Assembly: GCA_963082975.1 (NCBI GenBank)
Contig: OY720346.1
Location: 25,848,720 to 25,912,719 of the forward strand
DNA length: 64,000 bases
Reading direction: 5' to 3'
Source: Labia minor
Lineage: Eukaryota; Arthropoda; Insecta; Dermaptera; Spongiphoridae
Shown here: piece by piece, positions 1 to 64,000 of the stretch
Layout: every line of letters begins with the position of its first letter
Numbering within the stretch: position 1 is the stretch's first letter
Notes under the pieces: generated by a model
The model's database searches: none
What the model saw: only the letters and a program-made list of their open reading frames with translations
What the model was told of the DNA's origin: nothing
Translations under genes and position numbers: made by a program

Positions 1-354
1 GAATAGGTTTTAATAGAAAATAGAAAAAAAAAATTTTAATCAACGGATTAAATTAATATCATTAAATGATATTTAAACAATGTCAAATTGTACTTAAGTG
101 TATGTGTATAAAGGTGTCCCATCAAATCTGTAATCAGATTTTCCAAACAGCTGACCGGAGACGTAACAACCTCGAACCAAGGTAGGGGAAAATTTCTCCA
201 CTCGACGGAGCGTTGGGAGGGAAGAAATTTCACTTTCACTGTGGTTGGTATAAGGGGTTGGATTTTCACTCGACACTTTCACTGGGGTTACACAAATTGT
301 TAATAATACATAACACTTTCACAATTTTTCTTCTCTCAGGGTGCTTTGCTTATC
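1..354 (-). mobile_element. LTR retrotransposon internal leader, cut by window edge
   Basis: On the minus strand this follows the primer-binding site, so it should be the untranslated leader and possibly the start of gag of the retrotransposon whose 5' LTR is at 376-1242. It is richer in G+C than its surroundings and contains a repeated CACTTTCAC motif on the plus strand. Two overlapping open frames of about 60-70 codons occur here, but neither resembles a gag protein that I recognise, so no CDS is called. The rest of the element lies left of the window. Confidence 0.6.
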
Positions 355-373
355 GGCCCCACGTTGGGCGCCA
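355..373 (-). other. Primer-binding site of LTR retrotransposon (tRNA-Lys type)
   Basis: The minus strand reads TGGCGCCCAACGTGGGGC, two bases after the CA end of the LTR. This 18-mer is the classic site complementary to the 3' end of tRNA-Lys(1,2), used to prime minus-strand DNA synthesis. Its exact position next to an LTR end fixes the orientation of the element as minus. Confidence 0.85.
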
Positions 374-375
374 AT

Positions 376-1242
376 TGTAGTGGGGGTTACGTTGGGTGCC
401 AGCGATGGAGGGGAGGTGACGGCAGTCCAGCGATCCACACTTACAAGGAGAGGGACAGAGGGGTGAGGGGAGGGGCTTTCAGGCTTACCACCGCCTCGGG
501 ACAGGGGAACTTGTAGGGAGAGGTTTTAGGTCTCCTTTACAATGGAAGGTGAGAGTGATGAAAGGGTTGAGCGCCAACGAGTTTTGCTAAACTCGTAAAA
601 GGAAAGATAGAGAAGGGGAATAGGTGAAAAAGAATAAGGAGGGAAAAATTAGGTTTACTAGAATATCTAGGAGAAAGGGTAAGAAAAAGAAGTCTTCTAT
701 ATACATATATTTTATATTTACAATATTATATACATAGAGGTTGATTGAGGTACAATCATAGAGATTGGCGTATTAATCTTAGATTAGATATAATTGCAGG
801 GAGAAGGGAAATTATCAAGGTTTCACCCGAAGATAATTTCTAGGAAAAGGAAAATGAAAAGAACTGTGGGAGAATAGAATGAAGAACTAGCGGATTTTCG
901 TTCAATCAAACTACCTCGGCAATAGGGAATAGTTTAATCCCTATTGTACAGGTGAAGGCGAAGAGAGTGAGAAATTTAGAAAGCGTTTGAAAATGGCGAG
1001 GGAGGCGGTCGGCTCGACACGTCTTTCCTCTTTCAAAGCTTCTAGACAACTGTTTTCTTGACACCAGTATTTACACTTGCTCTCTGTTTTAATGCCTCTC
1101 ATTGGCCAAATAATGGTGGTGTCATCCCTTATTTGAGCCAATGACTTGACTTGTCACATTTTCCGTTATATTGCTATCCAACGGATGTCGTGAATGGAAA
1201 GTTTCCATGCCACGGTGGCTTAAACAAAGGGAGGCCGTTACA
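376..1242 (-). mobile_element. 5' LTR of an LTR retrotransposon (867 bp)
   Basis: On the plus strand the segment starts TGTAGTGGGGG and ends GGCCGTTACA, giving the TG...CA ends with short inverted termini TGTA/TACA expected of an LTR. The primer-binding site lies two bases beyond the left end, so this is the 5' LTR read on the minus strand. It is clearly G+C-richer than the flanks. The sequence right of the end (ATGTAAAATAAT) is the first base of similarity to the block at 30945, so the element inserted into a copy of that duplicated block. The 3' LTR and target-site duplicate are outside the window. A 66-codon open frame inside the LTR is taken as chance. Confidence 0.8.
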
Positions 1243-1964
1243 ATGTAAAATAATTTTTAATATTACAGAAATAAGATAATATTTTTAAAAATCTATACAC
1301 TTTTTTAATCCTATTAATATTATTTATTTATTTATATATTATTTTTTTATTTCCTGTATATAATATAAATATATCTAATCTTAATTATTTTTTTCTTTAT
1401 CGAGGCGAGAGTGATGGACATCAATTCAAGTCTACGAGCTGTTCTTCGAGTTTAATCTGCGAGAAATATCAACCCTTATTAACTCCGAGGTCAGTATTTA
1501 TTATTAATTTTATTTTTAATTCAATTTAAATTTATTGATTATAAATTAATAAGCTATTTTTCTTCTTCTATTTCATGTTTCAATCTTCGTTCCTGCTACT
1601 GTATGTTGATTTGAATTCTTGATTATCTTCTCCATCCTTCATGACGATGAAATGATTGAAATACAGCTCTCCAAATGTAAGTAATAATCGTTATTTATTT
1701 AGCATAGCGCACTTTAAAATAGAAAATGTAAATATAATATTTAAAGTAAAGTTTAATAGAATATAGAAAGTAGAATTAAATTACAATGATTTTTTGCTTT
1801 TGATAAGATTCATTAGGAGATTATATGACAGAATTTAGTGAGATTAGGGAATTTTAGAGTAAATCTTTCAAGAAGAAGCATTGATAAAGGAGGCAGAAGA
1901 GACAAATGTATTTTTAGAATTAGTAGGTTTTGATGCTTTATACTGGGAGGGTGGCTGTTTTTTG

Positions 1965-1989
1965 ATATATATATATATATATATATATA
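1965..1989. repeat. (TA)n microsatellite
   Basis: About 12 TA units. The corresponding place in the duplicate copy near 31670 is short (GATATATAAGTATATAG), so the run expanded or shrank after the duplication. Confidence 0.9.
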
Positions 1990-3260
1990 GTTGTTAGGAA
2001 TTTTCAGGTGGTTGCCTCCTACATCCATGCATGTTCTCATCATACTAATTCATAGATTAGATTAGAATTAATAAATAAAATGTGGGTAGATAAAACAAAT
2101 GCCATGCTATTATTTAAGGGATGGATTGCATGAATTACACTCCAGGTCTGAATTGTGCCATTTTGTATTACTGAGAGTGTATTTAAGGTGGATTGGATGA
2201 GTGGGAATTCGGGAAGGTAATTCAGCACAGTTCCTAAATGGGATTAGCCTGAACAGGAACAAATTGTTGGTTACCTTTTGAGCGCAGGGCTTTTTCGATT
2301 AGCATGGGCCTTCCATGCCTATTGATTGGAGGCTATGCACTCCCTTACTAGGTAGGTTTTATTTCAGGTTGCCCCGAATGTCGCGATTTCATTTCGAAAT
2401 CCAAAAAATCAAAGGCACTCTCAGCTGATTCAAAGAGGCTACAGACCAAACGCCTTATTTTTTTTAATCTTTTTTTTTAAGGCCAACTTTCTTTATTATT
2501 ACTTTTTCTAAATTTCGGAAGGCGAGGCTTGGAAGGGCTAATTTATGGGGAAAGGAGGAGGCCCTATTAAATATTCAATTGTTTTTTTTTAATTTAATTT
2601 ATCGCGATTATTTTCTTAAACTCTTTATTTTCATTTTGAAATAAACAATTTCATAATTTAAACTTTGATATATTTTAAATATTTTACTATATAGGTAGAA
2701 TTAATTATTATTATAATTTCTCAATTTAAAATTAAAATACAAACATCACAAAAATAAATCATATATATTGTAAAAATATAACTCTTTTTCATTATTATTT
2801 CTTTTTAACTTACCAAATTTAGAAATATTTTATTATTTTTATTATGGAAATTATTTCATATGAATATAAATATATTGTACTCAATAATAATTTAATATTA
2901 ATAAATTATCAAATTTTTTTCTTATCATTGTACTGATAAATCATATTTGGAGAGAAATAAAATATAGTTAAGCTTATTTAAAAAATTAACTTAATGTATA
3001 ATTTTTGTTAATTATAAACATGAGATACAACTTATTTTAAATAAATAAATAAAATTAGATCTCCTAAAAATTTTTTTAATTTTGATAGATCAAATATTCT
3101 TATTCTTTAGCTGACTTACAAATCCCATACGATCATTTTACTTATTCTTATGTGTATTCTGTCCCAGTGTCCCCGCAAAAATTCTCCTGGAGATAAAAAT
3201 GTCTCAGATTACATAAATAATAATATCATCCGTGAATAAACCCATTATTATTCAATTTTT

Positions 3261-3614
3261 ACCGACCGACGATAGTAAGGGAGGTATTGTTTTCACACCA
3301 AATTTCACATGTGAAGATTTTTACATATCACCACGAATCATGCATTTTGTATTGGTTTTATCCTTGGGAAAAATCATCTTCATCATTTTTTTCTTAATTT
3401 AAAATTATATGACGTCTTCCAGCCATTCAAGACGTCACAGCCTGGTCTTACATATATATTATAAATAAAATAAAATTAAAAATATTTATGTTATATCCAT
3501 ATCTGTTTTTTATTACATTAATAGATATATTAAAATTATTTGAAATTGTTTCTGTAGCTGGAAATTAATTTACTTCAAACCGTCGGTCGGTTCTGCGCCT
3601 GGCCACAGGTCAAC
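3261..3614 (+). mobile_element. Family A rolling-circle element, short form (A1)
   Basis: Starts ACCGACCGACGATAG after TTTTT and ends at CAGGTCAAC after the inverted copy CGTCGGTCGGT. The middle of the element (GTCC microsatellite and following box) is missing; the 5' unit runs directly into the region beginning TTTTGTATTGG. Both TGACGTCA octamers are mutated. The 3' hairpin is reduced to CCTG-GCCA-CAGG. It is the right-hand end of the duplicated block, and its partner is at 32987-33339. Confidence 0.85.
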
Positions 3615-5965
3615 CTATTTTTTTTATATTATTATATTTTATTATATTTATATATTATATTTTACGGACATGACGGACAGGATGGAGAACAAAAAAATTA
3701 TTTTTTCGTATCAATCACTTTTCCTATACTATCACTTTATCACTGCTATTTTCAGTGATATCACTACTTTTATAAGTGATATATCACTTGGTGACCCACT
3801 ACCAACGGGCCAGGGTACCAACTTAGGGTAAGTAACCAATTCCCAGGAAAATATACGCTTAATTGCGTCCTGGAAACCGTACAAACACAAACAAAAACCT
3901 AAAAATCTACACTTACATATTTTTTCGAAAAAAGTGTAATATTAGGTATAGTTATTTAGAACCACAACACGATTTTTGTGATCCACATCCTAACCTTTTT
4001 TGAATATTGTAAACTAATAATAATAATAATAATTTAAACTTGCTTCACTTATTTTTTCTTTGTATCTTTGCTTGATTAAATTAAAAAGCATTTGAAATAA
4101 TTTGACTATTTTAATACGCGTTTATTCATTACTATATCTGTACGAAATCTTTGCATTGGCCAGCTAGTTAATATTAAATTCTTTAAATTATTGTATATAT
4201 AATTTAATTTTTATTTTTTAAGTCTATTTTAGCGGAATCTGTTTATTTTATTTTTAAAATTTACAAATAATTAACTAATTAAAATAAAAATTAGTTACTG
4301 TACTGAATATTGTTATAACATAGATTATAATAAATGATGAAATTGATAGGGAGAGAGAATGGTGTGAGAAATCGCATGCAAAAATAGATTCCCACACGTT
4401 TCGATGTCTTATTTGACGTTTCAATCGACCAAGCCCCCTGTGAGCTTGTTTGTACGTGTTTAAGCTCATTTGCACAATTATCGAAACGTGTGCATCGCTT
4501 TCATGCACGCTTCACCCACCGTTTTATGTTAATTAAGAATAACAAATGGAGCAAGGTGATGATGATGGGGATCATTATTATCATCATCAGCATCATCATT
4601 GAAGTCATTATCATCAGCAACGAGGAGGAAAGCGCCTCATTAGAAGACTATCTTTCTTAATCGTCTTAAATGAAAGAATTATATATATATATATATATAT
4701 TATATTACATTAAATTTGCATTTTAATTAAAAGAACGATTTGTTTTTCGACCGGAAATTTTAATTCCTTTTTATTAGTCTTCAAGAAACAAATAAACAAG
4801 ATGAATCACAATTAATGATTTAATATATAAATACTTTTTATTGAATGAGAGATTCAGATAAAAAATAAAGAAAAAATTGCTGGATTCAAAATAACGATAG
4901 CATAAATACACACAATTTTTTCTTTTATATAAAAAATTTTTAATTTAATTTTTTAAAATTAAAAAAAAATTGTATATTTTTGATTATTTTGTTATTGTAA
5001 AGAGTACTTATAGTTTTGTTTGTTAAATTTTTCAAAATAAGTTTCTCTTCTATTTTCAATACGGTAGGTATAGATATTCTTTGAAAAATTGCAAAAGTAA
5101 TACCATTAAAAAATAAAAAGTTTTTAGATTTCATTGCACCATTTCAATAGAACTAATTTGATCATAAAACAAATCCAAATTTTATTTTTGTCATTAATCA
5201 TAAAATATACAATTTCCAATTAAATTTTTGTCGAAATTACTTAATAAAAACAAATTTCGAAAACTATTCAATTAAAAAAATATTAATCTGAACTAGACAC
5301 TTTACACTTAAAAATATATTAGGATTTCTTTTTAAAATTCCCATATCAAGAGATGAAATAAATTTTTTATTGCATAAATAAATTTTATAGGTATAAAAGA
5401 ATTAAATTTCTAAGAAATTTGGAAAAGACAAATTGGATTTAATTACTCTGCAAGGAATTTCCATTTATCATTGAACAATTTGTATATATATATATATAGG
5501 TATATAAATTCAAGGTATAAATGTTGTTTTTTATATTTTGGATTTAATTGATTTTTTTAAAAAAAAATTTAAATTCTTTTCAAATTAAACTTAATATAGG
5601 TAAGTTGACTGAAATGAAAAGAGCGGAAAAAAGCAAAATAAAGATATAAAACAAAACAAATGTTGGAATTTCCAAAGTAAGATGGGTAACTATCCTTAAT
5701 TATTACTACAACAGATGGTACAATCAACAATTAAATTGTGTTTTTCTTGTTTTTGTTTATTTTTTTAATCATAATAATCATTCTTGGCATATCCAAAAAG
5801 TGATTTGATTTTTTTTTGGAAAAGACAAAAAACTACTAAAACTATTTTGTTTGAAATTTCTTCTAATTTCGAAAAAAATAAAAATATAACTAAGTTTTTA
5901 TAAATCAAACATTATTTAATTTTTTCATTTTAAGAGTATCATTCAAAATTTTTAATACTTAAGAT
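3615..5965. other. AT-rich intergenic DNA, no gene seen
   Basis: Contains the palindrome cluster at 3711-3795, a moderately G+C-rich patch at 3795-3880, a patch at 4380-4510 with a short open frame that I do not recognise, GAT/CAT-type trinucleotide runs around 4555-4620, and a (TA)n run at about 4681-4700. The remainder is long A and T runs with no protein similarity that I can see. Confidence 0.6.
3711..3795. repeat. Cluster of ATCACT/AGTGAT palindromes
   Basis: ATCACT or its complement AGTGAT recurs about eight times in 85 bp. It forms two perfect palindromes, AGTGATATCACT (12 bp) and AAGTGATATATCACTT (16 bp). Function unknown; it could be a cruciform-prone site or a decayed element end. 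Confidence 0.6.
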
Positions 5966-6533
5966 CTGTAATCACGAAGGATAATAATATTCGAGCTGAA
6001 TTTAAAGCGAGGTTGCAATCAGGAAACGCCTGTTATCATGCAGTAAAGGGGCTAATCTCGTCGAAATTATTATCAAAGGGGATAAAAATTAAATTATATA
6101 TAAAACAATTATTTTACCGGTTGTATTATATGGGTGTGGTGTGATTAATTAATTTAGAGTATTTGAGAATAGCATTCTTCGAAGCATTTAAGGGTTAAAG
6201 GAAGATGAGGCACCGAGGAATGGCGAAGACTGCATAACGAGGAATTGCATGACCTCTATGCATCTCCAGATATAGATAGAATTATAAAATCTAGAAGGCT
6301 GCGATGGGCAGGGTACGTGGCTAGAATGGGAGAGGAAAGAATGGCGAAAAATATAATGGTGGGAAACGTCCGTTTGGAAGACCAAGGACTCGGTGCGAAG
6401 GGACGTGAGAAAGATGGGAGAGGGTATGGATTGGAGGGTTGTGGCTCAGAATAGGGATATTTGGAGAGGTGTGGTTGCTGCAGCCAAGAACTTTCGAGTT
6501 CCGTAGAGCTACAGAGATAGATAGATATAGATA
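5966..6533 (+). pseudogene. LINE 3' fragment: C-terminal end of reverse-transcriptase ORF
   Basis: A decayed copy of the C-terminal part of a non-LTR retrotransposon ORF2. Recognisable pieces are NACYHAVKGLISSKLLSKGI near 6024, then LHDLYASPDIDRIIKSRRLR and WAGYVARMGEERMAKNIMVG in the frame 6245-6364. Stops and frameshifts separate them. The 3' end reads AAGAACTTTCGAGTTCCGTA followed by a short GATA-rich tail (AGATAGATAGATATAGATAA), typical of LINEs that end in a simple repeat. The type is common in arthropods and looks RTE-like, but the clade is not certain. Sister fragments are at 7788-8310, 41861-42600 and 60438-60524. Confidence 0.85.
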
Positions 6534-7787
6534 AGGGGAGAAATTAAAAAAAAAATTAATTAATTTATAATTAGAAATAATTAGTATTATATAATTTTAA
6601 TATTATTTAAATATAAAAGGTAGATTCTAATAAATAATTTAGCTTTACATTTTTTTTCAATTAGTTATTAATTAACTAAAAAAATTATTTTATGTAATTA
6701 TTATTATTTTTTTAAATTATTTCTACTCTTTTTAAAGCGTTTGAAATTATCATTTCTAAAATCTATAAGAAAATTGTATATATTTTATTATATAAGTATT
6801 TATATTAAATAAAACCTATTTAGATATTATAATATAATTATTTTATCTAGTTATAATTATTTCTGATGATATTATATTCATCATTATAATGATTTAATGG
6901 GATGGTATTCAACGATACGATTTTAATTTTTCTACTTCATAATCTAAGTTGACAAGTATTAATGGGTATGAAATCGAATACTCTGTATTTATTTGAATAA
7001 TTTATGATTAATAGTTAAGTTGTCAACTTTTTTTTCATTTCAAATAAGTATCCAAATAGGTAAATTGAATTACCTAATGTTCGTTTTGTCTAATAGATAT
7101 TTTTTTTTTGATTTTTTAATTCTTGGGATGTGGTTCAAAAAACAGGAAATTTTTTATATTACTTTCACAAATATGCAAATATGCAAGTTATCAAATGAAA
7201 AAAAAATTGCAATTTATTATATAAAAAGAAAATTAATATTTTGATCTAATAAATAATTTAACTTAAAGATTATTAATTAGCAGAACATATACATTGTCAA
7301 GAATATTGTAAAAATATATTAGAATAAAATAAAACTAATTAAACTCATTTCAATAATATATATATTTCTAAAATATTATAAATGATATAATTTTCAAATA
7401 GTAAAATAAAATAAATAAAAAAGAACAAAAATAATATGTTAATTAATATGTTAAATGAAGATTTTTTTGGTTCTCTCAAAATTCTATATTCGCCATTATT
7501 GTAGAGTATTGTATTTGTATATAATTTAGAAGATTTGACTTTAGAAATACCGTTATTTTTTTTTTAATTTTATAATAATCCATTAATTATAATATAAATA
7601 TAATTGTTTTCTACAATATTCCTTTTGCAACATAGTTAATTTATTTCGGTCGCATTTTTAACCTACTCACAAGATTCGTTTTCTAATTGAATTTCTTATA
7701 CATAAACTTCACTAATCCTTTTTCTTCTTTAAATTATAATTAATTTTAATTTTGTTAGAAAAGTATTCTTATTCAAAAATATACGGT
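6534..7787. other. AT-rich intergenic DNA, no gene seen
   Basis: Very A+T-rich with homopolymer runs. Open frames here (for example 7020-7244) have only low-complexity, AT-driven composition and no recognisable domain. Confidence 0.6.
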
Positions 7788-8310
7788 AACGGCTGTTATC
7801 ATGCATTAAAGGGCCTTATCTCGACAAAATTATTATCAAAGGGAATCAAAATTAAAATATATACAATAATTATTTTTCCGGTTGTACTATATGGGTATGA
7901 GTCATGGGAGGCAAGAGTGGAATAAGAGTATTTGAAAATAGGATTCTTCACAGCATTTATGGGCCAAAGAAGGATGAGGTCTCCGGGAAATGGTGGAGAC
8001 TACACAACGCGGTATTGCATGACCTCTATGCATCTCCAGATATAGTTAGGGTTATAAAATCAAGAATGTCCCGATGTGCAGAAAACGTAGCAAGAATGGG
8101 TAATGACAGATTAGCGCAAAATATATTTGTGGGAAAACCGATTGGGAAACGCCCGGTTTAAAGATCAAGGACTCTTGGGGATGTAGGAAGGCATGTGAAA
8201 GAGATGGAAAAAAATTGAAGTTATAGCTCAGGATAGGGGTACTTGAAGAAATGTGGATGCTGGGACCAAGAACTTTCGAGTTCCGTAGAGCCTCAAATAG
8301 ATATATATTT
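7788..8310 (+). pseudogene. LINE 3' fragment, second copy
   Basis: Same element as 5966-6533, starting a little further in (GNGCYHALKGLIST). The longest intact frame, 7904-8161, reads VFENRILHSIYGPKKDE, then LHDLYASPDIVRVIKSRMSR, then NVARMGNDRLAQNIFVGKPI. This is the conserved C-terminal tail of an arthropod LINE reverse-transcriptase ORF. A frameshift follows, and the 3' end again reads AAGAACTTTCGAGTTCCGTA. The GATA tail is degraded to ATAGATATATA. The 1.25-kb spacing and the different 5' truncation points suggest two independent insertions rather than a tandem duplication. Confidence 0.85.
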
Positions 8311-9441
8311 TACTTTTACTCTTTAAACATTTTATCAGTAAATAAAGTAGGTAAAGTATTATAGTGGTATATATAAATGTAAAATTTTTTATTCGATTTG
8401 TTATCTCTAAAATCTTTAAATTACTTAATTTGATATTCTTCAGTTTTTTAAGGTATTAATTTGTAATTCAAGAATTTATCTTGATTTCAATATTAATTCA
8501 AGCATAAATTTTTGACTTCCGTGAAAGATTGATCAATACATTAGTGTACAATATAATATATTTATATAGCTATATACTGTAATATTTGTTTAAAAGAACT
8601 TACATATTATAGACTTTTTTTATAAATATAATTTATTTTGTTTTGAATAAAATTCATATACAAAATGACACTGACAACTTATTTTCCATCATATCATTTA
8701 TTTTATTTTTTAATAATGTAAATATTATTAACATAACTCAATCCTGAGCTATGAAACCTGAAAACGATGCTTCAAAATATAATCATATTCACCAAAGTTA
8801 AAAATCTACAAATACAACGAAATTTAAAGAAAATATTTAAAGTACATACAGTTGAAAATGAATGACATGATATTAGCCTTGAAAAAATATTATTATTAAG
8901 TAATTTGAATTTAAATTATTATTTATTTATTTTTCTTTATTGAAAGAATTAAATATTTTTAATCCTTTAATCCTTGCATATATTACTAAAGAATAAAACA
9001 AAAAAAAAAAAGAAGATGTGGTAATCAGAAAGTAAAGTATGAATTCAATTTTATCGAGTGTGAACCGGCATGAAGAGAAAGAGAGAGAGAGAGGGGGGCT
9101 TACATGGCTACCTGATGATGCCCCATCGAGACCTCTGAGTCTAAAAGCACATAAACATCTACTGAACATCTGCACATTCCTCAAGTAATTAAAGAAATCT
9201 ACTGTTTTTCTAAGGAAAATACAAATTGCAAATGAACATTATCATATTTATTCATCTTCAAAGAATGGATTACGATAATGCTGTCTGTTTGCTGGATATA
9301 TTATGAAAATGTTTTTTTAACTATAATTTAAAATAAATTAGTACAGACCTATCAATAACTTTTACATAAACTCTACAGTATAAAAACAAATAAAATAAAT
9401 TGAAATGATTTTAATAATATTTATTAATTATTCATTCTTTT
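8311..9441. other. AT-rich intergenic DNA with one G+C-richer patch
   Basis: Mostly A+T. At about 9040-9185 there is a G+C-richer patch with a (GA)n run and, on the minus strand, an open frame plus a plausible splice donor (CATCATCAG|GTAGCC). It could be a small exon, but nothing in the peptide is recognisable, so no gene is called. Confidence 0.5.
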
Positions 9442-9990
9442 TACTATCTCGCCAGAGATAGTATTGCGATCACGAAAATTTTCGATGACGAGATTTTGAT
9501 GTTTTTATACGTTTTGAAGGTTCCTGAATCATTTTCACTAAGGTTGAGAAAAATGTCTCTCTCTGTGTGTGTTTATATATATGTTTGTGTGTGTGTATAT
9601 AGAGACAAGATTACTTTTGAGAAATGTAGCTCTTTTGAAGAGGGTCATTACCTACCACGGTTTCATTTTTTCCCTCTAAAGTGACCGTAAAAATAAAGAT
9701 ATATATTTAATAGTTTTTCACATGATTAAAAATTTTATAAAATTGCTATATATAGAATTTCAGCTTGATTGAATCGCTGAAAGTACCGGAATTAATTTTT
9801 TAACACTGCAAATCACGCACCATCACGTGACGTAGTGCCATCAACAAAGAGTCAAACATGCGCTGATTTAATAAATATTATTTATTAATTTTAATTTATA
9901 TTTTATAATTAATTAAATTTAATTTAAATATAATATATGTTAATTAATCCAATTCAAATTTGCGAGATAGTCGAGTGGAGACACTCCAGC
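9442..9990 (+). mobile_element. Family B rolling-circle element, complete (B1)
   Basis: Starts TTACTATCTCGCCAGAGATAG after a T run and ends CGAGATAGTCGAGTGGAGACACTCCAGC before a T run. The 5' CTATCTCG is inverted as CGAGATAG at the 3' side, and the last bases form the hairpin GAGTG-GAGA-CACTC. The 5' end itself can fold (CTATCTC/GAGATAG). A GT-rich microsatellite lies at 9559-9600. There is no coding capacity. This is the layout of Helentron-associated non-autonomous elements. The block around 9830 contains CACGTGACGT. Confidence 0.85.
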
Positions 9991-10260
9991 TTTTTTAATA
10001 TTTTTAAGAGTTTGTTTATAATTAATTCGATTATAATACTGTAAATAATTTTTATTAATTATCGTTAGATCTCTATTAAACTAATATTCTCCATGTACGA
10101 TGTAGAAAATAACATGAACATCCTAAATTATACTTTAAGTTGATGTTGGCAACATTGTTTCTTAAAAACTATGAGGCGTTAATTTTACACAATTTACACC
10201 ACAAAACTATATATATATATATGCTTAATATATTGCACAATTATTGTGCAAAGGGCTCCA

Positions 10261-10537
10261 ATGGGTGATCTATCAGTCTTTGAAAGAGGAGTATTGATAC
10301 TAGGTTAGTGAGTTAAACTGTAACTAAAACAACTCACCAGGTTAATGTTTCATGACCGGCTGTAACTATTGAAGTGTCAACTTACTCACTCTAGTCAGAA
10401 ATCATATCCTAAGAGGAACAGAGGCCAAAAGTCCAAGTTAACCGACAGAGACAGAAGAGGTCTAAAAAGGATTATGGACAAAGAATGCAAAAATAATACA
10501 GTAAATTTGAAAATGGAGGCTATCGACACGAATATCT
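10261..10537 (+). pseudogene. Tc1-like transposase N-terminal fragment (dead)
   Basis: The start MGDLSVFERGVLILG in one frame, VTKTTHQVNVS then PAVTIEVSTYS in another, and SYPKRNRGQKSKLTDRDRR then LKRIMDKE back in the first frame line up in order with the N-terminal DNA-binding (paired-like helix-turn-helix) region of Tc1-family transposases. Those proteins typically read MGDLSxFERG...VTKTA...VSRATV...KRNSGRKxxLTERDRRTLKRI. There are stops (two adjacent TAG/TGA, and a TGA in place of the Arg codon after NVS) and at least two frameshifts. The catalytic DDE domain is not seen; the sequence decays after about 10540. A short inverted repeat TTGCACAA-TTA-TTGTGCAA precedes it at 10232-10250. Confidence 0.8.
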
Positions 10538-12152
10538 TATATAATTATATTATCTATTATTATGAAAGATCAGGTTTTCACATTAATTTGTCCAACCCCT
10601 TATATGTATGTACATATAATACAAAAGTTTATAATATATATATTTAAATATTTAAATGGATAAAAGTTATCTATAAAATATTTCTGTAAATTTTTCCAGA
10701 ATTTTATATAATTATTTTTTTTTCAATATTAATACAATTTTTTAATTATTAAATATTTTGGAAATTTTAAATAAGTTATTTATTCTAATTCATGTATCCC
10801 ACTTTTTATCTTTCGCTAAATATAATTATTTGAAAAAGGATAAAAAAAAAAATGTTCTATTTGAAAATATAAAATGTAATAATAAATATTTTATTATAAT
10901 TGAAATATAAATGTATTTATAATTTGAACGTTAAGAAGAAAGCTTCTGAATACAGTGTGATAAGCGAAATGTAAATAAAGCAAATACGATATACTATACC
11001 AATCAAATTGAAATTTCCCCCGAGTGTTTTTAATAAATTATTATTATAATAAAATCAATATTTTAATATATCTATAAAAGTTCTTTAATTAAATTACCTT
11101 AAAACGGATAATCTTTGATCTTTAATATAAATTTTAAAATACCTTAGAAATTTTTACCACCAAAATTTATTTTTTCGTATTTTAATAATGTCAAAGAGTA
11201 TTCTATGTTACTTCAATGAGTAAATATATTTTTTTATCTACCTGGCTAGTGCTGCCGACTGACGCCTTACAATTAAACTAAATTGCAGGTCAGGCGTTGA
11301 TATTTTTTCGCCTTACTCATTTTTTATATTATTTGAGAAGTTATCACATACTAAAGACACCCTCATTCAATAATAAATTTTTGTTTTGAAATAAATTTTT
11401 TTTTAATTAAATCAATATAAACATAAATAAATTTAAACCATCAAAAAATGATATTAATTATATTTACAAAATATTCAATATTATATATCAAGATATATAT
11501 AAAGAAAATTATCTAGTAATTATTAAACATATAAAATATAATATTAAAAATATTAAATGAGATAAATTGGGACGGTTAGCAATGGGGTGCTATGTTTTTA
11601 AAGTTAAAAATATTATATAAAATAACTAGTTGATTTATTCATTATGCTGCATTTATAATTTTTAATTTTTATTTATTTTTACCTGGTTTAGATTTTGATT
11701 TAGGTGAAATATTTAATTGAATCTAAAATATATCGTATATTCTTCCCCCATAGATTTGTATTTGAAATTTATAATATATAATATCATTATAATTATTGTT
11801 AAATTTTATAATTTTATAATTATTATAAAACTTCATATTCAAAAAAGTTCATGTATATCATATAATTCAACCATTTGGTTCTAAAAAAGGGATTACCCTG
11901 AAAGGGTTTGGGGAGTGATAATTGGTAATTTTATAGATTTCGACATGTTCTCTATGATTTTCAACTTTGCCAGCTCGTGTTTTTGCCGCTCGCGACGTCA
12001 TATTGTAAAAATGGCATCAAATGCAGTTTGCAGACAATGATATTTCTTCACCTTATTGATTTTTTATATTATTTGTGTAGTTATCTCGTTTACGACTCAC
12101 TCCATGATAAAAACATTTATCTTCTTTTATTTCTACAACATTTAACTACAAA

Positions 12153-12188
<36 letters not shown>

Positions 12189-15100
12189 TACGGTACAACT
12201 GTTAACAGAAAAAACATTAAACAATTAGAGTAGAGAAAATTGCCTACAATTTATGTAATAATCCTTTTTTTTGCAAAATTAATACTTTTTGCCTACGAGC
12301 GCCGCAAATTGTACTTCACGCGTTCTGGCATTTATTTGAAATCAATTATAAATTCTTAAATATCTAATTAAACATGGATTAATCTCATTGCAGGTTCGAT
12401 TTCTCATTTTCAAAATGTTCTATACCCTTTTGGACATTTTAATACTTTTAATTAAGAAGAATATTTAATCAAGAATAATAATTTTAACAAAATAAAAAAA
12501 AAAACAGAAATTGCATTTATAAAAAAAAAAAAAAGATTAACCGAAAATTTACATTTAAATATGTCAGAGAATTACATCAAATAAATTCATGAATTATTTA
12601 TTTAATTTTTAATTAAACTTTTTTTTAAGATAAATGAGAATTAAACTTGAAATTAATATTACGAAAAAATAAATAAATATTGAAGATGACCATGAAATGA
12701 GACAGCTCCAAAAATACTTTCTATTTCAATTCTTAGAGCAATATTATAATTAGGATGCTTTTACAGTTATAATGGAAGATACCGTTCCTGCCTCTGATTT
12801 ATCTCACTAAATCCATATTGGTGGAAGTGTTGAAGAAGAGAGAGAGTGGAGACGACCTTCAGGCCAAGTTTCCCCTTTAGACCTCTTTCACCTCATGGCC
12901 AAAAATAATCGATCAAATGCACAATAATTATAATATCTTAAAACAACATTCCATCCCCAATCTATCTTTTATCAATGTCTATTTAATAATAAGTGACTTA
13001 CTTTTAAACTAAACATTATTGAATATATAAGAAAATCTAAATAAATTTTATTTAAAAACACTACACTTAATTCGCTATTTTAGTTTAATTATTATTACTA
13101 AAACAAATATTTTCTCTGTCCTGAATATCTTTAAATTTTATTGTTCTTATTATATGCCAAGTTGTGCTAATCTGAAGACAGCTCTATTCCTTTTAACCGG
13201 ATATGTATCCTAGTAATGAAAATAAAAATGAATATTTTAAACCTAAAAAATCAATTATTATTGTTTTATGTGCCCAAAAAACAACAATAATAATGAAATA
13301 TTAACCTGAAATTAATATTATAAAAATAAATGAATTAATTATGAAGATCATCATTATCTTTACTTATTACATAAAACCTAATTAGACCAAACATGGCATT
13401 TGTATCCAAAGTACTTGAATATACAAAATTTTTATTTATATATAAATTTAAAAATCATAGATTTTTCTAAATAACTAATTTAGTTTTTATAATTTATTCA
13501 TTTTTAATATTGGAATATTAAAATATTTTATAAGTTTATTTAAATATATGATTTATCTAATATCTTTTTTCTATTACTATTAATATTTGTCTAATATGAA
13601 TTTTTTATATTATTTATTTATCTTAATACTAATTAATTAAAGAATATATTAATATTAACTATTTGTTTTTGGTTCAATTTCTTTTTATAATACATTTTTC
13701 TTCTTATTTTATTATAATAAAATAACAATTAAAAAAATAAAATACCGGAAATATTTAATTCATTTATTAACTACATATATAAAATTATATATATAAGTTT
13801 TTTCATTAGTAAATTTATTACCTTTAAATGGATTCGCTACATTAAGGTAAGGTAGTTTGAAAATCATAAAATATGTTCAAATTGAATATGACCAATTAAA
13901 AGTTTTCTCTTTCTACTTCTCTTTATTGAAAGTGATATAATCTTTAGAAAGAAATCAAGATAAATATAATATAATACGTATAAAATAAAATTAATAAAAA
14001 ATAATTAAATAGATTGAAGAGTTTATATGAAATATTCAAACAATCAATTGAATTTAATTATTTAAATCTTATATACTTTTTATCTCTTAATTTTGTTTAT
14101 AGGGATTTTTGGCCAACAGTTCAAGAATTGACATTATTATTATTTCTTTATATTTAAATATTTTGAAATAGTTCATTTTTACTAACGTGTCTATCAATCT
14201 TTATTAAATAGTTATGTATTTATCTTTTTTTTTAAATTTCCAAGAATTCATTATAATATTTTCAATTATGTCTCTATTTTTCTCTTTTTGTATCTATTAT
14301 AACAAGTTAAGTTATTTAATAATATTATTATTTGGTATTTGTATTATATTATATTGATATTATTTTCATGATAAATTTATTTTTTTGTCTCTTTTTCCCA
14401 AGTTTAATTTTATTTTTATTGGAAAAATGGGAGAAGTGGAGGGGAGGCGAGTTTCAAGACGTGGGTTCTCTGTTCCTCTCTCTTAAAAATAGATGTTTTA
14501 TAAAGAAAAAGATATTTAAAAAAAAAATCAAATATAATATATAGGAATAAGAGAAGTTCTTAACATTTTTTGAAACATTCGATAAGTAAGTTGTTTTATA
14601 ATATATAATTGGGGTGTTTTACTCTCTTTTGAACTCAATCTTCTCACCAAATAAAACATCAGATAACACAATTAAAATAAATAATATATTAATTATTTAA
14701 ATGCATGTTTCTATTTTATTTTAAATATACATATATCGTATTCAAGAAACATATCAATATTAATATATTAATATTTTCCTTAATGATTAATTGTTTTATA
14801 TATATATATTTAAATAAAATTTGTCATATTTAAAGACATGTCATTATATAATTAGATATTTTAATTAGTTATAAAAAATAATATAAGTTTCTTTATAATG
14901 GAAAAAGATTAATGTGGGGTTGTAGTAAAAACTGTACTAGTATTTATATAAAAAAGCACACTTGAAAAAAAAATATTTTTTCTTTTATAAAGTATATTAT
15001 TATTAATGATAATATTATTTTTATTAAAATTGTTATGATTACTATTATTATTAATATAGTAAAGTATTTAGAATACTTGCGGACGGGTGGAGTTTGCCCT

Positions 15101-17452
15101 TGAATGTTTAATTATTCTATTTACTATTTTTATCTGAGATTTTTAAAATTCATTAGAATGATATTTAAAAACAAAAGAGACTATAAAAAGGCATATGGAG
15201 GAAAAGTAAAATTAGTATGATAAAAGAAGTAACCTGTCTTTATTTAGAGATGACTTTATGATAAATAATCATTTAATCATACATTAATATTTACAATGCA
15301 TAATGATCGTAGAATAAATGATGAAAAGTAGATTTTTTTTTCAATAATGATCATAAAAACAAAAATAGATCTTTCTAATTTATTAGTAAATTTTTTTTTC
15401 ATAAAATTATATACTTAATGGATAAAAATGATAATTAATGGGCACTCATTCATTATTTTTGAATCTGAAGATAAAACTTATAAGAGGTAGTCGAAATGTA
15501 AAGAATAATGTTTATGTTTTGTTTTCGTTGTTTTCATATACTTATAATAAATTATATTTCATATTTCAATAAAAAAATAAAAAATAATAATAAAATAAAT
15601 AATAAAAAATTAGAAGGTGTAATAATGAATAACTAATCATAGGTTTTTAAAATATGAAAAAAAATGATTATTCTTATTAAGAAAAAAATAAAATAAAATT
15701 ATATTCGTTGAGTAATCAAATTTACTTTCACAATAAAATATCTATATTTATTTATTTATTTATAACATATAATTAAATAATACATTGATAACCCTGGTAA
15801 TTTTATAGTAAGATATGCGATTTAATTAAAACCTATATAAATATATATTAATTCAAACTTATATGGGAAATAGTTTTGTTCTCTATATTTGTTCATTTTT
15901 TTCAAAATTAAAAATTCAGCGATGTTCAGAAGAGAAGCGAATTTGTCTTAATCTTTTAAGAACAATCAAGTAACATATCATTTACAATGAAATCAAAAGA
16001 AAAATATTTATTATTGGCAATAAGAATTTACTTTTTATATAAAAATAATAAATCAAATATAAAATGTATGCAAACACATATTTTATTTATCCATCATAAA
16101 TATGATTAATAAATAGATAAAAAAAAATAGATTTAGGTGTGTATTTTGAAATGCTTCATTTTTTTGACAGATAGTTCGTTAAGCAACAGTGCCATGACAT
16201 TCATTTACATCTGTTTTAAAAGGACCGGATTAACGGGTTAGATGCATAAATTTTGTACACTGGATTCTTGAAACAATTTCTTAAATGCATTGTGAGTATA
16301 TTTATCAGAAATTTTATAGATGTTTACTTAATGCTTCTAATTATGTTTATTTGAGTCTAGAAGAAAGAGGAGATAAGTAAGAAAATATTATGATAGTGCA
16401 TTAAAGTCTCCAAACATTTCGTCTATAACTCTCCTCCTCGCGTTTGTTATCTTTCATCTCACTCACTCTTATTTATCTCATTCTCTTTTTTCATACAAAA
16501 AGAAGGTTTCTCACGAATTTATTAGAATGTTCATTAAAAAAAAGGAACTTTAAACGTTTAAGATTGCGTGCTTGATATTAGCAATTTACTCCACCTTGAA
16601 GATTATTGAATCCTTTTTAACGGGATTGAGTTGTTTTCTTTTTTTTTTTTTTTCTTTTTTTATTCTCTTTTAATTCTTCCTCTATTTTCTAATAAAAATA
16701 ATATTATACTAGTTTATCTTATTCGAACTTTTAAATGTTATTTTAATATTATAATGTATTTTGTTATTTAATAGCAAGTTTAGAAATTCTCTTAAAATCA
16801 TTTTAAATCTTTCTTATAAAAGATAATTTAACAATAAATTTAATTTTCTGTTATAATCTAGACATTTATATATTATTATTTATGCTTTCATAAAAATAAT
16901 AATAAATGATATTTTATATTATTAATATTATGTTTACAGTGTTCCATTTTCAATATATACATAAAATAATTTTGTATTATCTGATATAAATGCGTGAAGA
17001 AATATAAACAATAAAAAAAAAATAATGCACGATAATTTTAATGGTATACTTGAGGTTTTTTAATTATAAAATCTGACAGAATGAAGATATTAAGATTTTA
17101 ATGGGATAATAACAGATTAATTCTATTTAAGAATGATTGTTTAGTTTAACTATTAATGTATAGAGAGAGAGAGAGAAAATTCTCTTTATTTATTTTTATT
17201 AAAAAATTAAATTATATTTAAAATATACTATTAATTAAATCTATTTTTGGAATTAATTGATATTTATACATAGTATCTTTATCTTTTTATAATATCTATT
17301 TTCGAATATTATTTTTGAATATTTTTTTTATTATTAAACTACTCAATTTTCTTCTGTTTTGTTTTCGATCTGATATTTTAATTTATGTTCCTCCTTTTTA
17401 AAATTATCTAAATTGTATCGCGTATTTGATTAATTTCTCCTAACTTCTTTTT
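10538..17452. other. Long AT-rich intergenic stretch, no gene seen
   Basis: Nearly 7 kb without a recognisable gene. Contents noticed: a loose pair of similar ~100-bp segments at about 11290-11390 and 12030-12120 (shared TTTTTTATATTATTTG then GTAGTTATC-like text), an (AT)n run at 12156-12184, a G+C-richer patch at 12785-12905 with GA runs, (GA)n at 17161-17176, and a poly-T run at 16640-16653. Open frames of 60-92 codons are AT-driven and give no domain. Confidence 0.6.
12156..12184. repeat. (AT)n microsatellite
   Basis: About 14 AT units, uninterrupted. Confidence 0.9.
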
Positions 17453-17952
17453 ATGCGTCGAGAGCCGTTTTCTCAATTTTATTACAAGCAAATAATGATC
17501 CGAATCCCAATCTGCCCCTCTATGAACTCTTATATCTAGAATATTTGATTGGCGTCTTCTGTCTACCAGCACATGATCAATTTGATTACATGTTTTTCCG
17601 TCTGGTGAGCTCCATGTACCTTTATGAATATCTCTATGCTTAAAAATGTGATTTTTATTATTAAATCTTTTGTGGTCGCGAAACTTATTACCCTAACCCC
17701 ATTGACGTTGCTTGCTTCATGGAGGCTCTCTTTTCCTATGAATGGTCGAAATATTTCCTCTTTCCCAATTTTGGCATTAAAATCACCTAATATTATCTTA
17801 CTATTATAATTTGGGACCTGATCTATTATGGCTTCTAATTCCTCATAAAATTTATCTTTAATTCACTCCTCTTTATCCTCTGTAGTTGCATGCACATTTA
17901 TTAACGACATATTATAAATTTTTCCCTTGAGTACTAAAATAGATAACCTATC
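17453..17952 (-). pseudogene. LINE endonuclease (APE-type) domain relic
   Basis: The minus strand encodes most of an apurinic-like endonuclease of a non-LTR retrotransposon, which would nick target DNA for target-primed reverse transcription. In order: LINVHATTEDKEE, then a TGA stop, FYEELEAIIDQVPNYNSK, the motif ILGDFNAKIGKEE, SLHEASNVNGVRVISFATT, a +1 frameshift near 17650, HRDIHKGTWSSPDGKT, NQIDHVLVDRRRQSNILDIR, and GADWDSDHYLLVIKLRKRLS. The GDFN and SDH motifs are catalytic in this family and are preserved, but the stop and frameshift make the copy dead. Related arthropod sequences are often labelled craniofacial development protein 2-like. It probably belongs to the same LINE type as the 3' fragments at 5966, 7788 and 41861. 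No reverse transcriptase is attached here. Confidence 0.88.
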
Positions 17953-20034
17953 ATTTATGAATTCTAAACTTTTAATTTTGTTTGTTCAATTCCCTAAATA
18001 ATGTTCGAGTAAACAATAATTTAATATGTTATAAGGAATATTTATTTTTATTTAAAAAAAAAATATTTTTAAAATTATCAATATGGATAGAAAAGGTATT
18101 AAAAAATTTAGTATTTATAAAAATATTGCAAAAACAATAAAATAATTAATAACTGAATGTGAGGTTTGTTTAGTTGATAATTAATTTAATAATTAAATTT
18201 TAAATTTTTACTTATTATTTAAAGAAAAAAAAATTAAGAAAATCTTTAAATAGAGAGAGTAGATGTAAAAAAAAAATTCAGCACAATTTTATTCTACATT
18301 AAAAAAATTTGGGAAACAATAAGGATTATATGCTGAAATTCAAAAGAAGCGTAAGGAGTGGGGTCTAATGGAGCCGCCCCCATTGCCTGTCGCTTTCTCC
18401 TCTCGCTGATTTATCAGTCAAGTGTTTGTTCGCCTCCAGGACACACGTCCCAAATATTTATTTATTATATAAATGAATTCTGAAGGCGATTACGACAAAG
18501 ATTTAAAGAAAGTAGAGGGAAGAAAAGATAAGAGAGAGAGAGAGGGAAAATTGGAAAAAGATTTGCATAATTCTATTCATTCTTAATAGTCGCAAATTGT
18601 CCTGAAAGAAGAGAAACCAAGCCCTTTGACCTTCCCTCCTTCATAAACAAACTCTTATCGTTCGTTAATCAATGAAAACTAATTTATTTTTACGTTATCA
18701 TGTTCAATAACATCACATACTTATATCTAATTAATTTAATTTTATTTAATTTCACTTCATTAAATCTAATAATATCCACTTAATATATAATAAAATTATA
18801 TTTTTTTAGGTATGTTCTTAAATATTTAATTGAGTCCACTTGAAATGATTTGTTAGTTGAATAAACTAAATCTAGCAGCACTTGGGTATTCTAGAGGGGA
18901 GACTTAGGACACTTTTTCAATTTTTTTTCTAATTGTTTCCTATTGATGAAATATTCTCAAAATTTTACCTAAATAATTCAATAACTTTCAATATCATATC
19001 CATTATAGAAAAATTAAAATGAAAAATATTTATTAGACTTGTATTTTGTCCCAGGATGTTAACTAAAGTGACTTAAATCATTGTAATGTTTTTGAGTTAA
19101 ATATTGTTCTAATATTGTGTATTCCTAGAAATTAATTTTTCACTACAGCACTCTGATTTACGCATTAAATAGAAATGTTATTATAAAAAGTAATTATTTC
19201 TATCTTTGTACCAAATAGAATGAATAATATGATTTATAAATCTTCATTAAGTAATTTGAGATCAGGCATCAATAACTAATAAAAGGTTTTCATTTCCTGT
19301 ATTAGAACTACTACTACCATCAAGTACTTATTGTTGTTCGGAGAACCTCTCATTGGTTAACGAGACTCTCCCGGCGGGCACCAGTAAGAACCTCCCACCC
19401 TTCCACCTCGAATTGATTTGATATTCATTAAAAATCCATTAAGCATAGCTAATAACTAACAAACATTATTCTTTTTTATAAAAAAAAAAAATTAAATTAG
19501 ACACCAACAACAACACCTTACAAGAGTGAATAAAAAATATTTTCTCCCCTGGAGACTTCCAATTTCTAACCAGTCAAATTCATTATTCTCAATTATATAT
19601 AGATTAATATATATAAAGGCAAAAGGCGAAATGTTGTTAATACTTGTAATAAATTAGAGCAATGAAATTCGATTATTATATGAAACTGAGTTTAAGATTA
19701 ATGTTTCTTGAATTATCTAGCGGCCTTAAGATAATAATACAGAATGTATAACTGTCTACAAATAACGGAACGAATGGGTGTTATGGATCTTTTTGGTGAC
19801 TTTTCTAGATCAAATTTTGTTGTCTTAATAATTATTAGAAAGATTTACAAAACTACCTGGGAGGATAAAGTATGATGATTTATCAACTCCCCAAACAGTT
19901 TGATTTACACATTTTCAACTCAAATCGATATTGGTTTACCTAATATTAAAAATATTTTAATTTCTAATTTATTTTAATTTCTATCAATAACATATTATTT
20001 CTTCCAGGGCACGGTCCATTTCAAGAGATTTCAA
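17953..20034. other. AT-rich intergenic DNA with two G+C-richer islands
   Basis: Islands at about 18350-18450 (GGAGCCGCCCCCATTGCCTG and following) and 19325-19410 (ACTCTCCCGGCGGGCACC and following) stand out from the A+T background and could be conserved non-coding DNA or exon pieces. I recognise no protein in either. (GA)n occurs at about 18531-18545. Confidence 0.5.
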
Positions 20035-20568
20035 GCATTTTCTTAACAGAAATAAGTATTTTTAGCATGTCTGTCCGTCCGTCCTTCCGTATAGATGTGT
20101 ACAGCTTGAACGGCTCAACGGATTTTGATGAAAATTGGTATATTTAGTTAATGCATCAGTGGGATGAATTGATCAACTTTTGGTGCAAATCCGGAAACCG
20201 GAAGTGGTAGTATTAGCGATCGACGATAGGAAGGGAAGGGTTATTTTCACACCAAATTTCACATGAGGAGATTTTTTTATATATCACCACGAATCATACA
20301 CTTTGTATTGGTTTTATCCTCGGGAAAATCATATTTATTAGTTTTTTCTTGATTTAAAATTATATGACGTCATCCAGCCATTCATGACGTCACAGCCTGG
20401 TCTTACATATATATTATAAATAAAATAAAATTAAAAATATTTATGTTATATCCATATCTGTTTTTTATTACATTAATAGATATATTACAATTATTTGAAA
20501 TTGTTTCTGTATCTGGAAATTTATTTACTTCAAACCGTCGGTCGGTTCGGACCTGGCCACAGGTCAAC
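20035..20568 (+). mobile_element. Family A element, 5'-truncated (A2)
   Basis: Begins inside the element at GCATTTTCTTAACAG, then the (GTCC)n core, the GATTTTGATGAAAATTGGTA box, GGAAACCGGAAGTGG, the internal second unit (GATCGACGATAGGAAGGG), a pair of TGACGTCA octamers at 20365 and 20385, the inverted terminus CGTCGGTCGGT and the intact hairpin GACCTG-GCCA-CAGGTC. The first ~90 bp including the 5' terminus are missing. Confidence 0.85.
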
Positions 20569-20630
20569 TTATTACTTTTTCTGTTCACTCTTTTTTGGTT
20601 AGTTTTTTCTTTTACAAATTTATATTTATT

Positions 20631-20820
20631 ACCCACCGACGACACCAAATTTCACATGTGAAGATTTTTACATATCTCCACGATTCATGCATTTTGTTAA
20701 CAATAAAAAGAATTTTTAGCAAGATGTCTGTCCATTGTGTATCCGTTTAGACGTTTATTAGCTTTAACGGCTAAACGGATTTTAATAAAATTTGATATAT
20801 TTACTTAATGCATCAGTAGC
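20631..20820 (+). mobile_element. Family A element, diverged 5' fragment
   Basis: Starts ACCCACCGACGACACC, followed by TTTCACATGTGAAGATTTTT, a decayed GTCC core (GTCTGTCCATTGTGTATCCG) and AACGGATTTTAATAAAATTT. It breaks off after ATGCATCAGTAGCATG and lacks the 3' half. It is the most diverged A copy here and begins only 62 bp after the end of A2. Confidence 0.75.
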
Positions 20821-21846
20821 ATGTTTCTACATTAGAAAATTCTTATTTTTAACATTCGAATTCATTAAATACATTTATACTACACTATATACTAAATATA
20901 TCCATCTAATATTGATCCTTTACAATATCTTTATTTACCTATATGCAATATATACTATCAATTATATATAATTTCAGATAAAATAATGGTTTATTATCAT
21001 AATTAAATTAAAACTAAATTGTTTCAAGCTAATAATATTTTTTTATGTCATTGTTATAAAGTAGGAACTAGAGGCACACTTTGATTTTTCTTGAAATTAA
21101 TAGAAAAAAAAACTTGATACTTACAATCGGGATCATAATAAGTAATAATAATAAGACCACAAATCATTTGCACGATCATCAAATGATTACTGAGTGGGAA
21201 GGATAGGTAACCCGCAGGGTTTATCGTTGCCGCCTACTAATCAGTCAAAAAGTTGGTTATGCTCCCCCCCCCCCAAGCTAAACACTCGCTCAGTTCAACT
21301 GCCTTTCATCTACAATTAATGTGTGGATTGGAATTCTTGCCATTTTTTCCCATGGGCAAAAATTAAATATACTAACGAATTCATTGATTTAATTATGCAT
21401 TTATATTCATTTCTTTCTCTCCTTCTCTACATCACTTCTAAATATTAAAAATTATCTATGATTGTATAAAGAGTTAATTAATTTTATTAAATTAGGAAAG
21501 ATGATCCACCTTAATCAAAAAAAAAATAAATAAATAATAAATAAACCGGTTTTAGCAAATAAATTGAATTATATTATTTAATTAATAAAATACAAAAACA
21601 ACAGTATGCAAAAATCATAATATTTTCATTTCCTAAATTATTTATTACATTTGATACTTTATATATATATATAAATGTAAGTAGTTAATTTCGGGGTTTT
21701 TTCACAATGGTTAATGAGGTTTGAATTTTGACGTTTCGACACCATTTCATTTTTAGGAAGGGAATTTTAAGAATTCTGAATCTTGGTTTGTATGACCAAG
21801 AGTCACTGATGATGACTTGGGTTGATTGGATGGGTATTGATTAACT
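20821..21846. other. AT-rich DNA with a G+C-richer patch
   Basis: The patch at about 21175-21360 includes AACCCGCAGGGTTTATCGTT and a run of C around 21265-21274. It has no recognisable coding potential. A (TA)n run is at about 21660. Confidence 0.5.
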
Positions 21847-22251
21847 CAGTGATTCTCAACCTTTTTTGTATCGCGGCACACTTTTAACGGTTTAAAAATT
21901 TGGCGGCACACAAAGAAAAAAATAAGTGTAAAAGTTATTTACTACCTATAATAGACTGTGTAATATAGTTTATGATAATAATCAGGGGTCGGCAATCTTT
22001 TTCTATAGTCGGGCACATTTCTGAAATAATATAACATGGGTGGGTACATTTGGTGATACTTAGAGCCATATTGAAATATCGAAAATGTTTAAGAGCCTAA
22101 TTGCAAAAACATTTTACCTTTTTTTTACATACATATAAAATAAATAAGTACATTTTCTTAATTTAAACTTTACATTTGTAAAATTTGGCGGAACATTTTG
22201 GAAATTTCGCGGCACACAAAAGTGCCGCGGCACAGTGGTTGAGAATCACTG
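21847..22251. mobile_element. hAT-type non-autonomous transposon (405 bp)
   Basis: Flanked by a perfect 8-bp direct repeat GATTAACT (21839-21846 and 22252-22259), the target-site size of the hAT superfamily. Termini are CAGTGATTCTCAACC on the left and GGTTGAGAATCACTG on the right: 15-bp inverted repeats with one mismatch. Subterminal GCGGCACAC motifs recur at both ends. No transposase. At 21983 the text CAGGGGTCGGCAATCTTTTT looks like the left terminus of a second hAT family inside it, without a visible right end. Confidence 0.92.
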
Positions 22252-23756
22252 GATTAACTTATTTTTAAATTGAGATTGTTATTAGATAAACATGAAAAAA
22301 AGGCAAATTGAGTCAGTCTATGACGGATTTTACAAACCTCTAAAATAAACCTTAAATCCCAGGATTTAGAAAAAAAAGAATCTTTAATTAAATGTTATAA
22401 TATTAAAAAAAATTGATTTGAATTGATTGTTCAATTAAAATATTTGCTGACTGAAACTTTAAATTTGTCAAAATTAGAAATAGATGATATAGTCAAAAGC
22501 TTTCTTGAATGATTAGTTAAATTTAACTTTGCATATTTAACATATTATTCTGAAAATTGTATGCGCCTTTTAATTATATATATTAATAATATAAAATACA
22601 GTGCAGTATAATAAAAAAAAAAAGTATTCAATTACCTACAAATGGTCTCAGGTGTCAGCCAAGGTCTCGTCTGTCTTATCCAAATATCTCACTTATTTTG
22701 ATTTTTTTTTATTAATAAATAAAAATATGAAAAATAAAATAAATAAATGAATGCTATACACAAAAAATTTAAAAAATTTATTTTTAAAAGAGATAAAAAA
22801 AAATGAATATAATAATTATAATTGAAAATCATAAATGTTGATTCGTTCTAGTGGATTAATTACAAATCTAACCAATAAATAATCGAGTCTAATTGTGAAA
22901 GGTAAGTGCGATAATGACATCCTCTGACGGTTTTTTATTCTTACATCTGAATTGAACTGAGTAAACAAGAAAGAGTCAGCGAAGCATAGAAAGAGATAGA
23001 GGCACACGCATTAAAAGAACCTGATTGAATTCTATACAAAAATAGAATGAAGCAAGTTGTGAGAAAATTTGTAATATCATATAAATTAGTCTAATAAATA
23101 AAGAAAGGATTATTCTTAAACATTATTATTATAGTAATAATTTGTTATGAAGTTAGAAAAATTATGAATTTACATAATGGGATTAGAAAAGAAAAAAAAA
23201 TAATTAAATAATTAATGGTATTTTTACATAAAAACTATTATGAAGAAATATCTATGAAAACATTTATAAAAATATATATTGTGGTCAAAGTCATATCAAT
23301 TACTCCATATAAAAGGGAGATTATTTGATTTTTTAAAATAGAGAATTTTCATTAAATTTAATTTGACGAATAAATATATTCTATCACAAAAACGTTGAAG
23401 ATATTGCAGAAAATCTATAAAGTATATTATAGTATATGTATATAAAGAGTATATGTATATAGTACTAGTTTTTCAAAATTTAAAAGAAAGCTCAGAACTA
23501 TTAATTAAAGTCAAACAGCAACATGGAAAACATCAAAATAAACTGGTGTTGTCAAGGAATAGATTTTGTAGATTCACAATTAGAATCCTTATTAATACAA
23601 GAATTTCAATCTAATTAATCAGAACAGATATTTTTTGGTTTTGAAAATCTTCACATCTTCAAGAATTAGAAATTAGAATTAGAAAATTTGACTCTAATTC
23701 CTCCGGGATCTCCACATTAGAGAATTCAGGAAAAAAACTGTTTAAAGAAAAAATAG
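22252..23756. other. AT-rich intergenic DNA, no gene seen
   Basis: A somewhat less A+T-rich stretch at 22815-23010 has a 63-codon minus-strand frame without recognisable features. Otherwise A/T runs. Confidence 0.55.
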
Positions 23757-24379
23757 GTTGACCTGTGGCCATGTCCGAACCGACCGACGGTTTGAAGTAA
23801 ATTAATTTCCAGCTACAGAAACAATTTCAAATAATTTTAATATATCTATTAATGTAATAAAAAACAGATAGGCATATAACGTAAATATTTTTAATTTTAT
23901 TTTATTTATAATATATATGTAAGACCAAGCTGTGACGTCATGAATGGCTGGATGACGTCATATAATTTTAAATTAAGAAAAAACTAATAAAGATGATTTT
24001 TCTCGAGGATAAAACCAATACAAAGTGCATGATTCTTGGTGATATGTAAAAAAATCTCCTCATGTGAAATTTGGTGTGAAAATAACCCTTCCCTTCCTAT
24101 CGTCGATCGCTAATACTCCCACTTCCGGTTTCCAGATTTGCACCAAAAGTTGATCAATTCATCCCACTGATGCATTAAGTAAATATACCAAATTTCATCA
24201 AAATCCGTTGAGCCGTTCAGGCTGTACACATCTATACGGACGGACAGACGGACGGACAGACATCATGCTAAAAATACTTTTTTCTGTTAAGAAAATACAT
24301 GATTCGTGGAGATATGTAAAAATCTCCACATGTGAAATTTGGTGTGAAAACAATACCTCCCTTACTATCGTCGGTCGGT
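23757..24379 (-). mobile_element. Family A rolling-circle element, full length (A3)
   Basis: On the minus strand it runs from ACCGACCGACGATAG (ending at 24379) through the (GTCC)n core, GATTTTGATGAAATTTGGTA, CCGGAAGTGG, the second internal unit and paired TGACGTCA octamers (23933-23940 and 23953-23960), to CGTCGGTCGGT and the terminal hairpin. TTTTT precedes the 5' end. About 623 bp, no coding capacity. Confidence 0.9.
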
Positions 24380-25493
24380 AAAAACGCTAGCATATGTTCG
24401 GGTTAACTTTGAAGAAAAATTATATTCATCTGTGCGAACAAATTAAGTTTTTCATTATATAAAGAAATTAATTTTATTTTTTGATCTACATACAATATAT
24501 CCATTTGTATTCCTAGATTTTAGACTGGTATGGATCTGGTATAAACATTCTTATTGAAATATTTACTTTTTTGGTAATTACAATTAATTTTAATTTGTTT
24601 ATATGATCATTATTACTTGATCTGTCAGAAATGTTTTATTATTTTCTATAATATATATATTATATATAATCAATAATCACAAGAAGATAATAAATAAATA
24701 ATTAAATATATACGTGTTTATCTTTGAAGATACCTGCGATGACGACATCCCTCATTGGGTAGTTGATCTTACTTGCTGGTGGGAATTGAGAAACGACGGA
24801 AGCTGTCGAGCATCTTAGAATACAAATATCGATAAAGACACGGGTCTAGTCACGATGTAGCCTACCACTGCAATTCATCGGAAGTTGTAAATATTGGAAG
24901 TCGGGAGGCTAACAAAATGATTAATAAGTTCATTTCATTAATATAAATTTTTTATTATACAATTTTAGATTATAATTAATGGACAAGAATAATATTAAAA
25001 AAATTATTATATTAATATCTAAATGTTAATAAATAAATATTAAAAGTTATAAGGCCTTTTGTTTGGTTTCTTCTTTTTGATGAAAAACTACTATTCAGAT
25101 ATGTGATTTATAAATTATCCTGAAATATTTTCAATTATTGTATTATTTATTAGTTGTTACACACTTAGCAAAGTTTCACCTACGCTTCTTCTTCTTCTTG
25201 ATTTTCGCCACACTGATTGATATATTCGTTTAATAAATAAATTTGAGGACTATATGATTAGTTTGGCTTAATCTTATTAAAGTTAATGTTAAACTCTTTC
25301 CTCATTCATCCTTATGAAATTTATTGAAAAACACCCTCCACTAAAATCATTATAGAATATTTGGTTTCTTTAATTAATTTTTCAAATATTTTTTCATTGG
25401 ATGGCATATTAATATTTATTTATTTTTTGAGATTTTGTCTCCTTAACGTTGTGAGATAGAGGAATTTTTCAATCAATAATTCCATTAATTTTT
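24380..25493. other. AT-rich DNA with a coding-like patch
   Basis: At about 24715-24905 composition is G+C-richer and one plus-strand frame is open from just before 24720 to 24816 (IFEDTCDDDIPHWVVDLTCW and following). I do not recognise it. It could be a transposon ORF fragment or an exon. Confidence 0.45.
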
Positions 25494-25658
25494 ACCGACC
25501 GACGATAATAAGGGAGGTATTGTTTTCCCACCAAATTTCACATGTGGAGATTTTTACATATCTCCAAGAATCATGCATTTTCTTGACAGAAAAAAGTATT
25601 TTTAGCATGATGTCTGTCCGTCCGTCCGTCCGAGATAGTCGAGTGGAGACACTCCAGC
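25494..25658 (+). mobile_element. Hybrid element: family A 5' end joined to family B 3' end
   Basis: Starts exactly like family A (ACCGACCGACGATAATAAGG after TTTTT) and follows it through the first unit to the GTCC microsatellite (about 25617-25630). At 25631 it switches to the family B 3' terminus, CGAGATAGTCGAGTGGAGAC then ACTCCAGC, with an intact B hairpin GAGTG-GAGA-CACTC. The result is a 165-bp element with mismatched ends. Confidence 0.85.
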
Positions 25659-25712
25659 TAATTTTAATATCATAATAGTATACAATTTAATGTAAAATTT
25701 AATTTCATTATG

Positions 25713-25738
25713 ATTATATATTATCTATCTATCTCTGT
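25713..25738 (-). repeat. LINE-tail-like GATA repeat
   Basis: The minus strand reads CACAGAGATAGATAGATAAT, identical to the 3' tail of the LINE fragment at 60438-60524. No further LINE sequence is evident next to it. Confidence 0.4.
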
Positions 25739-25834
25739 GTTTCGCCTTAATGAGATCGTAAGTCATGATCGCCACCTGCACATATATTCTTCCAAATAAC
25801 CTTTCCCTGAACTACATAATCAATCCTATACTAA

Positions 25835-26382
25835 ATTAAATTAAATTAATTAAATTATAAATTAAAATTAATAAATCATATTTATAAAACCTGCGCATGT
25901 TTGGCTCTTTGTTGATGGCACCACGTCACGTGTTGGCGCGTGAGATTTGCAGTGTTAAAAAATTAATTCTGGTACTTTCAGCAAATAAATCAAGCTGAAA
26001 TTCTAGATATAGCAGTTTTATACAATTATTAATCATGTGAAAAATAATCAAACATATATCTTTATTTTTACGATCAGTTTAGAGGAAAAAAAATCAAAAC
26101 GTTGTAGGTAATGACCCTCTTCCGGTTGAGCTACATTTCTCAAAAGTTGAAAAAGAAAACTATGAATTTTGAATAATGCCCATGTACCAAATTTCATCAT
26201 TATAGCTCAAACCGTTTTTGTGTAATCTTGGTTACATACATACACACACAAACACACACACAGACAGACATTTTTCTCAACCTTAGTGAAAATAATTCAG
26301 GAACCTTCAAAACGTATAAAAACATCAAAATCTCAACATCGAAATTTTTCGTGATCGCAATACTATCTCTTACGAGATAGTA
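25835..26382 (-). mobile_element. Family B element, 3' terminus lost (B2)
   Basis: The minus strand starts TACTATCTCGTAAGAGATAG near 26382 and follows B1 through the AAAATTTTCGATG-like segment, a GT-rich core, CAAAAACGGTTTGAGC, TGATGAAATTTGGTACATGG, and the late CACGTGACGT block. It fades into A/T sequence near 25835 without the hairpin. The left boundary is approximate. Confidence 0.85.
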
Positions 26383-27047
26383 AAAATATACTTGTGTAAA
26401 TTTACTTTATTATAAATTTGAAAGTAGTTATGTCCTCGGAAAATTTGATTTTTATAAATATTAAAAATAAAGAAATCAAATCATTTAGAATAAATTATAA
26501 GAATGTATCAAATAGAGAAGTTAAAAAACAAGATGAGCGTCTGTGAAAGGAAAACTATTTTGCACGATTGAAAAAGCACACCTGCAGAGACCACACTTCT
26601 TGAAGCTGCTGCTTCTGGAGCTGTTTAGAATGCGTACATCGACTCGTGAGCTGCAATTACAGAAAATACATTTTAATGAGCAATCTGATTCCTATGTCTT
26701 TCTCTTTCATCGTTCGGTCCTTCCTTTTCCCAATCAGATAATCGAGCTGATCCTATTAACCTTACTTACTCGTACTCTAGCTCACAACTCGGTTTATTTT
26801 ACAGCCTGGATTAGTATCATGATCTCTTTCTCTCTCTCTCTCTCTCTTTCTCTCTTTTTTCTCATAATACGCTAGGAATAATTTTTCTGTAGAAAAAAAT
26901 CTAATCAGATCTTAAACTATTAAATTTCTAATAAATTAGCATTATTATAAGTATTTTATTATCATAAATATTGTTTAATGATAATAAATAATTGTAAAGT
27001 AGAAAAAAAATCAATATTACTAGTAAAAGGAATGGGTAAACCATACG

Positions 27048-27049
<2 letters not shown>

Positions 27050-27094
<45 letters not shown>
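27050..27094. repeat. Long (TA)n microsatellite
   Basis: About 22 uninterrupted TA units, the longest dinucleotide TA run in the window. Confidence 0.95.
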
Positions 27095-27096
<2 letters not shown>

Positions 27097-27220
27097 GTTT
27101 ATAAATTCTTATAATAAATTAGATCAGAATATATAGGTTCTTATATTTTCTTATTTTATATTTATTAACCAAAAAATAAATATCGTACATTTTCGAATTA
27201 CAACTAACAAATATCGTACT

Positions 27221-27392
27221 TTATAACGGAATTTTGTAAATTAAACCACATATTGATATTTGTTATTGTAAATTTATTCAAAAAAGATTGCAGAAGTAGC
27301 AATCGAAACGTTGTGTATATGTTTGTATTTTTTGAATAAATTTACAATAACAAATATCAATATGTGGTTTAATTTACAAAATTCCGTTATAA
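27221..27392. mobile_element. Foldback-like inverted repeat with ~64-bp arms
   Basis: The left arm begins TTATAACGGAATTTTG and the right arm ends with its reverse complement CAAAATTCCGTTATAA. The arms are essentially perfect over about 64 bp and flank a ~43-bp loop. The loop starts with a second hairpin, GATTGC-AGAAGTA-GCAATC, followed by GAAACGTTG. The 14-mer AAATATCGTACTTT occurs just left (about 27209) and again right (about 27419), possibly a target-site duplication. No coding capacity. Confidence 0.8.
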
Positions 27393-29149
27393 ATAAAAAC
27401 AACCACCAAAGTTTTAATAAATATCGTACTTTGTTACATAATAATATTCTAAAGAACAGCCATTTTATTTTATTTTAAAATTGTATTATAAATAATTCAG
27501 TTATAGTTTTATTTAAAAAGATATTAATATATATTTTCATTAAAAATGAATTTAAAATTCATTTAAATTTCATTTAGATCTCCCCTTCCCATGACTATTC
27601 GCACAATTCAAAGAAATTCGTAAATGGAATTACATAATTGAATATGATTATTTCTTAATTAATGAATTTACATTTAATTAAACTAATAAAATATTATAAA
27701 CCTCATTTATTTTTATTTAATATGGTATAAAACAGTTAATGTTCATAATAAAAACAACTTGAAGCATATTATAATCTTCTCTTCTTAACCAAGATAATCA
27801 TATGCAATTTCTTTGGGATTTTTTTTTTATCTTTCTTATATAAATTCTTTGAATGATGATTCATAGCAATTAATATCAAATATCCATTAAAACAATTTCT
27901 ACAGTAATATTTAAATATGATGAAGCAATACACATCGAAAGAGGACTAGAAAAGGGGGAGAGATCAAGAATGGAAGACATCTTTATAAAAAAACAATTTA
28001 ATAAAGAGAAAGGATTATAAAAATAGAATTTTAATATCCCTAATATAAATGTTCAAATTATTTTATTTAATAACTAGATATATAGTTATTGTTTGTCAAA
28101 TGAATTGATCCAAACATATTATTTGTTAATTGTAATTACAAGAATAAAATATCAAGGAAGTGAAACTTTAAAAACAAATGTTGTTTTATAATGTTTATTA
28201 AACTATTATACAATAATTTAATCGATGTAAAAATTAAGTGTAGTTTATGAAGAGGAGAAAATATATAATTTATAGACATTAGTTGTTTCAAAAATAGTTT
28301 TATAAGTTAAAGAGCATAAAAATAGAAGAAGGAAACTTTCCTCTATCCATTTCTCTATTCCAGATGATTGTAACTTTAAAGTTTTAATCAAATATATGAA
28401 CTATTTTGTTAAAAAAATAAATATTTTCAATCATTTTTCATAATTCTTAAAAAAAAATAATAATCTTGATGATTTATGTTTTTCAAAAAATCGATGCATA
28501 TTTCAAAAAAATTTTAAAGAAACAATCACATTCTTTAATTATTCTTCTCCCCTTCTCAATAATCAATAAACACTTGCGCTTCTTTACTACCAGTTTAATT
28601 TACTTAAACGTAAAATTATAAAATTATTATATTATTTGTAGATATTTTATTTCTATTTTATAACAATAAAAATAAGTGTTATTTTAAAAAATTAAAAAGA
28701 GAAAGGAAAACGTAGGGAACAAAATGAATTAGCATAAATATTTAAACAATTAAAAGATTAAATCCTTAATTGGTTGCGTTTAAGGATAATAAATTATTTA
28801 ATATTTTATTAGGAAAGTTTTACTAATCTATAAATAATAATTATCAAAAAATTAGTAATCTATTATATTATGTATGAATTTAACTATATGTTGTCATCAT
28901 AAAATTCAATAGGTGAGATTTATTTTGTGCTTTTTCTTACTAATCAAATAGATATTCAATTCATCTTTTACTTTATTAATGAAATTAGTTTTTAATTTTA
29001 TGAGAAATTATGAAAATAATTTTTATTCTGAAAATAATTATTATTATTATTGTTTTATTATTTTTATTATTATAGGCAAAAACAAATTGAAAGTAAATTG
29101 TAATATTATTATTAAATGAAATATTTGGTCTAATAATATTGCTTTTATT

Positions 29150-29649
29150 ACCGACCGACGATAGTAAGGGAGGTATTGTTTTCACATCAAATTTCACATG
29201 TGGAGATTTTTACATGAAATTTGGTATATTTACTTAATGCATCAGTATGATGAATTGATCAACTTTTGGTAAAAATCCGGAAACCGGAAGTGGTAGTATT
29301 AGCGATCGACGATAGGAAGGGAAGGGTTATGTTCACACCAAATTTCACATGAGGAGATTTTTTACATATCACTACGAATCATGCACTTTGTATTGGTTTT
29401 ATCCTCGAGAAAAATCATTTTTATTAGTTTTTTTCTTAATTTAAAATTATATGACGTCATCCAGCCATTCAAGACGTCACAGCCTGGTCTTACATATATA
29501 TTATAAATAAAATAAAATTAAAAATATTTATGTTATATGCTTATCTGTTTTTTATTACATTAATAGATATATTAATATTATTTGAAATTGTTTCTGTAGC
29601 TGGAAATTAATTTACTTAGTTGTCGGTTCAGATCTGGACACAGGTCAAC
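29150..29649 (+). mobile_element. Family A element with internal deletion (A5)
   Basis: Starts ACCGACCGACGATAG. After GGAGATTTTTACATG it jumps straight into AAATTTGGTATATTTACTTA, losing the GTCC microsatellite. The remaining order is normal: CCGGAAGTGG, second unit, one intact TGACGTCA (29452) and one mutated (AGACGTCA). The 3' terminus is damaged: TGTCGGTTCAGATCTGGACA replaces the usual inverted copy. Confidence 0.85.
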
Positions 29650-30054
29650 TTATTTTTTTAAGAACCAAATTGAAAAAATTTAGAAAAAACTGGACTAGAT
29701 TTATGAATTAATTTACATATATATAAAAAATTATTTAGGAAATTTTTCCTTCAACTGAAAAATATACTGGAACCAAAGAAGGTTCATATATAGAAAATGT
29801 TAATTGGGTATGTAACTAATCTATTACTTACCTAATATTTTTTAAAATTAAAATAGAAATTCATACTAGAAAAGAATTGTTTAACGTAATTTGCTAAGAA
29901 CACAGCAAAGAAAAGCATAACTCATCGATATCTTCGAAATGACATGTAGACTTACTATACTATTACTACTATTAAGATGTATTCTAAAACACCACTAATT
30001 TTGAAAATTAATATTTGTTTATTTTATTTTATTTTAATATGTATTTTATTTGAA

Positions 30055-30190
30055 ATAATCTGCACTCCCCGCTCGCCCCTCTCCATGCCCCTCCGCCGCC
30101 TGGCCTAACCTCCTCCAGCCGGCTGGCCGAGTTGAACGTAGTCAGTACCCCTTCCCTGGTGAGTGTGGGACCCTAAGCGGCCTCTCCACT
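30055..30190. other. G+C-rich island, possible exon or regulatory DNA
   Basis: A sharp G+C-rich island in AT-rich surroundings, with many CpGs. It holds a perfect palindrome CCAGCCGGCTGG (30115-30126) and a strong splice-donor-like site, CCCTG|GTGAGT, near 30160. On the plus strand one frame is open for about 34 codons up to that donor and is proline-rich. No acceptor or start codon is clear. It could be a first exon, a promoter island or an old element; I cannot decide. Confidence 0.4.
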
Positions 30191-30944
30191 GAAATCATCC
30201 CTTAATCAGTCGCTAATCAAGAATTAATTGTAATTTTATTATTTATTTTTATTAATTAAAACGAAGATTAGTGAACGTTAAAAAAAATATTTCAATAAAA
30301 ATTAAATTTTATAAAGTGCATTTTTATAATTTTTTATGCATTTACCCAAATAAATTTATAAATTTTTCATTCAAATCTCTGAAAAGAATTAATCTTAAAT
30401 ATTCTATCAGATCTCCTTAATTAAATTTTATTAAAAGTTAAATTAAAATTATTTAAAAATTAAAAAATCATATACAAAATTTTATTTTTCTTTAAATAAG
30501 TAAATTTATTGAAATATTTTTTAAATTTCAATATATATATTAATCCTATTAAAACTTATTTATTTAAAAAATAGCAAGATGTGCTGATTATTTTCAAAAT
30601 TCATATAATATAATTATAAATCAAAAAAATATAAATTTCTTATATTCATATAATAATAAATATAATATTTAAATATTCTATATAAGTATTCTTTCTAATC
30701 TCATTATCGATCACACTGTTCCTTTCAAATCTCTTATGAATATTGTTTTGTCAATTTCATATTATTATAACACTTTTGAAAAATGAATAATATTTCTATT
30801 ACCTATATATCAATTAAACAGAATAAAATCTTCGTGAAATTAATAATATAATCATAATTAGTTTTCTGATGTTTTCTAAGATATTTTTATAATATGTCTA
30901 TTGAATGCTTATTATAACTTATTATAATCATGGTTCTATATAGG

Positions 30945-33339
30945 ATGTAAAATAATTTTAGTATTTTAATATTACAGAAATAAGATAATATTTTAAAAAA
31001 TCTATACACTTTTTTAATCCTATTAATATTATTTATTTATTTATATCTTATTTTTTTATTTCCTATATATAATATAAATATCTAATCTTAATTATTTTTT
31101 TTCTTTATCGAGGCGAGAGTGATGGACATCAATTCAAGTCTACGAGCTGTTCTCCGAGTTTAATCTGCTAGAAATATCAACCCTTATTAACTCCGAGGTC
31201 AGTATTTATTATTAATTTTATTTTTAATTCAATTTAAATTTATTGATTATAAACTAATAAGCTATTTTTCTTCTTCTATTTCATGTTTCAATCTTCGTTC
31301 CTTGATTATCTTCTCCATCCTTCATGACGATGAAATGATTGAAATACAGCTCTCCAAATGTAAGTAATAATTGTTATTTATTTAGCATGGCGCACTTTAA
31401 AATAAAAAATGTAAATATAATATTTAAAGTAAAGTTTAAAAGAATATAGAAAGTATAATTAAATTACAATAAGTTTTTGCTTTTGATAATATTCATTAGG
31501 AGATTATAGAGAAATATATTAAATTATATGACAGAATTTAGTGAGATTAGGGAATTTCAGAGTACATCTTTCAAGAAGTAGCATTAATAAAGGAGACAGA
31601 AGAGACAAAGGTATTTTTAGAATTAGTAGGTTTCGATGCCTTATACTGGGTGAGTGGCTATTTTTTGATATATAAGTATATAGTTGTTAGGAATTTTCAG
31701 GTGGTTGCCTCCTACATCCATGCATGTTCTTAACATACTAATTCATAGATTAGATTAGAATTAATAAATAAATAAAATGTAGGTGGATAAAACAAATGCC
31801 ATGCTATTATTTAAGGGATGGTTTGCATGAATTGCATGTCAGGTCTGAATTGTGCCATTTTGTATTTCTGAGAGTGTGTTTGAGGTGGATTGAATGAACG
31901 GGAATTCGGGAAGGTAATTCAGCACAGTTCCTAAATGGGATTAGCCTGAACAGGAACAAATTGTTGGTTACCTTTTGAGCGCAGGGCTTTTTCGATTAGC
32001 ATGAGCCTTCCATGCCTATTGATGGAGGCTATGCACTCCCTAACTAGGTAGGTTTTATTTCAGGTTGCCCCGAATGTCGCGATTTCATTTCGAAATCCAA
32101 AAAATCAAAGGCACTCTCAGCTGATTCAAAGAGGCTACAGACTAAATGCCTTATATTTTTTTAATCTTTTTTTTAAGGCAAACTTTCTTTATTATTACTT
32201 TTTCTAAATTTCGGAAGGCGAGGCTTGGAAGGGCTAATTTATGGGGAAAGGAGGAGGCCCTATTAAATATTCAATTGTTTTTTTTTAATTTAATTAATAA
32301 TAAAAAATAATTGAATATCGCGATTATTTCCTTAACTTTTTATTTTCATTTTGAAATATACAATTTCATAATTTAAACTTTGATATATTTTAAATATTTT
32401 ACTATATAGGTAGAATTAATTATTATTATAATTTCTCAATTTAAAATTAAAATGCATACATCACAAAAAAATCATATATATTGCAAAAATATAACTCTTT
32501 TTCATTATTATTTCTTTTTAACCTTCCAAATATAAAAATATTTTAATTTTTTTTTATTATGGAAATTATTTCATATGAATATAAATATATTGTAATCGAA
32601 TATATCTATACTCAATAATAATTTAATATTAATAAATTATCAAATTTTTTTCTTATCATTGTACTGATAAATAATATTTGGAAAGCAATAAAATTTAGTT
32701 AAGTTTATTTAAAAAATTAACTGTATAATTGTTGTTAATTATAAACATGTGGTACAACTTATTTTAAATAAATAAATAAAATTAGACTCCTAAAATTTTT
32801 TTTAATTTTAATAGATCAAATATTCTTATTCTTTAGCTGACTTACAAATCCCATACGATCATTTTGCTTATTCTTATGTGTATTCTTTCCCAGTGTCCCC
32901 GCAAAAATTCTCCTGGAGATAAAAATGTCTCGGTTTACATAAATAATAATATCATCCGTGAATAAACCCAATATTATTCAATTTTTACCGACCGACGATA
33001 GTAAGGGAGGTATTGTTTTCACACCAAATTTCACATGTCGAGATTTTTATATATCACCACGAATCATGCATCTTGTATTGGTTTTATCCTTGCGAAAAAT
33101 CATCTTCATTAGTTTTTTCTTAATTTTAAATTATATGACGTCATCCAGCCATTCATGACGTCACAGCCTGGTCTTACATATATATTATAAATAAAATAAA
33201 ATTAAAAATATTTATGTTGTATCCATATCTGATTTTTATTATATTAATAGATAGATTAAAATTATTTGAAATTGTTTCTGTAGCTGAAAATTAATTTACT
33301 TCAAACCGTCGGTCGGTTCGGACCTGGCCACAGTTCAAC
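30945..33339 (+). repeat. Duplicated ~2.4-kb block, copy 2
   Basis: Same order and orientation as 1243-3614, beginning at ATGTAAAATAATTTTA. It has text absent from copy 1 (about 20 bp near 31511, 27 bp near 32296, 16 bp near 32597) and lacks about 26 bp present near 1597. The extra text near 32296 completes an inverted repeat, ATATTCAATT (32267-32276) with AATTGAATAT (32309-32318). It ends with family A element A6. No gene seen. Confidence 0.9.
32987..33339 (+). mobile_element. Family A element, short form (A6)
   Basis: Same internal deletion as A1 (3261-3614), its duplicate partner, so the deletion is older than the duplication. Unlike A1 it keeps both TGACGTCA octamers (33136-33143 and 33156-33163) and CGTCGGTCGGT. 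The hairpin arm has one change (CAGTTC for CAGGTC). Confidence 0.9.
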
Positions 33340-33488
33340 TTATTTAATACAAATATTTTAAAATAAAACATTGCTTCAGACTGTATCAGCTTTTGGTTCG
33401 GATAGTAGACTATTATCCTATTATCTAGTCACAATTAATCATTTAAAAATTAAAATTGTAATATAAATTATATTTTAAATATTAATAA

Positions 33489-34116
33489 GTTGACCTGTGG
33501 CCAGGTCCGAACCGACCGACGGTGTGAAGTAAATTAATTAGCAGCTACAGAAACAATTTCAAATAATTTTAATATATCTATTAATGTAATAAAAAAGAGA
33601 TATGGATACATAAATAATAAATATAACCATTTTTAATTTTATTTTATTTATAATATATATCCAAGACCAGGCTGTGACGTCATGAATGGCTGGATGACGT
33701 CATATAATTTTAAATCAAGAAAAAACTAATAAATATGATTTTCCCGAGGATAAAACCAATACAAAGTGCATGATTCGTGGTGATATATAAAAAAATCTCC
33801 TCATGTGAAATTTGGTGTGAAAATAACCCTTCCCTTCCTATCGTCGATCGCTAATACTACCACTTCCGGTTTCCGGATATGCACCCAAAGTTGATCAATT
33901 CATCCCACTGATGCATTAAGTAAATATACCAAATTTCATCAAAATCGGTTGAGCCGTTCAGGCTGTACACATCTATACGGACAGACGGACGGACAGACAT
34001 CATGCTAAAAATACTTTTTTCTGTTAAGAAAATGCATGATTCGTGGAGATATGTAAAAATCTCCACATGTGAAATTTGGTGTGAAAACAATACCTCCCTT
34101 ACTATCGTCGGTCGGT
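33489..34116 (-). mobile_element. Family A rolling-circle element, full length (A7)
   Basis: Minus-strand copy running from ACCGACCGACGATAG (ends 34116) to the hairpin GACCTG-GCCA-CAGGTC (starts near 33489). All modules are present, with both TGACGTCA octamers (33675-33682 and 33695-33702). Just before the hairpin the inverted terminus reads CCGTCGGTCGGT, and the A-typical TTTGAAG next to it is altered. It faces A6, 150 bp away. The 92-codon minus-strand frame at 33857-34135 is only the element read through. Confidence 0.9.
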
Positions 34117-34379
34117 AAAAATGTATAATTATCATAATATAAAAATCAATATTATCAATATTATGTGCAATTAAAATTAGAAAAAAAATAAAAAAAAAGC
34201 AAAATGTGCAGCATCGTACACGTGGCGGAAGTGAAACTTCTTACAATCTAGAGAATAAGAGAAATTTTAGTTGAGAGTGTGAGTGAGAGAGAAATAGAGA
34301 AAAATAAAGGGATCATTTCGAAAGACATATAACAGTATAAAATTTTCGTAACAAATATTCGCTTTATTATTATTATTAT

Positions 34380-34742
34380 CTACTCTATCATCATATCTAC
34401 ATTGCCTGTACTATTGTCGGTTGGTGCTTCAATTGGTAATACTGATATTAATGGCTTGTGATAACTAAAATAAGATATATATGTTCGTGATTCGATATTT
34501 TCTATATAACGTGTAAAAACAGCATCTATTGTAGTTCCAGATTTTGTTGTTGATTCCTTGGGATCGTTATTTATAAGCAGACCAAATGTTTCTCGAAGAA
34601 AGTTGATCAACGGCAACGAATCATCAGATTCAAAATTTACATTAAAATCTCCCCCGAGAATTAGAGGGATTTTATCTTCGCCTCGTTCAAGTGCATTAGC
34701 ACCTGTGTGGCTATAAACCAGTAGTGAAATAAATAATATCGT
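34380..34742 (-). pseudogene. Helitron/Helentron-type endonuclease C-terminal fragment
   Basis: The minus strand is open for about 120 codons: FISLLVYSHTGANALERGED, then the motif LILGGDFNVNFESDD, LPLINFLRETFGLLINNDPK, STTKSGTTIDAVFTRY, SRTYISYFSYHKPLISVLPI and a stop at 34380-34382. GDFN and the later SYHKP segment (in the place of the usual SDH) mark the C-terminal half of an endonuclease/exonuclease/phosphatase domain. This variant is, to my knowledge, found fused to the Rep-helicase proteins of Helitron-like elements in arthropods. The N-terminal half, Rep and helicase are absent, and the frame is closed upstream, so it is a fragment. Downstream on the same strand, at about 34220, AAGAAGTTTCACTTC occurs; it recurs at about 37073. 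Confidence 0.75.
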
Positions 34743-35010
34743 CTAAATTTTGGTCGTTATTTTTTTTCGGCATAGTGAAATCTGTGGAGTAGAGAAAAGC
34801 AGTTTTAAATGCAATAATAATTTTAAATTGATTTAGTAGTGTTAAAGTAATGTTGAGATTCGGATAAATAACGTGAATGGTCATCGACGCACATAACTGT
34901 ATGTGTTGGCGTGTGAATTGCCGACCATGTTCACACACACAATTACATGCGTCGGTATGCGTGCACGCTGTATATTTGACTTGAGAATTTTAATTATTTC
35001 ACGATATATA

Positions 35011-35240
35011 TCTTATCTTATTATGCTAGCTAAAATTGTATATATCTATCTATTTATCTATCTATATATATTGGTTCTCAAAAACCGCTCTAACGATTTT
35101 TTTCAAATTCACACTAGATATAGTATTTATAAAGAAAAATTGAGTTTTATTGATTACATCTCTTGAAACTTACAGCTTCATTATTAATTTCTTAATTGAA
35201 AATTATATATGGGTGACGTAAATGGCATCCATTTTGAAAT
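35011..35240 (+). mobile_element. Helitron-type 5' end (family C, copy 1)
   Basis: Starts TCTTATCTTATTATGCTAGC, then a (TATC)n run, GGTTCTCAAAAACCGCTCTA, TATAGTATTTATAAAGAAAA, TTGAGTTTTATTGATTACAT and a late CTTCATTATTAATTTCTTAA then GGGTGACGTAAATGG. It matches 58022-58230 in order. The 5' TC start and this series of boxes are typical of animal Helitron 5' ends. No 3' end can be assigned with confidence. Confidence 0.7.
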
Positions 35241-35246
35241 TTTACT

Positions 35247-35676
35247 CCCGCCTTTTTTTAATTTTGTATTAATATTTTTTTTATATTTAAAATATTTTAA
35301 AATTTATAATTTAATTTCGAAATAAAATTAAAAATATTTATTTTTAATAAAATATATATATATATTTATTAATCCCGCTTTTTTTTTAAATGATATTGTA
35401 TTAACATTTTTTTATATTTAAAATATTTTAAAATTCATTATTTAATTTCGAAATTTTATATTTAAAATATTTTAAAATTTATTATTTAATTTCGAAATAA
35501 AATTAAAAATATTTATTTTTAATAAAATATATATATATATTTATTAATCCCGCTTTTTTTTAAATGATATTGTATTAACATTTTTTATATTTAAAATATT
35601 TTAAAATTCATTATTTAATTTCGAAATAAAATTAAAAATATTTATTTTTAATAAAATATATATATATTTATTAATC
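35247..35676. repeat. Tandem repeat array of AT-rich units
   Basis: Three head-to-tail units, each beginning at a CCCGC(C/T)TTTTTT motif (35247, 35374, 35549) and running through TTTAAAATATTTTAAAATT, TAATTTCGAAATAAAATTAA and a (TA)n run. Units 1 and 3 are about 125 bp; unit 2 is about 175 bp because it contains an extra internal copy of the TTTATATTTAAAATATTTT segment. It directly follows the Helitron 5' end. Confidence 0.9.
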
Positions 35677-35745
35677 TCTCTCAAAAAAAAACAACAAAAC
35701 AAATAAATGTCTTTGAAAGATGGTAAAAATATCTTTGTAATTATC

Positions 35746-35821
35746 AAAATATCATAGACCAGCAGTAAGAACAATTGTTTTTACTCCCCGAGTTCGAAGG
35801 ATCGAAACTCGCCGCGTGCAT
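35746..35821 (+). other. tRNA-like / SINE-head remnant
   Basis: GACCAGCAGTAAGA resembles an RNA polymerase III A box and GGATCGAAACTC a B box, at tRNA-like spacing. They are followed by CGCCGCGTGC and a T9 run that would terminate pol III. The cloverleaf does not close, so it is at best a degenerate tRNA or tRNA-derived SINE head. Confidence 0.3.
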
Positions 35822-36050
35822 TTTTTTTTTATCTATTTTCGTGATTTATTTATTCATTGTTCTTTTATTAATTAAGTTTTAGATAGTTTTATAATTTTTA
35901 ATATTTTTTCAATAAAATATTATTTAATACATTTAATAATTGTAATAAATAATTAAAGAATTGTATATCAATATTTTTTAAAGGGTAGAGCGAGCTCGGT
36001 GTCTCAGGTATTAATATTACCAGCCAAATCCAATAATAATGAATCATTTT

Positions 36051-36176
36051 TTACTATCTCGCCAGAGATAGTATTGCGATCACGAAAATTTTCGATGTTG
36101 AGATTTTGATGTTTTTATACTTTTTGAAGGTTCCTGAATCATTTTCACTAAGGTTGAGAAAAATGTCTGTGTGTGT

Positions 36177-36212
<36 letters not shown>

Positions 36213-36239
36213 AGGCAAGATTACGCAAAAACGGTTTGA
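36051..36239 (+). mobile_element. Family B element, 5' fragment (B3)
   Basis: Starts TTACTATCTCGCCAGAGATAG like B1, with the AAAATTTTCGATGTTGAGAT segment, a long (GT)n core (about 36168-36210) and GCAAGATTACGCAAAAACGG, then stops matching after GGTTTGA. The 3' two thirds, including the hairpin, are missing. Confidence 0.85.
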
Positions 36240-36699
36240 TTTTATATATGTTTATTTATTCACAAAAAATTAATTAAATTGTAATTTAAATTCTTATAGT
36301 TTTATTAAATAAATCATTTTTAGTTATAATTTTATATAAGCATTTTTTAATTGAACCTATTCAATCTTGTCATTCCCTAATCAGCATACGCGGTTTCAAT
36401 AACCCTTTTAATTATTCTAAATTCAATCTTTAATTAAATCTAATTTAACACACAACAATTCCGTCTCATTATTGTAATACAAAGTTAGAAATATTAAGTT
36501 AATATAATTAATATTATTTATTTATTAATACCAATTAATAATATTAATTACTTATAAATAATTCATAATAATAATAAATTGTGATACCAACTTATAGGAA
36601 TATTAAAATAATATAATTATTATTTTACATATATATGAATATAATATAAATATTTTTAATTTTATTTTAAGAATAGATATATATCTAAAAGGCGGTAAC

Positions 36700-37090
36700 T
36701 GTGAGGTCACATACTAATTTTTATTCTTTCACCCAGCAGAGGCTAAGAAATATTATTCCGCGTCAACGTACTAGTGCGCATGCGCGCCGTGGACTTTCAA
36801 CCTAGCGACAGGGTATTAGAACGAAAGACAGCATAAAACGAAGACGCAGATAGCCTCTTTCTCAAAGACGAAAGACCGGACAAAAGAAAGACCCAGATAG
36901 CCTCTCTCTCAAAAACGAAACACCGCACAAAAGAGAGACAGAGATAGAGGCTATCTCATTCTCACTCGTTATATCTATATCTTTTTTCTCTCTTGCGTTT
37001 CGTAACGCGTTACGAAATTTCAATTTTTCAATTCACTCTCCATTCTCAACCAAATGTCAGGACGCCGCTAAAGAAGTTTCACTTCAATAA
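36700..37090 (+). other. G+C-richer segment with 20-bp palindrome; Helitron-related candidate
   Basis: Contains GTGCGCATGCGCGC (near 36775), two imperfect direct repeats of an AAAGACGAAAGACCG / AAAAACGAAACACCG type (36860-36950), the perfect palindrome TTTCGTAACGCGTTACGAAA at 36998-37017, and AAGAAGTTTCACTTC at about 37073. The last motif also occurs on the minus strand downstream of the endonuclease fragment at 34220. I infer a Helitron-related end or regulatory segment. There is no protein. Confidence 0.45.
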
Positions 37091-38100
37091 ATCTTTCATA
37101 ACTAATTAAAACAAAAATGAACAAAAACAAATTAAACATTTATTTCTCATTCAAAAATTCATCTTACATTGAAATTTTTTAGCAAAAAAAATTGTATAAA
37201 TTATTTATTTATTTAATAATTTCATATTCTATTATTATTGGAGAAATAAATTAAAATTTAAAAACATTTAATTTAATAAGTAGAAATATTTATCAAACAT
37301 TTTCACATCTTAGTTCAGAATTAATAATTCCTTTACCTACAAAAATAAATGATATATTAATGTTTTTTTAATTGGTGCAAAATAAATGGTTGCCCGCCAG
37401 TATGAAGCGGTCAACAAGCTACCTAATCATCGTTGTCAGCTTATACTGTAATATACAATATAAATATATATACTTCCTTCATATACATTTATACTTTTCA
37501 TTTTGAATAATGATTAAAGAAATTCATAACTTTATAAAGAAATGTTTTAGTAATTAGAATATCAACATATCATGATAAACTCATATATTATGTTTGTAAT
37601 TATATTATTCATGTACTTTATTCAATGTCAACAGAACTGGACCAGTGGTTTTATTTTCAGAAGGCTTTACCAATTTTCTAATTAATTGTTTGACAATAAG
37701 AATTTATTTCTTTAGTTTAAGATCGATTTGTAAATTGATTTTCGAGGTGACTGAATTAAACCTTACTCGATTTTATATATATTTCCGATTAATATTATAA
37801 AAAAATTTTTGGAAGAAAACACTTATTAGTTTACTTAATTATATTTTAGTGAAGAAATGAAGAATGATGTTACCGAAATGATATTACAAATATACCATAT
37901 TTGATTAAATATGTGAATAACAAATAAAAGATTATCAATTCACATTTAAAATGGAGTCACATTTATATGATAGAGTTAAGTGAGTGCAAAGGAAAAGAAA
38001 AATAACTAAATAAATAAAAATCACCATCTGGATTTTTTCGCTTATATAAATTTAATTAATCAATTTTCATATATTATTATTATTTTATATTTTGATGTTT
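37091..38100. other. AT-rich intergenic DNA, no gene seen
   Basis: A G+C-richer patch at about 37388-37440 (GGTTGCCCGCCAGTATGAAG) is too short to classify. The rest is A/T-rich. Confidence 0.55.
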
Positions 38101-38849
38101 TTACTATCTCGTAAGAGATTGTATTGCGATCACGAAAATTTTCGATGTTGAGATTTTGATGTTTTTATACGTTTTGAAGGTTCCTGAATCATTTTCACTA
38201 AGGTTGAGAAAAATGTCTGTCTGTCTCTGTGTGTGTATGTGTGTATGTATGTAACCAAGATTACGCAAAAACGATTTGAGCTAGAATGATGAAATTTGGT
38301 ACATGGGCATTATTCAAAATTCATAGTTTTCTATCAACTTTTGAAAAATGTAGCTCAGCCGGAAGAGGGTCATTACCTAAAACGTTTTGATTTTTTTTCT
38401 TCTAAAATGATCGTAAAAATATTAACGGATTTTGATGAAATTTGGTATATTTACTTAATGCATCAGTATGATGAATTGATTGGTGTATATCCGGGAACCG
38501 GAATTGGAAGTAATACAGATCGACGATAGGAAGGGAAGGGTTATTTTCATACCAAATTTTACAAGAGGAGATTTTTTAAATATCTCCATGGTTTTATCAT
38601 CGAGACAAATCATCTTCATTAGTTTTTTCTTAATATAAAATTATATGAAGTCACCCAGCCCTTCATGACGTCACAGCCAGCGCCTCATATATTATAAATA
38701 AAATAAAATTAAAAATATTTATGTTATATCCATATCTGTTTTTTATTGCATTAATATATATACATTTAAATTATTTGATATTGTTTCTGTAGCTGGAAAT
38801 TAATTTATTTCAAACCGTCGGTCGGTTCTGTGCTTGGCCACATGTCAAC
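38101..38849 (+). mobile_element. Hybrid element: family B 5' half joined to family A 3' half
   Basis: Starts TTACTATCTCGTAAGAGATT and follows family B through the GT/GTAT microsatellite, CAAAAACGATTTGAGCTAG, GATGAAATTTGGTACATGGG and on to GATCGTAAAAATAT at about 38420. It then switches to family A at TAACGGATTTTGATGAAATT and continues through the second A unit, one intact TGACGTCA and CGTCGGTCGGT to a damaged A hairpin (GCTTGGCCACATGTC). The GATGAAATTTGGTA box therefore occurs twice. A plus-strand open frame at 38296-38529 simply reads across the junction. Confidence 0.88.
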
Positions 38850-41184
38850 TTATTTTTTAATATTGTGGCTTAAGTATTTTGAATATTTTAATCTAATAAT
38901 TATTATTATACTAAAAAATTTATCAACAATTTTAACATTATAAATTTATTTCAAATGTAATGTAATTATTTATATTACTTTGAATGGAAACAAGATTACC
39001 TTTTTACTTTTAATTCACAAATAAAGTGAAAATTATCGCCACGATCCCTAAAAAAATATTATTAAATATATAATATACTCAGTATAAAATTTATTTATCT
39101 AATCTTTAAATATAAAATCATCTTGCTAAATAAAACTTCTAAATTACAGAGAAAGGATAAAAATAAATTGAATCAATTTAATATTGTTATTTTTTGTTTG
39201 TAGGTTAGTTATTTAATAAAATGTTCTATATAGGGTTGTATTATATGCATTTCGTGAGAATGTTTCTAAATATTTTAAAAATCATCTAAATTTAATGTCC
39301 AAATTAGTCATTTCTTTTTTATTTTGACCTTTTATTACTTAGAATAATCTATAAGCCTCCGGGTTCTTTATTTTAAAGGAGAGGGGAATAATCACAACGG
39401 ATCAGTTTATATGTACCAATTTTATATATATATTTAAAGATGAAGAAAGAAATAATTCCATTTAAGGAAATGAATAGGGTGTAGTATGTTATTTTGCTTA
39501 TAATAATGCAAAAGGTAAAGGCGGTTAAGGATCACTGAGAATGATGAGATCATAAATATTATTTTTTTATTTATAAATATTTAGTATATTAGTATGATAA
39601 TTAAACTAAACTTTACCAAATTAAAAATACCATTTCCAAATGTAGAAAAAATGATGGAGAAAGTATAATAATACAACTATGTTTCATAAAAGATCATATT
39701 TTCAATATTCATATATATATTGATTAAATAGATAAAATATTTTAAAAAAATTGCAAAAATGGAAATTTTATTATTGAATAACTTATAAAAGTTTTCTTGA
39801 ATAAATAAATTTTAATATTTTATATTAATTAAATTAAACCTATAAATATTATTCATAATAAAATTTCTTTATTACATACATTCGAAGAAGTTTCAAGTTG
39901 TCTGATATATTTACTGAGAACTTTGAAAAAAATAAACCTTATTATCACACAACCAAAATGCGCATAAAGCAATCATGTTGAAACTTCGCCAAAATTCTTT
40001 AATATAAAATATTCTTAAAAGATTTGTAATTTTAAATTTAATTATCAAACTACATAATTTCCGTTGTATGTATGTATGTGATGTCTCTAACATTATGAAG
40101 TTAGTTACAAATTCAGTTTAAACTTATTTGCAAACATAGTTTTCAATCGGTTCGTCTAGTAGTTTACATAATGTATTAAAATGTTTCAACCAATGTTTAC
40201 AGTTAAATCTATAAATTTTATATTTTATAAAATTATTAAAATTTAATTTCTATTAGTTAGTGACTGTTTTTTAAAAATTAAAATAGATCGACCCGATATA
40301 AAAGAGTTGTAAAGATACTGTGAAATTTTATTGTTTGTTACTTTATTTATAAATCATTCTTTCTTGTATCATTTTATTAAGTAGTATTTTATCAATATTT
40401 GTTGAATTAAAAATTAAAACAAGATTTTTTATGTATTATGATTTTTATATAATACATTTTTTTCACTTCAATTAGGAAATTAAAAGTTTGACTGTAACAA
40501 TTTTACAAATTTTATTTTCACCCTATATTCTCGTGAATTGTTTGCTTTGGTTGCTTTCGGGTCACAGGGTCATATTATACAGGAACCATTTGACAGGTGG
40601 CATGGAATGAAAGAAAAAAAAACTCACAATTGGAGAGTACAAAATAGTTTAGACACGCAAGGAAACAAGAGAGTAAGAAATTAAAATAGAACACAATTTC
40701 GTTCTAATTATTATTATATTATGTAAGTTTAAAATATATCTGGGAATGCTAGGAAGCATTACTATCAACGAACTTTGATTTATATTTATTACAAAATTAC
40801 ATAAATAATTCCAATTTATATGATCTTAATATATTGTGAGAATTAGATAAATAATGTATATGTTTATAATTTATAATTAATAATAATAATTTTGATGTGT
40901 ACTCTTTGAGTGCTTGACATAAAATGACAAATAATTTGTAAAAGACCTTAACTCTATACATTGGTTTGGCGATTGCGTCAACAAACATTTGTTTTAATAT
41001 TGACGCAATATTTATAAATTTAATTGTTTATGAATATTTTGTTATTAATTATTAATTAATATCTTTAATTTACTTTTTTATTATTCCCGATAATTATCTT
41101 AATGTTCCCGGGAATTTCTCTAATGTTCCCGGGCATTTTTTTAATGTTTACAATAATGTCTAAACATTTTTTTTTACAATTTTT
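38850..41184. other. AT-rich intergenic DNA, no gene seen
   Basis: No recognisable protein or element. TGTATGTATGTATG occurs near 40067, and a triple CCCGGGAATTT / CCCGGGCATTT / TTCCCGATAAT motif lies at 41085-41140. Confidence 0.55.
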
Positions 41185-41315
41185 ACTTTCCCGCATACTT
41201 CGTATAAGGGAAGTATTGGAATCGTCAAAAATTTCGACTTCGAGATTTCGATAGATCTTGACGTTTTAGACCTCCCTGAGTCGGAAAATACCATTTTTCG
41301 AATTATGTCTGTGTG

Positions 41316-41346
<31 letters not shown>

Positions 41347-41625
41347 TTTACTCAAAAACTAATCAAGCTAGGACTTCGAAATTTGGTACACCGATATTAT
41401 TCACAGTTTGTAGATTTCTATCAAAATTTCGTCAAAATCGGTTAACCGGAAGTGGTACTTTACCTACACTGGTTGCGTTTACCTTTCAAGTAAAGTACCA
41501 GTTTGCTTCGAGATATTTGCTTCCTATTTTGTATATAGATTTAAAAATATGAAAAAAAATTCAGATACCAAATTTCATCATGACCTGACTACCGGAAGTG
41601 ACATTTTACTTATACAAGTAAATTA
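41185..41625 (+). mobile_element. Family D element, relative of family B
   Basis: Starts ACTTTCCCGCATACTTCGTA after TTTTT. It keeps the B order: GTATTGGAATCGTC, AATTTCGACTTCGAGATTTC, TTGACGTTTTAGACCTCCCT, ATGTCTGTGTG, a (GTAT)n microsatellite (41311-41344), CTCAAAAACTAATCAAGC, CGAAATTTGGTACACC, TTTCTATCAAAATTT and CCGGAAGTGG. Identity to B is partial, so it is a separate subfamily. The 3' end is unclear; it runs into the Helitron-like end at 41634. Confidence 0.75.
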
Positions 41626-41633
41626 TAAATATA

Positions 41634-41710
41634 CTAGCTGCTCCGAGCGCCTTCGGCGCTCTTCACACCTAGACGGGGGCTCCGCCCCCTGTACCCCCGA
41701 GTGATACATA
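41634..41710 (-). mobile_element. Canonical Helitron 3' terminus (CTAG end with hairpin)
   Basis: On the minus strand a perfect hairpin GAGCGCC-GAA-GGCGCTC (41645-41661) is followed, seven bases later, by a terminal CTAG and then T. This matches the rule for Helitron 3' ends (hairpin about 10 bp before CTRR, insertion next to T). A second hairpin, GGGGGC-GGA-GCCCCC (41675-41689), lies upstream on that strand. The body of the element, to the right, is lost. Confidence 0.6.
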
Positions 41711-41860
41711 GTTTTTGGTTGAAAGTCTGTATGTAAAAGGTTTTTATCCATTTTGTTTCAATCAGTATAAGTAGATAAGACATGTATTTTTGTTTTCTTG
41801 TAAAATATATTTTAATTTAATCAGTAAATTAATTATATATTATTATTGTATATGTTATAT

Positions 41861-42600
41861 TTATCTAACTCTGTGTCTCTACAGTTTTCGAAAGTTCTTA
41901 GCCGCAGCATCCACATTTCTCTAAGAGTCCCTATCCTGAGCTACAACCAAATCCTACCCAGTCCCATCTCTCTATGTCCCTTCCTTCATTGTCCACCCAC
42001 CTTGGTCCTTGGTCTTCCACCGGATGTTTCCCAATCGGTTTCTCCCAATTTCTAGTTTCTCCAATTCCATCCACGTCCCCTTCCCATCCCAGCCTTCTCG
42101 ATTTTATAACCTTAACTATATCTGGACATTATTTCTCGTTATGCCATCTCCGCCATCCCCCTGCGACCTCATCTTCTTTTGGCCTATAAATGCTGCGAAC
42201 AATATTAATCTCACAAATACTCCAAATCTACTCTCGTCTCCCAGAGTCATCGATAGGGTGACCAAACGTCCCGTCTTTAGGTGCTCTGTCCCAAAAATGT
42301 CTTCGGGACACCCTACTGTCACGTTTTTTCAATATTTAGGACATTTCGTAATTTTTTTTTCAAAATTTTTTCAATTTAGTTCTAAAAAAAAAGGTATACC
42401 ATTTGTCCCGGTTTGGTGATTTCGAAATATGGTCACCCTAGTCATCGATCAACATGAAAAATAATTGTTTTATATATTTTAATTTTGATCCTCTTTGATG
42501 AGATAAGCCCCTTTACTGCATAATAACAGGAGTTACTCAATTACAACGTCGATTTAAATTCTTCTCGAATATTATTATCCTTCGTGATTAGAGATTTAAG
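41861..42600 (-). pseudogene. LINE 3' fragment, third copy, split by a MITE
   Basis: Minus-strand copy of the element at 5966-6533. From 42600 it reads AATCACGAAGGATAATAATA and the GCAGTAAAGGGGCTTATCTC segment. It is interrupted at 42254-42440 by a hAT MITE and resumes with GTATTTGTGAGATTAATATT, AAGAAGATGAGGTCGCAGGG and then the AGAACTTTCGAAAACTG-like 3' end and ACAGAGTTAGATAAATA tail near 41861. Plus-strand frames at 41846-42419 are antisense shadows of it. Dead: frames are broken in several places. Confidence 0.85.
42254..42440. mobile_element. hAT-type MITE nested in the LINE fragment (187 bp)
   Basis: Perfect 11-bp terminal inverted repeats TAGGGTGACCA / TGGTCACCCTA, flanked by a perfect 8-bp target-site duplication GTCATCGA (42246-42253 and 42441-42448). 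Internal text CGTCCCG and GTCCCGGTTTGG forms a subterminal inverted region. No coding capacity. The nesting dates the insertion after the LINE. Confidence 0.95.
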
Positions 42601-45600
42601 TATTTAAATATTTATACTTTTTCAAATTCTATATTTTGTATGTTAATTGTATGTAAGTCGTATCCGTATCATAATTCTTGAATTTTTTTGTTTAATTACA
42701 TTTCGGTTGATTTTTCCCCAATTTCTCTAATCATATGTCTCCTCTTCCAGTCCAATTCATTTACCTATCAATGTGGCATAAGGAAATAAATTTCTTAATT
42801 TGGCTAGAACACTCCATTTTTTAAAATTTTAAATAGAGGGAGAGAGAGAGGTTCTAATTATATATATATATCTGTTTCTATGACAGCAAAAAAGTAAACA
42901 AATTACATACATACAAACACTCTCCTTTATATATATTTCTAGAAAATGAAACACCCGCAGCTCAGCTCAGGTGTTACCTAAGATTCTAATTTCTTTTTTA
43001 TTTTTCATCATTTGAGGTACCCTTCACCTCAGAAAAATTTGGTTACCTTACTCCTTGTAGTTTAGGCTCTGGAGTTTTTTGCGTACAGACGGACACTATC
43101 GTATTAAATATATAGATATAATAATGTTAAACCATTTTACTTTATAATTTAAATTAATTAGTTTGTTTATTTTTATTGTTGTTAATTATTGATGTTTTAT
43201 CGTTCTCAAGATAATGGATAAAAATAACTTGCAACAAACAAAGAAACAAAATATGCAAGAAACACTACACGAATATAGCCGTCATTTAAACTTCAGATTC
43301 GATTATCAAAAAAAAAAAAAAAAAAAAATTTTAGAAATTTAATCCTAATTCCAAGTTATGAGAAATACAACGCTTAGCTCAAATTAACACTTTTTAAAAA
43401 AATCATTATATGCTGCTGATGGTTCCCACTTTTTATGTATGTGAAAAAAGAAAATTTCTATATTTGATTGACCATTAATTATAGGTAGATCTTTCAGGTT
43501 TGGCGGATGTTAGTTATTTAGAAGAAAATCTCACTTTTTGAGTAATAATTTGTTGGTATGCGTGTATTTTCCATTACTACCAAACGTACGCTACAAATTT
43601 AGATTTAGCCTGAGGATATAACTCATATTATAGGGTCGCTTTGATTCTAAAACAAACTATGATTAATTTTTTTTTTTTATAATAAAATTAAGCAAAATGA
43701 AGTAAAATTATGAAAAAAAAAAAATAAATAAATTTTCAATCTAATACAATTTTCAAAACTTATTTTCTCATATTTTCTGATAGAAAAAAATAAGACATTT
43801 CTAATAAGGCGTATTAAAATATTTAAATTATTTATAATGAGAAAAATTCCCACCATTTAATTAATTCTCTCTTTAAATTTCTCTAAACATACCGATTCCA
43901 TCTTTTATTTATTTATAAGTTTTTAATTATTTATAAATATATATTTTGAAATCCTAATACAAATTTAATGAAACATTCGACATTGATTGACTGACCCAAA
44001 AGAAAAAAAAACAAAACTAAAATCTTATCTAAAATATAAATAATAATGAAAAACTGAAATAGACAGAGAGAGTGAGAGGAAAGTGGGAGAGAGACTTGAA
44101 TACAAGAGAGGGAAGGTGAAGAGTGAATCAATTATCACAATGACGAGGCTTTTTGACTTAATAAAAATGTCCTTTAGGCAAATTATTATTTTCAAATTTC
44201 AACACTATGATAATTTTGCTTTGATGAAATATTAAAAAATATACAAATAATAATTTTAATAATAATAATAAATAGATTTAATAATAATAAAAATTAAAAA
44301 AAACGTGGGAAGTATACTTAAATCAAAAAGCATTTGTCACTCAAGTAGAAAAAAAAAATAAATAGTTGACAAAATGTTTAAATAATTCATATATAAAACT
44401 GTTCACACTTTCTATTAGTAAATTAAATGAATCGTGTCCATTTAAAGATTCAAGTTAATATATTAAAGAAATCCTTTATTTTTTTTTATTTAATATTGAC
44501 AAGAGTTTTGAATAGAGGAAAAAAAGGCTGAATGAAAAATTAATGAATAGCATCGTTGATGTTTTATGTACATATATATGTACCCATATATTAATATCTT
44601 TCTTTTAAAATTTTAAAAAATTTGTTGTTAGAATAATATGAATCATTTTATTATTTTTTTCACCTAACATCTTGAGAATGATGAATAATAAATCAAGATT
44701 CTTTTTTCTAAGACATAATGGTGGTACAGAAGGAAAGAACGAAGGAAAAATGTTTAAACTAATTATGCTTATAGGATATAAAAAAAACCTCTAGCAATTG
44801 ATTATTTTATTTTTTTTAATGATTGATTTGTATAAAAATTTATTATATGTATTTTAATCAAATTTAATATATATATATATAATATTAAACCATAAAATTT
44901 TTATATATAAATAATTATATGGATGAATAGAGAAAAAAATGTTAATTTTCATTAAAAAAGATTATTTAAATTTTTTATAAATTTACTTGAAATTGATTAA
45001 TTATTAACTATGGGTGTGTTAAGAAGAAAATTCTTAGAAATTAAAGATAATATTTACAATAAAGAAAATATACCTATAAGAAAAAATATTTTTTTCTAAA
45101 TAAAATAATTGAAGAAAAATATGGTTTTATATGACACTTATAAATTTAAAATCATTATTAATTAACATCACAAATAATATAATTATATAAATAAAGTTTA
45201 TCAAAATAATTTTAGAAATTAATTTTTGGCCTATTTTGATAAGTTGAGCACTTTCATTTCATTTATTAGTTAATATTATAGGGTATTACTTAATAAAATA
45301 TATACTTAACAAACAAAATTAACAATCTTTAATCGTAAATAATCATAAAACATAAATCGTCCGTTACATTCATCTGCATACATAAGAGTGGACCAGAGCA
45401 TAAAGCAACCACAGGTCGCAAGTATTGTAGCATAGGGGTCGCTTACATAGCCCTCACACAGCGCCCTCAGTTAACTTAAACTTTAAATGAAATAATTTAA
45501 ATTATTTCCTACAATATATATTATGAATCTGGTAAAAGGATCAAATTTATAAAGAAACTTAAAGAATATAGAAATTGCTCGTTATTGTATTATACCTAAA

Positions 45601-45912
45601 TTAATTTTAATTTTAGTTTTTTGGTTTTTGAATTTTATGTCTTTGCATTTATTTAAAATTAATTATTTTACCTTAAATCTAAGTAAATTCTTCAACTTCA
45701 TGTTTTTTGGATCAGGACTATAACCTATTAATTGATTTTATTAATAACAAAATATTTTTTTTCTTTAGGGTTAAAAAAATAAAAAAATAAATTTTTTTGA
45801 GAAATATCTAGAAGTTTCTAAAATAGGTAACTAATTCGTGAAGTCGTGTATAAAATAAATTTTTAATTGATGGTATAAGAGCTTTAGAATTAAAAAGGTA
45901 TATTCTATAGAT
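42601..45912. other. AT-rich intergenic DNA, no gene seen
   Basis: Contains a poly-A run at about 43308-43328, a G+C-richer patch at 42955-43110 including GCGTACAGACGGACACTATC, (GA)n-type text at 44064-44110, and a distinct patch at 45355-45475 (GTGGACCAGAGCATAAAGCA and following). None is recognisable as a gene. Confidence 0.55.
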
Positions 45913-46162
45913 CAATGTTTTTCAACATTTCAGTATTGTGGGCCCAATTTTCAATTATAATTTTCTTCGCACCCCCCGCTTACAATAATGTATATTGAGT
46001 ATTTTGAATTCTGTTTTAATTTATTTTTAATTAACTAGCAAAACGAAGAGTTTTTCTAAGTGTATGTATGCTTTCTTTTCAGTCAGTTAATCGATATTTT
46101 AAAATAATTCCCTCTTGGATATTCTCGCTAAGGGGGCACGCCCCACAGATTGACAATCGCTG
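45913..46162. mobile_element. Old hAT-type MITE (250 bp)
   Basis: Flanked by 8-mers CTATAGAT (45905-45912) and GTATAGAT (46163-46170), a 7/8 match. Ends CAATGTTTTTCAACATT and, inverted, CAGCGATTGTCAATCTG: degenerate inverted repeats of the hAT CAGNGNTTNTCAA type. The internal G+C-rich bits GCACCCCCCGC and GGGGGCACGCCCC lie near opposite ends and are inversely related. Confidence 0.75.
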
Positions 46163-47645
46163 GTATAGATATATCATTTATTTTGAATTAAATATTTTTC
46201 TTAAATAATATAACACAATTCGTATCATAGCTGAATTTGAATTGCTTTTTTTAAATTTAAAATTTATTTCAACCGAGGATAGGAGAGGAAGGGAATAAAT
46301 AATCTAAAACACCTTTTCTTTCTTTTACTATGCCGTATGGCTCAGGACCTTGTCGGTATCTACAAAAAGAGTATTAAAATCATGATTATTAATAATTTAT
46401 TTTGTATATCTATATATTTATCATTAAACATTAATTAATTTCTTCTTTCTATCATCTATAAAAATAACATGATAAAAACATTAATATTTTCTTTTTGATT
46501 ATGTACTATAATATATATATTATCAATAAATAAATATATTTCTATTTAATTATATTGGAATTCATCTCTAGTTAGTCATTAATATAATTGAATATCCACT
46601 TCATTTCTCAAGCTTAGAAATGAAAATAATCATTTGAGTTAATTATTCAATTAACGGATCAAAGGATATCCCGCTAAAGAGAAGGTATTTTAATTTTATT
46701 ATCTTGTAATCAAATTTATATGTACATTTACATACATCTTTCTATCTAATACAACAAATATTGTATTTTTCACACACATTACACCTTGAAAAGTAAATAT
46801 AGATAAAAAATTTAATTTTCATACAATTTTCACCAACTACCAGTGATATATATATGTAAGAATGTAAGGGTGAAAATGAAAATTTAGTTGATAGGTTAAG
46901 TATTTTTAAACATTAAAACATAATAAATAATATAATTGGAGTTCAGACAGCCAGCACGTAAAAAGAGAAGGATTAGAAATAAAACTCTTTAACTACTTTC
47001 TCATTCAATGTGTCAACGTTTCGATCCCTTATTAGAACCCTCTTCAGTAGAAACTTTGGTTTTCTTAATTTTTGTATATGTATAGTGATTATGAGCCATA
47101 TATCTATATATTCTTTGTTATTTTTGAATATGAAGGGGATATACATTATATATATATCGAATTTCTTATTGGCATAGATTAAAAATAATCTATTTAATTT
47201 CATCTATATTTTTTCCCTATCTATTTATTTGTATTTTTCTAATTTCAGTATTTACATTAAGAAATTAAAATTAAATTCATTACATTTGCATTCATTCTTT
47301 TGATATGAATATTAATGCTAATCATCTTAATAGTCTTAATTATTAATATAATACTTCCTTATATAATCTAAACCTTCTATTCAACATTTCTTATAATCTT
47401 TTCCTCCACCCATTTCCTTATATTGTCTTAGTTGTTTCTTATAGTTTGAGAGATATATATGTTATATAATTGATCTTCAAAAAATAAATAAATATGAATT
47501 GAGTAGTTACAAAGTGAAGGTTTTTAATTTACATGTAAATATTCCATTTAAAATAAATGAATTGTTTCAAAAACATTGTTGTTGTTCCTGAATCATAAAA
47601 TGTTTGAATGGTAGAGAACATCCAAATATTTAGCTATTATAATAA
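46163..47645. other. AT-rich DNA with a GAAACGTTG-type repeat piece
   Basis: On the minus strand at about 46935-47060 the text CTGAAGAGGGTTCTAATAAG, then GGATCGAAACGTTG, then an A/T segment and CGTGCTGGCTGTCTGAACTC looks like the end of a dispersed repeat. It shares ATCGAAACGTTG with the loop of 27221-27392. The core resembles a hammerhead ribozyme (CTGANGA ... GAAA) but stem III is not evident. Elsewhere nothing is recognisable. Confidence 0.45.
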
Positions 47646-48248
47646 GTTGACACGGGGCCAGGTCCGAACCGACTGACGGTTTGAAGTAAATTAATTTCCA
47701 GCTACAGAAACAATTTCATATAATTTTAATATATCTATTAATGTAATAAAAACAGATATGTATATAACATAAATATTTTGAATTTTATTTTATTTATAAT
47801 ATATATGTAAGACCAGGCTGTGACGTCATGAATGGCTGGATATCGTCATATAATTTTAAATTAAGAAAAAACTAATAAAGATGATTTTTCTCGAGGATAA
47901 AACCCATACAAAGTGCATGATTCGTGGCGATATATAAAAAAATCTCTTGTGAAATTTTGTGTCAAAATAACCCTTCCTTCCTATCGTCGATCGCTAATAG
48001 TACCACTTCCGGTTTCCGGATTTGCACCAAAAGTTGACCAATTCATCATACTGATGCATTAAGTAAATATATCAAATTTCATCAAAATCCGTTGAGCTGT
48101 ATACATCTATACGGACGAACGGACAGTAGACATGCTAAAAATACTTTTTTTTCTGTTAAGAAAATGCTTGATTCGTGGAGATATGTAAAAATCTCCACAT
48201 GTGAAATTTGGTGTGAAAACAATACCTCCCTTACTATCGTCGGTCGGT
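47646..48248 (-). mobile_element. Family A element, full length, decaying (A9)
   Basis: From ACCGACCGACGATAG (ends 48248) to a broken hairpin (GTTGACACGGGGCCAGGTCC on plus). Modules are in order, with small deletions, including part of the second unit (CTCATGTGAAATTTGG shortened). One TGACGTCA is intact (47821-47828); the other is mutated to GATATCGTCA. Confidence 0.88.
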
Positions 48249-49349
48249 AATAAAAATGAAATTGATAAGGTCGCTAGAATGCAGAACGAATATGTTTCTT
48301 GTAATTCATTCCTATATCTTGTATTACAATCATTTGAAATTATCAACATACCTTAGAACTAGATGATCCCAGATCGTATGAAGAAATAAATAATCATCGA
48401 GAATGGAGTGATCCATTTATCAAATGATGTTACAATAAAATATGAAGTGATAAATGGGACTATGTTGTTGTGGCTATTATTCTTGTTATTCAACTTAGTT
48501 GTTGGTTGTTTAACCGAAAGCGCTGTTTGAAGATCTTTATTAGAAAAACCGAAGAATTGATTCCCAAATGGAGAGGATAAGACTAAAAAAGGACAACAGT
48601 TAATCTCTTTCTCTCTTATAGTCTTCTATATCAGAGTGACTTCCTTCCTACTAAGGATTAATATATAAGAACTCACGTAGAAGAGAGGAGGAAACTTAAG
48701 CACCAACAAAAGCAATAATCCAGCTTCTGTTTATAGTAGGTGGTTTTATTCCTCACTAACTTCTACCAAGACTATGTTGACAATAAGAATATTTATAGCT
48801 ATATTTAGTGATTTAGATAAAAATGTTATAAGATTAGATATAAATTCAAAACTGTCTTTTATTTTATTACCATTTTGGATATATGTATCTCTATTAATTT
48901 TAATTATATCTTACACACATAAATATAAAATATATTATTAATCTAATAAATTATATTTATAACTATGTAATAAATATTGTTTATGTAGTATTCTAATAAT
49001 TGACTTAAAACCCTCTAACAATTTTATAAATAAAATTTCAAATGAATAATAATTAACAAAACTTTCATTGAAATTATATATATACGTTATTAATACAAAA
49101 AGAATTGAATAATTTTAAATTTATTAATTTTTTTAAAATCAATTTATTTTTTGAGTAGGTCTTTGGCATTATTTCACGACAATGTCGATCTAAGCATGAA
49201 AATATAATCAATTTATAAGCACTGTTGTTATTAAAAAAATTTGATTTTTTTAACAGAAACTTGAAGTTTTTAATAAAATGAATTTGAATGAATGAATGAA
49301 TTGAAGTTTTCTAATATTTTATAAAATCTGCCGTCCCTATGATCTAGAT
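48249..49349. other. AT-rich intergenic DNA, no gene seen
   Basis: A/T-rich with one less biased patch at 48360-48720. A (GAAT)n run lies at 49284-49303. Confidence 0.55.
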
Positions 49350-49618
49350 CAGAGGTTCCCAAAGTGGTCTATATCGACCCATAGAGGTCTATGGCAACAG
49401 GCAAGGGGTCTATGGCAGCGAATAAAAAATTTGGGGATCCATGAAATGAAAATGGGGGTCTACGTGTTTTCCCGACATGATTCTAAAAAAAAGGGTAAAT
49501 TGTTTTTCCGACATGGCTTTTAAAACATTTTTGATTTTTCAATAAGGCTCTAAAAAAAAGGGTAAAATTTTTTTATAAAAAATCAAAATCTTGGCAAGGG
49601 GTCTACGACACAAAAATG
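49350..49618. mobile_element. hAT-type element with 8-bp target duplication (269 bp)
   Basis: Left end CAGAGGTTCCCAAAGTGGTC is a typical hAT terminus. ATCTAGAT flanks both sides (49342-49349 and 49619-49626). The right end (ACACAAAAATG) does not mirror the left, so the right terminus is mutated or deleted. Internally, GGGGTCTA(T/C)GGCA-like and CTAAAAAAAAGGGTAAA motifs recur. A minus-strand open frame at 49539-49730 crosses the boundary and is not meaningful. Confidence 0.75.
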
Positions 49619-50882
49619 ATCTAGATCTAGAATGTTTTCTTGTCGCTGACATCAAAACCTCCACTTTTGAATCGTTTAAACCAGCTTGTTCACCATACAT
49701 AGAATAAACGAAGGTGACGAAAAAATTCAAAAGTTAGGAAATATCTTTATTTTTTTTATTGTAATCTTATTGATGTTTGTCTTTTTTGAAATTAATATTT
49801 GATTGATAATAACGTGATGTTGATGTTGTTAAGGACATATTTTTATTAAAATTAGCAAAATTTATTTGTTGTTGATAATAATAATAATATAATAATAATA
49901 TTGTACATTTCTTATCTAAAATAAAATAAAAGAATTAAAATAAAATAATTGATTGAATTTCTAAATAAAATAAAAACCGAACAGTCTTGACTAGACTTAA
50001 ATCTTTGATTTTATGAAATTAAATATAAAAAAAATTAGTTAACTAGATTTATCAATATTACTAATTTATTTTTTAATTAATATTCAATTAATATTGATAA
50101 AAATAAAATTGTAATATACTACTTTAAATTTCTATAAACAGGTAACGGGCCTCTCCATAATAATTAATGGGATTAATATATTTTTCTTTTAAACAACAAT
50201 AAGCCACTTCTTGGAAAAATAATAAAATAAAATCAAAAGGAAAAATTTTTTAGTTTGCTTTCTACAGTGAAAGAGATTAGACATCATCAAAAGTTAGCTG
50301 TGCGATTGATTGTAAATATTAAATAACTATTTTATTTATTTCTTTTAATTATTAATTAATATAATTTATAATTTATTTAATAATTTAATTTTAATTTAAT
50401 ATATATATATATTGATGTATTTGTTTCATGCTTTTCTATACATTCATATTTCTTGAAAATGGAATTGTTACGCGTTACTTTAATTAATACTTACTTACTT
50501 AAGTTATATTCTTTTATTTCTTTAATAATGTCTTCTACAATTCCTTTTTTTTTCCAAAAAAAAAAGACTGGAATAATATGTTTTACATATTTATATTTGA
50601 AACCAATCTTTTGTTGTGTTCGATGTATGATAACATAATTTTGGAATTCTCTTTCCAAAACTTAATATGTTTAGTTTGTGTTCTTTTTCAGTATAAACCT
50701 ATAATATTCAAAAATTCCTAGATTGTAATTATTACTAATTTTATTACAACAACAAATAAATATTTCTAACATACGTGTTAATTTTGTTATATTAAGTACA
50801 ATATATTTCATTGAATATATTGAATTAAATAACTTAATGATAATCCTATGTTTTTTTTTATTAATTTCACTAAATTTGTTAA
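49619..50882. other. AT-rich intergenic DNA, no gene seen
   Basis: (AAT)n-like text at 49878-49902. No coding signal. Confidence 0.55.
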
Positions 50883-51125
50883 CACACTATGAGCGGGGCG
50901 GGTATTTGTACCCGTTGCGGGTACTGCCACTTATAAGCGGGCGGGTATTTATACCCGTTGCCACTTATATGAGGGATATATATTAGTTATCTTTTAAAAT
51001 AAGTAATTTTAAGTGAGACAAGGGAAAATATATATTATATAAGTGGCAACGGGTATAAATACCCGCCCCGCTTATAACTGGTAGTCTCCGCAACGGGTAC
51101 AAATACCCGCCCCGCTCATAGTGTG
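50883..51125. mobile_element. piggyBac-like MITE with nested palindromes, copy 1 (243 bp)
   Basis: Flanked by TTAA on both sides (50879-50882 and 51126-51129), the piggyBac target. Ends CACACTATGAGCGGGGCGGG and CCCGCCCCGCTCATAGTGTG are perfect inverted repeats, and the match extends to about 40 bp. Each arm holds two copies of a GCGGG-CGGGTATTT(G/A)TACCCG-TTGC unit that is itself palindromic (CGGGTA/TACCCG). A/T-rich centre, no coding capacity. Confidence 0.92.
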
Positions 51126-51747
51126 TTAATTATATATGTGGCTACTTATATAAAATAAAAAATATCTAAAGGATTATTATACAATAGATTTATATATAAT
51201 AAAGAATAGAATAAAAGTATCATAGTTTACAATGTGGAAAGCTTGATTTATTTGTTTGTTGAACATAAACAGACTCGTTTATGTTGAAGGAGCGATTTCA
51301 AGGTATTAATGCTGGAATGGGCCAATTGTGTTGTTCCTGTATAATAAAATAAACGAAAAAGACATAGGGCGGGTCAAAGAACATATGAAAAACAAAGCAA
51401 AAATCAAACACCCGACCCTCCCAACCAACACACCACACTGTCAATGCACACCCATTCATTATTCGATAGAAAATGATGAGTTACCTGCGGCAATTTTGAA
51501 AATATTTTTCTTATTATATTAAAAACCAATAATTTAAAATATATATTTTGTAGATTATGTATTATTAATACATAAATTTCAGTCCATTTAATAATAGGCT
51601 GATTAGAATTAAATTAAATTATGTGATTATTGGTCATGAACATTTAATTAAAAATATGAATCGTTGAATGTATTTAATAACTCAATTTATTATTTTATAT
51701 CTTTTTGTAGTTTTTTGTAAGGATATCAACTAAAGAAACTGCTTTTT
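51126..51747. other. AT-rich intergenic DNA, no gene seen
   Basis: Holds a 64-codon plus-strand frame (51328-51522) with a proline/threonine-rich middle that I do not recognise; not called. Confidence 0.5.
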
Positions 51748-52370
51748 ACCGACCGACGATAGTAAGGGAGGTATTGTTTTCACACCAAATTTCACATGTG
51801 GAGATTTTTACATATCTCCAGGAATCATGCATTTTCTTAACAGAAAAAAGTATTTTTAGCATGATGTCTGTCCGTCCGTCTGTCCGTCCGTATAGATGTG
51901 TACAGCCTGAACGGCTCAACCGATTTTGATGAAATTTGGTATATTTACTTAATGCATCAGTAGGATGAATTGATCAACTTTTGGTGCAAATCCGGAAACC
52001 GGAAGTGGTAGTATTAGCGATCGACGATAGGAAGGAAAGGGTTATTTTCACACCAAAGGAGATTTTTTTATATATCACTACGAATCATGCACTTTGTATT
52101 GGTTTTATCCTCGAGAAAAATCATATTTATTAGTTTTTTCTTAATTTAAAATTATATGACGTCATCCAGCCATTCATGACGTCACAGCCTGGTCTTGCAT
52201 ATATATTATAAATAAAATAAAATTAAAAATGTTTATATTTATTATTTATGTATCCATATCTGTTTTTTATTACATTAATAGATATATGAAAATTATTTGA
52301 AATTGTTTCTGTAGCTGGAAATTAATTTATTTCAAACCGTCGGTCGGTTCGGACCTGGCCACAGGTCAAC
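51748..52370 (+). mobile_element. Family A rolling-circle element, full length (A10)
   Basis: A well-preserved copy: ACCGACCGACGATAG after TTTTT; first unit; TGTCTGTCCGTCCGTCTGTC core; CTCAACCGATTTTGATGAAA; GGAAACCGGAAGTGG; second unit (short deletion of the CATGAG part); two TGACGTCA octamers at 52157-52164 and 52177-52184; CGTCGGTCGGT; hairpin GACCTG-GCCA-CAGGTC ending CAAC. A good reference copy for the family. Confidence 0.92.
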
Positions 52371-52988
52371 TTATTTTAATATTTTCTAATTTATTTTAGA
52401 ATTGTTATTGTCCAATTCTTTACAAATATCCAGTCAATAATTCAATATATTTATATATAAATTGATTTATATTACGTTAATTTGAGAATTAATTTGAAGC
52501 ATATAAAAAATATTAAATTAAAAAATAATTCACCTGTATTTTAATTTGTTCTAAATTAAAACACTATATAAAACAATTCTATTAGGTTATAAGAATGAAA
52601 AAAAAATTAAATAATTATTGATTTTCTCATTATTGAATCAAAACATTTACCTTTATTCATAGCTGTTTTTTTTAACTTTTGTTAATCAAAAACAAACAAT
52701 TCAATTTTTATTTTTGGAAATAAAAATAAAAAATAAATAAAAAAAATAGGTACGATGATTGGATCAGACCTGTTTGTTTTGTTTTTAATAACATTACAAC
52801 TTAATAAATGATATGGTAATTTAAAATAATCAATAAATAATTAATTTTAAGTTTCTATTACAAAAGCATAATAAATGAAAAATAATTAAAAATAACATTT
52901 TTTAATTAAACAGATTGTTTCCATAATGAAGGTATCAGTTAATTTCCAAATGTTATTGTATCTCATTAATTACATTCGTCTTTTCTTA

Positions 52989-52989
<1 letters not shown>
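52371..52989. other. AT-rich intergenic DNA, no gene seen
   Basis: A/T runs only. Confidence 0.55.

Positions 52990-53031
<42 letters not shown>
52990..53031. repeat. (AAT)n microsatellite
   Basis: About 13 AAT units just downstream (minus strand) of the peptide-coding exon. Confidence 0.95.
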
Positions 53032-53033
<2 letters not shown>

Positions 53034-53134
53034 GGTCCAGCTTCTTCTCATAATAGATTGAGTTCATTTTTCATTGAAATGCGAACAATATCGTCATAAT
53101 TAGATAATTAAGAGGAGACTCGCGTCTCTCTGTC

Positions 53135-53422
53135 TCACTCGGTCGCTGCGCTTATTGGACCGTATCTAATTGCCCAGTTTCTCTTTCTCTTCTCCTCATC
53201 GTCAGTTTTATTCTCCATCCACCCTTGATCACTCGCCATCGAATCGATATCCTGTAAATCGAAATTGAGAGCATTTTGCAATGGATAAACGTGGAGCGAG
53301 GTCCTTGGAACGGATTTCTCTAGAGAACGGACCTTGGGGCATCCCACCGGGTGACTAACCAGCACTAATAACAACACAACCAGACATATAATGCAATTGA
53401 CACATCCACGGAAACCAAACAT
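53135..53422 (-). CDS. Putative secreted peptide precursor, first exon or complete small ORF (95 aa)
   Basis: This is the one open frame with clear host-gene character. Composition is balanced while the flanks are A/T-rich, and it begins with an ATG followed by a textbook signal peptide: charged start MFGFRG, hydrophobic core CIICLVVLLLVLV (residues 10-22), and a likely cleavage near HPVGCP (24-29). The mature part is acidic around residues 55-77 and then has a tetrabasic KRKR at 78-81, a prohormone-convertase type site, followed by NWAIRYGPISAATE. The stop may not be the true end: CGA|GTGAGA at the 3' end could be a splice donor (exon end about 53139), in which case more peptide lies on another exon. 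The layout fits a neuropeptide or peptide-hormone precursor, but I do not recognise the family. Upstream on the minus strand there is no long in-frame extension. Confidence 0.55.
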   Translation of the reverse strand: MFGFRGCVNCIICLVVLLLVLVSHPVGCPKVRSLEKSVPRTSLHVYPLQNALNFDLQDIDSMASDQGWMENKTDDEEKRKRNWAIRYGPISAATE

Positions 53423-56165
53423 ACATATCTACACCGATGGCACACATCGACAAATATTCTCAATATGTCAAACGGAAAACATTTCCTCAATTATAGTCAG
53501 GGTTAAGCGATTAATCACATTCAAAGAATAGGCAAGCAACCATTCAACTCAATAATTAGTTAAGTATAAGCTTTATTGTTAATCAAACCAAGTATAATAT
53601 GAGTTTTATTTTTGTCAATATATGACATTATATTAAAAAGGTAAAATTTTCTTGAATTAGAAAAATTATTTGAACTGGAAAGAGATTATTTCTTTTAAAT
53701 AAAGTGATTTTGGTAGAATCCCTACTTCAAATTAATTTTTCATCTATATCCCACATAAAGAGATATTTTAATCAAAATATATAAATATTTTGATTATTAA
53801 CGAATAACAAATGTTAATATGAAAGTAAGTAATAATAATAATTTTTGCATTTGAAAAAAACTGAAACGTAGTTCATTTTTTGAAAAATTGTATGATTGAA
53901 TAATTACAATTATTATTAAGTGGAAGAACAAAAATAAATATAAAAGATGCACTCTCTATAAAATAATTCCATGCTTTCTTAATGAAAATTTATTTTCGAA
54001 ATTTGAAGAATAACATTTTATATTATATACTGATTCAAATTTGAATTTTAAGTGTTTTCATTATATGTAATTATTTAATAACATTTTTTTTATTTTTTTA
54101 TTTTTTTAAATTTTGGATCTAGTTTATTTACTATTTAATAATTATTTTTATAAAAATATTATTCAAAGTTAAATTCTCTAAGGTTTTATTTTAAAAAATC
54201 ACATTTGTCAGAAAAACAAATTTATAAATCATTTTTTTTTAATTTTGAAGATATATTTATATACTTATTATATATATACAATTATATATTCAAATACATT
54301 TTTCAAAATTTCCGGTGTTAGGGGTATGTATGTATGAATTTAATAATACAAAGTATATATAATTATTATTTTAACATAATGAAATATATAATTTAAATAC
54401 ATTAATATAATTTATAACCGAAAAATTATTTAAGAATTAATTAATTTTGAATGTGGTTGAATGTGGATATCCCAGGTCTAAAATTGTACCTGTTCAGTAG
54501 TAATATTATAATTATAATTAGTATAAGTATATTAAAATTAAGGACTAATAGAGGAAGTCATATTAAGAAATAAAGAGTAATGTGATATTTGGTGTTAACA
54601 TTGTAGGCTGTTATCTTTCGGATATTTTTCAACATTTTTTTATATTTTCGATGAATTTAGAATCACAGTAGATTTATCATAAAAAGTTAACGAAGAAGAA
54701 AAAGATATTTGATAATAATAATTTTTTCTATATCAATTTTTTTCTATTAAATTTCCAAAAGGAAGGACTTCTTATCACCAGAGCGCTGGAAGAGAGCCTT
54801 CTCCTTCCCAACGAGTGCCGCCCTCTCACTCTCGAGTTTAGCAAGACAAAAATAAAATGAGCCCGTTATATATAATACAATATTAAAAAACCTTTGGATT
54901 TTTCCTTTGATTAATTTCGTTTTGATTTATAATCTTATATTTATAAATTATTAATTAATTTTAAATTTTTTGAAATTTGGTTTGTTTTAAAAACAGCTGT
55001 CTTCAAGTTCCAAATCTTCAGACTTGAAAAATGTTTGGTTATATTATTTTAATAGATATTTGACATACATTTTAACTATAATATAATTTCTATTATTTAT
55101 AATTATAGAAACTTTTTCTGTTTGAATATAATAAGGTTATAATCCTAATTGAAAATCATTACCTCAAACTCTAGTTTAGACTGATCACACAAATTATTAT
55201 ATTGTATGAATTTGATCTTTGGTTTTTAATTTGACCTACTTTAGGAATACAGAAGAATAAATTAATTTTTTTTTATTATTCTAACATGATGACTTATAGT
55301 ATGGTCTTCATATTTTCGTTTCTCTAATTAGAAAGAACAAATTTCACTGGTTTATTATCTTATTTGATTGCATCATATCATCAGGAATTTTAAGATGATT
55401 GCATTTCTATGCGGAGGTGGTACTTGATGAATTACACAGCACTGAAATAAATCTTCAAAAGAGACTCATCATAATAACGATGAATTTCAATTCTCTTTTA
55501 TTCTAGATGTTAATTATATTCTTTTTTTGATTATTTTATATATAGACATAAGGTTGTCTTTTTTTATGGCTACAAATTAGAATATTACTCATTTTAAAAA
55601 TTTTTTCCTTAAGAAAATAATAACTGACAAAGTAAAATAAGAATACAATACCTTTTCTTTAGGTAAATAGTAATAAATTTATCATGGATTATACTGACTA
55701 TATTTTAGTTTTCAGTTACATTTGGTTATAATATTTTATTGATTTAATGATTTATTATTTATTATTTTCTAGACTGGTAGTCCCTTTTAAGTCAATCCCT
55801 GTTTTTTGATAATTTTTATTTATTTATTACTGATTATTTATTTATGACATTAATTAATTATGATATCTGAATGAAATAGATTTAGAAAGAAAAAATAATT
55901 TATATATATATTAAATATAATTTAATGTGATATATGTTGTCGAATGGTTTTTGAATTCACATAAAAAAAAATGAAACAATGTTAGTATATTTAATCTTCT
56001 CTTAATATCGGTGAAATTTTAAAATTTTATAAATAAGTATTTGACTATATATCAATAATTGAATTGTAATTAGTTTTCAAAAAGTCCCAAAGAAAAATTT
56101 AAATTAAATATAATAATAATATTAAATTATCGTGATGAGTTGTATACCTATCTTCTTCAATTTTT
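53423..56165. other. AT-rich intergenic DNA, no gene seen
   Basis: The 80 bp before the peptide start are balanced in composition and may be 5' UTR or promoter of the minus-strand gene. A G+C-richer patch at 54765-54845 (CCAGAGCGCTGGAAGAGAGC) is unexplained. The rest is A/T-rich. Confidence 0.5.
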
Positions 56166-56190
56166 ACCGACCGACGATAGGAAGGGAAGG
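56166..56190 (+). mobile_element. Family A 5' terminus stub
   Basis: TTTTT then ACCGACCGACGATAGGAAGG and GAAGG, after which similarity ends. The GGAAGGGAAGG text is that of the second internal A unit, whereas ACCGACCGACGATAG is the first, so even this stub is a mixture of the two units. Confidence 0.65.
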
Positions 56191-58021
56191 TTTTGGTACT
56201 CTTAATTCCTTTACGGCGATATTTATCCAACGACATCTAACGGTGACCAATGAAGTGTAAATAAACCTATAATAATAAATATTACTTATTTTTATAAATA
56301 ATAATAAAATAATAAAAAAAAATCTATCGAATATGATCAAAAAATCACAACCAATGATTTGTAGAGTTAGATGATTATAATCATTTAATGATTATATGTA
56401 TATATAATATCATAAGATCAAAATAGAGAGTAATCTCGTTATTATTAGAGATATTACTAATAAATCTATGAGTAATTGGAAGGGAGGTGTTGTTTTATAT
56501 CCAGGTGCCCTTTTATGAATAATTACCATCTTGTGGAAGTAAACCCTAGAAAATTCACCTCCACGTGTAATTCCTGGTTGAGGTCACTCAGTCAGTCAGG
56601 TGGGCATGATAGCCATCTCACGAGCGATTATCGGACTTTGACTAATCGGAGATGTCACGAACCTATTTCGGAAATAATATGTGTGTATGTGTGAGATTTC
56701 ATGTGTTTAGGGCTGAGAGGGAGAGAGAAAGAGAGACTAGCGAAAGAGAAATCCAATAAATTCCAAGAAAAAAAGAGGACGGTTCTTTATCTTGATGAGA
56801 TATAGATAATCAATAATCGAGAGACTTTAATGCACGAATGAATATTAATAGCAGAATGCATAAAAAAACATTCTAAAAATGAACACGAATTTACATAAAA
56901 TCAAGAATGTTATATAATCGCCTTGTTATACTATAATATTAATAACAATATAATTAAAATTTTAAATAGTTCTATCTGTGTTCAAAATGCAAAAATACAC
57001 AAAACATGCATAAAAAAAATATAATACCCTTAAGGAATAATACTGTTTGAAACTTACTAATAACTATTTTTCATTTAATCCCGTTAATATTTATTATACT
57101 CACAAAAATATTAAAGATATACAATTTTTTTCTTGAATATAGAAAAGGATATTGATGATGAATAATCATTTTATAAATAAATTAAAATATAGTATTATAT
57201 TATATTATTTTGCAATATAGATATATAATTTAAATAAAGAATATAACGGATTTGTAACTTTCTTCTCAGCTGCAAACATTCATTAATAGTTATATGAGCA
57301 ATTAGACACGTGTCTTGGATTCTCTTCTAATTTTTAATATGCATATAAATCCGGATTTAACTTTTATTGTCGGTATATACTATTATTACATTTTATATAT
57401 AGAATATAGAGTCATGAACTATATCTATTAACTATTTTTAAACTTATTGATTAATAAATATACTTTCGTCTCTGTATCTTTCAAAATAATAAAATATTTC
57501 TTATTTATTTTTATAATAATGAATAAAATTCTTTTCTTAGAGTTATTTTATCGATGATGAACTTACCATTCAGCCTTTTATCCTAGTATTCAGGATATTA
57601 TATTATATACCTATCTGAAATCTATATGAAATTTTCATCCTATAAAATAAGAAAAGAAATTCATGATTTTTAATTAAAAAATAAATTTTATTTCAAATTT
57701 AATTCAAATCTTAAATTAATTGTTCCTAATATTCCTGACGTTCTATCAAAGATTCAATTAAATTTAAAATGAATTAAATTGACTTAAGTTAATTACTTCT
57801 CAAAAACGACTGAGAATATTTCCAACAAAGGTAAAAACAAAATAAAATATAAATAATATTAAAATTATTTGTATAATATAAATATATTAGTTTGTTAGTC
57901 TGCCTAGGCAGTCTTAAAAGACTAGGATAATTTAAAATTTTTTCTTCTAAATTTAAAAAATGAAATTGCATATTTAATGTTTTAGAATAGTTCAATATAA
58001 ATTAAAATTATAATATAACTA
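56191..58021. other. AT-rich DNA with a G+C-richer patch
   Basis: At 56470-56760 the composition is more balanced, with a 72-codon plus-strand frame (56476-56694) containing several Cys and His residues. I do not recognise it. (GA)n follows at about 56714-56737. Otherwise A/T-rich. Confidence 0.45.
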
Positions 58022-58230
58022 TCTAATCTTATTATGCTAGTTAAAATTGTATATATGTATGTATATATATTTGTAAATGGGTTCTCAGAAACCGCTCGAT
58101 CGATTTTTTTGAAATTCACACCATAGGTAGTATTTATAAAGAAAAATCGAGTTTAATTGATCACATCTCTCTTCATTAGTTTTTCCTTAATTTAAACCTC
58201 ACCCAACCCTTCATGACGTCACAGGTAGGG
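58022..58230 (+). mobile_element. Helitron-type 5' end (family C, copy 2)
   Basis: TCTAATCTTATTATGCTAGT, a (GTAT)n-like run, GGTTCTCAGAAACCGCTCGA, GATTTTTTTGAAATTCACAC, TAGTATTTATAAAGAAAAAT, GAGTTTAATTGATCACATCT, then CTTCATTAGTTTTTCCTTAA and CCCTTCATGACGTCACAG. The first part matches 35011-35240. The last part is closer to family A, including a TGACGTCA octamer. Confidence 0.7.
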
Positions 58231-58717
58231 AGAGAACATTTGGAATAAAAGTTGACGCCTATCTGATCCCTTCTCATCTCATAACTGAAAATAGTGCGGA
58301 ATAGAAATATTATTACTTGAATTAATTTTTAAGATAATTAAAAATTTAATTTTATCAAATAAATATTTAATTATTTTCAGGTAATTTTATATTTTTTTAA
58401 TAATATTGTTATAGTTGTAATTTTTTTAAGTAATTTCTTTTTATTTTAATTTTTATAATTAAGATAAATTCATTTAATATTTTTTAAAGTTATTAATTTA
58501 ATTAAATACATTTGTTTAAAATTTTTTCCATAATCATTACATAGTATAAAACAAAGTCGATTTCTCTGTCCCTATAAACGCGCTTTAATCTTTAAAACTA
58601 CACAACGGATTTTCATGGTTTTTTTTAAAGATATGGTGATTGAAAAGGAAAGTTTTGATGTATAATAACAGAATTTTTCCACTATTTAATTATACATAAT
58701 GCTTTCATTCAAAAAGT

Positions 58718-59295
58718 TGTCGAGATTTTGATGTTTATATACGTTTTGAAGGTCCCTGAGTCATTTTCACTAAGGTTGAGATATATATATATATACAGAC
58801 AGACATATATATATATGTGTGCGTGTGTGTGTGTGTGTGTGTCTAAATGTGGACAATATTACGCAAAAACGGTTTGAGCTAGAATAATGCCCGGGTACTA
58901 AATTTGTACCCGTTATTATTCAAAATTCGTAGTTTTGTGTCAACTTTTGAGAATTGAAGCTCTTTCGGAAGATGTTTTCATTTTTTTCCTCTAAACTGAT
59001 CGTAAAAATAAAAATATATGTTTGATAGTTTTTCACATGATTAAAAATTGTATATCTATATATAGAATTTCAGCTTGATTGAATCTCTCTCGTTGAAAGA
59101 ACCAGAATTAATTTCTTAACACGTTGACTGGAAATCACGCGCCAGCACGTGACGTGGGACCATCAACAAAGTGCCAAACACGCGAAATATTATTTTTTAA
59201 TTTTAATTTATAATTTAATTAATTTAATTTAAATATAATATATGTTAAATAATCCAATTCAAATTTGCGAGATAGTCGAGTGGAGACACTCCAGA
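58718..59295 (+). mobile_element. Family B element, 5'-truncated (B5)
   Basis: Begins at TGTCGAGATTTTGATG, then ACGTTTTGAAGGTCCCTGAG, (TA)n and (GT)n microsatellites (58782-58841), GCAAAAACGGTTTGAGC, the late CACGTGACGT block and the 3' terminus GCGAGATAGTCGAGTGGAGA then CACTCCAGA with the hairpin GAGTG-GAGA-CACTC. Lacks the 5' CTATCTC terminus. Confidence 0.88.
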
Positions 59296-60437
59296 TTTTT
59301 TCGTCTAATGTTCAATGGCCCATCATTAAATATACATATACCTTACATATAATAACTAGTATATTTTAACGTATATTTTATAGCCTAATGGTATCATTTT
59401 TTGTTTGTTTTTTTGTTAAAACTTTTTGTTTTTTTTCCTTTCTCATAAAAACTTGTCTTGATTAAAATTTAAAAAAAAACATATTTTTTTCATATTTTTT
59501 AATCTGAATTTTTAATGTAAAAAAATCATCAATTGGGTTTAAGTATAAACATTCTCAGCTAGAGATTATATTATTCAATTATTCTCATATTTATCAAATT
59601 TTCTCAAAAAATTTTATGTATAAAAACAAGAAAAAAAAAAATTAAACTAAGTAAAAGTACATATTTATTAACGAGATAATTAATTATGGTAATGAACACA
59701 AACTTTGAGCTTAAATCTGACTATACCTATATATCTTTATATCGTATAATGTTTAAAGTAAAACCATTACGAGAAAGTTGAAAAAATTTCATCTCGTTTC
59801 ACACGGGTCGTAGGGTTAACTGCAAATTGAACTTCTTACTGATATTTATAATAGTAAAATTCTATATATCTGAATCAATTCACAATCTCTTGCTCCATGG
59901 GGTTATTAGTTTTATAGTTTCCTAAAGGTTTGCTTATTCTCTCGCTTATGTTTAATGTTTATATATGTATGTAGGTATGTATATTTCTAGTTAACGGATT
60001 TGCACTTATTTATTTATTATCTCTTCTTCTTGTGAAATCTTACAAAAATCTTCCGCATTACTTAGGAATAATAAAAAAAGAGGTTAAGAATGCGCTTCAC
60101 GCTTCGTGAAATAACACACTCAACCACATATACGGTGATATATATATATATATATATATAATATTATATTGTTGATTTCTATAATAGAAACTTCGAGACG
60201 TTTCTTTGATGAGCTTCTAGAATTCGTTTAATTAAAATAACTCTTTAGGATTTGAAATTTTTATAATTAGTGTCCAGTTAAATTAAAAATCGTTTTTAAA
60301 ATAATAAGATTCGAAAATTCGCATAGTAACAGACGAAATCATTTAAATTTATTTAAATTAATATTTAAATTTTTCAAATGCCAAGGGGCCTAGAAATTCA
60401 AATGATGTTTTTTATATTTAATTTGGATCACACTCAC
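59296..60437. other. AT-rich intergenic DNA, no gene seen
   Basis: (AT)n at 60138-60161. No coding signal. Confidence 0.55.
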
Positions 60438-60524
60438 GCTCAGAATACTCAGGGATACTTGGAAAAGTGTGGTTGCTGCGGTCAAGAACTTTCGAGTTCT
60501 GTAGAGCCACAGAGATAGATAGAT
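60438..60524 (+). mobile_element. LINE 3' end, fourth fragment
   Basis: CTCAGGGATACTTGGAAAAG, GTGGTTGCTGCGGTCAAGAA, CTTTCGAGTTCTGTAGAGCC and the AGATAGATAGATAA tail match the last ~90 bp of 5966-6533. A severely 5'-truncated insertion, as is usual for LINEs. Confidence 0.85.
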
Positions 60525-61226
60525 AATATTAACTTAAAACAAAACAAAAATAAAGAATATTTGTATGTTAATTTCTAATTAAAAATCAAGAAAATAAATA
60601 AATAATAAAATAAATTAATTTCTTTATCTCTGAAAATGAAAAAATTCAGAAGTTTTAATAAGATAATTTTACATTTTTTAAATAATTATTAATTTTTTTA
60701 TAAATGGTAATAATTATAAAAATAATTCTAATTTAAATACAATTATAACTTTTACTTCATTAATTTTAACAAGTAATTTTTGTAGTACATAGTCATATTT
60801 TAATATATTTAAAATTTTATAGGTTCTAAAAAATTTTTCCCACAATAAATGTCATCCTTTACTTTTCTCTCTCACTGTTAGTTAATTTTTTTTAAGACCA
60901 TACATAAATAATCATAAACATTTTTTTAAAGACATCATTTTTTTGTAATTTATGAATGTTCTTAAGTAGTAAGAAAATTATTTAAAATAATACAAGAAAA
61001 TATGCGTATCAAATTAGTTTATTTTTTATTTTATTTTTTTAGGTTAAAATATATACTATGTCTATTAAAAATGGTTATACAAATTTTGCTTAATAAAATG
61101 CCATTGATTTCTGGGTTTCTTTGATATAAAGAAACATATGTCAATATTAATTTTCATGATCATAATATGTTATATTTCTTTAAATTTATATTAATTATTA
61201 TTTTACTACAACTTTTCAACAGTTAA
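60525..61226. other. AT-rich intergenic DNA, no gene seen
   Basis: A/T runs only. Confidence 0.55.
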
Positions 61227-61430
61227 CACACTATGAGCGGGGCGGGTATTTATACCCGTTGCCACTTATATGAGGGATATATATATTAGTTATCGTTTAA
61301 AATAAGTAATTTTAAGTGACACAAGGGAAAATATATATTATATAAGTGGCAACGGGTATAAATACCCGCCCCGCTTATAAGTGGCACAGTCCCCGCAACG
61401 GGTACAAATACCCGCCCAGCTCATAGTGTG
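61227..61430. mobile_element. piggyBac-like MITE, copy 2 (204 bp)
   Basis: Same family as 50883-51125, flanked by TTAA (61223-61226 and 61431-61434). Termini CACACTATGAGCGGGGCGGG and CCCAGCTCATAGTGTG (one mismatch). The left arm has one palindromic unit instead of two, while the right arm keeps both, so the arms are now asymmetric. Confidence 0.92.
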
Positions 61431-63296
61431 TTAATAAAAAAAAAAAATATAAAGGTGCAAAATGAGGATTCCAATTTAAATATAAACTTCATAAAAATAA
61501 TATCTAATTTAAATTTTTAATCTGAAATATTCAGAAATAAATGTATATAAATTGACTAAAATAGAATTAAATCCCAAAAGCATATAATAATAATAATAAT
61601 AATAAAAATATTTTAAAATTCGATAAAATTAAAAAGAATTTTATAAATAAAATATATTTATCAAGTCATAAAAAATGATTACTCTCTCCAGAAAATATCT
61701 TTTTTAATAATATTTTTTTTTTAATAATAGTCTTGTCTTCAAAAATATTTTAATAAATTTAATAAATTTTAAATTACAAATCTTTTGATGAAATTATCTG
61801 TTTCTTGAAATAAATTACATTTATATCGTACATATTATAATGAAATTTGAAAAACAAAATCTTTAAATAACTACTGTAATAGGCAGACTCAAAACCTCGT
61901 GTAAGAAAAATACATATGTATCTAGAAAAGTATATATACAATATAGGTAATCCTTCTTTTGAAAATTCAGAATTATTAACTAAATATAAAAACCATAGCA
62001 TTGTATTTTTTTTCTTTTGTTTCTTGAGTTTTTTTAAAATTTATGTGAACGAGATCAGAGAGAGAATGAAGCGATTGGCGAGACAGGTTCTGATCAAATA
62101 TGGGCTACAAAAGCACTAAGCGCCCAGAAAGAAGTCAAACCGGCGGGTGCGAAGCCCAAGCTATGGATGCTATAGAGACGGAAGGTGTGGTACTTGAAGA
62201 CCGGCTAGAACGGAAGAAAAAATGAGACACAGACACCGGCGCCTTTAATAAATTGTATTATGGCTATTATAACACTAATCTCATAGACAATAGAAGAAAC
62301 AACCCATTGAGAAAAACTATAATCGGCGAACTGGATGATCTTTTAAAATTCAAATAAAAAAAAATGTCTTTAAATATAACAGGTAATAAATGAAAGAAGA
62401 TTTCTCTTTATTAAATCACTTAAATGAACTTTTTCAATTCAATTTTTGAAGAAATTTAAAATATTTAGCATTTTTTACCTTTAAGATTCTGCAAATTTGT
62501 TAATAAGTATTTCATTTAATCGATCTTTAGTATCTACAAGTTATAAAATTTAAATTAAATATAATGTGATAAATTTAAAACCGATAATATAAGCCCAAGG
62601 GTATTTATTGTAGAGCGATTCCTGGTATATGGCTTAATTTAGACTAAAAGCCTAATACACTTTTCTGAATAATATTAAAACCATGATAACTACAAATATA
62701 TTTCTGTAGTAAGGAACTTTAAAGTTCGGTTAAACTCAATTTTAGTTATATAACTTTTGATAATATTGATTATGTAATATTATAACCATTGTCCTGTGCT
62801 CATTAGTTTACTAATTTATAGTATTTATTAATTTCAATAAAGAATAATTTAGTGGTAGAAGATTAATATTAATAATAAAATTTAATTTGAAAAGTTGACA
62901 GATGATGTTTTTTGGCAAAATTATTCAAAAAATCAACAAAATGTTTATATATAATATAAATATTTATCAAAAAAAAAAAAAAAAAATTCCAGGAATTTCT
63001 TTTTTTATTTTTAATGTTTCATCTGCCTGCTTTGATTTAAATTAACTGTCTTGACATTTTAATAAATTTCTAGTATAAAAAGCTTAGAAGAAAAATTATT
63101 TTAAATTTAGGTAATTTTATTAAAAAAAAAACTAAAAAATTAAATAATAGTAATAAAATTAAAAATAAAATAATAAATAATCAAAAATTGGTATACCAAT
63201 TTATTGAAAATTGGTCTGGATAGGGAATGTTGGAAAAACGTGTTTATTGCTTTCAATTAAGCACTTCATAAAAATAATTAATATATAATTAAAAAA
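61431..63296. other. AT-rich DNA with a G+C-richer patch
   Basis: At about 62050-62255 composition is balanced (GAAGCGATTGGCGAGACAGG ... AGAGACGGAAGGTGTGGTAC), and one plus-strand frame runs to 62119 (MKRLARQVLIKYGLQKH). It resembles decayed coding DNA but I cannot identify it. The rest is A/T-rich, with a poly-A run at about 62971-62987. Confidence 0.45.
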
Positions 63297-63926
63297 GTTG
63301 ACCTGTGGCCAGGTCCGAACCGACCGACGGTTTGAAGTAAATTAATTTCCAGCTACAGAAACAATTTCAAATAATTTTAATATATCTATTAATGTAATAA
63401 AAAACAGATATGGATACATAAATAATAAATATAAACATTTTTAATTATATTTTATTTATAATATATATGCTAGACCAGGCTGTGACGTCATGAATGGCTG
63501 GATGACGTCATATAATTTTAAATCAAGAAAAAAACTAATAAATATGATTTTTCTCGAGGATAAAACCAATACAAAGTGCATGATTCGTGGTGATATATAA
63601 AAAAATCTCCTCATGTGAAATTTGGTGTGAAAATAACCCTTCCCTTCCTATCGTCGATAGCTAATACTACCACTTCCGGTTTCCGGATTTGCACCAAAAG
63701 TTGATCAATTCATCCCACTGATGCATTAAGTAAATATACCAAATTTCACCAAAATCGGTTCAGCCGTTCAGGCTGTACACATCTATAAGGACGGACAGAT
63801 GGACATCATGCTAAAAATACTTTTTTCTGTTTAGAAAATGCATGATTCGTGGGGATATGTACCTAAAAATATCCACAGGTGAAATTTGGTGTGAAAACAA
63901 TACCTCCCTTACTATCGTCGGTCGGT
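63297..63926 (-). mobile_element. Family A rolling-circle element, full length (A12)
   Basis: Minus-strand copy from ACCGACCGACGATAG (ends 63926) to GACCTG-GCCA-CAGGTC (starts 63297). Both TGACGTCA octamers are intact (63483-63490 and 63503-63510). The GTCC core is shortened. A 5-bp insertion (ACCTA) interrupts the first unit near 63862. Confidence 0.9.
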
Positions 63927-64000
63927 AAAAATATACCATTTATTATAGTTTAATATGCTATTTAATATAATATAATATAAAGTGTGTCTTTTTAATCTAA

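Follow-up and report, generated by a model that had tools for sequence, protein, structure and literature searches.

Why should transposable elements with different ends share the same internal boxes in the same order? This question is raised by positions 41,185–41,625 of a 64,000-nt window of the Labia minor genome (contig OY720346.1), where a first-pass annotation had noticed such boxes in three repeat families, A, B and D, as well as in the 5′ ends of a Helitron-like family C. It had read them as a common functional core—for example an origin or a promoter—rather than as the product of recent copying. Our analysis suggests that A, B and D are probably three families of HINEs—DINE-1-like, non-autonomous partners of Helentrons—and that one homologous 5′ block is common to them, with the boxes as its best-conserved part. 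The shared motifs in these three families most likely result from descent from one type of rolling-circle transposon known from fruit flies. In a self-comparison of the window, A, B and C are multi-copy and D is single-copy; the genome-wide searches covered the 604 Mb assembly with its 71 contigs. Table 1 lists the features of the window.

Table 1 Repeats and landmarks in the 64,000-nt window; elements of families A, B and D are probable HINEs.
Feature	Positions	Strand	Details
D, 5′ part	41180–41633	+	TTTTT, subTIR ACTTTCCCGCATA, inverted repeat, pre-microsatellite block
D, landmarks	41304–41345; to 41390; 41446–41455	+	Microsatellite; box1; CCGGAAGTGG
Canonical Helitron-like insertion in D	41634–43116	−	5′ TC; 3′ hairpin GAGCGCC-gaa-GGCGCTC (by eye), then CTAG
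D, resuming past the insertion	43117–43190	+	Right limit approximate; junction from comparison with L018, L023, L037 and the 11-copy summary
B, 5′ part	38098–38421	+	subTIR ACTATCTCG, inverted repeat, microsatellite, box1 38291, box2; fused to A
A, 3′ part, from within its box1	38424–38858	+	Joined to the B 5′ part as B5′-A3′ chimera
A, complete	51743–52381	+	subTIR ACCGACCGACG, microsatellite, box1 51931, CCGGAAGTGG
A, complete	33484–34121	−	
A, complete	47641–48253	−	
A, complete	23750–24384	−	
A, complete	63291–63931	−	
B, box1 and box2, without 3′ end	25832–26386	−	
B, both ends, box1 deleted	9437–10000	+	
B, without 5′ start, box1 altered	58718–59305	+	3′ end kept
A5′-B3′ chimera	25489–25662	+	A 5′ end to microsatellite, then B 3′ subTIR and hairpin
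C copy 1	35004–35163	+	A|TC at ~35014, microsatellite, CTCAAAAAC box; inside repeat X, opposite sense
C copy 2	58013–58235	+	Followed by A-like segment CTTCATTA...TGACGTCACAG
Repeat X	34191–37090	−	15-nt palindromic subTIR GAAGTGAAACTTCTT at both ends; endonuclease-like frame 34383–34742

The boxes are where they were first reported, give or take a few bases. Box1 reads GAAATTTGGTAC at 38291 (B) and 41378 (D) and GAAATTTGGTAT at 51931 (A), and ATCAA-TTT and then CCGGAAG follow in the same order in all three families. At one box the families differ, with CCGGAAGAGG in B versus CCGGAAGTGG in A and D. The likeness is wider than first noted: it begins at the first base (TTTTTAC...GTATTG...AAATTTC...GAGATTT) and runs across the microsatellite, and the three families can be aligned jointly over their first ~270 nt, from base 1 through the microsatellite to CCGGAAG. 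The order within this block is T-rich start, subterminal inverted repeat (subTIR), inverted repeat, ~90 nt, microsatellite and the core GAAATTTGGTAYA ... ATCAA-TTT ... CCGGAAG.

With a GC content of 25% in the window, chance similarity of AT-rich sequence has to be considered, and for family C against B and D the scores indeed do not rise above those of shuffles. For A, B and D, however, chance is refuted by comparison of the sequences. Smith-Waterman scores, calculated with the microsatellite removed, were reached by 1 (A–B), 0 (A–D) and 0 (B–D) of 1000 dinucleotide shuffles for the part 5′ of the microsatellite and by none of 1000 for each of the three pairs for the part 3′ of it. The boxes of these families thus align better than shuffled AT-rich sequence, beating 999 or 1000 of 1000 shuffles. 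In addition, the B-type box1 pattern has 17,999 exact sites genome-wide (8973 + 9026) versus 0 for the reversed control, a count that leaves out the boxes of A and D because their letters do not fit the B-type pattern. As an explanation of the whole, chance is next to negligible.

Plain common descent is a more serious contender: the three families would stem from one ancestor and the boxes would be its least-changed remainder, with no function attached. The homology over the whole ~270 nt speaks for this, since one ancestor is enough to explain the likeness. Against it stand two features of the alignment, both resting on three families—the clustering of invariant positions and the retained spacing. 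Among ungapped, non-microsatellite columns, 92 of 217 are invariant, and these are clustered (variance, P=0.0008; longest run of 11, P=0.006; best 13-column stretch, P=0.019). CCGGAAG follows GAAATTTGGTA at a distance of 68 nt in D, in the B copy at 38098 and in each of six A copies, and of 70 nt in the B copy B26389, so that the spacing in A, B and D is nearly constant. From GAAATTTGGTA to the next shared motif the distance is 18 nt in 9/9 copies, and from GTATTG to AAATTTC 16 nt in A, B26389 and D; box1 itself lies 174–199 nt from the element start in copies having the microsatellite. We therefore regard descent without function as unlikely. Spacing and clustering by themselves fit function as well as descent. 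A long hairpin formed by an inverted repeat between box1 and box2 was suspected by eye and rejected, as it was equalled in 847 (A), 121 and 80 (two B copies), 981 (B58), 372 (D), 997 (C1) and 218 (C2) of 1000 shuffles.

Alternatively, the families might not have inherited the core but acquired it from one another through recombination or template switching. Mixed elements provide the material for this idea: the window holds a B5′-A3′ (38098–38858) and an A5′-B3′ chimera (25489–25662), and in nine of the 20 fetched D copies the head of an A element is nested inside D. However, the family cores differ at many positions and the homology reaches the first base, so any transfer of the core between families must be old, and we hold this explanation to be improbable. 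The same differences argue against recent copying as the source of the sharing among A, B and D. What survives of the initial notion of a common functional core is, hence, that the similarity is neither chance nor recent, while the boxes are part of a homologous 5′ block and not isolated sites. Judging by the mixed elements, the end of one family can apparently be joined to that of another, with deletion after insertion as an alternative origin of such elements. In locus L072, a B element follows an A element head to tail, its start abutting the A 3′ end.

The ends of A, B and D had been described as different. This applies to their sequence and not to their architecture, which is alike in the one element examined per family (A from the window, B from locus L071, D from locus L018). 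In each, the first five bases are TTTTT, and a subTIR (11 nt in A, 10 nt in B and 13 nt in D) begins at base 6, with its complement near the 3′ end; these pairs were equalled by 1/500, 2/500 and 0/500 shuffles for A, B and D, respectively. The 3′ subTIR ends 26–33 nt from the chosen 3′ limit, and downstream of it, 10–14 nt from that limit, lies a hairpin of 6 bp (A) or 5 bp (B and D). In the complete A element at 51743–52381, these are the subTIR CGTCGGTCGGT and the hairpin GACCTG-gcca-CAGGTC. The 5′ inverted repeat has perfect stems of 9 nt in B and 7 nt in D, and of only 4 nt in A, where it is weak. The microsatellite in the 5′ block consists of GTCTGTCCGTCC in A, of GTCTG and TGTG repeats in B and of TGTG and TATG repeats in D. 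TTAC is present at the start of 5/5 complete A copies of the window and of 21/21 D copies; the B starts were retrieved using that string. GCGGGAAA occurs only at the D start. For D, no 3′ end was found within the window, and it was taken from the 20 fetched copies, summarized as 11 plain and nine composite ones. After the hairpin, A ends with CTTATT, B with CTAATT and composite D copies with CTTATT, endings that resemble the CTRR of canonical Helitrons; L018, a plain D copy, reads CCCGATTTTT instead of CTTATT. Similarity of the 3′ halves to A does not support homology, with 127 and 195 of 500 shuffles for D and 210 and 105 of 500 for B reaching the scores.

Taken together, the T-rich start, the subTIRs, the microsatellite and the 3′ hairpin mean that A, B and D are built like rolling-circle transposons. 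They share the rolling-circle design with canonical Helitrons and differ from these by their subTIRs and by a start that is T-rich and then reads AC, the canonical 5′ TC being absent (the first base is approximate). The closest known design is DINE-1 (INE-1) of Drosophila. As described in PMC2374699, DINE-1 elements carry a T-rich insertion, subTIRs, a partial 5′ inverted repeat and a 3′ stem-loop, have no reading frame and reach hundreds to thousands of copies; their block A consists of A1, a (CCGT)n(CTGT)n microsatellite and A2, with a conserved core of ~90 bp that, according to the authors, may act in transposition. Common to them and to A, B and D are the T-rich start, the subTIRs, the partial 5′ inverted repeat, the microsatellite in the 5′ block, the 3′ stem-loop, the lack of a reading frame and the high copy number, and the boxes lie at the position of block A; A, B and D differ by other subTIR sequences and by the coexistence of three types in another genome. 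The block of A, B and D is probably a DINE-1-type 5′ block—an already known type—in new families. One DINE-1 type each is given for 11/12 flies in that paper, and three types with different subTIRs for D. willistoni, with the core reportedly conserved among all of them (PMC2374699).

Related elements from other animals agree with this picture. HINEs of a mite, Culex, D. ananassae and D. willistoni are described in PMC4067079 with a subTIR near the 5′ end, a 3′ subTIR and a 3′ palindrome, and the distances of subTIRs and palindrome in published HINEs (PMC4067079 and, for oyster, PMC7492417) are similar to those in A, B and D. The oyster HINE bears a GTCY-type microsatellite (PMC7492417). GTCY repeats are likewise given, in PMC3630058, for the DINE-1-like Helitron2_Cv of the blow fly Calliphora vicina, whose 5′ region up to the repeat is 65% identical to a D. 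virilis element; its likeness to A, B and D is one of described structure alone. At the sequence level, an approximate stretch of Drosophila INE-1 matched weakly: the scores were reached by 21 (D), 47 (B), 203 (C1), 225 (A) and 719 (C2) of 1000 shuffles 3′ of the microsatellite and by 70 (D), 586 (A) and 845 (B) of 1000 shuffles 5′ of it. Because of this weak match, the likeness to INE-1 remains a lead.

Searches for relatives outside this genome covered viral contigs, genome contigs, phages and plasmids. Exact patterns had 0 matches in viral contigs except for one resembling chance, and one pattern had eight matches in genome contigs, all bacterial records and resembling chance. Among phages, D gave four records with short, weak matches (E 0.1–0.5) and the approximate INE-1 stretch gave none; there was no match in plasmids searched with A and none in Rfam at gathering scores. 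A literature search that covered few subscription journals returned papers unrelated by title for the box letters, none for the approximate INE-1 string and, for element structure, the DINE-1 and HINE papers cited here.

If the core matters for mobility, substitutions might be expected to be suppressed in the boxes, as the first-pass annotation had proposed to check. Within A, they are not: the boxes vary at 11/416 versus 11/470 for the spacers in the six window copies (P=0.83), and 14/1860 versus 78/7836 in the 20 best-matching genome copies (P=0.42). Within D, the boxes are half as variable as the spacers (14/2047 versus 74/5440 in 21 copies including the window copy, P=0.016), which is suggestive. 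In the genome-copy comparisons (20 A, 21 D), the block GTATTG..GAGATTT was scored as box, and all rates are lowered as the copies were picked for similarity. Since variability within families is not clearly lower in the boxes than in the spacers, any constraint would act on the mobile source lineages. The between-family pattern, which rests on three families, is thus the relevant one, as dead copies are unlikely to show constraint.

The copies themselves vary in whether they have box1. Among start-to-end pairs from the window and 69 loci, box1 is found in 70/75 and absent from 5/75—which gives no estimate of the need for box1, because the box or full-length likeness was the reason for picking many of the loci, and nine of the 70 pairs are the inner A-to-D pairs of composites. 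Genome-wide, the search with A yielded 1542 candidates, the best 40 of which were scored, and that with D 76 candidates, 40 of which were scored and all 40 were matches. Thirty loci were picked by the box from the first 1.6 Mb of contig 1; the 5′ string of B is present in 22 of them and its 3′ string in 18. A box-less subfamily of B was considered and rejected: the box-less copies of similar length at 9437 and in locus L056 carry different deletions, and box1 was hence lost independently.

These observations bear on a rival in which the core serves the autonomous Helentron as an internal promoter or 5′ UTR element and is kept in HINEs—as deletion derivatives—by descent, without a role in mobility. 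The core lies ~190 nt inside the element, a place that would suit sequence upstream of a Rep gene, block A is reported at the 5′ end of autonomous copies (PMC2374699), two-ended copies without box1 exist and there is no constraint within A. On the other hand, the subTIRs differ between these gene-less families and the core does not. We consider the promoter a possibility of less than even standing. Under the favoured HINE reading, the core may instead play a role in starting rolling-circle transposition. A Rep-helicase-endonuclease of a Helentron, made elsewhere, would nick the T-rich 5′ start of A, B and D; one strand would be peeled off and transferred, with a stop at the 3′ hairpin, in line with published ideas for this class. 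The core, being retained while subTIRs change, would then be a cis site used early, for protein loading or strand opening.

The HINE reading draws on the homology, order and spacing of the block, on the subTIR pairs and hairpins, on the high copy number and on a Helentron-type Rep in the same genome. Speaking against it are the five of 75 pairs without box1, a repeat X without exact GAAATTTGGTA, the perfect 5′ inverted repeat of just 4 nt in A, the constraint that is absent within A and weak within D, and the weak match to the approximate INE-1 stretch.

As for the Rep, the genome contains 104 matches to the Helitron Rep family. Among 20 of these, 19 bear the canonical Helitron signature RGLPH, and one (L107) has no recognized signature. 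A match of another group, L109, carries RGSPH in an open frame of 1785 aa, and RGSPH is the published Helentron signature (PMC4067079). Judged by these signatures, both Helentron and canonical Helitron Rep types are encoded in this genome. None of the elements read was an autonomous one ending like A, B or D, which also speaks against the HINE reading. Of the canonical Helitron Rep loci, eight (L094–L100 and L102) have open frames of 1537–1655 aa and near-identical scores; two of them lie oppositely oriented 7 kb apart, possibly reflecting an active family.

Repeat X offers a counterpart with a different start. Exact GAAATTTGGTA is absent from X on either strand and no box lies near its start, although X contains, in opposite sense to its frame, both C1, which has a C-type box, and a B fragment truncated within box1; X is therefore core-less at its own start alone. 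Its endonuclease-like frame matches a Pfam endonuclease family below threshold (E 0.0027, 18 bits versus a cut-off of 27.4), and no solved structure and no relative among viral contigs was matched; a 3′ hairpin was seen by eye. X resembles the mite HINEs by its palindromic subTIR, and A, B and D differ from these by having a core—the mite HINEs are reportedly devoid of inverted repeat and core (PMC4067079). The same source places a palindromic-subTIR Helentron family beside DINE-1 in D. ananassae and D. willistoni. Both this pairing and several core-sharing types in one genome are, thus, already reported in Drosophila. X also appears recently active: 22 further copies of 98–100% identity are found among 40 scored of 5353 candidates, 21 starting at query position 71 or before and one at 125, and all reaching 2966 or beyond.

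It is tempting to extend these findings and to view the core as a family-independent initiation module of core-bearing Helentrons, with one Rep acting whatever the subTIRs, ends being combinable and a second, X-like Helentron lineage with palindromic subTIRs starting without the core; we regard this extension as rather doubtful. Some invertebrates harbour DINE-1-like elements in very large numbers, and the cited papers leave open which cis sequences start their transposition. In this one genome, subTIRs differ among three core-bearing families, mixed elements occur between these families and the Helentron-like repeat X has a core-less start; such natural variants could help to tell apart what subTIR, core and hairpin each contribute.

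If the module reading were true, family C would show the module in Helitron-like ends as well. The claim of the same boxes in the same order stands for A, B and D and is weaker for C, which resembles A (scores reached by 0/1000 shuffles for A–C2 and 3/1000 for A–C1) but not, in the same comparison, B and D (100 for B–C1, 120 for B–C2, 591 for D–C1 and 403 for D–C2 of 1000). With the register fixed at CTC(A/G)AAAC, 21–22/36 positions of C agree with B and D, a level reached by 17–31 of 127,928 background windows; this register was picked with the data already in view, and the repeats themselves form part of the background. For the second segment said to be shared by A and C (TTAA...TGACGT), CTTCATTA...TGACGTCACAG, the match to two A-type copies is clear in C2 (0/500 shuffles for either) and weak in C1 (2/500 and 63/500). 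Both copies show A|TC near the left limit; no 3′ end was identified for either of them, C1 lying within X. C is probably a weaker relative carrying a related core.

The D copy of the window is interrupted by the insertion at 41634–43116, which shares with canonical Helitrons the 5′ TC, the 3′ hairpin with CTRR and the A|T target. Uninterrupted D copies represent the empty site and read AAATATA|TATAATAG, from which it follows that the insertion entered between A and T without target duplication. It has no significant match to the boxes (221–650 of 1000 shuffles). Within it, another repeat (41856–42613) is similar to 5946–6529 and 7785–8308. Elsewhere in the window, a 2.4 kb repeat is present at 1243–3620 and 30945–33345 with 91% identity; its right edge is the 3′ end of a shortened A element, and ~2 kb upstream of that element have moved along with it, as if copying had begun upstream and stopped at the A 3′ end. 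A frame at 17566–17862 on the minus strand gave a sub-threshold match to a retrotransposon endonuclease domain. Finally, two palindromic elements (50879–51129 and 61223–61435) are related to each other, with 86% self-complementarity and 94% identity between copies.
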